From positions 1 through 64,000 of the forward strand of contig WRKT01000001.1 of assembly GCA_009777995.1 (NCBI GenBank): a stretch of DNA of 64,000 nucleotides, written 5' to 3'. Numbering within the stretch: the first letter of the stretch is position 1; each line of letters opens with the position of its first letter. Positions 1-64,000 of the stretch are shown piece after piece. The notes beneath the pieces are model-generated. The model made no database searches. It saw only the letters and a program-made list of their open reading frames with translations, and was not told the origin of the DNA. The DNA comes from Treponema sp. (GTDB lineage Bacteria; Spirochaetota; Spirochaetia; Treponematales; Breznakiellaceae). A program made the translations under genes and the position numbers.

Positions 1-2
1 CA

Positions 3-611
3 AACAGCATAGCCCTTATGCTTAGAACGGCAGCTCTTCCTGTTGAGCTTGAAGTTGTAAGCCAGCAATCCATCGGTGCATCCATGGGTGAGGATACAAT
101 CAGACAGGGACTATACGCACTTATAGGCGGAATTGCTGCAGTATTCGTTTTCATGCTTATTTACTATAAGGGTGCAGGAATTAATGCAGTAATTGCCCAG
201 CTTCTCAATTTCTATATTATGTTCAGCGTGCTTTCTGCGTTTAACTTTACCCTTACTCTGCCAAGCATTGCAGGGTTCATCCTGACAATCGGTATGGCCA
301 CTGACGCAAACGTTATTATCTTTGAGCGTATGAAAGAGGAACTTCGTCTTGGAAAGAGCAGAAAAGCAGTAATTGAAACCGGATTCAGCAAGGCCTTCTG
401 GGCAATTATGGATGCAAATATAACCACATTTATTGCAGCAATTTTCCTTTCCCAATTGGGTTCAGGGCCAATTCGCGGTTTTGCCGTTGCGCTTGCAATC
501 GGGGTTTTCTCATCTGTATTCACCTCTCTTTTTGTATCAAGGCTGATTTTCGATTTTGGTACAGATGTATTACGCAGCAAAAAGCTCTCCGTAAGCTGGA
601 GTATAAAGTAG
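3..611 (+). CDS. secD: Protein translocase subunit SecD, C-terminal part (5' partial)
   Basis: Membrane subunit of the SecDF complex, which uses the proton gradient to help pull secreted proteins through SecYEG. The frame is open to the left edge, so only about the last 200 residues are present and the first ATG (18) is internal. The segment reads ALPVELEVVSQQSIGASMG then DTIRQG, followed by five hydrophobic helices, with the conserved TIGMATDANVIIFERMKEE stretch between them; all are typical of the SecD C-terminal membrane domain. secF follows after 4 bp, so the two are co-translated. The family assignment is secure; the missing N-terminus (periplasmic P1 domain) cannot be judged. Confidence 0.95.
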   Translation, partial: NSIALMLRTAALPVELEVVSQQSIGASMGEDTIRQGLYALIGGIAAVFVFMLIYYKGAGINAVIAQLLNFYIMFSVLSAFNFTLTLPSIAGFILTIGMATDANVIIFERMKEELRLGKSRKAVIETGFSKAFWAIMDANITTFIAAIFLSQLGSGPIRGFAVALAIGVFSSVFTSLFVSRLIFDFGTDVLRSKKLSVSWSIK

Positions 612-615
612 GTTT

Positions 616-1845
616 ATGATGAAACAGATTATTCCTTTTTCCAGATATTTTCTTATTGCATCTCTTTTTTCCCTAAGCCTTGTTATAATGAGCAGCATAG
701 GTTATTTTTCAAGGGGCTTTAATCTGGGCATAGACTTTCAGGCAGGTCTTCTGCAGGAGGTTCAATTTGCTCCGACAGCTTTCAATATGACCTATAACGG
801 CCCGGGAAATGCAAGCGTTATTTTCAGCCGCACATCCCTTGATATCGTAGTTTCAGGAGCTGCGGCAGATGAGCAAACTTATAGATTTCCCTTTTCTTCT
901 TATATAAGTCAGGGAGAGCTTGTAAGAGGACTCAATACTATCGAAGGCTTCTCGGCTACACAGCCCTCAGCTCCTCAAGCCGGCTCCGCCACTCTTATTC
1001 AGAGCGCCCTAAGCAGTGCCCTTCTTGAAAGTGAAAATCCTTATACGCTTTTCTATCTTCCCCCCGGGTCTCCTCCGATTCGGATTGAAGATGTCAGGGC
1101 AGCCCTTCAACCCCTTGGGCAGGTAGCTGTTCAGGTTCTTGGAATTCCTGAGGAAAGGCACTTCATGATCCGTATGGAAGATTCGGAGCTTGGAGGAGGA
1201 CTTGGCGGTGCTCAGGCAGAGATGATTATGGAAGCCCTTGAAAGTAATTTTGGCAGGGGCGGCGTTGTAATTACACGCTCAGACTATGTCGGCTCCCGCT
1301 TTGCAAGGGATTTGAGCAATCAGGCATTGGGGCTCCTTGGTATGACTCTTATTGTTATTCTAGCCTACTGCTCCTTCCGTTTTAAATTGCAGTTCGCTAT
1401 TGGTGCAGTTATTTCTCTAATTCATAACGGAATAATTACTATCGGTTTTATTATCTGGAGCGGGATGGAGTTTAATACTATTACAATCGCAGCAATTATG
1501 ACAATCTTGGGTTATACAGTTAATGATACCGTTGTCGTTTTTGATCGTATAAAAGAAACAAGACGCATATACCCTGATGATACATTCTTAGATGTTCTTA
1601 ATAGGGCCCTAAGTGAAACCTTGAGCAGAACTATAATTACCACTGTATCAACAATGCTTGCCGTAGCCTGCCTTTATATTTTTACCACAGGAGGCATGAA
1701 GGATTTCGCTTTAGCCCTTATGGTAGGAATGGTTGTTGGTGTTTATTCTACTATCTTTATCGCTTCGAGTTTTGTTTTATTTTATGATAATAGAGCCAAA
1801 AATAGGAATGAGAAGAAAAGACAAACAACTTTTGTTAAGGCATAA
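616..1845 (+). CDS. secF: Protein translocase subunit SecF
   Basis: Partner of SecD in the inner-membrane SecDF complex. At 409 residues it is longer than the usual ~310, because the periplasmic stretch between TM1 (about residues 11-30) and TM2 (about 238) is extended. The N-terminal GFNLGIDFQAG motif is the SecF signature, and the C-terminal helices carry LGYTVNDTVVVFDRIKE, the SecF counterpart of the SecD FER motif. The start has ATGATG at 616; the second ATG is equally possible. The gene sits 4 bp after secD and 13 bp before ispH, so the three probably share a transcript. Confidence 0.96.
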   Translation: MMKQIIPFSRYFLIASLFSLSLVIMSSIGYFSRGFNLGIDFQAGLLQEVQFAPTAFNMTYNGPGNASVIFSRTSLDIVVSGAAADEQTYRFPFSSYISQGELVRGLNTIEGFSATQPSAPQAGSATLIQSALSSALLESENPYTLFYLPPGSPPIRIEDVRAALQPLGQVAVQVLGIPEERHFMIRMEDSELGGGLGGAQAEMIMEALESNFGRGGVVITRSDYVGSRFARDLSNQALGLLGMTLIVILAYCSFRFKLQFAIGAVISLIHNGIITIGFIIWSGMEFNTITIAAIMTILGYTVNDTVVVFDRIKETRRIYPDDTFLDVLNRALSETLSRTIITTVSTMLAVACLYIFTTGGMKDFALALMVGMVVGVYSTIFIASSFVLFYDNRAKNRNEKKRQTTFVKA

Positions 1846-1858
1846 TTTTTAGGGAATA

Positions 1859-2734
1859 ATGCAAGTTGTCCGTGCAAGAGTTCTTGGTTTCTGTATGGGT
1901 GTACGCAGGGCTGTAGAAACAGCTCTGCACGTATCTGAATACAGTAAGTCGGCATTTACCCTTGGCCCATTAATTCATAACCCAACGATTTTAAAGATGC
2001 TCCAAGACAGGGGAGTGGTTTGTCTTGAAGAAAACTTTCAACCGGGTACCATCCCCATGGAATCTAAAATAATAATCCGTGCTCACGGAATTTCCCCTGC
2101 CGTTGAAGAATCTTTAAATGATCAGGGTTTAAGAATTATTGATGCAACCTGTCCAAGGGTTAAAGCAAGTCAGGACATGGTTAAGATGCTTTCGCATAAA
2201 GGTAATTTCATTTTTCTTGCAGGAGAAGAAAACCATGCGGAAATTGCAGGGATCAAAGGCTGTGTTGAAAGCAGTGCCTGCTTTGTTGTCGCAAACCCTA
2301 ACGAAGCAAGGGCAGCAGCAGCCGATTTGCTCCTAAGCGCCCCTCCAAAGACAGCCCTGATTGGCCAAACCACAATCAGCAGGGAAGAGTACAATGCAAT
2401 AGGAAAGGCTATTCTAGAGTATTTCCCGGAACTAAAAATATTCGATACAATCTGCTCTGCTACTTCAGAAAGGCAGGAGGCCTTGATTGAGCTTTCAGAA
2501 AAGGTCGATGCCATTATTGTCGCAGGGGGCAGGGATTCTGCCAATACAAGAAGACTCCTCAACCTCGCTCAAAATCTTGGGAAACCTGCATGGCTCATCG
2601 AGTCCTCGGAAGATATACCGAAAGAGATTTCCCGGTATAGTAGTGTAGGCCTCTGTGCAGGTGCCTCAACACCTGACAATCTTATAGACGAGATTGAGAG
2701 GGCATTGACAATACATCCTTTAAATGTACAATGA
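1859..2734 (+). CDS. ispH: 4-hydroxy-3-methylbut-2-enyl diphosphate reductase (LytB/IspH)
   Basis: Last enzyme of the MEP isoprenoid pathway; reduces HMBPP to IPP and DMAPP using a [4Fe-4S] cluster. All three cluster cysteines are visible: C12 in GFCMGVRRAVE, C98 in DATCPRV and C199 in FDTICSAT. The active-site region TISREEY is also present. At 291 residues it matches the usual single-domain length. AGGGA precedes the ATG at a suitable distance. The 3' end of the gene contains a strong promoter (2705-2732) for the next gene, so the secDF-ispH unit likely ends here. Confidence 0.96.
   Translation: MQVVRARVLGFCMGVRRAVETALHVSEYSKSAFTLGPLIHNPTILKMLQDRGVVCLEENFQPGTIPMESKIIIRAHGISPAVEESLNDQGLRIIDATCPRVKASQDMVKMLSHKGNFIFLAGEENHAEIAGIKGCVESSACFVVANPNEARAAAADLLLSAPPKTALIGQTTISREEYNAIGKAILEYFPELKIFDTICSATSERQEALIELSEKVDAIIVAGGRDSANTRRLLNLAQNLGKPAWLIESSEDIPKEISRYSSVGLCAGASTPDNLIDEIERALTIHPLNVQ
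2705..2732 (+). promoter_or_regulatory. Sigma-70-type promoter of the gntR gene, inside the ispH 3' end
   Basis: TTGACA (2705-2710), 16-bp spacer, TACAAT (2727-2732). The predicted start is near 2739, inside the inverted repeat at 2739-2753. It gives the regulator its own transcription separate from ispH. Confidence 0.7.
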
Positions 2735-2738
2735 ATTC

Positions 2739-2753
2739 ACTGGCATACCCAGT
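2739..2753. promoter_or_regulatory. Candidate autoregulatory operator of the GntR protein
   Basis: Inverted repeat ACTGG-catac-CCAGT placed at the predicted transcription start of gntR. Its half-site ACTGGYAT recurs upstream of the peptide operon (3380-3388), which suggests that one protein binds both. FCD-type GntR proteins commonly use short TGG/CCA-like dyads. Binding itself is inference. Confidence 0.5.
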
Positions 2754-2773
2754 AAGTCTATCAGGGGGAATTC

Positions 2774-3361
2774 ATGAATCTAACCACTGCTGCCTATATG
2801 AGTATAAAACAGGACCTATTTCAAGCAAAATATAAACCCAATGAACTTATCACAGAGAAGCAAATATCAGAAAAATATAGTATCAGCAAACTGACGGCCA
2901 GTGCATCTTTGCATAGATTATGCTCCGAAGGGCATCTGACCAGTTACCCTCGTAGCGGCTATATGGTTACTTCACTTTCTAGCCGTGAAATGGTCAATAT
3001 CAAGCGTATGAGGGTAGCTCTTGAGTCCCTTGTCCTTGAAATTATCTTTGAAGAGGCAAATGATTCAGGAATTGAGTCGCTTTATGCTAATATAAACAAC
3101 GAATTTTCTGTAGAAGCAAGCGCAGCAGTCAGTAATTTTACTTTTCATATGAATTTAGCCAAATTAACTAATGATAAGACCCTGATAAACCTAATTGAAA
3201 ATCTTCTTGGGTCGGTTACCCGTATAGAGCAGCATATTTCACCTCAGATGCATACTATATGGCAAGGATATCATAAGGCGATAATTGACGCTTTGGTCGC
3301 TCACGATATCCAAACTGCCAAGGAATATTTATTAAAGGATCTTAATCAAAAAGAAGATTGA
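2774..3361 (+). CDS. GntR-family transcriptional regulator (FCD type)
   Basis: DNA-binding regulator, 195 residues. The N-terminal winged helix (about residues 1-70) shows LITEKQISEKYSISKLTASASLHRLCSEGHL followed by the wing SGYMV. The C-terminal part is all-helical with H125 (TFHMNLAKL) and a later YHKAIIDAL, the places where FCD domains carry metal- or effector-binding histidines; it is somewhat shorter than usual. AGGGGG lies 5 bp before the ATG. It is the first gene before the peptide operon and points into it. I infer that it controls that operon and itself through the inverted repeats at 2739-2753 and 3364-3388. The effector is unknown. Confidence 0.88.
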   Translation: MNLTTAAYMSIKQDLFQAKYKPNELITEKQISEKYSISKLTASASLHRLCSEGHLTSYPRSGYMVTSLSSREMVNIKRMRVALESLVLEIIFEEANDSGIESLYANINNEFSVEASAAVSNFTFHMNLAKLTNDKTLINLIENLLGSVTRIEQHISPQMHTIWQGYHKAIIDALVAHDIQTAKEYLLKDLNQKED

Positions 3362-3363
3362 GT

Positions 3364-3388
3364 ATATCAGTATTATGTATACTGGTAT
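3364..3388. promoter_or_regulatory. Candidate GntR operator upstream of the peptide operon
   Basis: ATATCAGTA-ttatgta-TACTGGTAT: 9-bp arms with one mismatch, touching the -35 box at 3388. The right arm shares ACTGGYAT with the dyad at the regulator's own promoter. A position just upstream of and touching the -35 box fits either activation or repression. Confidence 0.55.
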
Positions 3389-3416
3389 TGACAGAAATTT
3401 ATTTTCATGATAGAAT
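3388..3416 (+). promoter_or_regulatory. Promoter of the peptide-utilisation operon
   Basis: TTGACA (3388-3393), 17-bp spacer, TAGAAT (3411-3416); transcription would start near 3423. A good Shine-Dalgarno sequence (AAGGAG, 3427-3432) follows before the ATG at 3440. Confidence 0.75.
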
Positions 3417-3439
3417 GACCTAGATTAAGGAGTTTTATC

Positions 3440-4891
3440 ATGAATGAAAAGAAGCCTTACTTGAAACTTTTATTAAAACCTCATTGGCAGAATGACCATA
3501 TAAGCTATATGGATATTAAATTTAACCTTGAAGAGCCCAAAATCCCCGGCGGGGAGGAAATGTTCGCCTTTAGTCTTAGCACAGTGAATATCCCATTCTG
3601 TGAGTTCAGTGGGGCTTTGAATATTAATGATGGCAAAGGAATAATTCCCTTCCATGTAACCGAAACGGAAGAAGGCTTTATTAAAAAGGCAAAGTATATA
3701 GTAGACAGAGATACCGAAGGCGATCTTTCTCTTGAATACAGAATTTTGCCAAGAGTGCAGCCGGAAGGGTATACCTCAAGCCCTTATTTTGATTTTGTGA
3801 ACGAAGAAGGCGGAGCAAATGGTGCTGGGGTTACCTTCTTACCCCTATTTAACGAAAAAACCGAATATGACTTCACAATAAAGTGGGATTTAAGCGAAAT
3901 GCCTGCCGGTGCAAGGGGAATTTGGTGCCTTGGAGAAGGGGAAATTTCTGCTCTATGTACAGGGCAGGAGGTCTGCTTCAGTTATTATGCAGTTGGAATG
4001 CTAAAAAGCATAGAAAAAGGCAATTTTGGGTTTTACTGGTTTTCTGACCCACCTTTTCCGGTTGAAGTTGCAGGTGAGAAAATTAGGGACATGTTTCTGT
4101 ATATGTCCGATTTCTTTCAGGACGAGAAGGAGCCTTATAAGATATTTACAAGGAGAAATGGTTTTAAGGGGCATGGCGGAACTGCAGCAAGACGAAGTTA
4201 TTTATTCGGATATGGCACAGAACAGAAAAATGACGTAGAAGACCTTGTTGCTCTTTTTGCCCACGAGATGGTGCATAATTGGCCGCATCTAAGGGATGAA
4301 CCATATGGAACCACAACCTGGTACTCGGAGGGAATGGCAGAGTTTTATTGTATAGTTCTTACCTATAAGGCAGGCATATTCACGCTTGAAGAAGCTCTAA
4401 GGGAGCTGCAAAAAAAATCTGATAATTATTACTCAAACCCCACACGGTCCTTAACAAATGATGAAGCAGCCAAGATTTTTTGGACAGACAGGAGAACCCA
4501 GCGCATCCCATACGGAAGGGGTCTTTTGTACATTGCAAATGTTGATGCTCAGATAAGAGAAGCAAGCGGAGGAAAACGAAGTGTTGACGATGTAATGCTT
4601 GAAATTCTCAAAATACCGGGCGGAGGAAGGGAAAGTGGAACAAATGAAAAATGGCTGGAACTGGTAAGTCGTGAGCTTGGCAGGGATGCATCACCTGAAT
4701 TTAATGACATGGCTGCAGGGAAATTAATAGTTCCCCTTGAAGGATGTTTTGGCGGGGCATTCAAGGCTGTGCCTGCAATGTTTGAGCCATTAAACAGGAT
4801 AACTTCACATTCTGAACCTGAAAGAGCAGAAGGACCTGAGCTTGAAGGTTATAAATGGGAACTTTCAGGCAAGAGTGGTGCAAAAATTTAA
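3440..4891 (+). CDS. M61-like zinc metallopeptidase (gluzincin)
   Basis: Cytoplasmic peptidase of the M1/M61 clan, 483 residues with no signal peptide. The zinc motif HEMVH is at residues 275-279 and the probable third ligand E297 lies in YSEG, as in the WxSEG element of M61 enzymes. The N-terminal half looks like the beta-rich M61 N-domain. The usual C-terminal PDZ domain is absent, and the protein is shorter than typical M61 aminopeptidases (~600). M61 members remove N-terminal residues, some preferring Gly or Ala. As first gene of the operon, it probably trims imported peptides. Family confident, specificity unknown. Confidence 0.85.
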   Translation: MNEKKPYLKLLLKPHWQNDHISYMDIKFNLEEPKIPGGEEMFAFSLSTVNIPFCEFSGALNINDGKGIIPFHVTETEEGFIKKAKYIVDRDTEGDLSLEYRILPRVQPEGYTSSPYFDFVNEEGGANGAGVTFLPLFNEKTEYDFTIKWDLSEMPAGARGIWCLGEGEISALCTGQEVCFSYYAVGMLKSIEKGNFGFYWFSDPPFPVEVAGEKIRDMFLYMSDFFQDEKEPYKIFTRRNGFKGHGGTAARRSYLFGYGTEQKNDVEDLVALFAHEMVHNWPHLRDEPYGTTTWYSEGMAEFYCIVLTYKAGIFTLEEALRELQKKSDNYYSNPTRSLTNDEAAKIFWTDRRTQRIPYGRGLLYIANVDAQIREASGGKRSVDDVMLEILKIPGGGRESGTNEKWLELVSRELGRDASPEFNDMAAGKLIVPLEGCFGGAFKAVPAMFEPLNRITSHSEPERAEGPELEGYKWELSGKSGAKI

Positions 4892-4907
4892 TTAATAGGA
4901 GAAAAGT

Positions 4908-5369
4908 ATGCAGATAGAAAAGAAACTTGATGAGTTAGGCGTAATATTGCCTCCAATGGCACCTCCCGGTGCAATGTATATTCCGGTCAGAAAACTAGGA
5001 AATGCTCTATTTATTTCAGGTCAGGTTCCAATGCGTGATGGTAAACCATTATTTACAGGGAAGGTTGGCACTGAAAGAAGTATAGAGTATGCCCAAGATG
5101 CTGCACGAATCTGTGTTGAGAATATGCTTGCAGCAGTTAAAGATTTTCTTGGCGACCTTGACCTTGTTGCAAATATTATTAAATTGCAGGTCTTCGTGAA
5201 CTCTGAAGTTGGTTTTGATAAACAACATATTGTGGCAAATGCAGCAAGCCAGCTTTTATTTGATATATTCAGCGATATTGGTCGCCACGCGCGCACCGCA
5301 GTCGGGACAAATCAACTTCCAATGGATGTGACTGTGGAAATAGAAGCAATATTTGAAGTTAAAGGATAG
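4908..5369 (+). CDS. RidA/YjgF-family protein
   Basis: 153 residues. RidA proteins hydrolyse reactive enamine/imine intermediates released by PLP enzymes. The conserved C-terminal stretch is HARTAVGTNQLPMDVTVEIEA, with R129 at the position of the catalytic arginine. The N-terminal LFISGQVPMRDG is also typical. It belongs to the longer branch with an N-terminal LDELGVILPP segment, in which not all members have proven deaminase activity. Its place directly before a PatB-like lyase, which releases 2-aminoacrylate-type products, fits a protective or processing role. GGAGAA precedes the ATG. Confidence 0.9.
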   Translation: MQIEKKLDELGVILPPMAPPGAMYIPVRKLGNALFISGQVPMRDGKPLFTGKVGTERSIEYAQDAARICVENMLAAVKDFLGDLDLVANIIKLQVFVNSEVGFDKQHIVANAASQLLFDIFSDIGRHARTAVGTNQLPMDVTVEIEAIFEVKG

Positions 5370-5373
5370 AAGA

Positions 5374-6567
5374 TTGTTTAATTTTGATAATTGTGTCAAT
5401 AAAGCTGAAACAGGGAATCTAAAGTATTTTCTTACTCCCGATACCTTAAAACGTGACGGAATTGTCAGCTATTCAGGTGCAGAAATGGAGTTTAAAACAG
5501 CACCTTCCATAATTGCTTCACTTTCGGACTTTGTATCAAGAGGTGCTTACGGATTTACACTATGCGATGATAAGTATAGAAGCTGTGTTGCAAAATGGAT
5601 GAAAACCCAGCGAAACTTTTCGATTGAAAAGGAATGGATTATATCAACTTTGGGTACAATATTTTCTGTTGCAACAACAATCCGTCTTCTAACAAAACCC
5701 AATGAAGGAATAATAGTTTCTCCTCCTGTATACTACCGTTATGAACAGGCAGCAAACCGTTTAGGTCGTAAAACAGTATATAATTACTTAAAAAACAATG
5801 GTGGAAAGTACAGTATTGATTTTGAAAACTTAGACGAGCTTATGTCAAAACCTGAAAATAAGCTATACATCCTTTGTAATCCTCATAATCCAATCAGCAA
5901 GGTTTGGAATAAGGAAGATTTGGAGAGACTTGCAGAAATTGCAAATAAGCATGGTGTTATTATTTTCAGTGATGAAATTTTTGGAGAAGTTACCTTTGGT
6001 AAAAATACCTGTATACCATTTTGCACCGTAAAAGGAGGAGAGAAGGCGATAGTCTGTACCTCTTTAGGCAAGACATTTAATTTTACAGGTGTTAATCATG
6101 CAAATGTTATTATTAAAGATGATGAATTGCGTAAATGCTTTATTAATCAAAGGAATGCTGATCATTATGGCAGTGTGGATCCATTTTTTTATGCAGCTAT
6201 AAACGGAGCTTATACTGATGAAGGAGCAAAATGGAAAGACGAGATGGTAAGCCATGTAGAAGAATGCTTTAGACTCATTGTAAATTTCTTCAACTTACAC
6301 TTACCTGATGTTATTATCAGCCCCCTTGAAGGTACTTATGTAATATGGCTGGATTGGCGAAAGCATTTCAATACCGATGAATCCCTTATGGAATTTCTTA
6401 AAACAGAAGCCTCTCTTTATACTGATTTAGGAAGTGAATACGGCTCTGAAGAAGGTTTTACCCGTTTAAGTATTGCAGTACCATTTAAAGACCTTAACAG
6501 ATCCCTTGAACTATTGCTTGAAGCAGGCAGAAAAAGAGGCATTATTAACCGGGAAGGAGTTAAATAA
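5374..6567 (+). CDS. PatB/MalY-like PLP-dependent C-S lyase / aminotransferase
   Basis: Fold-type I PLP enzyme of the cystathionine beta-lyase (MalY/PatB) group, which splits C-S bonds of cysteine conjugates to a thiol, pyruvate and ammonia. Motifs: NPHNPISKVW, SDEIFGEV (PLP pyridine-binding Asp), and SLGKTFNFTG with the Schiff-base lysine at residue 233. I choose TTG 5374 as start: it gives MFNFDNCVNKAETGNLKYF, which aligns with normal family N-termini, and AAAGGA sits 7 bp upstream. A TTG at 5353 would overlap ridA by 17 bp and add seven unlikely residues. About 397 residues, normal length. It could also act as a transaminase. Confidence 0.87.
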   Translation: MFNFDNCVNKAETGNLKYFLTPDTLKRDGIVSYSGAEMEFKTAPSIIASLSDFVSRGAYGFTLCDDKYRSCVAKWMKTQRNFSIEKEWIISTLGTIFSVATTIRLLTKPNEGIIVSPPVYYRYEQAANRLGRKTVYNYLKNNGGKYSIDFENLDELMSKPENKLYILCNPHNPISKVWNKEDLERLAEIANKHGVIIFSDEIFGEVTFGKNTCIPFCTVKGGEKAIVCTSLGKTFNFTGVNHANVIIKDDELRKCFINQRNADHYGSVDPFFYAAINGAYTDEGAKWKDEMVSHVEECFRLIVNFFNLHLPDVIISPLEGTYVIWLDWRKHFNTDESLMEFLKTEASLYTDLGSEYGSEEGFTRLSIAVPFKDLNRSLELLLEAGRKRGIINREGVK

Positions 6568-8643
6568 ATGCAGAGTGCAGAGCAAAATATAAAAAGGCCG
6601 CTTGAAATTGAAGACCTGGCTTTGGTTGAGTATATATCTTCACCCGCTGTTTCTCCTGATGGTGAGCATGCACTGTTTGTCAAGCAAATAGCAGATACAA
6701 AGACCGGCACCTTTTTATCCCATGTTTACGAGATACCTGCTAGTGGTGGAGAATGTAAAAGAATTACAGATGATAATGCCCATGAAGATTTACCTCAATA
6801 TTCACCCTGCGGACAATTTATTTCTTTTCTTTCGGATATAAACGGAGAAAAGCAAATCCGGTTATATAACAGGAAGAAAAAAGATAATCTTGAGCTCACT
6901 ACCCTGCGACATGGCGTTAATTGGTATAGTTGGTCCAAAGATGGCTCAACTATTGCGTTCGATGCATCGTTATGGCCTGAAGAAAAAGAAACTGCCTTTC
7001 AAGTGCAAAGCAATACTGAAAAAACAGAATGGCTGCAAAGAAGAGAAAACTCTCCAATAGTCGTTGAAGATCTAATGTATAAGTTCGATGAAAGTTACGG
7101 TATTGTAGACGGAAGTTATACCAATATCGGGATAGTTGATGTTGCAAGTAAGAAAGCCAAAATGCTGACATCAGGGAAAACAAACTATAAAATGCCTGTT
7201 TTTTCACCCGATTGTAAGACAATATCCTTTTACGGCTGTCCTTATAATGACCATAGAGTAAGATTAAACCAGATTTTTACTTGTAATATCGATGGGACTG
7301 AACTTAAACAGCATACAGATAATTTAAGAACCACTGCAACATCCCCTATAGTATTCTCAAAAGAAGGCTTAATTTATTTGTCAGTTGTAGTCGAGGAAAA
7401 TACTGAATCTAATGGGCCTTTCATAGGTGGTAAGTATTCATTAAAACCGCTTCTTCATAATCTTATAAACGGGGAGGCAAAATCCATACTGCCGCAAGAC
7501 TGCGAATGTTATGGTATAGATACTGCAACAATCGGAAGAACAGCCATGGGAAGGGAGAATCCTTCTTATCAGTTAAGTGACTGCGGGAACTTTCTTTATT
7601 TTATCACATCAGATAATGGCGCTATGAATCTTTATCATGTCAGTTTGCTTGATGGAAAAACAGAAAAAATTACCGATGGGAAAATTGCAATTCATTCGTT
7701 CTGTACTCAAGTTAATAATAAAATAATTTATGTCCGTGCTGATACTGTTACTATGGCAGAAGTATATGCCTTTGATATGACAGAAAAAACCGAAACAAGA
7801 CTTACACGGACAAACCTTTGGCTTAGTGAAAGAATTATCTCAGAGCCGGAAGAAATGTGGGTTGAATCCAAGGATAAAACTGCGAAAATACGTGGACATA
7901 TCCTGCGCCCTGCCGAGTATAACAGTGAAACAAAGTACCCTGCCATTTTGGATATACATGGGGGTCCTACAGCTTTTTACTCTTACGATTATTGGTTCGA
8001 GTTCCAATATCTTGCAGCAAGGGGCTTTGCAGTAGTTTACTGTGATCCAAGGGGAAGCTCAGGGTATGGCCCTGAGTTTCAGATTGACGAACATGCATGG
8101 GGAATGAATTCTTATGACGATCTAATGACCTTTCTTGATGCATCAATCGAGAAAGGGTTTATTGATGAAAATAAACTCGGATGTACCGGAGGCAGTTACG
8201 GCGGAAGAATGACAAACGTGCTTGTAAGCAAGTCTGACAGATTTGCAGCGGCTGTAACCCAGAGGACTCTGTGCAATCTTACCACCTCTTACGGCACAGG
8301 TGATATGGGTTCGGTACGAAGTGACAAGCAGTTTAAAACAATGTTAAAAATGTTAACAGATAGGGCAAAGACCCGCTCTACTACATTAATCGACATAGAC
8401 AAGGTAAAAACGCCTCTTTTAATTCTTCATGGAACCCATGACTATAGATGCTCCTTTGAGCAAGCCGAGCAGATGTTCATTGCAATGAAAGACAGAAACC
8501 CCGATGTCCCTGTAAAACTAATTGCATTCCCCGGTGAGAATCATAATCTTACAAGGAGCGGGAAGCTTTATTTTCAACAGGCTCACCTGAAAGAAATGGC
8601 AGATTGGTTTGAATTATACCTAAAGGAGAATGATAATGGATAA
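6568..8643 (+). CDS. S9-family serine peptidase (acylaminoacyl-peptidase/DPP-like), first copy
   Basis: 691 residues: an N-terminal seven-bladed beta-propeller (about 1-420, with repeats such as VSPDGEHALF and FSPDCKTISFYG) and a C-terminal alpha/beta-hydrolase. The catalytic triad is visible as S543 (GGSYGG), D625 (HGTHDYRC) and H659 (GENHNL). No signal peptide, so cytoplasmic, acting on short peptides that fit through the propeller. It abuts the PatB-like gene and overlaps the next peptidase, its paralogue. Substrate preference (prolyl, acyl-amino acid or other) cannot be read from sequence. Confidence 0.92.
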   Translation: MQSAEQNIKRPLEIEDLALVEYISSPAVSPDGEHALFVKQIADTKTGTFLSHVYEIPASGGECKRITDDNAHEDLPQYSPCGQFISFLSDINGEKQIRLYNRKKKDNLELTTLRHGVNWYSWSKDGSTIAFDASLWPEEKETAFQVQSNTEKTEWLQRRENSPIVVEDLMYKFDESYGIVDGSYTNIGIVDVASKKAKMLTSGKTNYKMPVFSPDCKTISFYGCPYNDHRVRLNQIFTCNIDGTELKQHTDNLRTTATSPIVFSKEGLIYLSVVVEENTESNGPFIGGKYSLKPLLHNLINGEAKSILPQDCECYGIDTATIGRTAMGRENPSYQLSDCGNFLYFITSDNGAMNLYHVSLLDGKTEKITDGKIAIHSFCTQVNNKIIYVRADTVTMAEVYAFDMTEKTETRLTRTNLWLSERIISEPEEMWVESKDKTAKIRGHILRPAEYNSETKYPAILDIHGGPTAFYSYDYWFEFQYLAARGFAVVYCDPRGSSGYGPEFQIDEHAWGMNSYDDLMTFLDASIEKGFIDENKLGCTGGSYGGRMTNVLVSKSDRFAAAVTQRTLCNLTTSYGTGDMGSVRSDKQFKTMLKMLTDRAKTRSTTLIDIDKVKTPLLILHGTHDYRCSFEQAEQMFIAMKDRNPDVPVKLIAFPGENHNLTRSGKLYFQQAHLKEMADWFELYLKENDNG

Positions 8644-10666
8644 AAATATTTCATCTACAAATGATTATTATAACTTCTCCTATATTGGTACACCTGATTA
8701 TAATGCGGCAAACAGACTTCTTGCTTATACTCTAAGCAAGGCAGACAAGGATTCGGGTGAATATAACCAGCAAATTATCGTTCAAAACATCAAAACAAAT
8801 GAATCACGGATAATAACAGCAGGAGGTAAATCAGAAACAAATCCCCGTTTTACCGAGGACGGCAAGAGCCTTTTATTTATTTCAGACTTTCCGGGTGAAA
8901 AGCAAATATATACCGTAAATCTCGATACCAATGAGATTATATGTCGTACAAATATGCGCTTTGGTGTTTCTAATCCTGTCTGGTCTCCTGATGGTTCCAG
9001 AATTGCCTTTCTTTCATTATGCAGGCCCGATGAGGATACGGATTTACTACAGAAGCCATTAACCAAAGAAGAGAAAGAAGATATTAAAGTGATGCGTGAG
9101 CGCGAGCCCATTGTCATCACCAATTTTGGTTATAAATCAGAAGATTCAATGGGCTTTGCAGCTAAAGAGAATACCCATCTTTGGATAATTAAGATAGGGG
9201 AAGAGAAGGCAATAAGGGTTAGTGACGGAAGTGCAGAGCATGTAATGCCTGTATGGTCACCAGATGGTGAGTCCCTGCTTTTCACAAGCAACCGCTGCCG
9301 CCCGAAACATGAAAGCATAGGAATGGATTTGTTCATTGTCAATAAAGATGGTAAAGAATTAAAACAGTTGACCAGCACAATGTGGATTGCATACTATCCG
9401 GCTAAGTTCGTGCCATTTTTCACAAAGGATGGAAAGAGTGTCATTGTGGGTGCTATGACTCCTAGCCTTGCAGATGGTGTCCCTTCAACAAAGCTTTTCC
9501 GTGTCCCTCTTGACGGCAGTGAAGTTGCAAACCTATGGCCAGAAAATGCACCTTGCCATGAAGCTACCTGCTTTTTCTATAATAGCGAAAATTATGGCGG
9601 GTATTATGAGAATGCCCAGCTCTCTAGCTGCGGGAAGTATGTTTACTTTATTTCAGGATGGCATGGTTCTGCAAATATTTTCAGAGCAAATGCCGATGGT
9701 GAACCGGGTATCACCAAAATTACCAAAGGCGAACATAGCTATAGACAAATTGGAAGACCACAGAATGGTAAAATGATAGTACTCAAAGGTGATTTTCATG
9801 ATACACCACAGGTTTATTTACTTGACGAAAAAGATTTTTCTGAAAATAAACTTACTGATACTGCAAAATGGCTTAAAGAAAAACTATTAAGCAAGCCGCT
9901 TGAGATGTGGATAGATTCACTTGACGGAGAAACAAGGATACAGGGCTGGGTTATTCCTCCGCAGAATATGGAGAAAGGCAAGAAATACCCGGCGATACTT
10001 TATATACATGGAGGGCCAACACCATTTTACGGCTATGGTCTTAATTATGAGCACCAATGTATTACAGGGGCAGGTTTTGCATTAATCCTTTGCAATCCAA
10101 GAGGTTCAACCGGTTATGGAGATATGCATGCCCGGATGTCAAAAGCAATGGATGGCACAGCAATGTATGACTTATTACAATTCACAGATGAAGCCGTAAA
10201 AAGGAATGACTTTATAGACGGGAAACGCCTTGGCATAACAGGTGGCAGCTATGGCGGTTACATGACTAACTGGATTGCTGCACATACAAGCAAGTTTAAG
10301 GCAGCGGTAACTCAAAGAGGTATTGCAAACTCACAGATACAATATGCTTCAAGCGATATGGCAGGAAACTCAAAACAATTTGAAAGTTTCAGGGACTTTA
10401 TGATAGATAATATCAAAAAATCACCTGTTGCCTTTGCAGAAAAGATCGACATACCATTATTGATTCTGCATCCGCAAAACGACATGCGCTGCCCTGTGGA
10501 ACATGCGCATCAACTGTATACAGCAGTTAAAGACACCCACCCGGATCTACCTGTCCGAATGGTGCTTTTCCCGAAATCTAACCATAGTCTTACAATGAAT
10601 GGATTAATGACACTGAGGGTTGCGCATTATTCCGAACTGATTGAATGGTTTACTAAACACTTATAG
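8636..10666 (+). CDS. S9-family serine peptidase, second copy
   Basis: About 676 residues with the same architecture as the preceding gene: propeller, then alpha/beta-hydrolase with S538 (GGSYGGYMTNW), D616 (HPQNDMRC) and H650 (SNHSLT). The two are clearly diverged in sequence, so this is an old tandem duplication or two specificities. I choose ATG 8636 because AAGGAG (8622-8627) is properly spaced from it; the upstream in-frame ATG at 8630 is too close to the SD. The start lies inside the end of the first copy, so translation is probably coupled. Cytoplasmic. Confidence 0.92.
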   Translation: MDKNISSTNDYYNFSYIGTPDYNAANRLLAYTLSKADKDSGEYNQQIIVQNIKTNESRIITAGGKSETNPRFTEDGKSLLFISDFPGEKQIYTVNLDTNEIICRTNMRFGVSNPVWSPDGSRIAFLSLCRPDEDTDLLQKPLTKEEKEDIKVMREREPIVITNFGYKSEDSMGFAAKENTHLWIIKIGEEKAIRVSDGSAEHVMPVWSPDGESLLFTSNRCRPKHESIGMDLFIVNKDGKELKQLTSTMWIAYYPAKFVPFFTKDGKSVIVGAMTPSLADGVPSTKLFRVPLDGSEVANLWPENAPCHEATCFFYNSENYGGYYENAQLSSCGKYVYFISGWHGSANIFRANADGEPGITKITKGEHSYRQIGRPQNGKMIVLKGDFHDTPQVYLLDEKDFSENKLTDTAKWLKEKLLSKPLEMWIDSLDGETRIQGWVIPPQNMEKGKKYPAILYIHGGPTPFYGYGLNYEHQCITGAGFALILCNPRGSTGYGDMHARMSKAMDGTAMYDLLQFTDEAVKRNDFIDGKRLGITGGSYGGYMTNWIAAHTSKFKAAVTQRGIANSQIQYASSDMAGNSKQFESFRDFMIDNIKKSPVAFAEKIDIPLLILHPQNDMRCPVEHAHQLYTAVKDTHPDLPVRMVLFPKSNHSLTMNGLMTLRVAHYSELIEWFTKHL

Positions 10667-10679
10667 AAGGAAGGATGAT

Positions 10680-11897
10680 ATGGAGTATGCATTAAGGGGA
10701 CGCTTAATTGACGCAGTTTCTGATGAAGCAATCCCCGATGGTCTTGTAGTTGTTACAGGTGAGTTAATAAAGTACTCAGGTGTATATAATGAGAATGAAG
10801 TTCCAAAGGGTGCTCATGTCTTTTCACTTGCAGACGGTACAATAATGCCCGGCTTTATAGATTGCCATGCCCACTTAGTCGGAGAAAGTACTGCGGGTAA
10901 GGGCGGATTATCCGATGACAAACTGCTGTCTGCTGCACATGAAATTGGCATTCTTCTTGATTCAGGATTTACAGGACTGCGCGACATGAGCGTTAACGGT
11001 TTTTCACTTGCAAGAGCTGTTGAAAGAGGCTATTTAAGGGGACCCAGGATCATGCCGGGAGGCAGGGTCTTAAGCTGTACCTCAGGGCATGTAGACCTTG
11101 AGCCCGGTGTTTCGAAGGATTACTATAATGCAACAAGCCGCATGGCGCGTTTATGCGATGGCGTAGATGATTGCCTATTGGCTGTCCGTGAGCAGTTCAG
11201 ACTTGGAGCAAAGTTCATTAAGATTTGTGCAACAGGCGGTGTATCGTCCACAGTGGATGCAATGGATGATGTGCAATTTTCTTTTGATGAAATTAAGGCA
11301 ATAACTGACGAAGCAAAACGACATGACACTTATGTAACTGCACATTGCACAGGAGATGCAGGGACAAAGCAGGCAATCCTTGCAGGCGTTATGTGCATAG
11401 AGCATGGCATCATGTTAGAAAAAGATACAGTAAAAATGATGGCAGAGCGTAGTATACCGCTTGTTACAACACTCAGCGTTTCACTTGGTGTTGCAAATAT
11501 ACCGGGGCTGCATCCTGCTGTTGCAGCAAAGGCAAAAATGTGTGCGGAGGCAAATATAAGGACTATTGGATTCGCAAGAGAGCTTGGAATTAAAATTGCC
11601 CTTGGAACAGACTATTCCAATACCCAGAACTCACCGTATAAGAACAATGGAAAAGAGTTTATTTCAATGACCAAAGCCGGAATGACACCAATGGAGTCAA
11701 TAAAGGCAGGTACTATTAATGCAGCAAGTGTAATGAAAAACGACGAAGTGCTGGGGAGCTTAGTTAAAGGTAAAATTGCAGATATTGTAATTGTTCAAGG
11801 AGACCCTATCAAGGATATAGCCTGCCTTGCAGATGAGGATAATGTAAAGCTTGTAATAAAAAATGGTATTGTTGAGAAAAACACCATAGATAAATAA
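10680..11897 (+). CDS. COG1228 amidohydrolase (Xaa-Pro dipeptidase / imidazolonepropionase-like)
   Basis: Binuclear metal-dependent hydrolase of about 405 residues. Metal-site motifs appear in order: DCHAHLVGE (HxH), FIKICATGG (the lysine normally carboxylated), TAHCTGD, IEHGIML and ALGTDYS (Asp). Members of this COG include proline- and basic-residue-specific carboxy-dipeptidases and imidazolonepropionase. With peptidases and an oligopeptide transporter on both sides, a dipeptidase or cyclic-peptide role is the better guess. I start at ATG 10680, which has GAAGGAAGG before it; the longer frame from 10641 runs into the preceding gene. Confidence 0.85.
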   Translation: MEYALRGRLIDAVSDEAIPDGLVVVTGELIKYSGVYNENEVPKGAHVFSLADGTIMPGFIDCHAHLVGESTAGKGGLSDDKLLSAAHEIGILLDSGFTGLRDMSVNGFSLARAVERGYLRGPRIMPGGRVLSCTSGHVDLEPGVSKDYYNATSRMARLCDGVDDCLLAVREQFRLGAKFIKICATGGVSSTVDAMDDVQFSFDEIKAITDEAKRHDTYVTAHCTGDAGTKQAILAGVMCIEHGIMLEKDTVKMMAERSIPLVTTLSVSLGVANIPGLHPAVAAKAKMCAEANIRTIGFARELGIKIALGTDYSNTQNSPYKNNGKEFISMTKAGMTPMESIKAGTINAASVMKNDEVLGSLVKGKIADIVIVQGDPIKDIACLADEDNVKLVIKNGIVEKNTIDK

Positions 11898-11913
11898 TAG
11901 AGGGAGAAAGACG

Positions 11914-13566
11914 ATGAAGAAGATTTTATTTTTCGCTTTTATAGTGATGATGGTTTTTGTAATTGCCGGTTGTGTTCGTTCGCAGGATGTTGAAGAAGGT
12001 GCGAAAACATTTACATTTATTCGAGGTGGTGATCCTGTCACCTTAGATCGCGGTAGATCAGTAGATAATATGAGTGCAATTGCTCTTTATTATTCACAGA
12101 CCCAATTATTCCGCCCAATAGGAGATGTACTTGAACCTGATGGGGCATTGAGCATGGATGTTTCGCAAGATGGCATGACTATTACCTTCAATCTAAGGCC
12201 TGGCCTTGTATGGGCAGATGGGCAGCCTCTTACAGCTCACCATTATGCATATGCATTTTTAAAAATTCTTGAACCGGAAAGTGCAAATGCCGGGGCCAAT
12301 GTTTTTTATCCCATTAGAGGTGCAGAAGAATTTAATATGGGAAGAGGCAGAAAAGAAGATGTAGCCGTGTTAGTACCGAATGATTTAACCCTGACTATAC
12401 AATTATCTCGACCTTCGCCGACAATATATTCGAGTCTTCAGACAATGACACCAATACGCCCTGATATAGCAGAAAGTTTTGGTATATCCTATGGTTCCAG
12501 TCCGGAAACATTTCTATCTAGTGGTCCATATATACTTTCAGCCTGGGACTATGATCAGAGTATTACTTTCACAAAAAACCCACTTTTCTGGAATGCATCA
12601 AATGTTCATATTACAGAACTAAGGTGGTTAACATTTAGTGACCCAACAGCCCAGCGAAATTTCTTTGATGCAGGTGAGGCAGATTATTATCAACCCAGGG
12701 ATGTCGGAGTTTGGGAAAGGTATGCTCACAGCCAAAAAGGTGCCTATCCCCAATCAGGCGGGAATTTTCTTCAATTCAACTTTAGCAATGCTTCTAACCC
12801 ACAAGCAAGTAGGATTTTAGCAAACAGGAATTTCCGTATGGCTCTTAGTTATTCAATAAATAGGCAGCCTCTCATCAACGCTACAAACCCCGGGTATGCA
12901 GCAGATACAAGGCTAATTCAACCCGGGACACCTTCTGTCAGAGGTAACTGGGGTGATGCCTACCAAAATATTGTAACCCCGGCAACAGCCGACCCTGCAA
13001 GAGCAAGACAATTCATGGATGTTGCTCTTAGGGAATTGGGTATTGCTTCTGCAAGTGATCTTCCTGAGTTTTCTTTCTTGTTCTTTGATGTACCTACATA
13101 CAGAGCATATGCCGAGCATTTTATCGATGCCTGGGAAAGTATACTTGGAATTACCAGTGTCAGTTTAACAATACTACCTGTGCCTCAGGCAATACAGAGG
13201 GCAATGTCCGGCCAATTTGACATGTATATTGCCGGCCTTACAAGGACAGAGGATCCTTTTACATTTTATGAATTGCTAAGTGTTGGAGGGGCAGCGAACT
13301 GGGGTGCATGGGAACGAATGCATGAATTTACTGATATGCTAATGGCAACAAACTATATTGTAGACCCAAGGGAACGCCAAGATGCGCTATTTCAATGTGA
13401 ATTGTTTTTTGATCAGCATGGATTCATTATTCCTTTATGGAGTTATGGAAGCATATATGTAATTAGTGATTCTTCACAGATGACCGGATACTTATTTTCA
13501 ACATTTAATAATCCCGAGTCTCAATTCTTATACGCTAATATTGCATATGACAGTGAAAGAAGATAA
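11914..13566 (+). CDS. oppA: Oligopeptide ABC transporter substrate-binding lipoprotein (OppA type)
   Basis: 550 residues, extracytoplasmic solute-binding protein family 5. Lipoprotein signal: charged MKK start, hydrophobic stretch and lipobox VIAGC with the lipidated cysteine at residue 20. Family signature around GGDPVTLDRGRSVDNMSAI and WADGQPLTAHHYAYAF. Delivers peptides to the permease encoded just downstream. GAGGGAG precedes the ATG. A perfect 10-bp stem-loop follows its stop codon, which could raise the level of this binding-protein mRNA relative to the permease genes. Confidence 0.94.
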   Translation: MKKILFFAFIVMMVFVIAGCVRSQDVEEGAKTFTFIRGGDPVTLDRGRSVDNMSAIALYYSQTQLFRPIGDVLEPDGALSMDVSQDGMTITFNLRPGLVWADGQPLTAHHYAYAFLKILEPESANAGANVFYPIRGAEEFNMGRGRKEDVAVLVPNDLTLTIQLSRPSPTIYSSLQTMTPIRPDIAESFGISYGSSPETFLSSGPYILSAWDYDQSITFTKNPLFWNASNVHITELRWLTFSDPTAQRNFFDAGEADYYQPRDVGVWERYAHSQKGAYPQSGGNFLQFNFSNASNPQASRILANRNFRMALSYSINRQPLINATNPGYAADTRLIQPGTPSVRGNWGDAYQNIVTPATADPARARQFMDVALRELGIASASDLPEFSFLFFDVPTYRAYAEHFIDAWESILGITSVSLTILPVPQAIQRAMSGQFDMYIAGLTRTEDPFTFYELLSVGGAANWGAWERMHEFTDMLMATNYIVDPRERQDALFQCELFFDQHGFIIPLWSYGSIYVISDSSQMTGYLFSTFNNPESQFLYANIAYDSERR

Positions 13567-13582
13567 ACATTAATATGTCAAT

Positions 13583-13610
13583 AAGGCTGTAGACTAAAAC
13601 CTACAGCCTT
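13583..13610 (+). promoter_or_regulatory. Intercistronic stem-loop between oppA and oppB
   Basis: Perfect 10-bp inverted repeat AAGGCTGTAG / CTACAGCCTT with an 8-base loop, between the oppA stop and the oppB start. No U-run follows, so it is not a classical terminator. Such hairpins after binding-protein genes commonly protect the upstream mRNA from 3' decay. Confidence 0.75.
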
Positions 13611-13625
13611 AATTAAGGGGCATTT

Positions 13626-14543
13626 ATGCGTCAATACATTATTAAACGAATTTTTATTTCATTGTTAACACTCTTTATACTGATTACAATCTGTTTTTTC
13701 CTGTTACGAACATTACCAGGTAACCCTTTTCAGACAGAAACTGTACTTGATGCACAGACTGTTGAAAGGTTAACCCGTTATTATGGTCTTGATAGACCTT
13801 TAATTGAGCAGTACTTGTCGTTTATGGGCAATCTTCTTAGAGGTGATTTAGGTTATTCATTCAGATTTCCAGGTCGTACAGTTAATTCAATTATACAAAG
13901 AAACTTCCCGGTTTCTGCAAGCTTAGGTCTTAGAGCTTTAGCCATTAGTTACCCTGTTGGGATTTTTCTTGGCTGTCTTGCTGCAAAAAAGAGAGGTAAG
14001 GCGTTGGATTTTGCATGTGTTTTTGCCGCCATTATTGGAATTTCTATACCTAGCTTTGTTCTTGCTGCTATGCTTCAGTGGGTTTTTGGAGTAAGACTTG
14101 GAATTTTACCTGTTGCAGGTTGGAGGACTTTTTCGCATACAATAATGCCCGTTTTCGCTGTGGCTCTTGCAGGAATTGCAGGTACCACACGAAGCATGAG
14201 GGCAAATGTACTGGAAGTTATATCCCAGGATTATTCTACAACGGCAAAGGCTAAAGGTCTGTCAGAACCTGCTATTCTTCTAAAGCATCAATTAAGGAAT
14301 GCAATAGCACCGGTAATTACTGGGTTAGGAGTGCAAATCGCAAGTGTATTCCTTGGCTCCATGGTTATAGAGCAGATCTTCGTGATTCCAGGGCTTGGAC
14401 TTTACTATACACAGGCAATCCGTGCTCTGGATTATACAATGGTTATGGGAATAACAATATTTTATGGTGCAATTCTTATTACAATGAACTTTTTTATTGA
14501 TTTACTTTATGTGTTGATTGACCCGCGTATAACAATACAATAG
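13626..14543 (+). CDS. oppB: Oligopeptide ABC transporter permease (OppB type)
   Basis: 305-residue inner-membrane permease with six predicted helices, starting with the family N-terminus MRQYIIKRIFISLLTLF. The EAA loop (about residues 193-212, DYSTTAKAKGLSEPAILLKH), which contacts the ATPase subunits, is clear. The conserved VIEQIFVIPGLGL segment follows. It forms the channel together with OppC. First gene after the intercistronic hairpin; preceded by AAGGGG. Confidence 0.95.
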   Translation: MRQYIIKRIFISLLTLFILITICFFLLRTLPGNPFQTETVLDAQTVERLTRYYGLDRPLIEQYLSFMGNLLRGDLGYSFRFPGRTVNSIIQRNFPVSASLGLRALAISYPVGIFLGCLAAKKRGKALDFACVFAAIIGISIPSFVLAAMLQWVFGVRLGILPVAGWRTFSHTIMPVFAVALAGIAGTTRSMRANVLEVISQDYSTTAKAKGLSEPAILLKHQLRNAIAPVITGLGVQIASVFLGSMVIEQIFVIPGLGLYYTQAIRALDYTMVMGITIFYGAILITMNFFIDLLYVLIDPRITIQ

Positions 14544-14554
14544 GTGGATGTAGC

Positions 14555-15499
14555 GTGAAAATGAGTATTAATTCTACAATTGCCGATCTTTGCGAAGCTG
14601 ACTTTATTACTGTCGGTGTAAACGAAACTGAAACAGATATAAAAGTAAGACCAAGCATTTCATTTTGGAAAGATGTGTGGAGACGGCTTAGGAAAAATAA
14701 ACCGGCTATGGCAGGACTTACATATATTATTATTATTGGTATAGGTGTTATTTTTTTACCAATGATATCTAATTATGCATTTACATCAATTGATTTCAAT
14801 CGGAGTAATCTAAGCATGTCAGTAGAGCACTTCTTCGGAACAGATAATATGGGCAGAGATATGTGGACGCGTATTTGGGTTGGTGGACGCATTTCTGTAA
14901 TTATGGGTTTCTGCGGTGCAATTCTTCCTGCCTTAATGGGCATAATTATCGGTGGACTATGTGGTTATTACGGCGGTAAACTCGATATGATTGTTCTTCG
15001 TATTATTGATATTATGATCTGTATACCCTCAATGATCTTTATCATTTTAATTATGCTATATTTAGGTTCCGGTCCTTTTGCAATAGTCCTTGCAGTGGCA
15101 ATTTCCGGATGGACAGGATTCGCCCGTGGTTCACGCATACATGTATTACGTTTGAAAAACCTGGAATTCGTACTTGCATCGAAGGCACTCGGAGCATCTC
15201 CAGCAAGGCTGATTTTCAAGCATATGTTTCCAAACTTTATAGGAATTATGCTTGTTGGGATAACCATGTTCATTCCGTCAGTTATTTTTATGGAAGCCTT
15301 TCTAAGTTTTATGGGTCTTGGAGTTGCACCTCCAATGACTTCATGGGGGCAGCTCTGCCAGCTTGGTACAATGGTTTTCAGAGAATACCCGCTTCAGTTG
15401 GTCATCCCTGCTCTGTTTATCAGCTTTTATATGCTCGCCTTTAATCTTTTAGGTGATGGAATCCGTGATGCTTTAGACCCAAGGTTAAGAGACACATAA
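14555..15499 (+). CDS. oppC: Oligopeptide ABC transporter permease (OppC type)
   Basis: 314-residue second permease subunit. It has an N-terminal cytoplasmic tail with FWKDVWRRLRKNKPAMAG, the FFGTDNMGRDMWTRIW motif before the core helices, and an EAA loop LASKALGASPARLIFKH. The start is GTG at 14555, 7 bp after TAGGTGG; an in-frame ATG at 14561 is possible but worse spaced. The stop codon overlaps the spacer just ahead of a strong AGGAGG for oppD. Confidence 0.94.
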   Translation: MKMSINSTIADLCEADFITVGVNETETDIKVRPSISFWKDVWRRLRKNKPAMAGLTYIIIIGIGVIFLPMISNYAFTSIDFNRSNLSMSVEHFFGTDNMGRDMWTRIWVGGRISVIMGFCGAILPALMGIIIGGLCGYYGGKLDMIVLRIIDIMICIPSMIFIILIMLYLGSGPFAIVLAVAISGWTGFARGSRIHVLRLKNLEFVLASKALGASPARLIFKHMFPNFIGIMLVGITMFIPSVIFMEAFLSFMGLGVAPPMTSWGQLCQLGTMVFREYPLQLVIPALFISFYMLAFNLLGDGIRDALDPRLRDT

Positions 15500-15512
15500 A
15501 AGGAGGCTGCAT

Positions 15513-16544
15513 ATTAACGACCTATTACTTAAAGTAGAAAATTTGAGTGCCTCTTTCTTTATTCACGTCGGCGAAATTTTTGCTGTCAGAAATGTTTCAT
15601 TCTATCTAAATAGAAATGAAACCCTGGCAATAGTAGGTGAATCTGGCTGCGGTAAAACAGTTACTGTCAAGTCAATTATGAGAATTAATCCTGAGCCTCC
15701 TTTCAAAATAAAAGAAGGCAATATACTTTATAATGACAGCGATATAGTGCCTCTAACAAATAAGGAAATGCAGGCTTTTAGGGGCAAGGAATTCGCAATG
15801 ATCTTCCAGGACCCGATGACCTGTTTAAACCCGACAATGAAAGTCGGTAAGCAGATAACTGAAGGGATCATTAAGCATCAAAAGACATCTTTTTACGAAG
15901 CAAAAGAAATAGCCCTGGATACAATGCGTATATGCGGAATAGCAGACCCTGAAAAGAGTTTTAATCGCTATCCTCATACTTATTCAGGAGGCATGAGGCA
16001 GAGGATAATGATTTCCATGGCCCTTTGCTGCAAGCCAAAAATACTCATTGCAGATGAGCCTACAACAGCTCTTGATGTTACAATGCAGGCACAAATACTA
16101 GAACTAATGAATGGTTTAAAAAAGCAAACTGACGCAGGCATCCTGCTTATAACTCATGATCTTGGAGTTGTTGCACGCATGGCAGATAGAATTGCAGTCA
16201 TGTATGCAGGTGAAATTATCGAGACAGGTAATTCGCGTGATGTTTTTTATTCTCCAAAGCATCCATATACCTGGTGCCTTCTTGCAAGTATGCCCGATGC
16301 AACTCAACATAAGGGCCGTGAGCTTACAGCTATTCCCGGTGCTCCACCGGATCTGTTCATGCCCCCTCCGGGCTGCGCCTTTGCTGCCCGTTGCACCCAT
16401 TGCATGCCTGTGTGTAAAAAGATTCCTCCACCTGAATATAATTTTGAAGGTAATCACATAAGCCGCTGCTGGCTATACGACGCAAGAGCAAAAAAACCTG
16501 AGCCTCCCAAAATTCGCAGAAAGCTGGAGGAAAAAATAGCATGA
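15513..16544 (+). CDS. oppD: Oligopeptide ABC transporter ATP-binding protein (OppD type), probable ATT start
   Basis: ATPase of about 343 residues energising peptide import. Walker A GESGCGKT, signature YSGGMRQR, Walker B ILIADEPTTALD and H-loop ITHDLG are present, and the C-terminal oligo_HPY region has the expected cysteines (CAFAARC, C-x3-C). Start: no ATG, GTG or TTG lies at the right place. ATT 15513 is 6 bp after a perfect AGGAGG (15501-15506) and restores the conserved N-terminus LLLKVENLSASF. The next candidate, TTG 15543, removes the first beta strand and has no SD. I therefore read a rare ATT start. Overlaps oppF by 4 bp. Confidence 0.9.
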   Translation: MNDLLLKVENLSASFFIHVGEIFAVRNVSFYLNRNETLAIVGESGCGKTVTVKSIMRINPEPPFKIKEGNILYNDSDIVPLTNKEMQAFRGKEFAMIFQDPMTCLNPTMKVGKQITEGIIKHQKTSFYEAKEIALDTMRICGIADPEKSFNRYPHTYSGGMRQRIMISMALCCKPKILIADEPTTALDVTMQAQILELMNGLKKQTDAGILLITHDLGVVARMADRIAVMYAGEIIETGNSRDVFYSPKHPYTWCLLASMPDATQHKGRELTAIPGAPPDLFMPPPGCAFAARCTHCMPVCKKIPPPEYNFEGNHISRCWLYDARAKKPEPPKIRRKLEEKIA

Positions 16545-17503
16545 ACCTTGAAAGTACGTTTCTGACTGTTAATAATTTAAAAAAATACTTTAATGTTGGA
16601 AGACGCGGTATTTTAAAAGCAGTTGACGATGTTAGCTTTTCTATCGAAAAAGGCAAGATCATGGGTCTTGTAGGTGAATCAGGCTGCGGCAAGACTACAG
16701 TGGGTCGTACAATTTTAAAGCTATATGATGCTGACAGCGGCACTGTGTATCTTGGCGGGACAAATGTTCTTGGCTCAAATAAGACTGAGTATAAAGCTCT
16801 TACCCGCAGAATGCAGATGATCTTCCAGGACCCTTATGCATCACTTAATCCCCGTAAAATAATTTCTGATATAGTAGGCGAAGGGTTTGACATACATAAG
16901 ACATACAGTAATGCAAACGAACGACTTGAGCGTATTTATGAGCTTCTCAATATGGTCGGCCTAACCAAGGAACATGCAAACCGTTTCCCTCATGAATTCT
17001 CAGGGGGACAAAGGCAAAGAATCGGAATAGCGCGCGCTTTGGCCCTTCACCCTGAGTTTGTTGTTTGTGATGAAGCTATTTCCGCACTTGATGTATCCAT
17101 ACAGGCGCAGATTATTAATTTATTGATGCGTCTTCAAGATGAACTTGGCCTTACATATCTCTTTATTGCTCACGATTTAGCTATGGTACGTCATATTTCC
17201 GATGATATTGCCGTTATGTACCTTGGTGTAATCGTGGAAAAGGGTAATGCAGCAGAAGTCTATAATAATCCTATACATCCCTATACCAAGGGACTTCTGG
17301 CAGCGATTCCTACAGCGGACCCGGACTACGAAGCTCAAAGGGAGCGAACTCTGTTAACAGGCGATGTCCCAAGTCCAATTAACCCAAAGCCCGGCTGCCG
17401 TTTTGCAGCAAGGTGTGGTATGTCTACCGAAATTTGTACCCAAAAAGCACCGGATTTAATCGATCAGGGAAATGGGCATTTTGTAGCGTGTTACAATATT
17501 TAA
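16541..17503 (+). CDS. oppF: Oligopeptide ABC transporter ATP-binding protein (OppF type)
   Basis: 320-residue second ATPase of the importer. Walker A GESGCGKT, signature FSGGQRQR, Walker B FVVCDEAISALD and IAHDLAMV are all present, with the C-terminal oligo_HPY extension CRFAARC. The ATGA overlap with oppD indicates coupled translation. Last gene of the 14-kb operon; it ends 8 bp from the convergent protease gene, with no clear terminator between them. Confidence 0.95.
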   Translation: MNLESTFLTVNNLKKYFNVGRRGILKAVDDVSFSIEKGKIMGLVGESGCGKTTVGRTILKLYDADSGTVYLGGTNVLGSNKTEYKALTRRMQMIFQDPYASLNPRKIISDIVGEGFDIHKTYSNANERLERIYELLNMVGLTKEHANRFPHEFSGGQRQRIGIARALALHPEFVVCDEAISALDVSIQAQIINLLMRLQDELGLTYLFIAHDLAMVRHISDDIAVMYLGVIVEKGNAAEVYNNPIHPYTKGLLAAIPTADPDYEAQRERTLLTGDVPSPINPKPGCRFAARCGMSTEICTQKAPDLIDQGNGHFVACYNI

Positions 17504-17511
17504 GGAGAAAC

Positions 17512-17925
17512 TTAAATCCTCCTGCGCTTTCCTGTAAGAGTATAGCGATCCCCAAGTTCTTCATTCTTTGGGTCTACGATCAGTTCCATGTCTTCAAGGG
17601 GAATTGCTCCTAAAAGGATTTCATCTGCTCCTGATAAAAGTATAGGCTGACAGATCATTTTACGGTTCATGCAGTGAATTTCTACAGCATCAAGCTGCTT
17701 CACCATAATTTCTTCTCCGTTTGCCAGGACCAACGAATAATTATCAGAAGTTTCCAGGCCTAGTTCTTCCCGTATGGCCTCATTTATAACAAGGGTGCCT
17801 GCCCCGGTGTCCACAAGGGCATTTACTGTAGTTTCACGGATTTTGTTCTCTTCCAAATAACCATCTTTTACCCTCACAAGATCACCCGCATTTTTTAAAG
17901 TAATTTCTGCATATACATTTCCCAT
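17512..17925 (-). CDS. Retroviral-type (clan AA) aspartic protease-like protein
   Basis: 137 residues with the single-domain pepsin-half signature ALVDTGAGTLVI (catalytic D39) and a later hydrophobic-G element (DEILLGAIPLEDM) in the place of the flap-side strand of dimeric retropepsins. No transmembrane segment or signal peptide is seen. Bacterial members of this group (clan AA proteases found near varied genes) mostly lack known substrates. GAAGGAG lies before the ATG on the minus strand. It lies downstream of the ycaQ-like gene on the same strand. Fold call good, biological role unknown. Confidence 0.8.
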   Translation of the reverse strand: MGNVYAEITLKNAGDLVRVKDGYLEENKIRETTVNALVDTGAGTLVINEAIREELGLETSDNYSLVLANGEEIMVKQLDAVEIHCMNRKMICQPILLSGADEILLGAIPLEDMELIVDPKNEELGDRYTLTGKRRRI

Positions 17926-17986
17926 ACTAATTTCTCCTTCAGCTTTATCAGTTTACTATATACTGCGCGGATATGAAATAAGCTTT

Positions 17987-18007
17987 AAAAAAAGTGACAA
18001 ATGTCAT
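17987..18007 (-). terminator. Weak hairpin with T-run after the ycaQ-like gene
   Basis: On the minus strand TGACATTTGTCA is followed by a run of seven T. The stem is only 4-5 bp, so termination is doubtful, but it lies at the expected place between the glycosylase stop and the protease gene. Confidence 0.35.
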
Positions 18008-18017
18008 TAAAAATATC

Positions 18018-19217
18018 CTAATTTGGCAAGACCAAATTTGGGCAGTCGTTAAACAACGCAAATCTTTTTAAACAGGCTGATACAGCATTATCAATCTTCT
18101 TCCCCCTCTTAATGCCCTCTTCATACCAGATGTTTTTCACTATTAAAGATTTACTCTTTCTCTCGCAAATAGCCTCAACTCGCCCGATAAAATCCTCCCC
18201 AAAAATCATTGGAAGCACGTATGCGCCATATTTCCTTTTCCCCGGGGGTGTGTAAATTTCCCAGGTATATTGAAAGCCGAAGATCGTTTCGATTAATTTT
18301 CTATCCCACATAAAAGGGTCTAAGGGAGCGATTAACTCACAGCGAGGTGCGGGTTTAAATCCGTTCAAGACTTCTTTAACCAAGTGCTCATCTTTGCTTT
18401 GATAGTAAAACCTGTCTTTTATATCCGGTTTCATACCTGTAATAGTAAGGCAGGAAACACTGCCCTCTTCAAGCAGCTCAGAGAATATCCGCTTTCGGAT
18501 ATCGATGCTTAGATCTCTGATACCAAGAAAGGCATGAGAGGGGCGATTCCTTATTAAACCCACTGCTCCTATCCTGCGCAGTACCCGCCATTTTTGATGA
18601 GTATAATCATCGGGCAGCGGCTCCGGAACATTGAGTAATTTTCCCGGAATATGCCTTTCGGTTATATCATAAAATCTGCGAGTGCCTTTTTTATGATGAA
18701 CGATCAAGTCTCCGCTTGAATACATTTGCTCTAACACAGATCGTAACATATTGCCGCCGGTACTCCAGTTGATACTGGACCACCATGCAGTACTTCCTTC
18801 CAACTCTATGTCGCTCGAGCAGATAGCGCCGGTTTCCTTTATATGGGCTCGTATTTTTTTTATATGCTTTTCTATTTCAGGGTGAGATTTAAGGTGCTCA
18901 CGCGCTGCCTCCCTAAAGCGCTCGAAATAAGGCCAGTACTCTGTAGGTATTATACTGAGCATTTTATCCGGATAATCAAACAACTTCCTGTCAGTATAAA
19001 GCAAATCTGAAAGATGCTCCTTCCTAAAATCCTTAACCCTTGATTGAAGAGTCAGCTCTGCATTTTTACCGCAAACATCAACCGGGTCAAATTGTATGCA
19101 TCCGGCCTGCTTTATATAGTCGAAGGCCCCCTGCTTGCCCTTAAATCTGTGCTCCCCAATCAAACCCTGCTTCAAAAGCAGGAAGGTGCGTGCCATGCTA
19201 TTATTTATTTTTATCAT
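18018..19217 (-). CDS. YcaQ/AlkX-like winged-helix DNA glycosylase
   Basis: 399-residue protein of the HTH_42 (formerly DUF1006) family. E. coli YcaQ opens DNA interstrand cross-links and excises alkylated bases. The catalytic QxD motif appears as Q42-F43-D44 in GCIQFDPVDV, followed by the conserved LTLQSRV. Winged-helix segments follow in the middle and C-terminal parts. Start at 19217 has AGGGA upstream; MARTF at residue 8 is an alternative. Divergently transcribed from valS with 49 bp between, which must hold both promoters. Confidence 0.85.
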   Translation of the reverse strand: MIKINNSMARTFLLLKQGLIGEHRFKGKQGAFDYIKQAGCIQFDPVDVCGKNAELTLQSRVKDFRKEHLSDLLYTDRKLFDYPDKMLSIIPTEYWPYFERFREAAREHLKSHPEIEKHIKKIRAHIKETGAICSSDIELEGSTAWWSSINWSTGGNMLRSVLEQMYSSGDLIVHHKKGTRRFYDITERHIPGKLLNVPEPLPDDYTHQKWRVLRRIGAVGLIRNRPSHAFLGIRDLSIDIRKRIFSELLEEGSVSCLTITGMKPDIKDRFYYQSKDEHLVKEVLNGFKPAPRCELIAPLDPFMWDRKLIETIFGFQYTWEIYTPPGKRKYGAYVLPMIFGEDFIGRVEAICERKSKSLIVKNIWYEEGIKRGKKIDNAVSACLKRFALFNDCPNLVLPN

Positions 19218-19227
19218 ATATTCCCTA

Positions 19228-19256
19228 TTAACAATTTTTTATTATTTTACTATATT
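19228..19256 (+). promoter_or_regulatory. valS promoter with a near-absent leader
   Basis: TTAACA (19228-19233), 17-bp spacer, TATATT (19251-19256). Only ten bases separate the -10 box from the ATG at 19267 and there is no Shine-Dalgarno sequence, so the 5' leader would be five bases or less. Confidence 0.55.
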
Positions 19257-19266
19257 TAAACTACAC

Positions 19267-21933
19267 ATGAAAGCAATAGAACTGGAAAAAGCCTACGATC
19301 CGAGGGGCTTCGAGGACAAAATTTACGCAATCTGGAAGGAATCAGGCGCCTTTAAACCCGAAAATTGCAAGCAGGGAGCTAAAGGAAAAAGCTCCGATGA
19401 GCAGTACATTCTTACCATCCCTCCGCCAAATGTTACAGGAATACTCCACCTTGGTCATGGCCTTGGAATTTCAATAATGGATACGATTATCCGCTACCAT
19501 CGTATGACAGGGAAGAGAACCCTCTGGGTGCCGGGCACCGATCATGCGGGCATTGCCACCCAGCATGTTGTGGAAGAGCAGCTAAAGGAAAAAGGCAAGA
19601 GTAAACATGATCTTGGCAGGGAAAAGTTCATCGAAGAGACCTGGAAGGTGAAAAATGAGCATCACTCTATAATATCCAAGCAAATTGCCCGAGTCGGTGC
19701 AAGCGTTGACTGGGACAGGGAGAGATTCACCCTGGATGAGGGCCTTAGCAGAGCTGTGCGCGATGTCTTTGTCACCCTTTATGAGCGGGACCTACTATAT
19801 AAAGGTAATTATCTTGTGAACTGGTGCTGTACCTGCGGCACGGCCCTTTCCGATGATGAAGTTGAGCATGAGGATACCCGGGGGAAAATGTATAAACTCC
19901 GTTATCCGATTTTCGGGGAAGAAGGAAACTTTGTGGAGCTTGCTACTACAAGGCCCGAAACCATACTTGGCGACACTGCCATTGCCGTACATCCGGAAGA
20001 CGAGCGTTATACCGGCCTCATCGGAAAGACAGTGATTCTCCCCCTCGCAAATCGTAAGATTCCCGTTGTGGCAGATACTTACGTGAGTAAGGACTTTGGA
20101 ACCGGGGTTGTGAAAATAACCCCTGCCCATGATCCGAACGACAGGGAGCTTGCCCTGCGTCATTCCCTCCCTGAAATTAATATCCTAACCCCCCAAGGTC
20201 TTTTAAATGATGAAGTCCCGGAAAAATACCGGGGCCTTAACGTGAAAAAGGCAAGGGAAGCAGTGCTTAATGACCTTAAAACAGGAGATTTTTACATCGA
20301 TGAAGAAGACATAACACATGCAATAGGCCACTGCTATCGCTGCCATTCAATAATCGAGCCCTTCTTATCGGAGCAGTGGTTTGTAAGAATGAAACCCCTT
20401 GCCGAGAAGGCCCTTGGTGCGTGGAGAAGGGGCGAAATCATCTTCTATCCAAGACGCTGGGAAAATACTTATAGGCATTGGATGGAAAACATACGCGACT
20501 GGTGCATAAGCCGCCAGCTCTGGTGGGGGCATAGAATCCCGGTCTGGTATTGCAGTGACTGCGGTAAAATGTCCGCTTCAAGAGTAGACTTAAACAAATG
20601 TATCCACTGTGAATCGAAGAACATCGAGCAGGACCCGGACGTGCTTGATACCTGGTTTTCAAGCTGGCTATGGCCGTTCAGTGTGATGGGCTGGGAGAAT
20701 TCAGACTGCGATACCGAAGATTTTAAGAATTATTATCCTACAACCGTTCTTATTACCGGCTATGACATCATATTCTTCTGGGTTGCAAGGATGATAATGG
20801 CAGGCTTAGAGTTTACCGGAAAGGCCCCCTTTAGGGATGTGTATATCACCCAATTAATTCGGGATAAGAAGGGTCAAAAGATGAGCAAGAGTAAGGGCAA
20901 CGGCTTTGACCCGATGGAAGTTGTAGACGAATACGGAGCAGATGCCCTAAAGTTCACCCTTTGCTACCTCTGCGCACAGGGCCAGGACATACTCATGGAT
21001 AAGGAGAGCTTTAAGCTCGGCTCAAAGTTTGCAAATAAGGTCTGGAATGCAAGCCGTTATATACTTATGAACCTTGAAGGGCGCACACTTATAGAAAACC
21101 CGGAGCTTCTCCCCGTAGATAAGTGGATATACTCACGTCTTAATACCAGTGCCCGCCTTATGGAAGAGGCCTTCCTTTCCTACCGCTTTAATGATGCCGC
21201 CCATACTGCGCACGAGTATTTCTGGAACGATTTCTGTGATTGGTATGTAGAGGCCACGAAACTTTCGATTAAAGACGGTTCAGAAGGCGAAAAGGACAGG
21301 GCGACCTCTGTCCTCCTTGATGTGCTTGCCCTCTCTCTTCGCCTCCTTCACCCCATGCTTTCCTTTGTAACCGAGGAGATTTACTCAAAGCTCCCCAATA
21401 CAAGCGAGCTGCTGATGAGTGCCGCCTATCCTGCATACGATGTGAAACATTATTCAGAGGATGCCGAGCAAGACTTCGGCTTTTTACAAGAGCTTGTACG
21501 GCAGATTCGCACCCTAAGAAGCGAATGCACGATCTCGCCCGATAAAAAGATAAAGGTTCTAATTTCAAATACCCAAAAGGGAGGTTTCCTTAATGATAAT
21601 GCCCCTCTCTTAAAGCTCCTTGCAGGAATAGGAGAGCTGGAAATCACAGAAAGCAGGGAAGGAAAACCTGCCGGCTCAATTGCCCTAGCGGGAACAGGGT
21701 TTGAGGCCTTTGTATTTATTGCAGACATCGTAGATTTAAAGCAATTAAAGGGAAAATTCGAGAAGGAGCTGGAAAAAGACCGGAATTATGCAAAGGCATT
21801 ATCAGCAAAACTGGCAAATGAAGATTTTGTTAAGAATGCACCGCCTGAACTAGTGGAAGGTGAGAGAATTAAGCTTGATGCGAGTTTGAAAAGAACCGAA
21901 AAGTTAGTATCTTATATTAAGGACATGGTCTAA
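19267..21933 (+). CDS. valS: Valyl-tRNA synthetase
   Basis: Class I aminoacyl-tRNA synthetase of about 888 residues charging tRNA-Val. HIGH-type motif HLGH at residues 61-64 after PPPNVTGIL, KMSKS at 538-542, the editing domain with FVELATTRPETILGDTAIAV, and the C-terminal arm with a coiled coil (LKQLKGKFEKELEKDRNYAKAL). I start at ATG 19267 (MKAIELEKAYDP), which matches family N-termini; upstream in-frame codons run back over the divergent ycaQ start and are not credible. Its stop overlaps the next ATG (TAATG). No SD is visible; see the promoter entry. Confidence 0.97.
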   Translation: MKAIELEKAYDPRGFEDKIYAIWKESGAFKPENCKQGAKGKSSDEQYILTIPPPNVTGILHLGHGLGISIMDTIIRYHRMTGKRTLWVPGTDHAGIATQHVVEEQLKEKGKSKHDLGREKFIEETWKVKNEHHSIISKQIARVGASVDWDRERFTLDEGLSRAVRDVFVTLYERDLLYKGNYLVNWCCTCGTALSDDEVEHEDTRGKMYKLRYPIFGEEGNFVELATTRPETILGDTAIAVHPEDERYTGLIGKTVILPLANRKIPVVADTYVSKDFGTGVVKITPAHDPNDRELALRHSLPEINILTPQGLLNDEVPEKYRGLNVKKAREAVLNDLKTGDFYIDEEDITHAIGHCYRCHSIIEPFLSEQWFVRMKPLAEKALGAWRRGEIIFYPRRWENTYRHWMENIRDWCISRQLWWGHRIPVWYCSDCGKMSASRVDLNKCIHCESKNIEQDPDVLDTWFSSWLWPFSVMGWENSDCDTEDFKNYYPTTVLITGYDIIFFWVARMIMAGLEFTGKAPFRDVYITQLIRDKKGQKMSKSKGNGFDPMEVVDEYGADALKFTLCYLCAQGQDILMDKESFKLGSKFANKVWNASRYILMNLEGRTLIENPELLPVDKWIYSRLNTSARLMEEAFLSYRFNDAAHTAHEYFWNDFCDWYVEATKLSIKDGSEGEKDRATSVLLDVLALSLRLLHPMLSFVTEEIYSKLPNTSELLMSAAYPAYDVKHYSEDAEQDFGFLQELVRQIRTLRSECTISPDKKIKVLISNTQKGGFLNDNAPLLKLLAGIGELEITESREGKPAGSIALAGTGFEAFVFIADIVDLKQLKGKFEKELEKDRNYAKALSAKLANEDFVKNAPPELVEGERIKLDASLKRTEKLVSYIKDMV

Positions 21934-22517
21934 TGAAAGGAAAAATGTCTGAGGAGGAGATGCTCCTCCTTAAAAGTACATTTTTGGCCCCCTATATACA
22001 GCTTGCCACTGCACTAATAGGAAAAACCAGGGAAGGCGGGGGAAATATGTTCCGCCATCAACTGGATACAATGGCCACCCTGATTGACTATGGATATATT
22101 GATTCGGTTCTTCTAAAGGCTTCCATAGTCCATGATCTTTTCGAGGATGTGCCTGATTTTAGCCGAAATCTGCTCCTCGATATCGATTTTGAGAGTCCGG
22201 CAGTCTATGACCTTGTGCTTGAAGTGACCCGCCACAGTATGGAACCAAAACCTGAGTTTTTAAGGAGAATTCTCGAAAAAGGCTCGGAAAAAGCCAAGAT
22301 CCTAAAGGTGGCAGACCGAATTTCCAATATGATTTCCCTCGGCTTTGTTGTACAGACAGAGTTCATACAGCGTTATATTGAAGAAACAGAGCGTTATATT
22401 TTCCCCATTGCAAAGGAAGTTGACAATGTAATGCTCGCTGAACTGGTTTCTCTAACGGATTCAAGGCGCACTTACCTCTCCGCAATTGTCCCATCTAAGC
22501 CGGGGGTATTTGAATAA
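21933..22517 (+). CDS. Small HD-domain protein resembling (p)ppGpp hydrolases (SAH/Mesh1-like)
   Basis: 194 residues. The residue pattern is that of the SpoT/Mesh1 hydrolase domain: H42 in FRHQLD, H67-D68 with E71-D72 in VHDLFEDV, and D128 in LKVADRISNM. The whole protein is about the length of stand-alone alarmone hydrolases and has no synthetase or TGS/ACT domain. I infer that it hydrolyses ppGpp or another 3'-pyrophosphorylated nucleotide; other HD phosphohydrolase activity is not excluded. It starts on the last base of valS (TAATG), so its expression follows that of the tRNA synthetase. Confidence 0.72.
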   Translation: MKGKMSEEEMLLLKSTFLAPYIQLATALIGKTREGGGNMFRHQLDTMATLIDYGYIDSVLLKASIVHDLFEDVPDFSRNLLLDIDFESPAVYDLVLEVTRHSMEPKPEFLRRILEKGSEKAKILKVADRISNMISLGFVVQTEFIQRYIEETERYIFPIAKEVDNVMLAELVSLTDSRRTYLSAIVPSKPGVFE

Positions 22518-22537
22518 TTTAACTTATAGTGTATAAT
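22510..22537 (+). promoter_or_regulatory. Promoter of a predicted leaderless mRNA (coiled-coil gene)
   Basis: TTGAAT (22510-22515), 16-bp spacer, consensus TATAAT (22532-22537), then six bases and ATG 22544. Transcription would begin at or within a base or two of the start codon. The promoter overlaps the end of the HD gene. Confidence 0.65.
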
Positions 22538-22543
22538 ATCCCC

Positions 22544-23650
22544 ATGGACGAGAGAAGAAATACCATTAAAGAATTAGAAGAAAAAAAGCGGACTCTGGCA
22601 GAAACTCGTAACAACCTTTTCCGGCAGCTTGGGGAGACTTTGCTTCAGAGGATAGGAGACGGAGAGTATTTTACCAAGGAAGCAGACGATAGGGCCGGGG
22701 TAATCCTGACCGAGTATCGCAAACACTTGAGTGAAATTTCAGAATCCGTCGAAATCATCAAGACCCTCGAAATTGATGGTCAGAGGTTTAAGACCCTTGA
22801 TGATGAAATTGCCCTAAAAGAGACCGAAAAGTTTCAGGTAACGGGGGAGCTTGAGGAAATCTTTGTTCGCCTCGGGAAGGCAATGCTCGCAAATCCCGAT
22901 TTTGAAGAGCTCGCAGAGCCCTTCAGCGCACAGGAAGAGGGCCTTCTTGCGAAGATAGAGGAGCAGGAGAGGAAACTCGAGGACCTTGAAGAAAGGGAAG
23001 GGGGCATTTTTGCCTGGCTCGGCAAAAATGCCCAGATGGCGGTGTCTAAAACACTTCTTTCAAAGTACCGCTCAAATCTAAAGCGCCTGCATCATAGTGC
23101 GGGAGAGAAGCTCCTTTCGTCGGGCCAATGTGAAACTCTTGACGGGGAAGCAGCTGAAACGGCCCATAGGCTGAACGGCAGTTTATCATCCCTTACTGCT
23201 GACCTTTCGATACTTAAGGGAGAGAGGCGAAAAATCGCCGAGTCCTTCGGCTCCGATGGGACTCCCACCCGCCGCATACAGAGGCTTGAAAAACATATAA
23301 CCCATGTCAAGGGAGAGTTCCCTGACATACATCTTCGCCTTGGCTCGCTTACCGATGAGGAAGGCGGGAAGGAGCAATTCTCGTCTCTTCTAAAGAAAGA
23401 AGATAATTCTATCTTCGAGAATGCCGATCAGATTAAATCCCAGATAGCTGACGTGGATGTAGAAATCGGTAAGGTTAAGGCTGCCATCAATATAGATAGG
23501 GAAAAAGCTGAAATCGAAAAAATAAAGAAGTCAATACAGAATCAAAGGCAAAAGATAATAACTGCCGAGTCTGCAATATCCGAGCATGAAAAACAGATTA
23601 ATGAATGTGTGGATCGAATATCAGAATTGGAATTACAGCTCAAAGCATAA
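22544..23650 (+). CDS. Coiled-coil protein of unknown function
   Basis: About 368 residues, almost entirely charged helix: heptad-rich stretches at roughly 1-80, 110-150 and 290-368 (for example RKLEDLEEREGG and the C-terminal ISEHEKQINECVDRISELELQLKA). A short glycine-rich segment GIFAWLGKNAQMAVSKTLLSKYR interrupts them. No membrane segment or enzyme motif. I choose ATG 22544 over GTG 22529, because the latter would lie upstream of the -10 box and is not transcribed by the promoter at 22510-22537. It ends 22 bp before parE. I do not recognise the family; a structural or cytoskeletal role is possible. Confidence 0.75.
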   Translation: MDERRNTIKELEEKKRTLAETRNNLFRQLGETLLQRIGDGEYFTKEADDRAGVILTEYRKHLSEISESVEIIKTLEIDGQRFKTLDDEIALKETEKFQVTGELEEIFVRLGKAMLANPDFEELAEPFSAQEEGLLAKIEEQERKLEDLEEREGGIFAWLGKNAQMAVSKTLLSKYRSNLKRLHHSAGEKLLSSGQCETLDGEAAETAHRLNGSLSSLTADLSILKGERRKIAESFGSDGTPTRRIQRLEKHITHVKGEFPDIHLRLGSLTDEEGGKEQFSSLLKKEDNSIFENADQIKSQIADVDVEIGKVKAAINIDREKAEIEKIKKSIQNQRQKIITAESAISEHEKQINECVDRISELELQLKA

Positions 23651-23672
23651 AGGAGAGATTTAAGTTTAGTTT

Positions 23673-25547
23673 ATGAGGGGAAAAACTAAAGCAGAGCTTC
23701 CAAAAGCACCAAAAGCAAAAGAAGCTTATGATGAATCAAAAATAAAAACTCTATCATCTTTAGAGCATATACGTCTTCGCACGGGAATGTATATTGGCAG
23801 ACTCGGAGATGGTTCGAATCCGGATGACGGTATTTATGTGCTTCTAAAAGAAGTTATTGATAACGGCATTGATGAATTTATCATGGGTAACGGTAAACAT
23901 ATTGAAGTTGTCATAAAGGATGGCACTGCCAAGATCAGGGATTATGGCAGGGGTATTCCTCTGGGCAAACTCGTAGAATGTGTGTCGATTATTAATACAG
24001 GTGCAAAGTATAATGATGATGTTTTCCAATTCTCCGTGGGACTAAACGGGGTTGGAACAAAGGCAGTTAATGCCCTCTCTTCCTATTTTAGAGTTGTGTC
24101 AATAAGGGATGGGGTTTTTGCCGAGGCCATCTTCGAGAGGGGGGTCTTAAAAACCGAACGCAAGGCCCGTATCAAGGATAATCCGAAGGAAAAATCCAAG
24201 GCAGGTGCGCAAAAGAATGGTACATACGTGGAGTTTACTCCGGATAAAGAAATCTTCGGTAATTACGATTTTAACCATGAGTTCGTAGAAAAAAGGATTC
24301 AGAACTACGCATACCTCAATACCGGTCTTACCCTATCGTATAACGGTAAGCCCTTTGTTTCAAAGAGAGGCCTTTATGATCTCCTTGGTGAAGAATGCGG
24401 AGATGCAGGTCTATATCCGCTGGGTTATTATAAGGGGAATCATATAGAGTTTGCCTTTACTCACACAAATAATTACGGGGAGATTTACTTCTCTTTTGTG
24501 AACGGGCAGTTTACAGGGGACGGGGGCTCTCATCTTTCTGCATTCAAGGAAGGTTTTCTTAAAGGCATACAGACCTTTTTTAAGAAGGATTACCGCAGCG
24601 AGGATATCAGAGAAGGTACAATCGCAGCAGTTGCGGTAAAGTTAAAAAACCCGATTTTTGAAAGCCAGACTAAAAATAAGCTAGGTAATACAGATATCCG
24701 AAGCTGGATTGTGCAGGAAGTAAAGGACGCAACAGAGGACTGGCTTCATAAAAACTCTGCCGCCGCAAAAAAACTCGAGCAGAAGATTCTTGCAAACGAA
24801 TCACTAAGGACTGAATTAAACCAGGTTAAAAAAGAGGCTAGAGAAGCTGCAAAGAAGATCGCCCTTAATATCCCAAAGTTAAAAGACTGTAAGTATCACC
24901 TTGAAGACGGAAAGCAGGGGGAAGAGTCTACCATCTTTATAACCGAAGGGGATTCTGCTTCAGGCTCAATGGTGTCAAGCAGGGATGTTATGACCCAGGC
25001 CATCTTCGGCCTTAGGGGTAAGGTTGAAAATGTTTACGGGAAAAAACGCGTTGCAATTTATAAGAACGAGCAGCTCTACAATATGATGATGGCCCTTGGA
25101 ATAGAAAATGATGTATCGGGCCTCCGTTATGCCCGAATAGTTCTTGCAACCGATGCAGACTTTGACGGCTTTCATATTAGGAATCTGCTTCTTACATTTT
25201 TTCTTTCATACTTTGAAGAGCTTGTAACAGGAGGGAGGGTCTTTATCCTTGAAACTCCTCTGTTTAGGGTGCGAAATAAAAAAGAAACCCGTTATTGTTA
25301 TAATGTTACCGAAAGGGATGAGGCAGTATCCGCACTTGGGAGCCCGGCAGAAATTACGCGCTTTAAGGGACTCGGGGAAATTAACCCGAAAGAGTTCGGG
25401 CAGTTCATTGGTAAGGATATGCGCCTAGTGCCTGTTTCGGTAAATACTTTGAAGCAGGTACCCCAGGTACTAAACTTCTATATGGGCAAGAATACCCCTG
25501 AACGCCGTGAATATATAATGAAGAACCTTATTGAAGACGTAAGTTAA
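23673..25547 (+). CDS. parE: DNA topoisomerase IV subunit B (ParE-like)
   Basis: 624-residue ATPase subunit of a type IIA topoisomerase. GHKL ATP site: EVIDNGIDEF and the DYGRGIP glycine motif. TOPRIM: E425 in TEGDSASGS and D494/D496 in DADFDG. The wording LRTGMYIGRLGDGSNPDDGIYVLLKEV resembles the ParE version found in Bacteroidetes and some spirochaetes rather than E. coli ParE. The length fits ParE (shorter than GyrB, no 170-residue insert). Its partner parC lies 0.9 kb downstream, separated by the oppositely oriented pdxY, whose stop overlaps this stop by 4 bp. Confidence 0.9.
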   Translation: MRGKTKAELPKAPKAKEAYDESKIKTLSSLEHIRLRTGMYIGRLGDGSNPDDGIYVLLKEVIDNGIDEFIMGNGKHIEVVIKDGTAKIRDYGRGIPLGKLVECVSIINTGAKYNDDVFQFSVGLNGVGTKAVNALSSYFRVVSIRDGVFAEAIFERGVLKTERKARIKDNPKEKSKAGAQKNGTYVEFTPDKEIFGNYDFNHEFVEKRIQNYAYLNTGLTLSYNGKPFVSKRGLYDLLGEECGDAGLYPLGYYKGNHIEFAFTHTNNYGEIYFSFVNGQFTGDGGSHLSAFKEGFLKGIQTFFKKDYRSEDIREGTIAAVAVKLKNPIFESQTKNKLGNTDIRSWIVQEVKDATEDWLHKNSAAAKKLEQKILANESLRTELNQVKKEAREAAKKIALNIPKLKDCKYHLEDGKQGEESTIFITEGDSASGSMVSSRDVMTQAIFGLRGKVENVYGKKRVAIYKNEQLYNMMMALGIENDVSGLRYARIVLATDADFDGFHIRNLLLTFFLSYFEELVTGGRVFILETPLFRVRNKKETRYCYNVTERDEAVSALGSPAEITRFKGLGEINPKEFGQFIGKDMRLVPVSVNTLKQVPQVLNFYMGKNTPERREYIMKNLIEDVS

Positions 25548-26410
25548 AGCTTCTTTGCTTCAAAATAATTGGTCGGGCTGTCAAGCTCTTTCTGAGATGC
25601 GATAATTTTCAGCTCCATTAATTTTGGCTTTTCTTCAAGAGAATTAAAGGCCTGCCAGCTTTTTTCAAGGATTCCGAAGACCGATGCGGCACAAAGCTCT
25701 AAGGTCCTTTTTATGTCTCCTGTTTCAAGATATCTTGAAAGAAATATCGAAGTTGTTATATCGCCCGAGCCTGCCATGGTACCAATTGGGAGTTCAGGTG
25801 TCGTAATTGAGTAGACATTACCCCTGTCTGAGGCAATCATGCCAATATTCTTCCCATCGCTGCTATAGCTCGTAACAAGCACTACACCGGGCCCCTTTGA
25901 ATGAAGTATGTCAATTGCCTTTCGGGCGTTATCATTATCAATAATCTTGATATCTGTAAGAGCCTCAAGCTCAAAGCGATTCGGGGTTACAATGTCTGCC
26001 AAGGGAACAAGCTCATTCTTAAAGATCTCAGGGATATCGGGCTTTACATAAAAACCCCTGCCAATATCTCCCATCACAGGATCACAGCAGTAGAGGGCCC
26101 TTGGGGAGGCGAGTCGAACCTTCTCAACTGCCGTCCTAATTGCCTTTCCGACCCCTGCATCGCCCATATAACCTGAAAGAACGGCTTCGCAGTTCCCGAG
26201 GGCATCTCTTTCTTGGAGGCCTTCAATCAGCTCTTCTGCGAGCTCTCCGCCAAGTACCTTTCCTTTCCATGAGCCATAGCCCGTATGGTTTGAAAACTCT
26301 ACGGTATTAATTGCCCAAACCTCGCGGCCAAGCCTCTGCATCGGAAAAACAGCTGCAGTGTTTCCCGCATATCCATATACCACATGTGACTGTATCGACA
26401 AAATTGCCAT
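25544..26410 (-). CDS. pdxY: Pyridoxal/pyridoxamine kinase (PdxY-like)
   Basis: 288-residue ribokinase-fold enzyme phosphorylating pyridoxal in B6 salvage. N-terminus AILSIQSHVVYGYAGNTAAVFPMQ and NTVEFSNHTGYG are family hallmarks, followed by YCCDPVMGDIGRGFYV and the anion-hole region GTMAGSGD. In that last motif the usual GTGD reads GSGD, with the catalytic Asp kept. Start ATG 26410 has GGAAGG before it; a longer frame to 26467 crosses the promoter. It is inserted head-on between parE and parC and shares a mirror-symmetric promoter region with parC. Confidence 0.92.
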   Translation of the reverse strand: MAILSIQSHVVYGYAGNTAAVFPMQRLGREVWAINTVEFSNHTGYGSWKGKVLGGELAEELIEGLQERDALGNCEAVLSGYMGDAGVGKAIRTAVEKVRLASPRALYCCDPVMGDIGRGFYVKPDIPEIFKNELVPLADIVTPNRFELEALTDIKIIDNDNARKAIDILHSKGPGVVLVTSYSSDGKNIGMIASDRGNVYSITTPELPIGTMAGSGDITTSIFLSRYLETGDIKRTLELCAASVFGILEKSWQAFNSLEEKPKLMELKIIASQKELDSPTNYFEAKKL

Positions 26411-26428
26411 TTTCACCTTCCGTTCCCG

Positions 26429-26461
26429 ATTATATACATTTTTATTTTTTTTGTATATAAT
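26429..26461. promoter_or_regulatory. Overlapping, mirror-symmetric divergent promoters of pdxY and parC
   Basis: Perfect 10-bp inverted repeat ATTATATACA (26429-26438) / TGTATATAAT (26452-26461) with a 13-base A/T spacer. On each strand one arm supplies TATAAT as -10, while the other supplies TATACA exactly 17 bp upstream as -35. The two promoters therefore occupy the same DNA and should exclude each other. A repressor dyad is an alternative reading. Confidence 0.65.
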
Positions 26462-26473
26462 GATCAAAGTAAA

Positions 26474-28393
26474 ATGGCATACATTAAAAACCTCTTCGAC
26501 AGAAACTTTCTAGAATACGCTTCCTACGTTATTAAAGACAGGGCCATACCTGACCTTGAAGATGGCTTAAAACCGGTGCAGAGGCGAATACTTCATACCC
26601 TTTTTGAAATGGATGACGGGAAACTGCATAAAGTTGCAAACGTAATTGGCCGCTGTATGCAGTACCATCCGCACGGGGAGGCAAGCATAGGCCCTGCCCT
26701 CGTGGTGCTTGCGAATAAGAATTATTTTATTGACAGGCAGGGGAACTTCGGAAATATCTATACAGGGGACGGAGCATCCGCCCCAAGGTATCTTGAATGC
26801 AGGGTAACTCCCCTTGCAAACGATATCTTCTATAATCCAAAGCTCACCCCCTATACCGAATCCTATGACGGGAGAAATAAGGAGCCCCTGCTATATCCTG
26901 CAAAAATTCCGGCAGTCCTTGTAATTGGTGCAGAAGGAATTGCTGTAGGAATGTCAACGAAAATTCTTCCCCATAATATTTTGGAGGTTATGGAAGCAGT
27001 TAAATCCTGCCTTCAGGGGAAGAAGTTTGAACTTTACCCTGACTTTCCAACAGGAGGCCTTGTCGATGTATCCGATTATAGGGACGGGAACGGCAAGGTT
27101 TTAGTTCGGGCAAAACTTGATATAACAGACCCCAAACGTATACTTATTAAGGAACTACCCTATGGCTCAACAACCGAGAGTATTATAGCCAGTATTGAGG
27201 GGGCTGCCAGGGCAGGGCGAATTAAAATACAGGGAATAAGTGATTATACTACAGGGCAGGTAGAAATAGAAATAAAACTTGCCCGCGGAGTATATTCTCA
27301 AGAAACAGTCGATGCCCTTTTTGCCTTCACTGAATGTGAGCAGTCGATTTCCGCCAATCTCCTCGTAATTAAGAACGGTTTTCCGACCATAATGACTGTT
27401 ACTGAAGTTATTAAGTATCACTCAAAGCAATTGGTAAAAATCCTTACAAAGGAGCTGGAACTTGAAAGGCAGGAACTTCTTGACAAGCTCCACCTGCGCA
27501 CCTTGGAGAGAATCTTTATCGAAGAGAGAATCTATAAACATATCGAAAAAATGAAAACAGCAGAGGCTGTGGAGAAGGCTGTGATTGCCGGGTTTAAACC
27601 CTTTCTGAAGGAAGTTGGCCCGAGGGGAGTAAGCAGCGAGGATGTTGAGCATTTATTAAGAATACCGATACGGAGAATTTCTTTATATGATATAAACCGC
27701 GCAAAAAAAGAAATGGAAACTATTGAGGGGCGGATTAAGGAAATTGCAGGTCTGTTAAAGAAGATCACTGCTTATGCTATTTCCTGGCTTGACGGCATCA
27801 TTGAAAAAATAAAGGCAAACGAGGAGTTTGGAAGGGGAGAGAGAAAAACCCTCTACGGTAATTTCGATAAGGTTGATGTAAAAGAGGTTGTTAAGAAGGA
27901 CCTTTCGATAAAGTACGATTCGAAGACAGGTTATATAGGCACTTCTGTTACAGGCGAAACAGTAGCAGAAGTTTCCACCTTTGACAGAATTCTTGTTTTA
28001 AAAAAGAACGGCGCCTGGTCTGTGACTGATATCCCCGAAAAGGCCTTTATCGGCCCCGGTGCCTGGTGGATTGATGTTGCCGACAAGGAAGTCCTCTCCA
28101 AAACAGTATTTACGATAATTTATAAGGAAGCTAAAACAGGATTCCCCTGCATTAAACGCTGCAACATTGAAGGGTGGATCATGAATAAGGATTATTCCCT
28201 TGTTCCGCAGGGGGCGGATGTGCTCCACGTTGATACTCGGCCTAAGTTTAGTTTTACTGTCCATTATAAGCCAAAGCCGAGGCTCAAAATTCTAAAGGAG
28301 AACTTCAAGGCCCAAGACTATAATGTCAGAGGACATAAGACGGGCGGTGTAAGGCTTGCTGCAAGAGAAGCTGCTTCCATTGAATTGAGGTAA
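26474..28393 (+). CDS. parC: DNA topoisomerase IV subunit A (ParC-like), short C-terminal domain
   Basis: 639-residue breakage-reunion subunit. Catalytic tyrosine Y106 in SAPRYLECR, preceded by GRCMQYHPHGEASIGPALV (quinolone-resistance region) and QGNFGNIYTGDGASAPR. After the coiled-coil/tower part the C-terminal pinwheel is reduced: about 150 residues with VKKDLSIKYDSKTGYIGT remain, against ~250-380 in most ParC/GyrA. Such forms relax or decatenate rather than introduce supercoils. No Shine-Dalgarno sequence is visible and the leader is about five bases. Companion of ParE (23673-25547). Confidence 0.9.
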   Translation: MAYIKNLFDRNFLEYASYVIKDRAIPDLEDGLKPVQRRILHTLFEMDDGKLHKVANVIGRCMQYHPHGEASIGPALVVLANKNYFIDRQGNFGNIYTGDGASAPRYLECRVTPLANDIFYNPKLTPYTESYDGRNKEPLLYPAKIPAVLVIGAEGIAVGMSTKILPHNILEVMEAVKSCLQGKKFELYPDFPTGGLVDVSDYRDGNGKVLVRAKLDITDPKRILIKELPYGSTTESIIASIEGAARAGRIKIQGISDYTTGQVEIEIKLARGVYSQETVDALFAFTECEQSISANLLVIKNGFPTIMTVTEVIKYHSKQLVKILTKELELERQELLDKLHLRTLERIFIEERIYKHIEKMKTAEAVEKAVIAGFKPFLKEVGPRGVSSEDVEHLLRIPIRRISLYDINRAKKEMETIEGRIKEIAGLLKKITAYAISWLDGIIEKIKANEEFGRGERKTLYGNFDKVDVKEVVKKDLSIKYDSKTGYIGTSVTGETVAEVSTFDRILVLKKNGAWSVTDIPEKAFIGPGAWWIDVADKEVLSKTVFTIIYKEAKTGFPCIKRCNIEGWIMNKDYSLVPQGADVLHVDTRPKFSFTVHYKPKPRLKILKENFKAQDYNVRGHKTGGVRLAAREAASIELR

Positions 28394-28394
28394 A

Positions 28395-29234
28395 ATGATA
28401 GAGGGAATACAGTTTGACACTACCCCCGGAATTTCCTTGGAAGAGCAGCAGGAGATTGCGGCAGAAATAAATGCAATGTCAGGTACAGGCAGCAGAATTA
28501 TTCAAGATGTCCCTGAGATAAGTGCAAAGAAAAAGGGTTATTTTTTCCCTTTAATAATAAATGCAGTATTCTTCTTTATACTTGGCCTCGGATTCCTATT
28601 GCTTTATAACTTCCATTTAAGGGAGGAGCAGAGTATACGTGATTCTTCCATGCTTACTCCCTACGGACATCTTATTAGAGAAATACGTCTTGAAACAGAC
28701 AGAATTATAGGTGATGAAGAGAGAGCACGCCTGCTTGCAATGGAGGAGCTTAGCAGGCTTTCGAGTGACAGGGATCAGATTAATAGAATTGAAGATCATT
28801 TGAGCGGGTTATATATAACATTAAATAGCCGTATAAGTTTTCTTTTATTCGATGAAGCATCAGCTACAATAGCAGGTATGAGGGAGTTTCTTAACCTGCC
28901 CTTAGTCCTGCAGCTCGGTGCCTTCAATGCAAGGAGGCAGACGCATCTTTCTGTCATTGCTGCAATGGAAGAGGCACTGGATTTAATTAAGAATGATCCT
29001 TCTATGATTGGAAGCTCAGCCCTTGAAGATATTATTTCTGAACTTACAGAGCGCAATACTATACTTGAAAACGAAAGACAGAATCAGCAGACCTTGCTTT
29101 CCCGGCTTACAAATGAGATGAGAGAGCGAGATCAACAAATTCTTGAAAATAATTCTCAAAGGGAAGAGCTGCTTCGCCAGAATACAGAACTACAAAATCA
29201 GATTGATGCCATAAGAGCCTTATTAGTTGATTAA
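28395..29234 (+). CDS. Single-pass membrane protein with C-terminal coiled coil, unknown function
   Basis: 279 residues. The N-terminal ~50 residues are cytoplasmic and polar, one transmembrane helix lies at about 53-75 (LIINAVFFFILGLGFLLLYNF), and the remainder is helical, ending in a coiled coil of about 60 residues rich in Gln, Glu and Asn (ELTERNTILENERQNQQTLL). The ATG follows the parC stop by one base, so the two are translated together. I do not recognise a family. A scaffold or envelope-linked role is possible from its shape only. Confidence 0.75.
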   Translation: MIEGIQFDTTPGISLEEQQEIAAEINAMSGTGSRIIQDVPEISAKKKGYFFPLIINAVFFFILGLGFLLLYNFHLREEQSIRDSSMLTPYGHLIREIRLETDRIIGDEERARLLAMEELSRLSSDRDQINRIEDHLSGLYITLNSRISFLLFDEASATIAGMREFLNLPLVLQLGAFNARRQTHLSVIAAMEEALDLIKNDPSMIGSSALEDIISELTERNTILENERQNQQTLLSRLTNEMRERDQQILENNSQREELLRQNTELQNQIDAIRALLVD

Positions 29235-29252
29235 ACGAATGATTTTTGTGAG

Positions 29253-30941
29253 CTATTTTGTTTCCATTTTTTCTACGCCAATCCAGTCGGGCGGCGGCGG
29301 TGAAGAAGAATATTTTTTGCATCGCTCTAAAAGGGTGGTCCCGTTAAAATCTCCGGGCAATAGTTTTATTACTTCGTTAAAATATCTAAGGGCTTCGTTA
29401 AAGTTCTTTTTATAGTAGAGTTCCATCCCTTTATTATGATATGCCCAGGCTTTTTCTTCGTTTTCTGTAAAACTCGATCTGCTTTTAACTGTGTAAATTT
29501 TAACACCCTTAGTCTTTCCCTTTACTGCAACAGTATCAAGCAGGCGGAAAGAAAGGTTATGAGTTTTATTATCACCTAATTCATTTTTAACTTTTTCATA
29601 TAGACTTTCTGAAATTAAAAGATCAGAGTTGTATATTTTCGTAAGCCCTTCCATGCGTGAAGCCAGATTTACCATATCTCCGATAACCGTATAATCCATC
29701 TTCCTCTCGCTCCCGATATTACCGACGGTTACAGTTCCGTAACTTATTCCTATTCCCACATGAAATTCCGGCTTATCCAATTGTCTCTGCTTTTCGTTAA
29801 AACCATTTATCGATTCCACCATTTCAAGGCCCGAGAGCAGGGATTGTAAGGCATCATCGGAATGCATAACAGGTGCTCCCCAAAACGCCATAATTGCATC
29901 CCCGATATATTTATCTATAATGCCGTTACGGTTCATTATGATATCAACCTGGCCCGAGAAGTATCTGTTAAGCGAGGATACAAGATCATCGGGGGCCATT
30001 CTTTCGGATATGGTTGTAAAGCTTCTTATGTCTGAAAATAAAACAGCAAGTTCTCTGTTTTCGCCCACAAGCATGGAATCGGGAGAAGCAAAGAATCTGT
30101 CAATTACTTCCTTTGGTACATATTTCTGGAATATCCTTCTTATCCTCTGCTCTTTTTTCCCTGCAAGCACGGCATCAAAGGCATAACGTTTTATCTTCGA
30201 ATATGCGGTTTCAAGCTCGGAAACCATCATATTAAAGCTTGTGGAGAGTTCGCCGGTCTCATCAGGGTATTCAACTTCAACCCTTGAAGAGAGCTCTCCT
30301 CCTCTGCTGATGCCGTCCATTGCTCTTGCAACCCTCTCAAGGGGCTTTATTAAATGGCGTGCAAAAACTATAAGTAAAAAAACTGCAGCAGCTGAAGAGA
30401 TCAAAAGACTTATAATTGTCTGATACGTTATTCTGTTTGCTTCCCTATAAAAGGTGATTGCATCTTCTGTTACTAAGATATACCGGTCAAAGGGGCTAAA
30501 ATAGAAGAAGGTAAATACCCGCTCCCTCCCTGAGAAGTTTGCGCGGAAAATCCCCTCCATTCCTTCGTGTAGAATTTCCATTATTCGGTCGACTTCACCG
30601 GGAAGGAAAATAAGAGGAGAAGTGGCCATGTCTATATTGCCTTCATTATCGAGTGATAAAATGATTTCGGTATCGCTTAGGATAATACCTTCTGCATATA
30701 GTAATACCGAGTTTTTTGCCGCTTCAACCATTTCAGGGCGGTCTGTAAGATCGTATTCGGTGAGCAGGGCCCATTGACCTATTGCATATTTTTCGAGTTC
30801 AGAGCTTTTATAGTTAAAAAAGACTTGGGCAATGCGTGTGATGCCGCTTCTTGCAGAAAAGTATGAGGCTGCCTGGGCGAGGGTAAGTGCTACTATCACC
30901 ACAGGCAGAACAACTAAAATGATCCTTAAGCGAATTTTCAT
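29253..30941 (-). CDS. Membrane-bound class III adenylate/guanylate cyclase with HAMP domain
   Basis: 562 residues. TM1 (about 7-26), a periplasmic sensing domain (~27-170), TM2 (~176-195), HAMP (~196-250), then a class III cyclase catalytic domain. Metal-binding aspartates are D304 (FSDIRSFT) and D348 (GDAIMAFWG), and the MDYTVIGDMVNLASR stretch is typical. The C-terminus carries one TPR-like hairpin (WAYHNKGMELYYKKNFNEALRYF) and a proline run. It makes cAMP, or cGMP, in response to an external signal. Cyclases of this layout are abundant in spirochaetes. Its ATG overlaps the stop of the small upstream CxxC gene (TAATG). Confidence 0.92.
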   Translation of the reverse strand: MKIRLRIILVVLPVVIVALTLAQAASYFSARSGITRIAQVFFNYKSSELEKYAIGQWALLTEYDLTDRPEMVEAAKNSVLLYAEGIILSDTEIILSLDNEGNIDMATSPLIFLPGEVDRIMEILHEGMEGIFRANFSGRERVFTFFYFSPFDRYILVTEDAITFYREANRITYQTIISLLISSAAAVFLLIVFARHLIKPLERVARAMDGISRGGELSSRVEVEYPDETGELSTSFNMMVSELETAYSKIKRYAFDAVLAGKKEQRIRRIFQKYVPKEVIDRFFASPDSMLVGENRELAVLFSDIRSFTTISERMAPDDLVSSLNRYFSGQVDIIMNRNGIIDKYIGDAIMAFWGAPVMHSDDALQSLLSGLEMVESINGFNEKQRQLDKPEFHVGIGISYGTVTVGNIGSERKMDYTVIGDMVNLASRMEGLTKIYNSDLLISESLYEKVKNELGDNKTHNLSFRLLDTVAVKGKTKGVKIYTVKSRSSFTENEEKAWAYHNKGMELYYKKNFNEALRYFNEVIKLLPGDFNGTTLLERCKKYSSSPPPPDWIGVEKMETK

Positions 30942-31153
30942 TAAGCCACTGTTGCGACTGCCTGCTCCAATTCAAAAACATAGCCGGTTTTTAGGCACAT
31001 TTGAAAAAGGCTTTTTGACATGGATTCAACCATGGTTTTTTCGCTTCCATCGCTTACGCGCGTAAGGCGTATTGTATACTCATCGTCGGTGTCGCCAATG
31101 ATGTCAAAATACTCTATCCTGCCGCTCCGGCATTTTATGCAGTAACGCTTCAT
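30941..31153 (-). CDS. Small CxxC protein upstream of the cyclase
   Basis: 70 residues, with MKRYCIKCRSG giving a CxxC (C5, C8) and a further C53. This could be half a zinc knuckle or a redox pair. A strong SD (GGAGGA) precedes the ATG and the stop overlaps the cyclase start by one base, so both are made together. It has no known domain that I recognise. The tight coupling suggests a role linked to the cyclase; this is inference. Confidence 0.75.
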   Translation of the reverse strand: MKRYCIKCRSGRIEYFDIIGDTDDEYTIRLTRVSDGSEKTMVESMSKSLFQMCLKTGYVFELEQAVATVA

Positions 31154-31211
31154 GCTGTCCTCCGTTTTTTTATCATCGGTATATTTCGAGCAGAATATAA
31201 TGGAAGATTTG

Positions 31212-31220
31212 TGATATAGT
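31212..31220 (+). promoter_or_regulatory. Extended -10 promoter of a predicted leaderless methyltransferase mRNA
   Basis: TGaTATAGT (31212-31220) followed by seven bases and ATG 31228. No Shine-Dalgarno sequence and no clear -35, as expected for an extended -10 promoter. Confidence 0.55.
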
Positions 31221-31227
31221 ACTTTCT

Positions 31228-32031
31228 ATGGAATTTAAAGAAGAATGGTTTAATGATAAGAGTTTTTGGAGATTTTACGCCCCGATAATGTTTGATGATA
31301 AGCGCTGGAGGGAGGTTCCCGAGGTAGCAGACGGGATAACCCGCCTTGGAGCCTTGAAGCTTTACTCGGGCAACGCCGTGGAGAGCGCACCTCGGGTGTT
31401 GGACCTCTGCTGCGGCATGGGTCGGATAAGCTCTGAGCTTGCACGGAGGGGTTTTGCCGTAACCGGGGTCGATCTTTCGGAGGATCTGCTTGCTGCTGCA
31501 AGGGAAGATGCCGGATATGAGGATTTAAGCATTGAGTATGTCCATTCTGATGCCCGTTTGTATAAAAAACGGGATTTTTTTGATATTGCGATAAATCTCT
31601 ATATTTCCTTCGGCTATTTTGAAGACCCGGAAGACGACTTTCTTATGACCCGGAATGTATACGAATCCCTTAAACCGGGGGGGACCTTTATCATCGAAAC
31701 CCTTGGAAAGGAGATTGCGGTAAGGGATTTTACCCCTGCAGAGTGGTTTGAAAGGGCGGGTTTTACTGTTTTAACCGAGTATGAGGCAGTAGATTCATGG
31801 GCCGCCCTTAAAAACCGCTGGATTCTGATTCGCAACCCCACGGGGCCCGGCTCTGAAGCCGGTGGGCCTGCGAGGATAGAAAAGACCTTCACCCAGAGGC
31901 TCTATGCTGCTACGGAACTCCGGGCCCTGCTTTTTAAGGCGGGCTTTAGTGCAGTGGAACTCTACGGTGGCTGGGACGAGCGGCCCTACGATTCGAACGC
32001 GGATGTTTTGATCGCCGTGGGGCGGAAGTAG
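31228..32031 (+). CDS. Class I SAM-dependent methyltransferase
   Basis: 267 residues. Motif I is VLDLCCGMGR (residues 57-66), followed by the acidic end of strand 2 in VTGVDLS and by DIAINLYISFGYF for motif IV. The protein starts with an extra helical N-terminus WFNDKSFWRFYAP, seen in ubiquinone/menaquinone-type and small-molecule methyltransferases. Substrate cannot be told. It is transcribed alone, divergent from the cyclase unit and convergent with the outer-membrane gene (16 bp apart). Confidence 0.85.
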   Translation: MEFKEEWFNDKSFWRFYAPIMFDDKRWREVPEVADGITRLGALKLYSGNAVESAPRVLDLCCGMGRISSELARRGFAVTGVDLSEDLLAAAREDAGYEDLSIEYVHSDARLYKKRDFFDIAINLYISFGYFEDPEDDFLMTRNVYESLKPGGTFIIETLGKEIAVRDFTPAEWFERAGFTVLTEYEAVDSWAALKNRWILIRNPTGPGSEAGGPARIEKTFTQRLYAATELRALLFKAGFSAVELYGGWDERPYDSNADVLIAVGRK

Positions 32032-32047
32032 GGGAGTGCCGACGCTT

Positions 32048-32674
32048 CTATAGGCTCAGCTTGTATGTAACTCCGATTGTAACAAACCTGCGGCCTGTAG
32101 TCTCTATCGTTATCGGTTCTGCCCTGCCTTCACTTGTCCTATAGGAGAATGAATCAAGTCCGAGCTCTGCAAATGCTCCAAGATTATCTGTAAAGAAGTA
32201 CCTGCCTCCAATACCCAAGCCAAAACCAAATCCCGAACCGGACGGTGAACTAACGCTTCTTTTATTAACTCCTCTCCCAAATCCTAACTTTAATAGGCCG
32301 TATGCATTAAGATTATCAACTCCAAAATCAGGGTGAATAGCCAATCTGGCCATAATGGGTAGAATACTTACTTCAAGAAAAATATCATCTCCGCTTAAAT
32401 AACTGATTTCTCCCCCAACTGTCAAAGCATAGAAAGGAAGTGCAAAATCAACGGCAACCGTACCGCCCAATAGGAAGACATTTCCCGATTCATTCCAGGG
32501 CCTCCCCGTAAAATATACCCTTGTAAAATCGTAACTTGCAGCCCCAACAGCCAAGCCGCCGCTTATAAGGATATTCCCCGGCTGTACAGAATCAGGCCCA
32601 CGGGTAAAATCCACAGCGAACCCCATCCGGGCAGTAATTATCAAGATGCAAAATAGCAAAACGACCTTTTTCAT
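32048..32674 (-). CDS. Outer-membrane beta-barrel protein, small
   Basis: 208 residues with a signal peptide (MKKVVLLFC... cleaved near A20, GFA/VDF). The mature part alternates hydrophobic and polar residues with glycine- and aromatic-rich strands such as YGLLKLGFGRG and GFGFGLGIGGRYFF. It ends in a strand FVTIGVTYKLSL, in line with an eight-stranded OmpX/OmpA-type barrel. Surface or porin-like role is inference. AAAGGAGC precedes the ATG. Confidence 0.78.
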   Translation of the reverse strand: MKKVVLLFCILIITARMGFAVDFTRGPDSVQPGNILISGGLAVGAASYDFTRVYFTGRPWNESGNVFLLGGTVAVDFALPFYALTVGGEISYLSGDDIFLEVSILPIMARLAIHPDFGVDNLNAYGLLKLGFGRGVNKRSVSSPSGSGFGFGLGIGGRYFFTDNLGAFAELGLDSFSYRTSEGRAEPITIETTGRRFVTIGVTYKLSL

Positions 32675-32775
32675 TTTATTGCTCCTTTTTTAGCCAAGGC
32701 CTCCCGGCCGAGTCTTCTTGGCATTTTATCATTATAAAGGTAGTATTATCAAGGTTTATTATACTAAGGATTAAT

Positions 32776-33846
32776 ATGGATACCGGTATTAGACAAAAAC
32801 TTGAAGAACGTAATACGCGAATTATCAATGCAATCTTGGCAAAGATGAAAAGAGAATGCCCCGGTTCTGTTGATTTAATAGGAATTGGCGGCTCTTTTTT
32901 CTCAGGCGATATTCACGAGAAGTCGGACCTTGATTTGCTTATAATTATTAATGATGATAGGGCGAAATGTCTTTCCTCTTGTTTTATTCTTGACGGTGTA
33001 GGTTTTGATCTTTATTGCTCGAAATGGGATAGTCTTGAAAATATGGTCGAGTATAAAGACCCATATAGCGGCAAGCTTATCGATTTAAAGATACTATATT
33101 TCCTTGATAAAAAGGCTGAAGAGCGTTATTTTCTATTGCAAAAGAAGCTGCAGGAAATATTGAGTTCACCTTTATCAGAACAAGACATTGAAAAAGCGAA
33201 AGCTTTTCTCCAAAAGGCAGAATCTGAGTATATTGAGATTATGATAAATAATGATATTTCACTATGCAGGTACTCATCCGCAATGTTTCTTTATTATCTG
33301 GAATTTTCGATATATATGCTAAATAAAAAAATAGTCAGAGGCGGTATAAAGCGTATTCCGGAAGAGATTGAGAGTATGTCTATTTTGCCTGAGGGTTTTA
33401 TGGGCCTTCATAAAAGGGTAGTTTGTTCAGGGTCTGTCTCTGATATAAAAAAATCTTGCACAGAATTACTTGGGATAATGAGAAAATTCTTTAAGGGCTT
33501 TGAAAGTAAAACGAATGAGAAAAAAGATATTACTGCAGGGGATCTCGAAGGAACTTACGAAGAAATTGTCTCAAACTGGAGGAGCAAAATGTTCCATAGT
33601 ATTGACATTAACAGCCCTTACCTTTCTTTTCAGACAATATCGTCATGCCAGTATTTCTATAATATGATGTCCGGTAAGTTTAATATTAAACCAATCGATA
33701 TTACAAAGAATTTCAACCCTGCGGACTTGAAGGCTGCAGCGGAATGTTTTGATAAGGGAATGGAGGAGTATCTTAAGTTGTATAAAAGGTTAAATATTAG
33801 CGTCCGGAATTATCAAGCAATCGAGGATTTCGAGAGGGGTTATTGA
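32776..33846 (+). CDS. Nucleotidyltransferase-fold protein (MNT/KNT-like)
   Basis: 356 residues. The N-terminal nucleotidyltransferase core shows GIGGSFFSGD followed by SDLDLLI (D51, D53) and a third acidic residue D78 in GVGFDLYC. The remaining 250 residues are helical, as in aminoglycoside nucleotidyltransferases and HEPN-linked proteins. It may transfer a nucleotide to a small molecule or protein. The neighbour downstream is a hicAB toxin-antitoxin pair, but spacing and promoter show separate transcription. AAGGA lies 5 bp before the ATG and a TATACT box lies 10 bp before it. Confidence 0.75.
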   Translation: MDTGIRQKLEERNTRIINAILAKMKRECPGSVDLIGIGGSFFSGDIHEKSDLDLLIIINDDRAKCLSSCFILDGVGFDLYCSKWDSLENMVEYKDPYSGKLIDLKILYFLDKKAEERYFLLQKKLQEILSSPLSEQDIEKAKAFLQKAESEYIEIMINNDISLCRYSSAMFLYYLEFSIYMLNKKIVRGGIKRIPEEIESMSILPEGFMGLHKRVVCSGSVSDIKKSCTELLGIMRKFFKGFESKTNEKKDITAGDLEGTYEEIVSNWRSKMFHSIDINSPYLSFQTISSCQYFYNMMSGKFNIKPIDITKNFNPADLKAAAECFDKGMEEYLKLYKRLNISVRNYQAIEDFERGY

Positions 33847-33898
33847 GGGGGAGAGGGTTGACCTCTAAACCGCAAGCTAATCAAGGTGCATTTTGCCA

Positions 33899-33927
33899 TT
33901 GACATACGTATAAAACACACGTATACT
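33899..33927 (+). promoter_or_regulatory. hicAB promoter with internal direct repeats; leaderless hicA
   Basis: TTGACA (33899-33904), 17-bp spacer, TATACT (33922-33927), then six bases and ATG 33934. Within it ACGTATA occurs twice (33906-33912 and 33919-33925), 13 bp apart, with an 8-bp palindrome ATACGTAT at 33904-33911. HicB antitoxins have RHH or HTH tails and repress their own promoter, so these repeats are likely its operator. Confidence 0.7.
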
Positions 33928-33933
33928 TAAAAT

Positions 33934-34116
33934 ATGACGGCACGGGAAATGCTTAGAATCTTATATAAAGACGGCTGGTTTGTATATGAGCAGAACGGTT
34001 CACATATCCAGTTAAAGCACCCGGTTAAAAAAGGTCGTGTGACGGTCCCAAATCATAAAGGAGATTTAAAGAAAGGTACAATAAATAGTATTTTTACTCA
34101 AGCCGGGCTGAAATAG
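33934..34116 (+). CDS. hicA: HicA-family mRNA interferase toxin
   Basis: 60 residues, the usual size. dsRBD-like fold with MTAREMLRILYKDGWFVYEQNGSH, where H24 is the catalytic histidine in GSHIQLKHP, and the terminal VTVPNHKGDLKKGT. HicA cleaves mRNA in a ribosome-independent way. The antitoxin gene follows after 9 bp. No SD: the start codon is placed at the predicted transcription start. Confidence 0.92.
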   Translation: MTAREMLRILYKDGWFVYEQNGSHIQLKHPVKKGRVTVPNHKGDLKKGTINSIFTQAGLK

Positions 34117-34125
34117 GAGATTGAA

Positions 34126-34524
34126 ATGCGTAAACTAACATATCTTGCAGTTTTCGAAAAAGATGAGGACTCAGGGATCAGTGTATACTTCCCGGATGTT
34201 CCCGGTTGCGCTTCGTGTGGTGATAATTTTGACCATGCTTTGCAAATGGCAAAAGAAGCTTTGTCCTTGCATATCTACGGTATGGAAAAAGACGGGGATG
34301 AGCTTCCAAAGCGCACAGATAATATCCCACAACCGGGTGCAGGTGATATGATAGTTCCGGTCACAATTTATCCGGATATAGTAAAGGACGAGATAAATAA
34401 TCGTCGGGAAAAGACCACTGTCACAATCCCACATTGGCTTAAAGTTACAGCAGAAGCAGAGGGTCTTAATTATTCCCGGTTGCTTGAATCTGCAATCAAG
34501 GAAGCGTTGGGCATTGCTGTGTAA
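34126..34524 (+). CDS. hicB: HicB-family antitoxin
   Basis: 132 residues. The N-terminal degenerate RNase H-like HicB domain is seen in YLAVFEKDEDSGISVYFPDVPGCASCGDNFDHALQMAKEAL. The C-terminal ribbon-helix-helix type tail is TVTIPHWLKVTAEAEGLNYSRLLESAIKEALG. It neutralises HicA and likely represses the operon. GGAGA lies before the ATG. Confidence 0.92.
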   Translation: MRKLTYLAVFEKDEDSGISVYFPDVPGCASCGDNFDHALQMAKEALSLHIYGMEKDGDELPKRTDNIPQPGAGDMIVPVTIYPDIVKDEINNRREKTTVTIPHWLKVTAEAEGLNYSRLLESAIKEALGIAV

Positions 34525-34746
34525 AGCTTAGAACACAAGAGTGATATAACATATTTTTCATAACTTAATAACAAATAGGTTATTTTGGTACAACTTATTT
34601 ATCCAACACACAGGTGTCTAAAAATTAGGAAAGTGTGATAAAATCAGCAGGAAGTTACCCACTTCACCATTTTAGGCGACTGGTAATTTTGAGAGGCGCC
34701 TTTCTTTCAAGTTATACACACAAAGAACATAATCTGTGTCTTGGGC
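34525..34746. other. Intergenic region between hicB and lysR
   Basis: About 220 bp, A/T-rich. It contains a hairpin-forming AGGCG ... CGCCT (34674-34708) followed by TTCTTTC that could end hicAB transcription weakly, and a TGTGATAAAAT box near 34637 that resembles an extended -10 element. I see no gene or known RNA family in it. Confidence 0.4.
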
Positions 34747-35643
34747 TTATTCGTTTGATGCCGTATTAAAATGGGTTTTTAAGACTTTTGTAAATTTTTC
34801 AATAACCGATGCACTTTTCTTTCTATAAGCTGCGCACAAAACCGAATATGAATCTAACAGGAACATTTCTAATCGTGAATTTTCCTGTAGTTCTCGAGTA
34901 GATACGGTTCCTATAGTATAACAGCGTCCGCTGATAATGTCATAAGTAATGTCTTCGCGGTTTGAAACCTCGCGTATGCAGGGCTTTATACCCAAGCTTT
35001 TTAGTACTCTGATTAACGCTTTTCGATGTTCTGGCGTTGTTGTGCTCGAATCAAAAAATGACAGTGTCTTTCGCTCGAAATCGCTCAATACTGGTTCTTT
35101 TTTTAGCTCGGCAAAAAGCGCTTTGGAATAAATCAGTGCTCTCTGGTTCGGCTTCAGTGGAACAGTAACGATGTCGTTGTCGCGTCTTATGGTGTACTCG
35201 GGAGAAATAATAACATTGTCGATTCCGTTTTCAAGCATTTGATCCAGAAGAAAAAAGTTCATGCTTCTCATCGTGATATCAACAGTCGATATGATGTCCT
35301 CAGTAAAAGTAAATACAGCCTGGTTTATCTTATCTATGTCTTCGATAGGTAAACCTTCATGTATACCAACGTAAATATTGTATTGCTGCTCAGTGTGCAC
35401 TTCCTTCAGGATCTCGTCAAGCTGTTTACAGCTGCTTACAAAGTAATCGTAAATAAGTTCACCTGCGCGGGTGAGCTTGATGCCATGCGTTGTTCGCTTA
35501 AACAGGATAACACTAAGCTCTTTCTCAAGCAGAGCAACTTGACGGCTGACAGCTGGTTGAGACACATACAGCATATTGGCAGCAGCGGTAAAATTTAGAG
35601 TTTCCGCGACTTTAATAAAATACTGAATTTGTATTGAGTTCAT
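34747..35643 (-). CDS. LysR-family transcriptional regulator
   Basis: 298 residues. The N-terminal HTH is classical: QIQYFIKVAETLNFTAAANMLYVSQPAVSRQVALLEKEL, ending FKRTTHGIKLTRAGE. The C-terminal periplasmic-binding-protein-like domain binds an unknown effector. Divergent from the GntP permease gene, which it probably controls through the dyad at 35743-35770. There is no SD close to the ATG on the minus strand that I find convincing. Confidence 0.92.
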   Translation of the reverse strand: MNSIQIQYFIKVAETLNFTAAANMLYVSQPAVSRQVALLEKELSVILFKRTTHGIKLTRAGELIYDYFVSSCKQLDEILKEVHTEQQYNIYVGIHEGLPIEDIDKINQAVFTFTEDIISTVDITMRSMNFFLLDQMLENGIDNVIISPEYTIRRDNDIVTVPLKPNQRALIYSKALFAELKKEPVLSDFERKTLSFFDSSTTTPEHRKALIRVLKSLGIKPCIREVSNREDITYDIISGRCYTIGTVSTRELQENSRLEMFLLDSYSVLCAAYRKKSASVIEKFTKVLKTHFNTASNE

Positions 35644-35742
35644 ATATTTCCTTGCTCTCTAATCAATTACGCACTATGAAATCGGGTCTAAGCTGAAATG
35701 GCTGATATGATCATTTTACCATACGTAAAAAAATAAATCAAT

Positions 35743-35770
35743 TGATTATAACCATATTTGGTTATAATCA
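35743..35770. promoter_or_regulatory. LysR-type operator overlapping mirror-image -10 boxes
   Basis: Perfect 11-bp inverted repeat TGATTATAACC / GGTTATAATCA with a 6-base centre. It contains T-N11-A as in LysR boxes, and each arm holds TATAAT in outward orientation (35763-35768 on plus, 35750-35745 on minus), so both divergent promoters are embedded in it. Confidence 0.65.
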
Positions 35771-35868
35771 TATTGTTATATGGGGGTCAATAACTTTTTA
35801 TTTCCACTTTTTCATCGCTCATGATATAAATAATTAATAACTAAAGTATTTAGAGAAAGGAAAAAACA

Positions 35869-37181
35869 ATGAATATAGTTGGAATTTTCGGAATATTAGT
35901 TAGCCTCGCATTACTCATTTTTCTTGTTTATAAAGGGCTAAATGTATTAGTAGCTGCACCGATAGCAACCATGATTGTTATAATAACCAGTCAGTTGGGT
36001 GTTATTACAGGATATAGAGAATTCTATATGACCTCACTGGGTGGGTTTGTTACGGCTCAATTCCCAATTTACCTGTGGGGTGCGATATTCGGTGAGATTT
36101 ACAATCGAAGCGGCGGTGCAACATCGATTGCCCAATTTATCTCACGAATCTTCAAGGGCAACAAGGAAAAAGCTAGCATTTTTACTTGTATTTTGATTAT
36201 TACTGTGGCAGGTATATTAATGTCCTACGGCGGAATAAGCGGAATTGTACTTATGTTCGTGATGATGCCGATGACACTGGAAATCCTCAAGGAAAACAAC
36301 ATTCCCCGAAAGCTTGCCCCTGGCGTCTTGTTGGCAGGAATCGCAACCGCTGGTCTCTGTATGCCGGGAAGCCCGCAAATACAAAATGTGGCTCCCATGA
36401 ATATGTTGGGTACACCGGGAACCGCTGCTCTGATCCCCGGCCTGATAGGCGGCTTGGTGGTAATAAGTTTAAATCTCGCATTTCTAACCAAAGTAGCAAA
36501 AAAAGAGATTGCGCTTGGAAACGCGTATACTGACGACATGACATTCGAGAAAACAGACAAAACCGATTTGCCAAACCCAATCGTTGCATTGATTCCCCTT
36601 GTTTTGGTGTTTGTACTATTCAATGGGTTTAAGCTATACGTTCCATATGCCATAGTTTGCGGTATTATCAGCGGATTGGTGCTTTTTAATAAAAATTATT
36701 GAATATCAATGCAATAAAAAAAATGTTAGAAACCAGTATCCCACAGGCAGCATTTTTAGTGTTGGCTAGCTCCTCGCTCGCCGGATTTGGAGGCGTCGTA
36801 GGTCGTACTGAAACGTTTGGCCAATTAAGTACGTCACTTTCATCTATACCTGGACCGCCACTGCTGATGGCAATGTTTGCCTTTATGATTATCACTGCCA
36901 TCTGCGGTTCCGGTCCCGCAGCTCTTGGCGCCGGGCTTCCGATTTTTTCCGGCCCTTTTGCTGCTATGGGTGTCCATATGTCTGCTTTACACCGTGTAGC
37001 CGCTTTCTGTGGGACTACGTTTGATACATTGCCGACAAACGCCGGATTTATTGCTGCTACCGGTCTCGCAAAACTTCCTGCAAAAGAGACTTACAAATTT
37101 GTTGGAGTTTGCACCGTAATGAATACAACAGCTACCATAGTGGTAACGTTATTGTTGATTTTGTTCCCAGGCTTGGCATGA
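35869..37181 (+). pseudogene. GntP-family permease, interrupted by a frameshift
   Basis: Membrane transporter related to gluconate/organic-acid:H+ symporters. The first frame (35869-36702, 277 residues) carries the N-terminal helices and GIATAGLCMPGSPQIQNVAPMN; it stops at TGA just after FNKNY. A second frame (TTG 36699 to 37181, 160 residues) supplies the rest (AICGSGPAALGAGLPIFSGPFAAM). Together they make ~437 residues, the normal length. Adding one A to the A5 run at 36691-36695 fuses them without a stop. It is either a real frameshift, a slippage-controlled gene, a split protein (TTGA overlap) or a sequencing error. AGAAAGGA precedes the ATG. Likely controlled by the divergent LysR. Confidence 0.8.
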
Positions 37182-37307
37182 ATGCAAGGCATCGATCAGC
37201 TGGATAAAAAATATTAGAAGGAATATGGAACCAAGCATCTCTGTTTTTACACAGCAGATGAGGATTTTGACACAATGGTTATGTAAATTTATAGACAGGA
37301 GGATGCA

Positions 37308-38666
37308 ATGTCACTGCCTTTTTATGCAAAAAGCCCGGGAAATGAGGGTTACATAAAAAATATGGAAGTTATAGCGTACCACGATCTGAATGGCATTATG
37401 GCCTTTCAGATGGCACTCTACAAGACTGCAAAAGGCCGCTACTATCTGTACAATGGCTCATTTAAGGGAGCGGGCTTCAATATTCTTGAGGTAACTGATC
37501 CCTCAAAGCCAAGGTTGGTTCGCTTTCAGGAAGTCTGCGATCCTAAATTGTATACTAAACAATCGACACCCAAGATACAGGCAGCAGACGATTTGCTAAT
37601 TGTTGCACTGGGTGGAGGTATCCCATATCTGCATGGGGTATCATACGAGGAAAAAAACATTGGCGGTCTGCAAATCTTTAGTCTAAAGGAAGACCCAGAA
37701 CATCCTAAATTACTGTCGCACTGGGAAACCGGGGTCCGTGACGGCATGGGTGTGCACCGCTTCATGTACAATGGCGGTCGTTACGTTCATTTGTCTTCGG
37801 ACTGTCCGGGATATATCGGTCAGATATACCGAATTTTGGACATTGAGGATCCTTCCAGTCCCATAGAGGTGGGTCGCTGGTGGATGCCTGAGCAGTTCAG
37901 CGATGGTATGGAAGTAGGTACATACCCCGTCGGGCATCGTGATGAAAAAGACTGGCCCCAGTTGCACGGCCCGCCTTATGTACAGGATGATATTGCCTAC
38001 TGCGGCTACTGGGCAGGCGGCGGTATCCTAGTGGATGTCAAAGATATTACCCGCCCAAAAAAACTGGGACAGATTAAAATGACGCCGCCGTTCTCCGGAA
38101 AACTTGCCGGCGCCCGCTGTCACACCTTCCTGCCGCTACGGGGAAGGAATTTCGCAGTGTTGACCAATGAAGGCGAGCGCTTCGCCTCTTGGAGCCCGGA
38201 GGTTATTGGTAAGAGTGCTCATCCCGGCGCCCAGCCTATGAATAACATCCACATGATCGATGTGACAAACAAGGCCGATCCGGTACTGGTGGCAGGATTT
38301 CCCTATCCGGAAGTACCAAAAGATTTTCCTTGGCCGAACTTTAACGATTGTGGTATAGGCTGCCAAGGCCCATTTGGCCCGCACAATCTCCACGAGCCCA
38401 TGGGCAAACCCTGGCTTGAAGACAATCCAAACAGAGTATACTGCTGTTACTTTCATGCAGGTATGCGTATCTATGACGTGAGTGATCCCTACTATGTAAA
38501 GGAGATCGCCTACTTCATCCCGCCCAACCCAGAACGTAAATACTTTGAAGTCAACATGCCTGGGCCGCTTCTTGGAACTACAGAAGACTGTGTTGTTGAT
38601 GATCGCGGTAATATCTTCATGGATTGTTTTCATGACGGATTGTATATTTTGCGTCTAAAAATTTAA
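37308..38666 (+). CDS. LVIVD-repeat beta-propeller protein
   Basis: 452 residues without signal peptide. Repeated units of the form 'G-L-Q-I-F-S-L ... P-K-L-L' (for example FNILEVTDPSKPRLV, YRILDIEDPSSPIEVGRW, IHMIDVTNKADPVLVAGFP, MRIYDVSDPYYVKEIAYF) are LVIVD repeats that build a propeller. Many conserved His and Cys (HNLHEP, CCYFHAG, DCFHDG) suggest a metal site. Function is not established for this family. Base composition appears more GC-rich than neighbouring genes. AGGAGG lies 4 bp before the ATG; a TTGACA-17-TATAGA promoter-like sequence at 37267-37295 precedes it. Confidence 0.75.
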   Translation: MSLPFYAKSPGNEGYIKNMEVIAYHDLNGIMAFQMALYKTAKGRYYLYNGSFKGAGFNILEVTDPSKPRLVRFQEVCDPKLYTKQSTPKIQAADDLLIVALGGGIPYLHGVSYEEKNIGGLQIFSLKEDPEHPKLLSHWETGVRDGMGVHRFMYNGGRYVHLSSDCPGYIGQIYRILDIEDPSSPIEVGRWWMPEQFSDGMEVGTYPVGHRDEKDWPQLHGPPYVQDDIAYCGYWAGGGILVDVKDITRPKKLGQIKMTPPFSGKLAGARCHTFLPLRGRNFAVLTNEGERFASWSPEVIGKSAHPGAQPMNNIHMIDVTNKADPVLVAGFPYPEVPKDFPWPNFNDCGIGCQGPFGPHNLHEPMGKPWLEDNPNRVYCCYFHAGMRIYDVSDPYYVKEIAYFIPPNPERKYFEVNMPGPLLGTTEDCVVDDRGNIFMDCFHDGLYILRLKI

Positions 38667-38897
38667 TTTTGTGAAATTTGCGGCAGTGCCGACACCTCCG
38701 GGACACAACCGAGGCTTTGTTAACGTCCATGCAGGTTTTTCTGGAATAACCACCTGGGGAGGAGTCCACTGTTTCTTGTGCCGTTCAGCATGATTACGGC
38801 ATTATTTCAGATGAGAAGGTTTAAGCGGTGCACCAACTGCTTTTCAACTATCTGTTAAAAAGACAGCATTAATCTCCATTCCTGAGGATGACTGCAC
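38667..38897. other. Intergenic region before ptb with a short open frame
   Basis: 231 bp. A GTG-started frame of 40 codons (38671-38793) reads like coding sequence (FVNVHAGFSGITTWGGVHCF) but has no SD and no recognised family, so it may be a gene remnant. The rest shows no clear promoter; a CTGT/ACAG hairpin is near 38852. Nothing else is evident. Confidence 0.3.
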
Positions 38898-39813
38898 ATG
38901 AATAGTATTTATTATAACAGCTTTGCGCAAATTATTAAAAAAGTAAAAAGCGCAAAAACAGTTAAACGTATGGCAGTGGCTGCTGCAGGTTATCGACACA
39001 TTCTTGAGGCAGTTATCGATGCACGTAAAACAGGGCTTGCGCAGCCGGTTTTGATAGGAAATACACAGGAAATACTTACGATTTTAAAAGAACTTGGAGA
39101 ATCTGTACCTGGCGATGATGTTATTAATGCAAGCGATGGTGTTGAAGCCTGCGAACTGGCAGTAAAACTTATTCGTGAAGGCAAGGCCGACTTTCTGATG
39201 AAGGGTAATATTGACACCTCAGTCTTGCTAAAGTCTGTTGTAAATAAAGAAACAGGTCTTGCCAAAGGCGCCTTGATGAGCCATTTTACCATATTTGAAA
39301 TACCGTCCTACCATAAGCTCCTAACCATTGTTGACGGTGGAATGGTTCCTTACCCCACACTTGAGCAGAAAAAGCATATCATAGAAAACACCGTTACAAC
39401 TTTACTTGACCTTGGGTATACCTGCCCAAAGGTGGGAGTTTTGGCATGTGTGGAAAAAATTAATCCCAAAATGCCGGAGACCGTGGAGGCTGATGAGCTG
39501 ACACAGATGAACCAGCGTGGTGAAATAAAAAAACTGCATTGTGAACGGTCCAATTTCGTATGATTGCGCTGTAAACAAAGAAATCGCTGACCTAAAAGGC
39601 TACATAGCTGAGACTGCGGGAGATGCGGACATCTTAATTGCCCCTAACATTCATGCAGGTAACTTTATGGGCAAAATGCTTACCTGCACATGTGGAGCCA
39701 AGATGGCGGGTATTATTGTCGGTGCAAAGTGCCCTATTGTGCTGACATCCCGAGGCTCATCTACCGAAGAAAAACTGCTTTCGATTATGATTTCGGCTGC
39801 TGCAAGCAATTGA
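38898..39813 (+). pseudogene. ptb: Phosphate butyryltransferase-type acyltransferase, frameshifted
   Basis: Enzyme swapping the CoA of an acyl-CoA for phosphate. Frame one (38898-39563) covers about 210 family residues to MNQRGEIK, and then reads off frame for a few residues before TGA. The rest (NGPISYDCAVNKEIADLKGY to the end, stop 39813) continues in another frame, open from about 39535. Removing one A from the A7 run at 39527-39533 gives GEIKNCIVNGPISYD, the expected family sequence, and ~305 residues in all. So the gene is a single-base insertion away from intact. First of the five-gene operon ending with buk. Sequencing error in a homopolymer is quite possible. Confidence 0.88.
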
Positions 39814-39834
39814 ACATTAATAATAGGAGATTTT

Positions 39835-41622
39835 ATGAAACAACTAATGACAGGCAATGAAGCCATTGCCCGAGGAGCATGGGAAGCAGGCGTCTTTTTC
39901 GCTTCTGCATACCCCGGCACACCCAGTACGGAGATATTGCAAAATCTAACCACTTATAAAGAAATCGATGCAGAGTGGGCTCCGAATGAAAAGGTTGCAA
40001 TGGAAGCTGCAATTGGTGCTTCCATCGGCGGCGCAAGAGCCATGGCTTCAATGAAGCATGTAGGTGTGAATGTTGCATCCGATCCTTTACATACTTTTTC
40101 TTATACCGGAGTTAACGGCGGAATGGTGCTTGTCGGTGCCGATGAGCCGGGTCAACATTCAAGTCAAAACGAGCAGGATAACCGCTGGGTAGCAAAAATG
40201 GCGAAGATTCCGATGCTTGAGCCATCTGACAGTCAGGAATGTAAAGACATGATGGGCATTGGCTTTGAGATTAGCGAAAAATATGACACTCCGGTATTTT
40301 TTCGTGTAACAACACGCATTTGTCATTCAAAAAGTATAGTCGAGTGCGGAGACAGGACTGAAGTAGGTGTCAAGGAATATGTAAAGCAAACAGAAAAGTA
40401 TGTCACTGTTCCCTTATTTGCACGTAAACGCAGGGTAATCGTTGAAAACCGGATGGAAGAGCTGCTTAAGTACTCCGAAAGTACTCCTCTAAATCGTATA
40501 GAGAAAGGGAATGGGGAAATAGGCGTTATAGCTTGCGGGGTCTGTTATCAATATGCAAAAGAAATTTTTGGAGATGAAGCTTCATACCTAAAGTTGGGCT
40601 TTACTTCTCCATTGCCGAAACAGAAAATTAAAGAATTCTGTGAGCAAGTAAAGACCGTGTATGTTATTGAAGAGAATGACCCGTATATAGAGGAAACAGT
40701 TTTAATGCTGGGCTTTGAGGCAAAGCTTAAGGGAAAGAATGTACTGCCCAAGTACGGTGAACTTATGCCTGATGTACTGCGTAAGTCAATCTATGGTAAG
40801 AATAATAAAACTATTGACTATGATCGTAGTAAAATTTTACCTCGTCCACCTACGCTTTGTGCAGGTTGTCCACATAGGGGCTTTTTCTATGATATTGGCC
40901 GTAGAAAGAATATTGTAATTACAGGAGACATTGGTTGCTATTCTTTAGGCTATGCCGAGCCATACAATGCAATGGATTCCAATGTCTGCATGGGTGCAGC
41001 TTTCTCCGCAGCCCATGGAACCCAAAAAATATTTTCCGGTCCAGGTAAAAATGAAAAGCGTGTAGTCGGCGTTATGGGAGACTCAACTTTCTTTCATACA
41101 GGTATGAACTCTTTACTTGAAGTGGTCTACAATAATTCTAAGACCATCTGTGTAATCCTGGATAATGCCATAACCGGAATGACAGGCCATCAAAATACTC
41201 CGGGGAATGGTCTTAATGCCAGAGGTGAACCTGCCAATGTTACGTCCATAGAGGCTGTAGTTCGTGCGCTTGGAATTAAGAATGTGACCACTGTTGACCC
41301 AAATGATCTTACAAAAATGAAAGAAGCAATGGATTGGGCGCTTTCCCTGGATGAGCCGTCTGTTATAATTACTCGCTTTCCCTGTGTTCTAAAAAGAATT
41401 ACCAAAGAAGAGAAAGTTGAGTTTAATAATCCCTTCACCTCAAAAAGTAAGGTGAACACAGAGAAATGTGTCGGCTGTAAATTGTGTTTAAGGTCCGGCT
41501 GCCCTGCCTTATCCTTTGAAACTGCATCGAAAAAAGCTAAGATTGCATCTGTTCAATGTGTAGGTTGTACCGTTTGTAATCAGATCTGCCCAAAGCAGGC
41601 AATCGAAAAGGAGGGTAAATAA
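39835..41622 (+). CDS. iorA: Indolepyruvate ferredoxin oxidoreductase, alpha subunit
   Basis: 595 residues. Oxidatively decarboxylates arylpyruvates (indole-, phenyl-, hydroxyphenylpyruvate) to aryl-acetyl-CoA, reducing ferredoxin. It starts with the pyrimidine-binding domain (MTGNEAIARGAWEAG, AYPGTPSTEI), has the TPP pyrophosphate motif (GDSTFFHTGMNSLL ... DN), and ends with a two-cluster ferredoxin domain CVGCKLC / CVGCTVC. Typical length. AGGAG precedes the ATG. It needs iorB, encoded just downstream. The CoA ester can be passed to Ptb and Buk of the same operon for ATP. Confidence 0.95.
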   Translation: MKQLMTGNEAIARGAWEAGVFFASAYPGTPSTEILQNLTTYKEIDAEWAPNEKVAMEAAIGASIGGARAMASMKHVGVNVASDPLHTFSYTGVNGGMVLVGADEPGQHSSQNEQDNRWVAKMAKIPMLEPSDSQECKDMMGIGFEISEKYDTPVFFRVTTRICHSKSIVECGDRTEVGVKEYVKQTEKYVTVPLFARKRRVIVENRMEELLKYSESTPLNRIEKGNGEIGVIACGVCYQYAKEIFGDEASYLKLGFTSPLPKQKIKEFCEQVKTVYVIEENDPYIEETVLMLGFEAKLKGKNVLPKYGELMPDVLRKSIYGKNNKTIDYDRSKILPRPPTLCAGCPHRGFFYDIGRRKNIVITGDIGCYSLGYAEPYNAMDSNVCMGAAFSAAHGTQKIFSGPGKNEKRVVGVMGDSTFFHTGMNSLLEVVYNNSKTICVILDNAITGMTGHQNTPGNGLNARGEPANVTSIEAVVRALGIKNVTTVDPNDLTKMKEAMDWALSLDEPSVIITRFPCVLKRITKEEKVEFNNPFTSKSKVNTEKCVGCKLCLRSGCPALSFETASKKAKIASVQCVGCTVCNQICPKQAIEKEGK

Positions 41623-41623
41623 A

Positions 41624-42196
41624 ATGACAAAGAATATTCTTCTTGTAGGTGTTGGAGGACAGGGTACGATCTTGGCAAGTAAGATCCTGACCATTGGTCT
41701 AATGGAAGCAGGCTTTGATGTAAAGATGAGTGAGATTCACGGAATGAGTCAGAGGGGAGGCTCAGTATCTTCTCAGGTACGTTATGGTGAAAAAGTATTT
41801 TCTCCCGTGATTGAGCTAGGTGGTGCAGATATACTTGTAAGCTTTGAGCAAATGGAAGCGCTGCGCTGGCTGGAATATCTAAAGCCCGACGGGAAACTCA
41901 TTCTTAACGATTATCGAATTAACCCTATGCCTGTTATCTCAGGGAAGGCTGAATATCCGGATGGGTTGATTAAGGAAATTGAATCGAAGATACCCTCTTC
42001 CATATTCGATGCAGCTGGAGAAGCAATAAAACTTGGGGATGCAAGGGTAATGAATATCATACTCCTTGGTGCAACCATCAAGCTCATGGGTCTTGAAAGT
42101 ATCGACTGGGATAATATAATAAAGCAGAATGTAAAGTCGGATTTTATTGATATTAATATAAAAGCACTGCATCGCGGCAGAGAGTTAGTGGGTTAG
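41624..42196 (+). CDS. iorB: Indolepyruvate ferredoxin oxidoreductase, beta subunit
   Basis: 190 residues, the gamma-domain (CoA-binding side) subunit of the IOR complex. N-terminus KNILLVGVGGQGTILASKIL and the EIHGMSQRGGSVSSQVRYG stretch are hallmarks. ATG directly follows the iorA stop (TAAAATG). Works with IorA as a heterodimer pair. Confidence 0.95.
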   Translation: MTKNILLVGVGGQGTILASKILTIGLMEAGFDVKMSEIHGMSQRGGSVSSQVRYGEKVFSPVIELGGADILVSFEQMEALRWLEYLKPDGKLILNDYRINPMPVISGKAEYPDGLIKEIESKIPSSIFDAAGEAIKLGDARVMNIILLGATIKLMGLESIDWDNIIKQNVKSDFIDINIKALHRGRELVG

Positions 42197-42209
42197 GGTT
42201 ACCGAAATT

Positions 42210-42869
42210 ATGAAATGGCAGAAGTTCTTCTTTCGCTTGTTTTTCTATGCCCTGGGCTTAATGTTCATAGCCTTTGGAACTGCCATTTCCATAAACTCTG
42301 ACCTTGGAGTAACCCCGGTAGGCTCACTGCCCTATGTGGTATCACAGGTCAGCGGAATCGACCTTGGTGTATGTGTTACATTAGTTCTTTCATCATATAT
42401 TCTAATTCAGATTTTTATTTTACGAAAAGAGTTTAAATGGATTAATATAACCCAGATTCTCTTTTCAACTATGTTTGGATTTTTTGTTGATTTTGCAAGA
42501 ATTGTAGTTGGTGATTTTGTAATCCCCGGTTATCCCGGAAGGCTCCTTATGATTGCAATTGCAACTATACTTGTAGCTATAGGTGTAGTCATATATGCGA
42601 ATACTAAACTCGTTAATATGCCTCCTGAGGGGCTGGCAAATGCACTGGTACAGAAATTCCCTAAACGAGCATTTTATCAGATGAAAATCGTGGTGGACAG
42701 CACAGGTGTATTAATTGCAATAGCGATATCGCTTCTGGTGTTTGGCAGGCTATATGGTGTACGAGAAGGTACAATCATTAGCGCGATCCTTGTTGGGCAG
42801 GTAATTAAATTTATTCAAAAACCTATAAAGAACATAATAGAAAAAATATGCTTTAAGGAGGCTGCATAA
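42210..42869 (+). CDS. YczE/YitT-like integral membrane protein
   Basis: 219 residues, five or six transmembrane helices. N-terminal LFFYALGLMFIAFGTAISINSDLGVTPVGSLPYVVS is the signature of the YczE (DUF6198) group. Function of the family is unsettled; transport of small organic compounds has been suggested for relatives. It lies between iorB and buk with 13-bp and 1-bp (overlapping) junctions, so it might move the acid product or the precursor. That is inference. Confidence 0.8.
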   Translation: MKWQKFFFRLFFYALGLMFIAFGTAISINSDLGVTPVGSLPYVVSQVSGIDLGVCVTLVLSSYILIQIFILRKEFKWINITQILFSTMFGFFVDFARIVVGDFVIPGYPGRLLMIAIATILVAIGVVIYANTKLVNMPPEGLANALVQKFPKRAFYQMKIVVDSTGVLIAIAISLLVFGRLYGVREGTIISAILVGQVIKFIQKPIKNIIEKICFKEAA

Positions 42870-43939
42870 TGAGCTTTAAAATCCTTGCGATTAATCCCGG
42901 TTCAACGTCAACTAAAATTGCCGTTTATAATGATGAAAACCCTGCATTTGTTAAGTCAATAGAACACCCGATTGATGAACTTTCCAAATTTAATTCTCTT
43001 TTTGAGCAGTTTGATATACGGATGAAGTATGTTCTGCAAGCAATAGAAGAAAATGGTGTTAAACCTATAGAGCTTTCAGCTGTAGTGGGACGCGGCGGAT
43101 TACTTTCACCATTGAAACCGGGCGGATATTTAGTGAATCAGGCCATGGTAGATGCATTGGGCTCCCCCGACACAAGAGCACATGAATCAAATCTGGGGGC
43201 ACCTATAGCCTATAGCATTGCACGGCCCCTTGGGATTCCTGCATATATTTACGATGCTGTTGGGTCTGATGAACTAAACGATGTTGCAAGAATTACCGGC
43301 ATCCCTGAAATTATAAGAGAAAGCTTCTGTCATGTATTAAATACAAAGGCAACTTCTCGTAAGGTCGCAGAAAAGCTTGGCAGCACGTATGAATCAATGA
43401 ATTTCATTGTTGCACATATTGGAGGTGGCATATCAATTTCTGCACATGAAAAGGGACGAATAATCGACGTAATAACAGCAGATGCAGGGCCATTTTCGCC
43501 CGAGCGAAGCGGCAGTGTGCCCCTTGGGTATATCGTAGACATATGTTATAGCGGTGAATATAAAACAAAAAAAGAACTAATGACTAAGCTTAATAAAAAC
43601 AGTGGTCTTAAAGGTCTCCTTGGAACAAACGACTGTCGAGAGATCGAACGTCGCATTGCAAGTCGCGATAAAAAAGCCAAAGCAGTCTATGATGCTCAAG
43701 CCTATCAGATTGCCAAGGGAATAGGGGAAATGACACCGCCCTTATGCGGCATAGTCGACGCAGTTATTCTTACAGGTGGAATGGCTCACTCTGAGTATAT
43801 CACGAAAGAAGTGACCAGGCTTGTAGGATACCTTGGCAAAGTCGTTGTAATGCCGGGAGAGAATGAAATGGAAGCACTCTCTCTGGGTGCATTGAGGATT
43901 CTTAAGGGAGAGGAAGGCTATAGCGAGTATGGAGTTTAA
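42869..43939 (+). CDS. buk: Butyrate kinase-type acyl kinase
   Basis: 356 residues, ASKHA fold: ILAINPGSTSTKIAVY at the N-terminus, VVGRGGLLSPLKPGGY, IVAHIGGGISISAHEKGRIID and ILTGGMAHSEY. It converts an acyl phosphate to acid plus ATP. The gene overlaps the preceding stop by one base and has AAGGAGG upstream. In this operon its substrate is likely the product of Ptb acting on IOR-made acyl-CoAs (phenylacetyl-, indoleacetyl- or branched-chain), not necessarily butyryl-phosphate. Confidence 0.94.
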   Translation: MSFKILAINPGSTSTKIAVYNDENPAFVKSIEHPIDELSKFNSLFEQFDIRMKYVLQAIEENGVKPIELSAVVGRGGLLSPLKPGGYLVNQAMVDALGSPDTRAHESNLGAPIAYSIARPLGIPAYIYDAVGSDELNDVARITGIPEIIRESFCHVLNTKATSRKVAEKLGSTYESMNFIVAHIGGGISISAHEKGRIIDVITADAGPFSPERSGSVPLGYIVDICYSGEYKTKKELMTKLNKNSGLKGLLGTNDCREIERRIASRDKKAKAVYDAQAYQIAKGIGEMTPPLCGIVDAVILTGGMAHSEYITKEVTRLVGYLGKVVVMPGENEMEALSLGALRILKGEEGYSEYGV

Positions 43940-43944
43940 ACCCC

Positions 43945-45270
43945 CTAGACCGCTCCCTCAACCACCTTCATCACACGCATCAACGTCTCTTCCCCAAGAC
44001 GCTTTCCGATCATTGTGCAAGGAATCGGGAGGCCCTCTTCGGTCTTGCCGATGGGCAGAGTCATGCTCGGAAAGCCTGTTGCTGCTGCAATGCCTAAACC
44101 GGAATAAGCCATATAAAGCAGGTCAACGCCGTTATCATCAAAATACTTATCGAGGGTAACTTTTGCTTCTTCCCTTGCGGCGATGCCTTTAACGTATTCA
44201 TCAGCATTTTTCCAATCTTCCTGTACATTGTTAGCCGCAACGAGGTTACCCTGTCCGTATTTCAGGGCAATATCTGCATGTTCTTCGTTATACTTGATAA
44301 TTGCAGACAGATCCTTTGGGGTTGAAGGGTTTTTCCTATAGGCATCGAGGTATGAGTTTATTGCATACCTGAACTCGTATTTCATAATCGGGAATACAAA
44401 GTTATCTTCTATATTGTGATCCGGCATATCAACAAGGATAATCCCAAGGTCCTTTAGTTTCTCAATCATCGCCTCATTTCCCTTTAACCATTCGCTGTTG
44501 TCTTTTTTATCCTTACGGCCCTGCCTGCATATACCCACTTTAACAGCGGCTTTGCCCGAAAGATCGTACTGCTTCCCTGCAAGGACCCCAAGGACTGCCG
44601 CCGCATCTTCCACTGTGCGGGCCATGGGCCCCAGGGTATCAAGGGTGAAGGAAATCGGGAGCACGCCCTTCTTGCTGATTAGGCCGTCAGTGGGCTTTAT
44701 TCCAACGACACCGCAGCGCTGGGCCGGGGAGATGATCGAACCGTAGGTCTCTGAGCCTATTGCGGCAACGCAAAGACCGAGTGCCACTGCTACGGCAGAG
44801 CCGGTCGAAGAGCCTGAAGCATCAGCTTCAGGATGGGTTGGATGCATGGTCTGCCCCCCGCGGGAGCTATATCCGTTTGGCATTGGAGAAGTCTGCCAGT
44901 CTGACATATAGTTAGCAAACTCGGTTAGATTGGCCTTTCCAAGGATCACAGCCCCTGCTTCCCTTAAAAGGCGGGCTGCCTCGGCATCTTCCTTCGCAAT
45001 ATTTTCAGACAGGGCAACGGAGCCTGCGCTTGTGCGCATTTTATCACCTGTACTTATATTATCTTTAATTAAAATAGGCACTCCGTATAGAGCTCCCTTC
45101 TTTTCGGGAGACGAGTCAAGTGCCTTTGCAATATCGGCAGCCTCCGGGTTTAATTCGATCACTGCATTAAAGCGCTTGTTTTCCTCGATTTTTGCCAAGT
45201 CACCTGAAACAAGATCCTGCGACCTTAACTCACCCTTCCTGACCTTTTCTGCCATATCAATGATACTCAT
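43945..45270 (-). CDS. Amidase-signature family hydrolase
   Basis: 441 residues. Ser-cisSer-Lys triad: K69 in LIKDN, the cis-serine S154 in SGSSTGS and nucleophile S178 in ETYGSIISPA, where the usual DTGGS is altered to ETYGS. Related to amidases and GatA, but no gatB/gatC lies nearby, so it is more likely a free amidase hydrolysing small amides or N-acyl compounds. AAGGAGA precedes the ATG. Convergent with buk (5 bp apart) and divergent from the transketolase operon. Confidence 0.88.
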   Translation of the reverse strand: MSIIDMAEKVRKGELRSQDLVSGDLAKIEENKRFNAVIELNPEAADIAKALDSSPEKKGALYGVPILIKDNISTGDKMRTSAGSVALSENIAKEDAEAARLLREAGAVILGKANLTEFANYMSDWQTSPMPNGYSSRGGQTMHPTHPEADASGSSTGSAVAVALGLCVAAIGSETYGSIISPAQRCGVVGIKPTDGLISKKGVLPISFTLDTLGPMARTVEDAAAVLGVLAGKQYDLSGKAAVKVGICRQGRKDKKDNSEWLKGNEAMIEKLKDLGIILVDMPDHNIEDNFVFPIMKYEFRYAINSYLDAYRKNPSTPKDLSAIIKYNEEHADIALKYGQGNLVAANNVQEDWKNADEYVKGIAAREEAKVTLDKYFDDNGVDLLYMAYSGLGIAAATGFPSMTLPIGKTEEGLPIPCTMIGKRLGEETLMRVMKVVEGAV

Positions 45271-45281
45271 AATATTTCTCC

Positions 45282-45309
45282 TTGTTAATTCAATATTACC
45301 GTGTATAAT
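45282..45309 (+). promoter_or_regulatory. Promoter of the transketolase-aminotransferase operon
   Basis: TTGTTA (45282-45287), 16-bp spacer, TATAAT (45304-45309); start near 45316. GAGAGG (SD) precedes ATG 45342. On the opposite strand the same A/T-rich patch offers a -10 for the amidase. Confidence 0.6.
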
Positions 45310-45341
45310 AGAATAACATAAAATTCAAGAGAGGTATATTC

Positions 45342-46172
45342 ATGTCACTTATGGCTGATGAAAAGCAAAATTTAATAAAAATTGCGCAGCAGATACGCCT
45401 TTTGGTAATTGACGTAATGGCCTGGTCGGGCGGCGCGCATGTGGGTGGATCACTTAGCATCATAGATATCCTTACGATCCTTTATTTTAAGTATTTGAAC
45501 ATCAAACCTGAAGAGCCGCAGTGGGACGGCAGAGACCGCTTTATTCTCTCGAAAGGGCATGCAGCAGCAGGTTATATTCCTGTGCTGGCAAAGCGGGGCT
45601 TTTTCCCCGAGGAAACGCTGAAAAGTTTTAACCGTTTCGGTTCTCCCTTTGCGATGCACCCGGATGGGAATAAGGTACTTGGCTGCGATGCCTCAGCGGG
45701 ATCCCTCGGGCACGGCCTTTCAATGGCTGTGGGGCTTGGGCTTGGCGCAAAAGCAAAGAACGAAGATTGGAAGACAGTCTGCCTCATGGGAGACGGGGAG
45801 TGCTGTGAGGGCAGCGTATGGGAATCTGCAATGTCTGCATCCCATTTCAAACTGGGGAACGTCATCGGAATAGTAGACCGCAACAGACTTATGATTGACG
45901 GCACTACAGAGGATGTAATGGCCTTGGAGCCCTTTGCAGCAAAGTGGCGTGCCTTCGGTTGGGAAGTCATCGAAATTAACGGCCATGACTTTGACGAGTT
46001 AAACACGGCGATGGAGAAGGCCTGGGCTGCAAAAGATAAGCCGGTCTTAATTCTTGCAAATACCGTTAAGGGTAAGGGCGTTGACTTCATGGAAAACAAT
46101 GTTGTATGGCATTATGCTTCAGGTGACTCGGCAGTCTGCGAGAAAGCCAAAGCTTCAATCATGAAAGGTTAA
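45342..46172 (+). CDS. Transketolase, N-terminal subunit
   Basis: 276 residues: the pyrophosphate-binding half of a split transketolase. It has HVGGSLSIIDILTILYF, the histidine of SKGHAAAGY, and the TPP motif GDGECCEGSVWESAMSASHFKLGN. It pairs with the next gene to move two-carbon ketol units. Split transketolases of this sort occur both in sugar metabolism and in secondary pathways. First gene of a seven-gene operon whose other members act on aldehydes and amines. Confidence 0.93.
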   Translation: MSLMADEKQNLIKIAQQIRLLVIDVMAWSGGAHVGGSLSIIDILTILYFKYLNIKPEEPQWDGRDRFILSKGHAAAGYIPVLAKRGFFPEETLKSFNRFGSPFAMHPDGNKVLGCDASAGSLGHGLSMAVGLGLGAKAKNEDWKTVCLMGDGECCEGSVWESAMSASHFKLGNVIGIVDRNRLMIDGTTEDVMALEPFAAKWRAFGWEVIEINGHDFDELNTAMEKAWAAKDKPVLILANTVKGKGVDFMENNVVWHYASGDSAVCEKAKASIMKG

Positions 46173-46183
46173 GGAGGAGTACT

Positions 46184-47197
46184 ATGTCTATTATTACAGG
46201 GACAAACTGGAATGCTTATGATGCTGCAACCATGACAGCGAGGGAAATATACGGGCGTACTCTTGCCGAGCTTGGAAATCATAATAAAAAAATCGTAGGA
46301 CTCACTGCAGACCTTGAAAATACAACTTCGATAGTCCATTTCAAAAAAGCGCACCCCGAGAGATTTTTCAATGTAGGAATAGCTGAGCAGAATATGATGG
46401 GAGTTGCCGCGGGGCTTGCAAAGGCGGGCCTTATTCCCTTCGCTTCGACTATGGCTGTTTTCGCCTGTCTTAGGGCAGGTGAGCAGGTACGCACGGACAT
46501 CGCATATCAGAATCTGCCGGTAAAGATTATTGCCACCCACTCAGGCATCTCCTTCGGGCATGCAGGGACTACGCATCATTGCACCGAGGACTTCGCAATC
46601 ATGCGCTCGATTGCAAATATGACGGTAATTGCTCCTGCCGACGGCATTGAAACATCGAAGGCTGTTCAGGCATGTGTTGATATTCCGGGACCTGTCTATA
46701 TACGAATCGGCCGCGGATTTGAACCGCCCTGCTACGAGTCTGATAATTATGCTTTTGAAGTAGGGAAGGCTGTTACAATGCGCGAGGGTACTGACCTTAC
46801 CATTATTTGCTGCGGTATCGCGGTGCTTCAATCCCTTAATGCCGCGAAGACCCTTGCGGAAAACGATAAGCTTTCAGTGCGGGTTATCAATATGCATACG
46901 ATTAAGCCGATTGATAAAGATGCTATTCTTAAGGCAGTAAATGATACACGCCGTATTCTGACAATTGAAGAGCATAATATTGAAGGCGGGCTTGGTGATG
47001 CTGTTGCATCTGTTATTGCAGAATCCGGGAAGGGATGTGTTTTCCAAAAGCACGGAATCAATGACTTATTTTCTACCATAGGATATGCCGAAGACCTTTA
47101 TGCACATTACGGCCTTGATTCAAACGGCATTATAGAGAGAGTAAGAAAGATGATGGGGCTCGAATTCGAAGCTGACGAAAATTGGGACGATGATTAG
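46184..47197 (+). CDS. Transketolase, C-terminal subunit
   Basis: 337 residues: the pyrimidine-binding half with the catalytic glutamate in GIAEQNMMGVAAGLA, preceded by GLTADLENTTS, and the C-terminal domain with IEEHNIEGGLGDAV. Only 11 bp after the N-subunit gene with AAGGAGGA. Needs its partner for activity. Confidence 0.93.
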   Translation: MSIITGTNWNAYDAATMTAREIYGRTLAELGNHNKKIVGLTADLENTTSIVHFKKAHPERFFNVGIAEQNMMGVAAGLAKAGLIPFASTMAVFACLRAGEQVRTDIAYQNLPVKIIATHSGISFGHAGTTHHCTEDFAIMRSIANMTVIAPADGIETSKAVQACVDIPGPVYIRIGRGFEPPCYESDNYAFEVGKAVTMREGTDLTIICCGIAVLQSLNAAKTLAENDKLSVRVINMHTIKPIDKDAILKAVNDTRRILTIEEHNIEGGLGDAVASVIAESGKGCVFQKHGINDLFSTIGYAEDLYAHYGLDSNGIIERVRKMMGLEFEADENWDDD

Positions 47198-47206
47198 GAG
47201 GAGACC

Positions 47207-47995
47207 ATGACCGCTACCGACAAAGATCTGATGACGGCGAAGCTCTTCTTTAATGCAGCTTTCCCCGTCATGCAGGTGCTTTTAGACGATGATCCGAAAA
47301 TAAAAGCTAAGTTTTCCGCTTTTCGCGCAACAGTACAGTTTGGAGCTCTTGATGATTCACAGCCCCTATTCTGTCATTTGATTTTCGATAACGGGAAGGT
47401 CAAGATTGTGCAGGGAAAGGCAGAGAAATATGATCTTGCTCTTACCTTTTCTGCAATCGCAAAAATGAATGCACTTTTAAAAGGCGGTCTTGCGCTTCCT
47501 TCCATTAAAGGCAAATTGGGACTCCTTCCGAATGTGCTTGCATTGCTTATGGGTTTAAAGATAATGACAAAACCCAATAATAAGCTAAAGGACTTGGCCG
47601 AAAAGTCCCTTAAAGTAAAGTGCAGCCTTTATATGGTTACCCGTGCCCTAAGCCAGTACAATAAACAGGGTGACCCGAGCATGCAGGAATTCTGCCTTAG
47701 ACAGCCTGACCGTATTTATCAATTCCGAGTTGAGCAGGACGGCAATCCTGCACACATCGCAGCATACTTAAGAATAAAAGCAGGTAAGTCAAAGTCAGGC
47801 CACGGCGTTTATGAACGCCGCTCTCCCTTTGTGCTTTTCCGTTTTACATCGGTGGATGGTGCATTAAAGATTCTCGATAAGGAAGTTGAGTTTGTCGAAG
47901 GCGTTGAGAAAGGTTTTGTCGAGACACTTGGAAGCCCCGAATATGCCATGTATTTAAATGATTATATGGCGGTGCTCCAGGGAATGCTCACTTAA
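47207..47995 (+). CDS. SCP2-like lipid-binding-type protein, copy A
   Basis: 262 residues, no signal peptide. The segment FCHLIFDNGKVKIVQGKAEKYDLALTF then IAKMNALLKGG has the pattern of the sterol-carrier-protein-2 fold, where a hydrophobic tunnel binds lipids. It is recognisably paralogous to the gene at 50633-51424: both have the alternating strand-strand pattern followed by K-[MF]-N-x(2)-[LI]. Function unknown. AGGAGG precedes the ATG. Its presence in an aldehyde/alcohol/amine operon hints at a hydrophobic substrate. Confidence 0.65.
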   Translation: MTATDKDLMTAKLFFNAAFPVMQVLLDDDPKIKAKFSAFRATVQFGALDDSQPLFCHLIFDNGKVKIVQGKAEKYDLALTFSAIAKMNALLKGGLALPSIKGKLGLLPNVLALLMGLKIMTKPNNKLKDLAEKSLKVKCSLYMVTRALSQYNKQGDPSMQEFCLRQPDRIYQFRVEQDGNPAHIAAYLRIKAGKSKSGHGVYERRSPFVLFRFTSVDGALKILDKEVEFVEGVEKGFVETLGSPEYAMYLNDYMAVLQGMLT

Positions 47996-48032
47996 AATTA
48001 CATCCGGAAAGAACTAACCAAGGGAGCTATTT

Positions 48033-49244
48033 ATGAAGGCAGTTTACTTTGAAAAGGATATCCCGCGCATACTCGCAAGCAAGGCGGCAGCCAAGTGCTG
48101 CCCCGGCTTATTATACACGGGGATTAACGCAGTTAAATATAATAAAAAATTGCCTGACCCGCCTCTCCCTGCAGATGACTGGGTTAGGGTAAGGAATATT
48201 GCCTGCGGTCTTTGCGGAACAGATATAAGCTTCTTTAAGGCAACAACAAGTACAAACTCGGCCTTTGAACCGATACCGGGTTCTAAACGAACCTTCCTCG
48301 GACATGAAAATGTAGGCATTGTTACCGAAGTTGGAAGCAGTGTAAAAGAGTTTAAAACAGGCGATAGAGTTACCATCCGCGCCTATATGTCAGGCTGTGA
48401 CACAAAAGGCATTAAAGAACGCTGTCACTTCTGCGAAGAGGGGAACTATAATTTCTGTATTAATTACGGTGCAAAGGGCCCCCATGGAATGCTCGATACC
48501 GGCGGGGGCTGGAGCGACAGCTTCATTTACCCTGCAAGGGGCTTAGCGCGCATTTACGATGAGTTAAATGATGAGCAGGCTGTAATGGTAGAGCCCTCCT
48601 GTGTGTCCATTCATGCGGCCCTCTGTGTCCCGCCCGAAAAGGGAGACAAGATTCTCGTTATGGGCTGCGGCACAATCGGTCTTGGCCTTGTGCAGGCAAT
48701 AAAGATTCTGGAAAAGGACTGCGAAGTTTGGGTAATGGAGAGGGTTAAAACAAAGCAGGAATTTGCAAAGAAGCTTGGAGCTGACCATGTGCTTCAAGGA
48801 AATCCATACGAACAGGCATCAAAGGCAACAGGCGGAAGTGAAGTATTCACCGGTATGAGCAATAATAAGTATTTCTTTGGCGGCTTTGATAAGGTATATG
48901 ACTGTATTGGCGGTAATTGGGCAAATCATACAGGGCTCCGCCTTCTAAGGGCAAAGGGTACCTTTATCAAAATTGGCCACCACATGAATGCTGTTGCATT
49001 TGACGAGAGCCCGATTTGGTGGCAGGAACTGCGTCTTATCGGAATCAATGCACACGGCATGGAAACCTGGAAAGGAAAGAAGCTCTACACCTTTGATCTT
49101 GCACAGGAATGGATAAGAGACGGCATTTATAAAACCGAAGGCTTTGTAACACATTATTTTAAGCTCGACGATTATAAACAGGCAATGAGGCTTGCAATGG
49201 AAAACCCGCCCGAGGTTATAAAGATAGTCATTGATTGTAAATAG
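48033..49244 (+). CDS. Zinc-dependent medium-chain alcohol dehydrogenase
   Basis: 403 residues. Catalytic-zinc motifs ACGLCGTD and FLGHENVG; a structural-zinc loop of unusual form with CDTKGIKERCHFCEEGNYNFC; and the Rossmann motif VMGCGTIGLG. It is longer than most MDR enzymes, with an extra ~40-residue insert around GSEVFTGMSNNKYFFGG. Oxidises or reduces an alcohol/aldehyde with NAD(P). The next gene encodes an aldehyde dehydrogenase, so they may work in series. Preceded by GGGAG. Confidence 0.9.
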   Translation: MKAVYFEKDIPRILASKAAAKCCPGLLYTGINAVKYNKKLPDPPLPADDWVRVRNIACGLCGTDISFFKATTSTNSAFEPIPGSKRTFLGHENVGIVTEVGSSVKEFKTGDRVTIRAYMSGCDTKGIKERCHFCEEGNYNFCINYGAKGPHGMLDTGGGWSDSFIYPARGLARIYDELNDEQAVMVEPSCVSIHAALCVPPEKGDKILVMGCGTIGLGLVQAIKILEKDCEVWVMERVKTKQEFAKKLGADHVLQGNPYEQASKATGGSEVFTGMSNNKYFFGGFDKVYDCIGGNWANHTGLRLLRAKGTFIKIGHHMNAVAFDESPIWWQELRLIGINAHGMETWKGKKLYTFDLAQEWIRDGIYKTEGFVTHYFKLDDYKQAMRLAMENPPEVIKIVIDCK

Positions 49245-49252
49245 AGGACAGA

Positions 49253-50617
49253 ATGAGTATACACGATATTATTTTACGACAGCGCGAATTCTATGACACA
49301 GGTGCAACACGTTCCCATGCATTTCGCATTAATGCTCTTAACTCTCTTCGTGATGCCTTAAATAAAAATGAAGATTTGATCTTCAGTGCATTAAAAAAAG
49401 ACCTTGGCAAGCACCCGATGGAAACCTATATGTGCGAGAGCGGCATGGTGCTCGACGAGATACGTTATCACCTAAAACATTTAAAAACCTGGATGCGCGC
49501 CAAAAAGGTTAAAACACCAATGGCCCAATTCCACGCAAAGAGTTTTATATCGCCTGAGCCCTACGGTATCGCACTTATTATGACACCCTGGAACTATCCT
49601 GTTCAATTAAGCCTTTCTCCCCTTGTCGGTGCGATTTCTGCAGGGAACTGTGTTGTTCTTAAACCTTCAGCTTATGCACCAAATACGAGCAGTGCGATAG
49701 CGAAGATCATTGGAGAAGCCTTTAGACCTGAGCATATTGCCGTAATCGAAGGCGGCCGCGAGGAAAATCAAGAACTCCTAAAACAGACCTTCGATTATAT
49801 TTTCTTTACAGGCGGAATAGCAGTAGGTAAGACAGTGATGGAAGCTGCATCCAAAAACCTAACCCCCATTACCTTAGAGCTTGGCGGAAAGAGTCCTGTT
49901 ATCGTAGATTCAACATCGGATCTTAAACTTGCAGCAAAGCGCATTGCTTTCGGAAAGGTGCTTAATGCGGGGCAGACCTGTGTCGGGCCTGATTACCTAT
50001 TCATCGAAGAGAGTAAGCTCGAGAAATTTATTGATGAGTTTAAGAATGCTTTAAATGAGTTTTTCCCCGGAGGGGATATGTCAAGTATGCCTTTAATGGT
50101 AAACGAGAAGCATTTTAGACGTGTTACAGGTTTAATTCAGGGTCAAAAGATTGCAATTGGAGGGAACTCGGATTCAAAGCGTCTTTTTATCGAGCCGACT
50201 GTACTCATCGATGTTCCGCCCGGTTCCCCCATAATGAACGAAGAAATTTTCGGGCCTGTCCTTCCTGTTATGACCTATAAAAAGATCGATGAATGTATCA
50301 ACTTTATTCGCTCCCGGCCAAAACCTCTCGCACTATATCTCTTTACCTCGGATAAGTCGACTGAACAGCTCGTCCTAAATAACTGCTCCTTCGGCGGCGG
50401 CTGTATAAACGACACTGTTATACACCTGGCAACCCCGTATATGGGCTTCGGCGGAGTTGGCGAGTCCGGGATGGGAGGTTATCACGGGAAGAGGAGCTTT
50501 GACACCTTTACCCATTATCGAAGTATAGTCCGAAAATCAACCTGGATAGACTTAAAGATGCGTTATCATCCATATACTGAAGGAAATCTAAAGATGATAC
50601 GCATGTTCTTAAAATAA
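49253..50617 (+). CDS. Aldehyde dehydrogenase, ALDH3 (fatty/aromatic aldehyde) type
   Basis: 454 residues, matching the short ALDH3 class. PEPYGIALIMTPWNYPVQLSLSPLVGAI, E209 in ELGGKSP and catalytic C243 in NAGQTCVGPDY are visible. ALDH3 enzymes commonly act on long-chain or aromatic aldehydes. The C-terminus THYRSIVRKSTWIDLKMRYHPYT is typical of this class. It follows the alcohol dehydrogenase by 8 bp. Confidence 0.93.
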   Translation: MSIHDIILRQREFYDTGATRSHAFRINALNSLRDALNKNEDLIFSALKKDLGKHPMETYMCESGMVLDEIRYHLKHLKTWMRAKKVKTPMAQFHAKSFISPEPYGIALIMTPWNYPVQLSLSPLVGAISAGNCVVLKPSAYAPNTSSAIAKIIGEAFRPEHIAVIEGGREENQELLKQTFDYIFFTGGIAVGKTVMEAASKNLTPITLELGGKSPVIVDSTSDLKLAAKRIAFGKVLNAGQTCVGPDYLFIEESKLEKFIDEFKNALNEFFPGGDMSSMPLMVNEKHFRRVTGLIQGQKIAIGGNSDSKRLFIEPTVLIDVPPGSPIMNEEIFGPVLPVMTYKKIDECINFIRSRPKPLALYLFTSDKSTEQLVLNNCSFGGGCINDTVIHLATPYMGFGGVGESGMGGYHGKRSFDTFTHYRSIVRKSTWIDLKMRYHPYTEGNLKMIRMFLK

Positions 50618-50632
50618 GACTAATCTTTTTAG

Positions 50633-51424
50633 TTGCAATATCGGGAATTAAGGAATATCATTAATGCTATGAAAGATTCAAGAACAATGGCCTATGTAAA
50701 CATGCATGGCATATTGGGCGCTCTTGCAGACCTTTGTAATTTTTCGCCCGAGGCAAAAGAACTTGCTACCGGAAAACCTACAGCGATTTTATTTGCTGTT
50801 AATGACGGCCCTTCGGCACTTTTAAGCTTTAATGCCGGGGCGTGCTCTTTTGAAGAAGGGAGCGGCCCCTGCGATATACGGCTTCCATTTTCAAGCTGCG
50901 AAAAGTTTAATGGCATGATAGACGGAACCGTAACGCCCTTCCCGAGCAAGGGTTTTACGAGGCTAAAGTTTCTAACCAAAAATTTTGTAGGCTTAACAAA
51001 AATACTTGAGACTTATTTAAAGGCTAATCCCGATGATCTTTCTAATAACAATTTCTTTGATGCAAGTACCACCATCATGTTTCATTTGATTGCCCGCGCA
51101 GTATCTCAAATCGGTAATAATGATAAAATAGGACGTTTTTCTGCATCGAATATTGTTAACGGAACCGTAGTACTTTCCATAGGCGGCGGGCCGAAAGCTG
51201 CCATTACAGTTAAAGATCATATTTTAACCACCACTCGTAAGATACCTGATCGTTATGAAGCGATAATGGAGTTTGCAGACATGCACCTTGCCCGAAACCT
51301 TTTTGAAGGGAAGGTAAGCACCCTCGCCTGTGTCGGAACCGGTCTAATTACAATGCGCGGAAACCTTAGCATGCTGGATAATGTTAATCGTATTCTCGAT
51401 AGGGTAGCTATATATCTGGGTTAG
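50633..51424 (+). CDS. SCP2-like lipid-binding-type protein, copy B
   Basis: 263 residues if started at TTG 50633, which has no SD; ATG 50669 is an in-frame alternative (251 residues) with a distant AAGGA. The pattern AILFAVNDGPSALLSFNAGACSFEEG ... IRLPFSSCEKFNGMIDG parallels copy A at 47207. No enzyme motif. I infer an SCP2-like binding fold with low certainty; a carrier or regulatory partner for the operon's enzymes is possible. Confidence 0.62.
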   Translation: MQYRELRNIINAMKDSRTMAYVNMHGILGALADLCNFSPEAKELATGKPTAILFAVNDGPSALLSFNAGACSFEEGSGPCDIRLPFSSCEKFNGMIDGTVTPFPSKGFTRLKFLTKNFVGLTKILETYLKANPDDLSNNNFFDASTTIMFHLIARAVSQIGNNDKIGRFSASNIVNGTVVLSIGGGPKAAITVKDHILTTTRKIPDRYEAIMEFADMHLARNLFEGKVSTLACVGTGLITMRGNLSMLDNVNRILDRVAIYLG

Positions 51425-51439
51425 TTTTAGGAGAAGTAT

Positions 51440-52693
51440 ATGGGATTTCCAATTAACAGTTATAAAAAAAGCGCAGAAGAGTATAACCGTGCTTTAAAAG
51501 TTATACCTTCAGGAATATATGGTCATCTCGGGCCTGCTGAAGGCTGCTTTGTGCCTGTTTCTGCATTTCCCTTTTTCTCGGAACGTGCAAAGGGCACCTA
51601 TTTCTGGGATGTGGATGGCAACCGTTTTATCGATTATATGTGTGCCTATGGGCCAAACGTACTTGGTTATAATGATGAGGAAGTGGACGAGGCAGCAGCA
51701 AGACAAAGCAAGCTTGGAGATTGCGTTACTTCCCCTTCTACAAGGATGATTGACTTTGCCGAAGTTTTAGTCGATACAGTTGCAAGTGCGGACTGGGCTT
51801 TTTTTGCAAAGAACGGAGGAGATGTTACTACTTTAGCAATTCTTACTGCGAGGGCCTTTACCCGCCGTAAAAAAATTGTCTTTTTTAAGCGTTATTATCA
51901 TGGAGTTGCACCTTGGGCTCAAAAAATAGATTATCCCGGTATTATCGAAGAGGAAGTGGTAAATAATATCTATGTACCATGGAACGATTATGAAAAGCTT
52001 GCTCAAGTCTTTGAAGAAAATAAGGGAGAAATTGCCGCAGTAATTTCCCAGCCGTACCAGCATGGTAATTTTACAGACAACGAGTTGCCTCTGGAAGGCT
52101 TTTGGCAAAAGGTGAGGAAGCTCTGTACTGAAAAGGAAGCGATGCTTATCATAGATGATGTAAGGGCAGGTTTCAGGCTTGACCTGGCAGGAAGTGATCA
52201 TTTCTTTGGCTTTGAGGCAGACCTTATCTGCTTCTGTAAGGCAATTGCAAACGGCTATAATGTCAGTGCCCTTTGCGGCAAGGAGTTCCTTCGCAATACA
52301 GTAAGCAGTATCTTTTATACGGGGAGTTATTGGCTTTCGGCAGTCCCCTTCGCAGCAGGCATTGCCACTATCGAAAAAATGAAGCGCTTGGACCTTCCAA
52401 AGCTCCTAAACGATAAGGGGATAATGCTAAGGGACGGGCTGCTCTCTAGTGCAAAGAAACACGGATATGATCTTCGCTTTACAGGGATGCCTGCCCTATT
52501 CTATCTGCGCATTGCAGGGGATAGTAATGGCCCCGATGATTCCCTTATGATTCATCAGAGATGGATTGCCGAAATGGTTAAACGGGGGGTTTATTTTACG
52601 AACCACCATAATCATTTCCTTAATTCAGCAATGAGCGAACAGGACATAAAAACTACGATCGAAATAGCCGATGAGGCCTTTGCAGTTTTATAG
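51440..52693 (+). CDS. Class III PLP aminotransferase (GSA-aminomutase-like)
   Basis: 417 residues. Typical class III (HemL/ornithine-type) sequence: YFWDVDGNRFIDYMCAYGPNVLGY, IIDDVRAGFRL, and the PLP lysine K267 in FCKAIANGYN. It lacks HemL-specific context (no hem genes near), so it is more likely an omega-aminotransferase for a ketone or aldehyde made by the operon. Last gene of the seven-gene unit, GGAGAA upstream. Confidence 0.9.
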   Translation: MGFPINSYKKSAEEYNRALKVIPSGIYGHLGPAEGCFVPVSAFPFFSERAKGTYFWDVDGNRFIDYMCAYGPNVLGYNDEEVDEAAARQSKLGDCVTSPSTRMIDFAEVLVDTVASADWAFFAKNGGDVTTLAILTARAFTRRKKIVFFKRYYHGVAPWAQKIDYPGIIEEEVVNNIYVPWNDYEKLAQVFEENKGEIAAVISQPYQHGNFTDNELPLEGFWQKVRKLCTEKEAMLIIDDVRAGFRLDLAGSDHFFGFEADLICFCKAIANGYNVSALCGKEFLRNTVSSIFYTGSYWLSAVPFAAGIATIEKMKRLDLPKLLNDKGIMLRDGLLSSAKKHGYDLRFTGMPALFYLRIAGDSNGPDDSLMIHQRWIAEMVKRGVYFTNHHNHFLNSAMSEQDIKTTIEIADEAFAVL

Positions 52694-52715
52694 GCAATAT
52701 CCCTAAGAGACCCAC

Positions 52716-52744
52716 TTACACAAAAAAAGCATTTATGCTATAAA
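52716..52744 (+). promoter_or_regulatory. Promoter of tRNA-Arg(UCU) and the hexokinase
   Basis: TTACAC (52716-52721), 17-bp spacer, TATAAA (52739-52744) with an extended TGc just before it. The tRNA starts 35 bp downstream. The hexokinase has no other visible promoter, so this one likely serves both. Confidence 0.55.
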
Positions 52745-52779
52745 AGTATAACACACTTTTTGTGATGCGCTTTTTACTT

Positions 52780-52853
<74 letters not shown>

Positions 52854-52855
52854 TA

Positions 52856-54166
52856 ATGGCCAAGCGATTTGACCCGGCAGAACTAACAAATTTCGCTCGT
52901 GAATATGGTTTCCACTATGATTCGATTGATGGACCGGGGTTAGTTGGAGATGTTATATCGGAAATGCAAATGGGTCTTGAGGGTAAACCATCAAGTCTTG
53001 CCATGATCCCCGCCTATATTAGACCTGTTTCAAAAATAACCCCCTTAAAATCGGTAATTGCCCTTGATGCAGGGGGAACCAATCTTAGAGCGGCACTTAT
53101 CAGATTCGATAAAAGCGGCAAGGCCATAATCGAGGATAGTCGTAAGACCCACATGCCCGGAACAAGGGGCCCTCTTAGTGCAGACGCCTTTTTTGACGAA
53201 TTTGCCGCCCTGACAGGACCGCTCATCACAGAAGCCAAGGACGAAATCGAAGGGATTGGCATTTGCTTTTCCTATCCGATGGAAATAAATAAGGATGCCG
53301 ACGGAATAGCCCTTGCCTTCAGCAAGGAAGTTGAAGCAAATGAAGTAATCGGCAAAGCCATCGGTGCAGGCCTTAGAGATGCCCTTGCAAGGCAAAGTAT
53401 CAAAGCCCCCGGCAGGATAATCCTGCTTAACGATACAGCCGCAACCCTGCTGGCGGGGCAGGGAGCTTCTAAAGAAACTACAACCATAGGCTTCATCCTT
53501 GGGACAGGCTTTAATACAGCTTACCCTGAGAGTAAAATTCCCAAAATCGGCTTTAATTCACCCGAAAACCCTCAGATTGTAGTCTGTGAATCCGGCAATT
53601 TTGCACATAAGTACATGGGAATCCTTGACAAGGAGTTCGATAGCACTACCAAGTCCCCCGGGAAATATACCCTTGAAAAAACCGTATCAGGTGCATATCT
53701 TGGCCCCTTAACCCTGCATATATTAAGACAGGCAAACAAAGACGGCCTTTTAAACTTTGAAAGGGCCAAAGAGTTTTTCTCTATGTCCCATTTGGATACA
53801 AAGGACTTAAATGATTTTCTCCATGACCCCTATTCACAAAAGGGCCCTGTCGGCAGTTATTTTAATAAAGAGGAAAGGGATGCAATAGATACCCTTTGCT
53901 TTCTTTCTTCAATAATAACCGAAAGAGGAGCATTTCTTTCTGCAGGGGTTCTTGCGGCCACAGTTTATAGAACCGGAAGAAAGTCTATAATAGCAGTAGA
54001 AGGCTCTACATTCATGCTTTTTAAGGGGATGAGAAGGGCTCTTGAGTCACATCTTCGACTACTTTCAAGGCCGGTAACCCCGACATCTTATGCGTATGAT
54101 TATTCGATAGTCCCTGTAGAACAGGCCTCCCTTCTCGGTGCTGCAGTCGCTGCTCTGACAGCCTAG
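52856..54166 (+). CDS. hk: Hexokinase
   Basis: 436 residues, ASKHA fold. Phosphate-1 motif VIALDAGGTNLRAALIRF, sugar-binding region with LNDTAATLLAGQ, and GFILGTGFNTAY. Resembles Treponema-type hexokinases, which provide glucose phosphorylation without a PTS. The start is ATG 52856 (MAKRFDPAEL): no nearby alternative exists and the tRNA ends two bases upstream, so there is no room for a Shine-Dalgarno sequence. The mRNA would be leaderless after tRNA 3' processing. Confidence 0.92.
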   Translation: MAKRFDPAELTNFAREYGFHYDSIDGPGLVGDVISEMQMGLEGKPSSLAMIPAYIRPVSKITPLKSVIALDAGGTNLRAALIRFDKSGKAIIEDSRKTHMPGTRGPLSADAFFDEFAALTGPLITEAKDEIEGIGICFSYPMEINKDADGIALAFSKEVEANEVIGKAIGAGLRDALARQSIKAPGRIILLNDTAATLLAGQGASKETTTIGFILGTGFNTAYPESKIPKIGFNSPENPQIVVCESGNFAHKYMGILDKEFDSTTKSPGKYTLEKTVSGAYLGPLTLHILRQANKDGLLNFERAKEFFSMSHLDTKDLNDFLHDPYSQKGPVGSYFNKEERDAIDTLCFLSSIITERGAFLSAGVLAATVYRTGRKSIIAVEGSTFMLFKGMRRALESHLRLLSRPVTPTSYAYDYSIVPVEQASLLGAAVAALTA

Positions 54167-54170
54167 CAGG

Positions 54171-55028
54171 TTAATCGCTTAAAACAAAGGCCCCGTAATA
54201 AACGGTTTCGCTGTTTTCCTCATGGTCATGGGAGAAAGGACAAACCGAAGAAAATTTCCTCCCCTTAAAAATCCCGCTTTCCATAACAGCGCCGATAAGT
54301 GCACCCCCGCATGCGCTTATACTGCCCGATGCAAGGCTCTCCTTATATCCTGCCGTATCCATTTTTTCCAGATGTGTGCGAAACTCCTCCGCCATATTTC
54401 GGGCAATAGCCGGGTCGGCAGCCTGTGAAACGCTCGAACTTATTACGATTAAACTCTCTTCCAAATGCCTTTCAAAAACAACTTTCAGGGCACCTCCAAG
54501 GCTGGAAATCAAGGCCTTATTTCCGCTTTTCATTAGGAGCGGCACTATTTTCGCATTAGGGAAGCAGTATTTTACCATTGGAAGCAGTACTTCAATTGAA
54601 TGTTCTGAAAGATGGGGGATATCATTTATTCTGATACCTGTCGAGCAGGATGCAAGCTCCCTATTCATTTTTTGGTCGACTTGTATGTCTCCAAGAGGAG
54701 TTTCAAAGGAAGCAGATTCCGAAAGATATATTCCGTCTTCTACAAAATGATGATGTGTTCCTAAAAGCAGCACCCTGCTTACAGGGGCTGACTTTTTCCC
54801 CCGTTTTTTCTGAACTGCAGAAAATGCCGTCGCTGCAATGCTTCCCGTAAGGTTCCAGGCCCCGTGTGGTGCAATTATTGCCTGAGTCCTTGACCTTGAG
54901 CTGCTTGAGCCTTCCTTAAGGCCCCAGGAAGAGAGTTCTTCCTTTAGAGTATCTTGATTTTCGGGGTAAAATATCCCATTTACCACCGATGCACGCCGTT
55001 TTACTCCCTGGAACCCTCTTCTTTCCAT
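54171..55028 (-). CDS. MEMO-family protein (AmmeMemoRadiSam system protein B)
   Basis: 285 residues of the MEMO1/AMMECR-linked family. The family signature AIIAPHGAWNLTGSIAATAF and VLLLGTHHHF give conserved histidines near a putative metal site, with SEHSIEVLLPMVKYCFPNAKIVPLLM in the middle. Often found with AMMECR1 and radical SAM genes; none is next to it here. Predicted leaderless start (see its promoter). It ends 4 bp from the convergent hexokinase. Confidence 0.87.
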   Translation of the reverse strand: MERRGFQGVKRRASVVNGIFYPENQDTLKEELSSWGLKEGSSSSRSRTQAIIAPHGAWNLTGSIAATAFSAVQKKRGKKSAPVSRVLLLGTHHHFVEDGIYLSESASFETPLGDIQVDQKMNRELASCSTGIRINDIPHLSEHSIEVLLPMVKYCFPNAKIVPLLMKSGNKALISSLGGALKVVFERHLEESLIVISSSVSQAADPAIARNMAEEFRTHLEKMDTAGYKESLASGSISACGGALIGAVMESGIFKGRKFSSVCPFSHDHEENSETVYYGAFVLSD

Positions 55029-55034
55029 ATATTA

Positions 55035-55063
55035 AGTCTAAGATTTCATAAGGCGCTCTGCAA
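55035..55063 (-). promoter_or_regulatory. Promoter of a predicted leaderless MEMO mRNA
   Basis: On the minus strand TTGCAG (55063-55058), 17-bp spacer, TAGACT (55040-55035), then six bases and ATG at 55028. No SD. The -35 match is only partial. Confidence 0.45.
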
Positions 55064-55077
55064 GGTTTTTTGTACTT

Positions 55078-56583
55078 TTATGTCGATTTATCCACCTTAC
55101 ATTCGTCGAGCTCAACTAACCTTTTTTCATCGACTTTGACGTGGAGGTTTTTTTCGTTTGTCGGAATTACAAGGCCCGCAGGCCCCCCCTTTACCCGCTT
55201 TAGGTTTTTCACAGGAGTATAAAAAAGGTCGCCTGCCCCGTTATTCCTCCCCTTCGAGTAAAAAATCGCAAGATTCCCCGCATCAAGGAGAATGTCCAGG
55301 GGCACCGACTTGCCCGGCCTCTGCCTTATAAAGACGTATGAGCCCGCATAATCCCTTGCATGGAGCCAAAGATCGTTACCCTTAACATGCTTTCTCAAAA
55401 GTGCATCATTTTCTGCGGCACTTCGCCCCACGATTATGAGCCAATCCTTCCTCCGAAAGCTAAGGCCCGGCCTCTTATCATCTTCTTTTTGGGTGGGCGA
55501 GGATTTCTTTCCGTCTGTTTTAAGCAGCTTATTCAGGATAAGCGGATTTGTTTCTGATAATAGGGAAAAAAGGGTCTCTTCAAGCTTCCTTTTCTGCTCT
55601 TCTTCCCTTTCGATACTAATCCTTAACTCTTCTATCCCGCTCTTAGCCTTACGGTACTGCTCATAATAACCCTCGGCAGAGGCCTTAGGCCCCTTCACAG
55701 GGTCAAGCTTAATCCTCAAAACTCTCTCTTCCCCTGAATAAGCCATTGCTTCAAGCCAATTCTCCCCGGGCCCTATCTTGCTCAAGTTCGACAGGATCAA
55801 ATCTCCGTATTCCCTATACTGATCCGCCCCCTCAAATTCGACATACTTTTCCTTCAGCCTTTCGATTGATGAGCCAAGACGGTTTATCCTCTCTTCGAAT
55901 TTCTTCCTTGCCTGTATCTGCAGTGAATCAAGGGAAAGAGAGCCCCCTTCCATTCGGTAAAATGCGTCTATTTTTTGATTAAATGATGATTCGGGCGGGA
56001 GGCCTGCAAGAAGTTCATCTGAAAATTCGCGGAATTGGTATTCTTTTTTTGATGTTGAATTTGACGTAATATATGACGCATATATGCTGTCATATATTAC
56101 GCGATTTTCAGCTTCAGGCTTATAGCAGCCCCCTGTGACCTCTTTCTTCTTTGGCAGCCTCTTCATTGCATCCAGAACCAGCCCTTCAAGGTCGGTAACA
56201 ATCACATTTGCTGCATTTGACCAGAGTCTTATATATAGATAATAGTGATGATGCCCATTATCCTCTGCACTGCAACGAACTTTGAGCCTTATGATCCTAT
56301 CCTCTCCTAATTGCAGAGCCTCCTCAATGCGCCCGTTCACGAGCCGTGAATTAAGGAATTCGGCAAAGCGCAGGGGCTTATTGCTCTTCGGCACCGAGCT
56401 AAAAGTCTCGTGCAATCTGCATGCGGCAGGGCTCAGGGAAATAAGCAGGGTTTTTGCTCCTGTCTTTCCGTATATTTTAAGTGATAATAAATCGAAGGCG
56501 CTCTGTACTGCCTTTTGGATCTGAGAGCCAATAAGGTCAAGCTCTTCGAGTATCAGGTTGATTTCCTTCCAGTTAAGGGACAC
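55078..56583 (-). CDS. NFACT / RqcH-type ribosome quality-control protein
   Basis: 501 residues. The N-terminal NFACT-N domain with long coiled-coil helices is followed by the C-terminal NFACT-R RNA-binding domain with DNDLWLHARDYAGSYVFIR-like wording (HVKGNDLWLHARDYAGS, YSKGRNNGAGDLFYTPVKNLKRVKGG). RqcH adds alanine tails to stalled nascent chains on 50S subunits. It is somewhat short (usual ~550-570). The ATG overlaps the mutL stop by one base. Confidence 0.9.
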   Translation of the reverse strand: MSLNWKEINLILEELDLIGSQIQKAVQSAFDLLSLKIYGKTGAKTLLISLSPAACRLHETFSSVPKSNKPLRFAEFLNSRLVNGRIEEALQLGEDRIIRLKVRCSAEDNGHHHYYLYIRLWSNAANVIVTDLEGLVLDAMKRLPKKKEVTGGCYKPEAENRVIYDSIYASYITSNSTSKKEYQFREFSDELLAGLPPESSFNQKIDAFYRMEGGSLSLDSLQIQARKKFEERINRLGSSIERLKEKYVEFEGADQYREYGDLILSNLSKIGPGENWLEAMAYSGEERVLRIKLDPVKGPKASAEGYYEQYRKAKSGIEELRISIEREEEQKRKLEETLFSLLSETNPLILNKLLKTDGKKSSPTQKEDDKRPGLSFRRKDWLIIVGRSAAENDALLRKHVKGNDLWLHARDYAGSYVFIRQRPGKSVPLDILLDAGNLAIFYSKGRNNGAGDLFYTPVKNLKRVKGGPAGLVIPTNEKNLHVKVDEKRLVELDECKVDKST

Positions 56584-58316
56584 TATACCTTCCTTTTTAC
56601 GAATTTTAAAAGTTCATCCCGGCTCATCTCGAAGTAGATGGGCCTTCCATGGGGGCAGCGCCGGGAGGGCAGGGTGAAGAGTTCTTCGATAAGGGCTAAG
56701 GCGCTGCCTTCATCAAGGAAGTCTCCGTCCTTTACCGCCTTACGGCAGGAGAGACATGTTAACCAGTGCTCGGTGAGTTTTGCACCTGCATCCTTTAATT
56801 TTAGGATTTCCTCAACTATTTCCGTGTCGGAGCCGCCAAGGCCTGCAGGGAGTCCTTCAATCTGCCACTCCCCCTCACTTTTCTTTATAATTATCCCAAG
56901 GCCTTGGAGTTCATCTATCCTTCCCTCAAGAAAAGCATCCTCCTCAGGGCTCTCGGTTGAAAACGGAATGGGCACAAGGAGTTCCTGTACCGGCACGGGT
57001 GCTTTTTGATATCTATCAAAAAGCACCCTCTCATGCGCCGCATGCTGATCGATAATAAACAGCTGCTCTCCTCTCTCGATTATAATAAATAACCCAAAAA
57101 GTCTGCCTATAAATTTAATATCTCTTGAAACTGTGTATTCCGGAGCTTTTTCATCAATGTGAATTTGATCACACGGAGGACACAGAGACACAGAGGACAC
57201 AGATTCGAAGAGCCGCGTAGCGGCGGAATTCAAAGGTATGGCCAACTCTAATCTTCCCTCTGTGAGCTCCGTGCTCTCTGTGAGCTCTGTGTGATCAAAT
57301 TCACCGTGTCTTCCATGCGAAAGGAAACGAGCAAAGTTTCTTAAAGAGGAGCTAACCGCGTGATGTATCGCGCCGGGGTCTGTAAAGCGGGCCTCTCTTT
57401 TTGCAGGGTGGATGTTAAAATCAGCAAGGGCCGGGTCTATTTCAAGAAAGATTGCACCGATAGGTTGTGTGCCCCCCGGGAAAAGCCCCTGCAGGCCGTA
57501 TTCCAGGGCCTGGAGCAGGGCGAAATTATTGATACGTCTTCTGTTTGCAAAGACAAATTGAAGGCGCCTATCCCTCCTATAGAGCTCAGGGCCTCCTACA
57601 ATAATAGATACAGTAAAACCGCTGCCCATAGAATTAATTTCGTGTAAGAATTGGGCCTCCCTTTCTTCAAGGAAGACTTGAGCGAAACGCTCACGAAAGG
57701 AAGAAACGGGGGGGAGAAAGCACTTTAAGACCCCGTCTTGAGTAAACTTAAAGGCAAGAGCGGGGAAGGCAAGGGCCTTTTCATTAAAAACCTGACGACA
57801 AGATAATGCCTCGCTCCCCGGGCGCTTCAAGAAGCGTTTTCTTGCCGGGATATTATCAAAAAGACCAAAGGAGCGAACACTCGTGCCCTTTACGCGCAGG
57901 GCCCCTTCGATTAGGGCTGTATTCTTTTCTGCAGGCCCCACGGTCAGCTTCCATGCCCTATCTCCTTGACTGCTTGTAAGGACTTCAAACCTGGATACCG
58001 CCGCAGCTGCAGCAAGGGCCTCCCCCCTAAAGCCAAGGCTGTTTATTTTTTTTAGATCATCAATCGAGCGTATCTTGCTTGTTGCATGGGGGTAATAGCA
58101 GATTTCAAGGTCTTCCCTTTCCATTCCGCTTCCATCATCTGCAACTTCAACCCTGCCTATGCCCCCCTCATCAATATAAACTTCAATATTTTGTCCCCCT
58201 GCATCTATTGCATTGTCCAGAAACTCCCTTATAAGTGCAGATGGCCTGTCAATTACCTCTCCTGCGGCAATCTTCCTTGCCTCGGGGGGAGGGAGAATCT
58301 CAATCATCTTCGTCAA
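56583..58316 (-). CDS. mutL: DNA mismatch repair protein MutL, endonuclease type
   Basis: 577 residues. N-terminal GHKL ATPase: EFLDNAIDAGG, DDGSGM, TSKIRSIDDL and GFRGEALAAAAAV. The C-terminal nuclease/dimer part carries DQHAAHERVLFD (the second acidic residue is Asp instead of Glu), SCRKAVKDGD and CPHGRPIYF, so it is the nicking type used where MutH is absent. The linker, residues about 338-386, is encoded by a 146-bp inverted-repeat element that keeps the frame open. Start overlaps the xseB end by 17 bp; NFACT follows with a 1-bp overlap. Confidence 0.95.
   Translation of the reverse strand: MTKMIEILPPPEARKIAAGEVIDRPSALIREFLDNAIDAGGQNIEVYIDEGGIGRVEVADDGSGMEREDLEICYYPHATSKIRSIDDLKKINSLGFRGEALAAAAAVSRFEVLTSSQGDRAWKLTVGPAEKNTALIEGALRVKGTSVRSFGLFDNIPARKRFLKRPGSEALSCRQVFNEKALAFPALAFKFTQDGVLKCFLPPVSSFRERFAQVFLEEREAQFLHEINSMGSGFTVSIIVGGPELYRRDRRLQFVFANRRRINNFALLQALEYGLQGLFPGGTQPIGAIFLEIDPALADFNIHPAKREARFTDPGAIHHAVSSSLRNFARFLSHGRHGEFDHTELTESTELTEGRLELAIPLNSAATRLFESVSSVSLCPPCDQIHIDEKAPEYTVSRDIKFIGRLFGLFIIIERGEQLFIIDQHAAHERVLFDRYQKAPVPVQELLVPIPFSTESPEEDAFLEGRIDELQGLGIIIKKSEGEWQIEGLPAGLGGSDTEIVEEILKLKDAGAKLTEHWLTCLSCRKAVKDGDFLDEGSALALIEELFTLPSRRCPHGRPIYFEMSRDELLKFVKRKV
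57159..57304. repeat. 146-bp inverted-repeat element (MITE-like) inside mutL
   Basis: Perfect 16-bp termini GTGAATTTGATCACAC (57159-57174) and GTGTGATCAAATTCAC (57289-57304). Inside them lie imperfectly paired arms built of CACAGAG/CTCTGTG units, and in the centre a hairpin GCCGC-gta-GCGGC (57212-57224). It reads through as protein in the mutL frame (peptide with HTELTESTELTEG). CACAGAG-rich elements are, as I recall, widespread in bacterial genomes. No other copy is seen in this window. Confidence 0.8.
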
Positions 58317-58581
58317 AAAGGCCCAGTTCAGGTTTTGCAGAAGATTCTTCGGTTTCGCTCCCCGTGCCGTTCATTAGCACTTCGATGCGCCCTTCGAGCT
58401 TTTCAAGGTCTTTCTGCAAGGCCCGCGCAAGAACTATGCCCTCTTCAAAGGCCTTAACTGCTTCATCCAGGGGGATATCACTCTTTCTTATCTCTTCCCC
58501 TAAAAGTTCAAGGCGTTCAAGTCTTTCCTCAAAACTTTTCTTCCCGCTTTCGTTTTTTTCAGGTTTATTTATTTTTGCCAC
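58300..58581 (-). CDS. xseB: Exodeoxyribonuclease VII small subunit
   Basis: 93 residues. Family core SFEERLERLELLGEEIRKSDIPLDEAVKAFEEGIVLARALQKDLEKLEGRI, which forms a helical hairpin wrapping the XseA coiled coil. The acidic tail is longer than usual. AAGGAGG precedes the ATG; xseA ends 9 bp upstream and mutL starts within its 3' end. Confidence 0.94.
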   Translation of the reverse strand: MAKINKPEKNESGKKSFEERLERLELLGEEIRKSDIPLDEAVKAFEEGIVLARALQKDLEKLEGRIEVLMNGTGSETEESSAKPELGLFDEDD

Positions 58582-58590
58582 GAGGCCTCC

Positions 58591-59817
58591 TTAAGTATTT
58601 TCACTTTTTTCCACCATTGCGGTGATAAGACCTTCAAGGGGCCTGATTACGAGCCTTTCCCCGGGTTTTATCTCCTTGGCATTGCGTATAACAGGTCCGG
58701 GTTTTCCGTCTCGCAGGGGCATCACAACTGAATATCCCTTCGATAATATTGCAAGGGGGCTTGCCGCTTCAAGGACCGCACCTGCAAGGTCTAAACGCCT
58801 GCGCAGAGCAGATATCTTCTCTGTCATATTTCCCGATAAATTATCTCTTGCATCATCGAAGCGCATCAGGGCAGGCTGAAGTATACTCCTAAAGCGGTAT
58901 TCAAGGTCGCCTGCGCTAAAGGGCTTTGCAAGAAGTTTGACCCGCTCTATTCGATTCTTGATAAAAGAATAAAGAGAGTTTTCCAGATTCTGCACATTTT
59001 CCAGGGTTTCCTCCCAATCTGCACTTACAAGCTCTGCGGCTGCCGACGGGGTAGGGGCTCTAAGGTCTGCTGCGAAGTCAAGCAGGGCCCAATCGATTTC
59101 GTGCCCGACTGCACTTATTATTGGTATTTCTGATGATGAGGCGGCGCGCACAACATTTTCTTCAGAGAAGGGAAGGAGGTCTTCAAGTGAGCCTCCTCCT
59201 CTGCCAACGATTAGAACATCACAGAGCTTCCATTTATTTGCCTGTCGGATGCGCCTTGCAATTATCTCACCTGCCTCTGCACCCTGAACAGGTGCGGGGA
59301 TTATTATGACCCGGACACCCCTTGCACGTCTTTTAAGAATATTGAGGATATCGCGCAGGGCTGCTCCTGTGGGGGAGCTTATGACCCCTACTGTTTCAGG
59401 GAATCTCGGTATCGGCTTCTTCCTCTCCTCATCAAACAGCCCCTCGGAGGCGAGCTTGCGCTTGCGCTCTTCGAGCATTGCAAGGATATCACCCTCTCCT
59501 GCTCTCTCCATCTCTTCTACCACTATCGAGTAACTTCCCCTCTGGGCATAAACTGAAAGACTTCCCCTTACCCTAAGGAGCATCCCGTCCTTTGGCTCAA
59601 AGCCGAGGGAGCGAATACGGTTTTTAAACATTATTGCAGAAATGGAGGCATTCTGATCTTTTAGCGTAAAGTATAGATGCCCCGAGCTTGAGGGCCTATA
59701 GTTTGAGAGTTCCCCCTCAACGAGTAGCTGCGGGAAGCCCCCTTCAAGGCTTCGGCGGATTAACTCTGTGAGCTCAGATACTGTGAGTTTGCGGTCATTT
59801 AGGTTCGAGACTTCCAT
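58591..59817 (-). CDS. xseA: Exodeoxyribonuclease VII large subunit
   Basis: 408 residues. N-terminal OB domain with LVEGELSNYRPSSSGHLYFTLKDQNASISAIMF, catalytic domain with PETVGVISSPTGAALRDI and VLIVGRGGGSLEDLLPFSEENVVRA, then SAVGHEIDWALLDFAADLRAPTPSAAAEL. Together with XseB it degrades single-stranded DNA to oligonucleotides. First gene of the xseA-xseB-mutL-NFACT run, all overlapping or nearly so. Confidence 0.96.
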   Translation of the reverse strand: MEVSNLNDRKLTVSELTELIRRSLEGGFPQLLVEGELSNYRPSSSGHLYFTLKDQNASISAIMFKNRIRSLGFEPKDGMLLRVRGSLSVYAQRGSYSIVVEEMERAGEGDILAMLEERKRKLASEGLFDEERKKPIPRFPETVGVISSPTGAALRDILNILKRRARGVRVIIIPAPVQGAEAGEIIARRIRQANKWKLCDVLIVGRGGGSLEDLLPFSEENVVRAASSSEIPIISAVGHEIDWALLDFAADLRAPTPSAAAELVSADWEETLENVQNLENSLYSFIKNRIERVKLLAKPFSAGDLEYRFRSILQPALMRFDDARDNLSGNMTEKISALRRRLDLAGAVLEAASPLAILSKGYSVVMPLRDGKPGPVIRNAKEIKPGERLVIRPLEGLITAMVEKSENT

Positions 59818-59847
59818 TTATCATTATTTTTACCTTATTTTCTCTAA

Positions 59848-59873
59848 AAAATAAACAGCCCCGCATCCGGGGC
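59848..59873 (-). terminator. Rho-independent terminator of the AGCS symporter gene
   Basis: Minus strand: GCCCCG/CGGGGC stem of six G-C pairs with a 4-base loop (59873-59858), followed by TGTTTATTTTTT. It lies between the symporter stop (59894) and the xseA start (59817). Confidence 0.75.
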
Positions 59874-59893
59874 CGTTTTCACCTAAAAGAAAC

Positions 59894-61255
59894 TTATTTC
59901 TTGTCTGCAAAATACTGCTTTGTGGCCTCGATTACGACCTTGCTTAGAAGAACGAGGGCAATAAGGTTCGGGATGGCCATTAGGCCGTTAAGGGTATCCG
60001 CAACGTCCCAGACCCAGGTTAATCCGCCAATTGCGCCGACTATGACTAAAAGGGAGAAGAGAATCTTATAACCGAGTTCCACGCCCGGATTTTTCTTTGT
60101 AAGATAGCCGAGGCATTGCATCCCGTAGTATGACCAGCCCAGAATTGTGCTTCCTGCAAAGCTTAAAATAGCAATAGCGACAAAAACGCCGCCGAAGGCA
60201 CCGAAAGAGTTTGAGAAAGAGTCTTGAACAAGAATAATACCCGATACATTCCCGGTATATAGACCCGATACCAATATCACTAAGGCAGTTATATTACAAA
60301 TAATTAAGGTGTCAACAAAAACTTCAAAAATACCGTAGAAGCCCTGGGTTACCGGGCTTTGGTTTCTTGATGCTGCATGTGCAATTGGGGCAGAGCCCAG
60401 ACCTGCTTCATTTGAGAATACGCCCCTTGCAATGCCGAAGCGCATCGCCCTCATTATGGCATAACCCATGATCCCGCCCCCCACCGATTGGAAGGAAAAT
60501 GCGTTTGAAAAAATCAGACCGAATACAGCCGGGATCCTCGTTATGTTCATTATCAGAATAATAAGACCGCCGATTATGTAGAAAACTGCCATAAAGGGAA
60601 CGAGCTTTTCTGTTACATTTGCAATTCTCTTGATCCCGCCAATTATAACTATTCCAACGAGGGCTGCAAGTACAATACCTGTTGCAATATTCGGGATACC
60701 GAAGCTCCTATTAAGTGCCCCTGCAACGGCATTTGCCTGAACAAGGTTGCCTATGCCGAATGCCGCTATTGCCCCAAAGAACGCGAAGATTACAGCAAGC
60801 CATTTCATCTTTAGGCCCTTTTCGATATAGTACATCGGGCCGCCATGGTATGCGCCTTTTTCATCCTGTATACGGAACTTTAAAGCAAGGACTATCTCTG
60901 CATACTTTGTGGCCATTCCGAAGAAGCCCGATACCCACATCCAGAAAATCGCCCCGGGTCCCCCGAGGAAGATGGCCGTTGCTACACCTGCAATATTGCC
61001 CGTGCCCACGGTTGAGGCCATCGCTGTGGTTAATGCCTGAAACGGGGAAATATTGTGATCATCAACCTTATCCTGCTTTTTTATGATCTGCCCAAAAGTT
61101 TCTTTCCACCAAATTTTAAAACGGGAAACCTGAATAAATTTAAGAATTAGTGTAAGGAATATCCCTGATCCTACAATCAGGAACAGCATTGGCGGCCCCC
61201 ACACCAGGCTGTTTAATGCATCATTCCACTCCATTATTTGATCTAGAAAACCCAT
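59894..61255 (-). CDS. Sodium:alanine/glycine symporter (AGCS family)
   Basis: 453 residues, about eleven helices. Family motifs: PFQALTTAMASTVGTGNIAGVATAIFLGGPGAIFWMW and GIARGVFSNEAGLGSAPIAHAAS. Imports small amino acids with sodium. AGGAGG lies before the ATG. Divergent from aminopeptidase P, and followed by a good terminator. Fits an amino-acid- and peptide-using life style. Confidence 0.94.
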   Translation of the reverse strand: MGFLDQIMEWNDALNSLVWGPPMLFLIVGSGIFLTLILKFIQVSRFKIWWKETFGQIIKKQDKVDDHNISPFQALTTAMASTVGTGNIAGVATAIFLGGPGAIFWMWVSGFFGMATKYAEIVLALKFRIQDEKGAYHGGPMYYIEKGLKMKWLAVIFAFFGAIAAFGIGNLVQANAVAGALNRSFGIPNIATGIVLAALVGIVIIGGIKRIANVTEKLVPFMAVFYIIGGLIILIMNITRIPAVFGLIFSNAFSFQSVGGGIMGYAIMRAMRFGIARGVFSNEAGLGSAPIAHAASRNQSPVTQGFYGIFEVFVDTLIICNITALVILVSGLYTGNVSGIILVQDSFSNSFGAFGGVFVAIAILSFAGSTILGWSYYGMQCLGYLTKKNPGVELGYKILFSLLVIVGAIGGLTWVWDVADTLNGLMAIPNLIALVLLSKVVIEATKQYFADKK

Positions 61256-61320
61256 ATAATCCTCCTATGTGTTTCTTAAGATAATACTACTTTAACTATT
61301 CATTATTAGGAAGCTAAATT

Positions 61321-61375
61321 TTACAATTTATACATCTTGCAAGATATGATATGTGCGTGTACCCTAGAATCTAGG
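61321..61375 (+). promoter_or_regulatory. Promoter region of aminopeptidase P with two palindromes
   Basis: TTACAA (61321-61326), 18-bp spacer, TATGAT (61345-61350). A perfect 12-bp palindrome ATCTTGCAAGAT (61334-61345) abuts the -10, and CCTAGA-a-TCTAGG (61363-61375) lies in the 5' leader. Either may be a repressor site. GGAGGA precedes ATG 61398. Confidence 0.5.
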
Positions 61376-61397
61376 TTCTATTTATGGAGGAATTTTT

Positions 61398-63182
61398 ATG
61401 ACCACGGTAGAAAAGCTGGCTGCTCTTAGAGAATGCATGAAAAGAGAAGGCGTTGATGCCTATATCATTCTTACATCTGATGCACATGTAACTGAATACC
61501 TGCCCGATTATTGGCAGTGCCGAAAATGGATTTCCGGTTTTACCGGGTCTGCGGGGGCAATGGTGGTTACCGAGAGTGAGGCCCATCTCTGGATTGACGG
61601 CCGCTATTGGATATCGGGGGAAGAGGAGCTAAGGGGTACTACCATAAATATGCAGAAAATGGGTTCTGACGGGGTTTTACCCCTTCAAGAGTGGGTTAAG
61701 GATAATTTAAAGGAAAATGCTGTAGTTGGAGTTGACGGGAGGACCATGCCGGTTGAGTTATACAGGAATTATCAGAAAGAGTTTAAGAAGAAAAAATTGA
61801 AAACCCGTCTTGACCTGGACCTTGTGGGTGAAATCTGGAAGGATCGCCCTGCATTCCCGAAGGGGAAGGCCTTTGAACACGATATCAAGTTCGCAGGGAA
61901 GACCCGCCCTGAAAAACTTGCAGCAGTTAGGGAAAGAATGGTGAAAGAGGGAGCAGATTACTATCTTGTTTCCCCCCTTGACGGTAATGCCTGGCTTTTT
62001 AATTATAGGGGAACCGATACCCCGGGCATGCCTACGATCTACGCCTATGCATTTATCTCAAAAACAGAGGCCATCCTCTTTGCAGACGATTCAAAACTTG
62101 TTGATATAAAGGCAAATCTTATAAAAGACGGAATTATCATCAAAAATTATGATGAAATTTTCGATTTTTTAAAGAATTTTAAGGATAAAGGCAATCTTTT
62201 TATCGATACAAATAAACTCTGCGCCGGTATTTTGGACAATGTCCCTGAAAATCTGACCATTTTTGAGGGAGCTGACATTGTAGCCTGGCTGAAATCCCAG
62301 AAGAATCCGGTGGAAATTGAGAATTTGAAGAAGTGTCATGCAAGGGAATGTTCAGCTGTTACCAAGTTCATAAAATGGGTGAAGGAGGCTGTGAAAAGCC
62401 AAGACATTTACGAGACTGATGTGCAGGGTAAGCTCGATGAGCTGCGAAAAGACCTTGAAAATTATATGAAGGCATCGTTTCCCACAATTGCAGCTTATAT
62501 GGAGAATGGGGCACAAATGCATTATCGCCCTGAAGAGGGGAAGTGTGCGAAGCTGAAGCCGGAAGGTTTTCTGCTTGTTGATACGGGGGGGCTTTACTAT
62601 GACGGCACAACTGATATAACAAGAACCTTCGTTTTGGGAAATATCAACGATGAAATGAAGAGGGATTTCACTCTTACCCTAAAGTCTCATATAGGGCTTT
62701 CAATGGCAAAGTTTCTTTACGGGGCGACAGGGCCCTGCCTTGACGTTCTTGCAAGGAAGCCGATGTGGGATGTCGGAATGGACTTTAAGTCCGGCACAGG
62801 CCACGGTGTGGGTTATGCCTTGAATGTACACGAGTCCCCTCCGGGCATTCGCTACAACCCAACCCCGGCAGGTCTTGTAAAACTCGAAGAGGGCATGACA
62901 ATTACAAATGAGCCCGGGGTTTATAAGGAAGGGAAATGGGGGGTCAGGACAGAAAATACCATTCTGGTTGTAAAGGAGTTTACAAATACTGACGGCACCT
63001 TTATGAGGTTCGATACCATCTCCTTCTGCCCGATTGACTTAAAGGCTGTAGATAAATCTCTGCTTTCTGATTGCGAAGTTAAGTGGCTTAATGATTATCA
63101 TGCGGAAACCTATAAGGTTTTAAGTCCCTTTATGAATGATGAAGAGAAGGCTTGGTTAAAAGAGGAGACAAGGGCGATTTAG
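61398..63182 (+). CDS. pepP: Xaa-Pro aminopeptidase (aminopeptidase P, M24B)
   Basis: 594 residues, the long three-domain form with two creatinase-like N-terminal domains and a C-terminal pita-bread domain. Metal ligands are D395 and D406 (DTGGLYYDGTTDITRT), H469 (GTGHGVGY), E505 (TNEPGVY) and E519 (VRTENTILV). It removes the N-terminal residue before proline. No signal peptide, so cytosolic. It complements the S9 peptidases of the peptide operon in degrading proline-containing peptides. Confidence 0.95.
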   Translation: MTTVEKLAALRECMKREGVDAYIILTSDAHVTEYLPDYWQCRKWISGFTGSAGAMVVTESEAHLWIDGRYWISGEEELRGTTINMQKMGSDGVLPLQEWVKDNLKENAVVGVDGRTMPVELYRNYQKEFKKKKLKTRLDLDLVGEIWKDRPAFPKGKAFEHDIKFAGKTRPEKLAAVRERMVKEGADYYLVSPLDGNAWLFNYRGTDTPGMPTIYAYAFISKTEAILFADDSKLVDIKANLIKDGIIIKNYDEIFDFLKNFKDKGNLFIDTNKLCAGILDNVPENLTIFEGADIVAWLKSQKNPVEIENLKKCHARECSAVTKFIKWVKEAVKSQDIYETDVQGKLDELRKDLENYMKASFPTIAAYMENGAQMHYRPEEGKCAKLKPEGFLLVDTGGLYYDGTTDITRTFVLGNINDEMKRDFTLTLKSHIGLSMAKFLYGATGPCLDVLARKPMWDVGMDFKSGTGHGVGYALNVHESPPGIRYNPTPAGLVKLEEGMTITNEPGVYKEGKWGVRTENTILVVKEFTNTDGTFMRFDTISFCPIDLKAVDKSLLSDCEVKWLNDYHAETYKVLSPFMNDEEKAWLKEETRAI

Positions 63183-63205
63183 GTTGATAATATGGGGAAG
63201 GTAAA

Positions 63206-64000
63206 ATGGCTGATAGAATTCAATTGATGATAGGTACCTCGGGGTATTTCTCGGGGAAATTGGCTGTTGAACTCGCGCATCTGATTGGTTTTAAGTCGGT
63301 GGCCATGGAGTTTCCGCTCATTGTTTTTGATAAGAGCGCTGCATCTGACTCTCTTCTCTTTGTAATTAAAGAGGGCATGAATGAAGGCAGGGAAGAAGGG
63401 TACTCTGTGGAGGGCAATACCGTTAATATCACCATTGCCCCAACGGAAGAAGCGGTCGATGCGGCTTATAATCATGTGGTAGAGCATTTTAATGAACTTG
63501 CAAAGGACTTCGGGAGGAGCGGCCATGAGCAGGCAAGACCGGAAGGATTTACATCTGCAAAGACCATTGCCATAGAAACCTTTGACAAGCGTTATTCCAA
63601 AGGACTTGAGAGCCTCTTTGACAGGGACTTCATCCTATTTGACGATAATAATGATTTGCTTTCTGACAGGCTCGATGCAAAAATTTTAATGCGAGAAAGC
63701 TATAGCAGGGAGCAGGTGGCTGCCGCCTGTCATATTGCTGCAAGGCTCGGGCTTGAAACCACTGCAATAGTCTACCCCATAACCTGCACAGAAGAGACGG
63801 CCTGGAATGTGTTTGCGTTCCGTGATGCTTCTCAATGCAGTTTGATCTTAGAAGACAGCAGTATTTTGAATAGCGGGAAGCGGCGTTTTATTTGCGCAGG
63901 CAATGGCAGTGAACTTGTGGAATTTTCTTCAGTGTTATGCGAAACCTTTCCCTTGCAGAAGCCGGGAAGCCGTTGGGTGGATATACTAAACGACATTAGA
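63206..64000 (+). CDS. Uncharacterised protein (3' partial)
   Basis: Open from ATG 63206 to the right edge, 265 codons without stop. It reads MADRIQLMIGTSGYFSGK then alternating beta/alpha segments; it includes GLETTAIVYPITCTEETAWNVF. GGGAAGG lies 6-7 bp upstream and pepP ends 23 bp before, so it is probably in the same transcript. I do not recognise a family, and the missing C-terminus may hold the diagnostic part. Confidence 0.7.
   Translation, partial: MADRIQLMIGTSGYFSGKLAVELAHLIGFKSVAMEFPLIVFDKSAASDSLLFVIKEGMNEGREEGYSVEGNTVNITIAPTEEAVDAAYNHVVEHFNELAKDFGRSGHEQARPEGFTSAKTIAIETFDKRYSKGLESLFDRDFILFDDNNDLLSDRLDAKILMRESYSREQVAAACHIAARLGLETTAIVYPITCTEETAWNVFAFRDASQCSLILEDSSILNSGKRRFICAGNGSELVEFSSVLCETFPLQKPGSRWVDILNDIR

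What the first reader, a model, noticed from the sequence alone, without database searches (positions are those of the whole stretch)
45342..52693. Unrecognised seven-gene pathway: transketolase + SCP2-like x2 + ADH + ALDH3 + class III aminotransferase
The set can in principle build an amino-alcohol from an aldehyde: ADH/ALDH3 interconvert long-chain or aromatic alcohol, aldehyde and acid; the split transketolase adds a two-carbon ketol to the aldehyde, giving a 1,3-dihydroxy-2-ketone; the aminotransferase turns the ketone into a 2-amino-1,3-diol. With a fatty aldehyde this would be a sphingoid-like base made without serine palmitoyltransferase. Two SCP2-fold-like proteins support a lipid substrate. 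This is speculative, but no standard pathway explains the set.
Basis: inference. Interest (0 to 1): 0.75.

Follow-up and report, generated by a model that had tools for sequence, protein, structure and literature searches.

The report
Transketolase–aminotransferase operon, possibly for aminodiol lipids
A gut Treponema and many gut Clostridia share an undescribed five-gene unit whose enzymes look built to interconvert a greasy aldehyde and a sphingosine-like amino alcohol, which, if confirmed, would be a natural route to or from sphingosine-like compounds that does not use the standard enzyme.

Summary
The seven genes are real, intact, co-directional and 8-37 bases apart, at the stated coordinates. 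The unit is not "seven genes" in general: the conserved core is five (tandem-SCP2 protein b, class III aminotransferase, split transketolase N and C, tandem-SCP2 protein a), an operon in 34 of 59 clostridial loci; in 200 genomes of the window's family, 20 of 22 with this transketolase also carry SCPb (p about 1e-19). ADH joins it in 5 of 200 genomes; ALDH only here. Direction is not shown. FumI's known reaction, the catabolic-looking context of FumI relatives and the oxidative ALDH3 favour breakdown over the proposed biosynthesis. Substrate, stereochemistry and activity are untested; absence of serine palmitoyltransferase is uninformative because the whole group lacks it. No description of the module was found in the paper library.

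The parts
45342..46172 (+). TKN: split transketolase, N-terminal (diphosphate/PP) half, 276 aa
   Evidence: PF00456 E 2e-48; best PDB match N chain of Carboxydothermus split transketolase 6yak E 2e-77; His37/77/110/258, Asp155, Asn185 (human numbering) kept
46184..47197 (+). TKC: split transketolase, C-terminal (Pyr + C) half, 337 aa; Ala127 replaces the acceptor-site Asp (human D424 / E. coli D469), next to His126 in place of Glu
   Evidence: PF02779, PF02780; 6yaj E 5e-82; residue table over 43 family members
47207..47995 (+). SCPa: tandem SCP2-fold protein paired by gene order with the transketolase, 262 aa
   Evidence: AlphaFold pLDDT 88, SCP2 structures Z up to 12.7; follows TKC in Treponema and Clostridia
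48033..49244 (+). ADH: zinc MDR dehydrogenase of ketose-reductase / threonine-dehydrogenase type, 403 aa; accessory
   Evidence: PF08240, PF00107; 5 of 200 family genomes, and in the other four it follows SCPa directly
49253..50617 (+). ALDH: class 3 aldehyde dehydrogenase, 454 aa; found only in this genome
   Evidence: PDB matches include class 3 ALDH 1ad3 E 5e-121 and human fatty aldehyde dehydrogenase 4qgk E 3e-120; 1 of 200 family genomes
50633..51424 (+). SCPb: tandem SCP2-fold protein paired by gene order with the aminotransferase, 263 aa as listed (start more likely ATG at 50669)
   Evidence: No Pfam or NCBIfam match; AlphaFold pLDDT 92, SCP2 structures Z up to 11.9; immediately before AT3 in nearly all loci
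51440..52693 (+). AT3: class III PLP aminotransferase, sister group of FumI, 417 aa, PLP lysine Lys267
   Evidence: PF00202; 6hbs FumI E 4e-92 against 1e-48 for best GSAM; tree; 30 residues shared with the FumI clade and not GSAM
43945..45270 (-). Divergent amidase-signature gene, 71 nt upstream of TKN; link to the unit uncertain
   Evidence: PF01425 E 7e-68; no close homologue in 199 other family genomes

Best explanation
A metabolic unit that interconverts a hydrophobic (probably fatty, possibly aromatic) aldehyde and a 2-amino-1,3-diol of sphingoid type through a 1,3-dihydroxy-2-ketone. AT3 swaps the C2 amino group for a keto group; the split transketolase breaks or makes the C2-C3 bond, handing the two-carbon ketol to or from a small acceptor/donor (a sugar phosphate in Treponema, where the phosphate-site residues are kept); SCPb and SCPa are lipid-binding partners that present the greasy substrate to AT3 and the transketolase respectively. 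In this genome the likelier direction is breakdown: aminodiol -> ketodiol -> aldehyde, with ADH and class 3 ALDH turning the aldehyde into alcohol or acid. Shown: gene content, conservation, co-occurrence, family placement, residue changes, predicted folds. Inferred: substrate class, direction, physical pairing of each SCP2 protein with its enzyme.
For: Core SCPb-AT3-TKN-TKC-SCPa conserved as an operon in 34 of 59 clostridial loci; in the window's family 20 of 22 genomes with this transketolase also carry SCPb, Fisher p 1e-19. AT3 closest to FumI, sister to the FumI clade and far from GSAM, 30 diagnostic residues shared with FumI relatives. FumI removes the C2 amino group of hydrolysed fumonisin (PMC2933618). 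Asp424 -> Ala in 43 of 43 family transketolases while the genome's own full-length enzyme and the Carboxydothermus split enzyme keep Asp; in E. coli D469A raises the propionaldehyde/glycolaldehyde activity ratio from 0.04 to 0.20, and D469 variants accept linear aliphatic and aromatic aldehydes (PMC3657141; PMC5073344). A natural split transketolase takes phenylacetaldehyde and cyclohexanecarboxaldehyde (PMC7661550). SCP2 folds. ALDH nearest to class 3/fatty aldehyde dehydrogenases. For breakdown: relatives of FumI on proteobacterial plasmids lie beside ABC transporters, aldolases and sugar-acid kinases; an ALDH3 oxidises aldehydes and does not supply them (established enzymology).
Against: No activity, ligand or metabolite data. 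FumI-clade relatives may act on non-lipid amino alcohols. SCP2 folds also occur in proteins without a known lipid ligand. No uptake system, ceramidase or deacylase is tied to the unit: neutral ceramidase is not enriched in carriers (3 of 13 genomes with a hit are carriers, p 0.41) and the adjacent amidase is not conserved. The clostridial core lacks ADH and ALDH. Wild-type E. coli transketolase gives mainly 3S ketodiols with propionaldehyde (58% e.e. S, PMC3657141), whereas natural sphinganine is 2S,3R (own knowledge), so the compound handled may not be ordinary sphinganine.
Confidence: 0.45

Rival explanations
1. Same chemistry run forwards: biosynthesis of a sphingoid-like 2-amino-1,3-diol from a fatty aldehyde without serine palmitoyltransferase.
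For: Same enzyme evidence. The clostridial core stands alone, without transporters or hydrolases, as a biosynthetic core might. No SPT above cut-off in carriers.
Against: No acyl-CoA or acyl-ACP reductase to supply the aldehyde and no N-acyl or head-group transferase recognised in the cluster or recurring beside it. ALDH3 drains aldehyde. SPT is absent in non-carriers too, so its absence is not informative. FumI's known direction is deamination.
Confidence: 0.25
2. The substrate is not a lipid: the unit handles an aromatic aminodiol or amino-polyol/sugar, and the SCP2-fold proteins are accessory or regulatory subunits.
For: FumI-like genes elsewhere sit with class II aldolases, four-carbon sugar-acid kinases and peptide-type transporters. 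A distant transketolase + class III aminotransferase pair lies in a glycan cluster of Methylomagnum. Treponema keeps Arg318, Thr/Ser345, His416 and Arg474 of the phosphate site. D469 variants also take aromatic aldehydes.
Against: Asp424 -> Ala removes a polar acceptor-site residue; Arg318 is Ala in 34 of 43. AT3 is only 30% identical to the Methylomagnum-type enzyme and in another clade. Two tandem-SCP2 proteins are hard to explain with a soluble sugar.
Confidence: 0.2
3. A second ordinary transketolase and a GSAM-type enzyme of central metabolism, clustered without functional linkage.
For: General families are common; NCBIfam's best names are transketolase and glutamate-1-semialdehyde aminomutase.
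Against: Full-length transketolase elsewhere in the genome; hemL and transketolase equivalog cut-offs not reached; strong co-occurrence and conserved order across two phyla; altered acceptor site.
Confidence: 0.05

Closest known systems
FumI, aminopentol (hydrolysed fumonisin B1) aminotransferase of Sphingopyxis (PDB 6hbs, 6hbv)
   Same: Class III PLP aminotransferase; AT3's best solved relative by far; shared signature residues; acts on a long-chain 2-amino-3-hydroxy compound
   Different: AT3 is in a sister clade, about 40% identical to FumI-clade members; paired with an SCP2 protein and a transketolase, which the FumI-like plasmid loci examined lack
Carboxydothermus hydrogenoformans split transketolase (6yak, 6yaj)
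   Same: Split N and C chains, catalytic and cofactor residues; accepts bulky aldehydes in vitro
   Different: Keeps Asp424 and Glu423; here Ala and His/Gln in all 43 relatives
E. coli transketolase D469 variants with transaminases (biocatalytic routes to 2-amino-1,3-diols)
   Same: Same two-step chemistry and the same residue position changed; D469A was itself one of the laboratory variants
   Different: Laboratory constructs with short or aromatic aldehydes; here a natural, conserved gene pair
SCP2 / SCP2-like lipid-binding domains (human MFE-2 SCP2L 1ikt, mosquito SCP2 with C16 fatty acid 1pz4, alkylsulfatase SdsA1 C-terminal domain, UbiJ)
   Same: Predicted fold (Z 8 to 12.7)
   Different: Two units in tandem in one chain; below Pfam's SCP2 cut-off; two paralogues per operon
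Sphingolipid pathways using serine palmitoyltransferase (synthesis) and sphingosine-1-phosphate lyase + fatty aldehyde dehydrogenase (breakdown)
   Same: Would handle the same class of compound; a class 3 ALDH also follows S1P lyase in animals (own knowledge)
   Different: No SPT found; the carbon-bond step would be a transketolase instead of a PLP synthase or lyase

Membership tests
FumI-type aminotransferases | Class III PLP aminotransferase with Schiff-base lysine | tested here: met
   PF00202; Lys267 in FCKAIANGY
FumI-type aminotransferases | Groups with FumI to the exclusion of GSAM | tested here: met
   Branch uniting operon ATs with the FumI clade 96/86, separated from GSAM by a 100/100 branch; 44 rows, some long branches flagged
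FumI-type aminotransferases | Lies inside the clade that contains FumI itself | tested here: not met
   Operon ATs form a separate 100/100 clade, sister to it
FumI-type aminotransferases | Deaminates hydrolysed fumonisin B1 or sphingoid bases | not testable with these tools
   Needs an enzyme assay
Glutamate-1-semialdehyde aminomutase | Reaches the HemL equivalog cut-off | tested here: not met
   TIGR00713 213.5 bits against cut-off 527.3
Transketolase | TPP-binding and catalytic residues in both halves | tested here: met
   His37, 77, 110, 258, Asp155, Asn185, Glu366 invariant
Transketolase, standard sugar-phosphate type | Acceptor-site Asp (human 424 / E. coli 469) | tested here: not met
   Ala in 43 of 43
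Transketolase, standard sugar-phosphate type | Phosphate-binding residues Arg318, Ser345, His416, Arg474 | tested here: inconclusive
   All kept (Ser as Thr) in the window; Arg318 is Ala in 34 of 43
SCP2 family | SCP2 fold | tested here: met
   Z 11.9 (SCPb) and 12.7 (SCPa) to SCP2 structures, best over the C-terminal half
SCP2 family | Pfam PF02036 gathering score | tested here: not met
   SCPa 15.8 bits against 21.3; SCPb no hit
SCP2 family | Binds a lipid | not testable with these tools
   Needs ligand binding or a crystal structure
Class 3 aldehyde dehydrogenase | Closest to class 3 / fatty aldehyde dehydrogenases | tested here: met
   1ad3, 4qgk, 3sza at E about 1e-120
SPT-based sphingolipid synthesis | Serine palmitoyltransferase in the genome | tested here: not met
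   The only alpha-oxoamine synthase found scores as glycine C-acetyltransferase (509.5 against cut-off 460) and lies beside an SDR that I read as threonine dehydrogenase; SPT models far below cut-off. The genome is 87% complete

The most novel reading that the evidence does not exclude
A natural transketolase/aminotransferase route, independent of serine palmitoyltransferase and of sphingosine-1-phosphate lyase, by which gut spirochaetes and Clostridia make or break sphingoid-like 2-amino-1,3-diols, with dedicated tandem-SCP2 lipid carriers for each enzyme: a natural counterpart of the engineered D469 transketolase + transaminase cascade.
Probability: 0.4. Interest if true: 0.9.

Novelty: new variant of a known kind. 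Interest (0 to 1): 0.68.

Why it matters
Sphingoid bases are known to be built by serine palmitoyltransferase and cleaved by S1P lyase. A transketolase-based route in gut bacteria would reveal a hidden branch of sphingolipid exchange between diet, host, Bacteroidetes and Clostridia or termite-gut spirochaetes, would suggest a natural setting for FumI relatives, and would provide ready-made enzymes for making chiral 2-amino-1,3-diols. It is directly testable with a handful of purified proteins.

Tried and rejected
SPT anti-correlation: tested with NF047599 and NF047600; SPT is absent above cut-off from all 200 family genomes and all 30 carriers, so no contrast exists. Ceramidase link (PF04734): 3 of 13 genomes with a hit are carriers, p 0.41, no association. 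Adjacent amidase as part of the unit: no close homologue in 199 family genomes. Island at tRNA-Arg: hexokinase neighbourhoods of two same-genus genomes share no synteny with the window, so no empty site could be shown. PDB sequence search with the SCPb profile found nothing; the fold search did. Further clostridial neighbours (peptidase, FGGY kinase, PNPase, stomatin-like; read from sequence) vary and were set aside. Paper searches for the combination found nothing relevant. DXS and pyruvate-dehydrogenase readings of the split TK: scores far below cut-offs.
Full report
What is there. The window belongs to a Treponema-like genome (2.63 Mb in 59 contigs, 87% complete); its closest relatives in the named collection are Treponema MAGs, which by their isolate names come from termite guts (own knowledge). 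The seven ORFs at 45342-52693 are intact, co-directional and separated by 8-37 nt. Pfam and NCBIfam identify the two transketolase halves, a zinc MDR alcohol dehydrogenase, an aldehyde dehydrogenase and a class III aminotransferase; the third protein has a sub-threshold SCP2 hit and the sixth has none. A separate full-length transketolase lies elsewhere in the genome.

The unit is a five-gene core. A scan of one genome per species for SCPb relatives gave 80 loci in Treponema-type MAGs and gut Clostridia. In 34 of 59 clostridial loci the order is SCPb-AT3-TKN-TKC-SCPa, in one orientation, without ADH or ALDH; others have SCPb-AT3 only, several of them cut by contig ends. In Treponema the two halves (SCPb-AT3 and TKN-TKC-SCPa) may be apart, divergent or, in one more distant relative (L040), all five in a row. 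Over the same 200 family genomes, 27 carry SCPb and 22 carry the specific TKN, marked by a gap between matches of at least 52% and at most 47% identity; 20 carry both (Fisher p 1.2e-19). An ADH orthologue occurs in only five genomes, all carriers, and in the other four it follows SCPa directly. The ALDH orthologue occurs in this genome alone. So ADH is an occasional and ALDH a one-off addition.

Aminotransferase. The closest solved structure is FumI (6hbs, E 4e-92), far ahead of glutamate-1-semialdehyde aminomutase (1e-48). In a 44-row maximum-likelihood tree the operon enzymes form a clade that is sister to FumI and its plasmid-borne relatives (96/86) and is separated from GSAM by long, fully supported branches. 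Thirty positions are near-invariant in operon enzymes, shared by the FumI clade and different in GSAM. FumI removes the C2 amino group of hydrolysed fumonisin B1, leaving a 2-ketone (PMC2933618); three relatives at 61-74% identity also degrade it (PMC9858248). FumI relatives in Proteobacteria sit in catabolic-looking clusters with transporters, class II aldolases, amidases or formamidases and sugar-acid kinases.

Transketolase. Both halves are closest to the Carboxydothermus split transketolase, which accepts phenylacetaldehyde and cyclohexanecarboxaldehyde in vitro (PMC7661550). In human numbering, cofactor and catalytic residues are kept, but Asp424 (E. coli D469) is Ala in 43 of 43 family members and the preceding Glu is His or Gln, while the genome's own full-length enzyme and the Carboxydothermus enzyme keep Glu-Asp. 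In E. coli, D469T opens space for non-polar aldehydes (PMC5073344), and D469A raises the propionaldehyde/glycolaldehyde activity ratio from 0.04 to 0.20; D469 variants accept linear aliphatic and aromatic aldehydes (PMC3657141). The phosphate-site Arg318 is kept in the window but is Ala in 34 of 43; His416 and Arg474 are invariant. I read this as an enzyme with one non-sugar, hydrophobic substrate and, at least in Treponema, one sugar-phosphate substrate; this is inference.

SCP2-fold proteins. SCPa and SCPb are homologous along their length (hhalign E 9e-13). AlphaFold models from 38 and 36 sequences are confident and show the helix-strand-helix unit twice over. The best structural matches of each are SCP2 domains, mainly over the C-terminal half (Z up to 12.7 and 11.9), including ones solved with fatty acid or other ligands; MycE/SpnK N-terminal domains match the N-terminal half of SCPa at Z 7-8. 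Gene order pairs SCPb with AT3 and SCPa with the transketolase, which suggests but does not show physical partnership.

Mechanism. The simplest reading is: aminodiol <-> 1,3-dihydroxy-2-ketone (AT3, SCPb) <-> hydrophobic aldehyde + two-carbon unit on an acceptor or donor (transketolase, SCPa). With ALDH3 (closest to class 3 and fatty aldehyde dehydrogenases) and ADH this genome can dispose of the aldehyde, which favours breakdown; no aldehyde-forming reductase or N-acyl/head-group transferase was recognised in the cluster. Against breakdown, no uptake or deacylation genes are tied to the unit. I put roughly 0.45 on this reading with breakdown, 0.25 on synthesis, 0.2 on a non-lipid substrate.

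Stereochemistry. Wild-type E. coli transketolase makes mainly 3S ketodiols with propionaldehyde, and residue 469 changes alter or reverse this (PMC3657141). Natural sphinganine is 2S,3R; safingol is 2S,3S (own knowledge). Which isomer this unit handles is therefore an open, decisive question.

Against known systems. No serine palmitoyltransferase is present above cut-off in the genome, the family or the carriers; the group as a whole lacks it, so the suggested anti-correlation cannot be tested there. Searches of the open-access library for the combination found nothing; subscription papers and preprints were not searchable. Components are known kinds; their combination appears undescribed.

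Noticed in passing
L067, L069-L075, L078, L080, L092, L093, L099, L100 and others (about 18 clostridial loci), just upstream of SCPb, opposite strand: A conserved divergent pair: a tandem class II aldolase protein (406 aa) and a second, distant class III aminotransferase (about 500 aa, 27-30% identical to AT3). May be a parallel aldol route for a related substrate.
   Followed up: partly
L134-L139, L160 (plasmids of Variovorax, Novosphingobium, Pseudosulfitobacter, Pseudoroseomonas, Shinella, Agrobacterium): FumI-like aminotransferases with ABC transporters, N,N-dimethylformamidase-like or amidase genes, class II aldolase and four-carbon sugar-acid kinase: looks like an undescribed catabolic pathway for amino alcohols.
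   Followed up: partly
L162 (Methylomagnum ishizawai plasmid), 7056-12668: Split DXS/transketolase-like pair next to a class III aminotransferase, SDR, NeuB-like synthase and HAD phosphatase in a glycan and acyltransferase cluster: an independent transketolase + aminotransferase pairing.
   Followed up: no
window 39835-43939: Probable indolepyruvate ferredoxin oxidoreductase subunits (595 and 190 aa), a membrane protein and a butyrate-kinase-like gene in a row, assigned by reading the translations only; suggests amino-acid fermentation with ATP from an acyl-phosphate.
   Followed up: no
window 52779-52854 and 52826-54166: tRNA-Arg(TCT) follows the operon and overlaps the mechanical start of a hexokinase ORF (PF00349/PF03727, uncommon in bacteria); the hexokinase probably starts further down.
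   Followed up: partly
window 43945-45270 (-): Amidase-signature gene divergent from the operon with no close homologue in 199 family genomes; could be an N-deacylase for an acylated aminodiol, but there is no conservation to support it.
   Followed up: yes
L065, L068, L077, L079, L082, L091, L106: Clostridia, including Oscillibacter valericigenes An860 and An890, with SCPb-AT3 but no SCPa found by the window's SCPa as query in these seven genomes, so AT3 with SCPb may have a use without this transketolase.
   Followed up: partly
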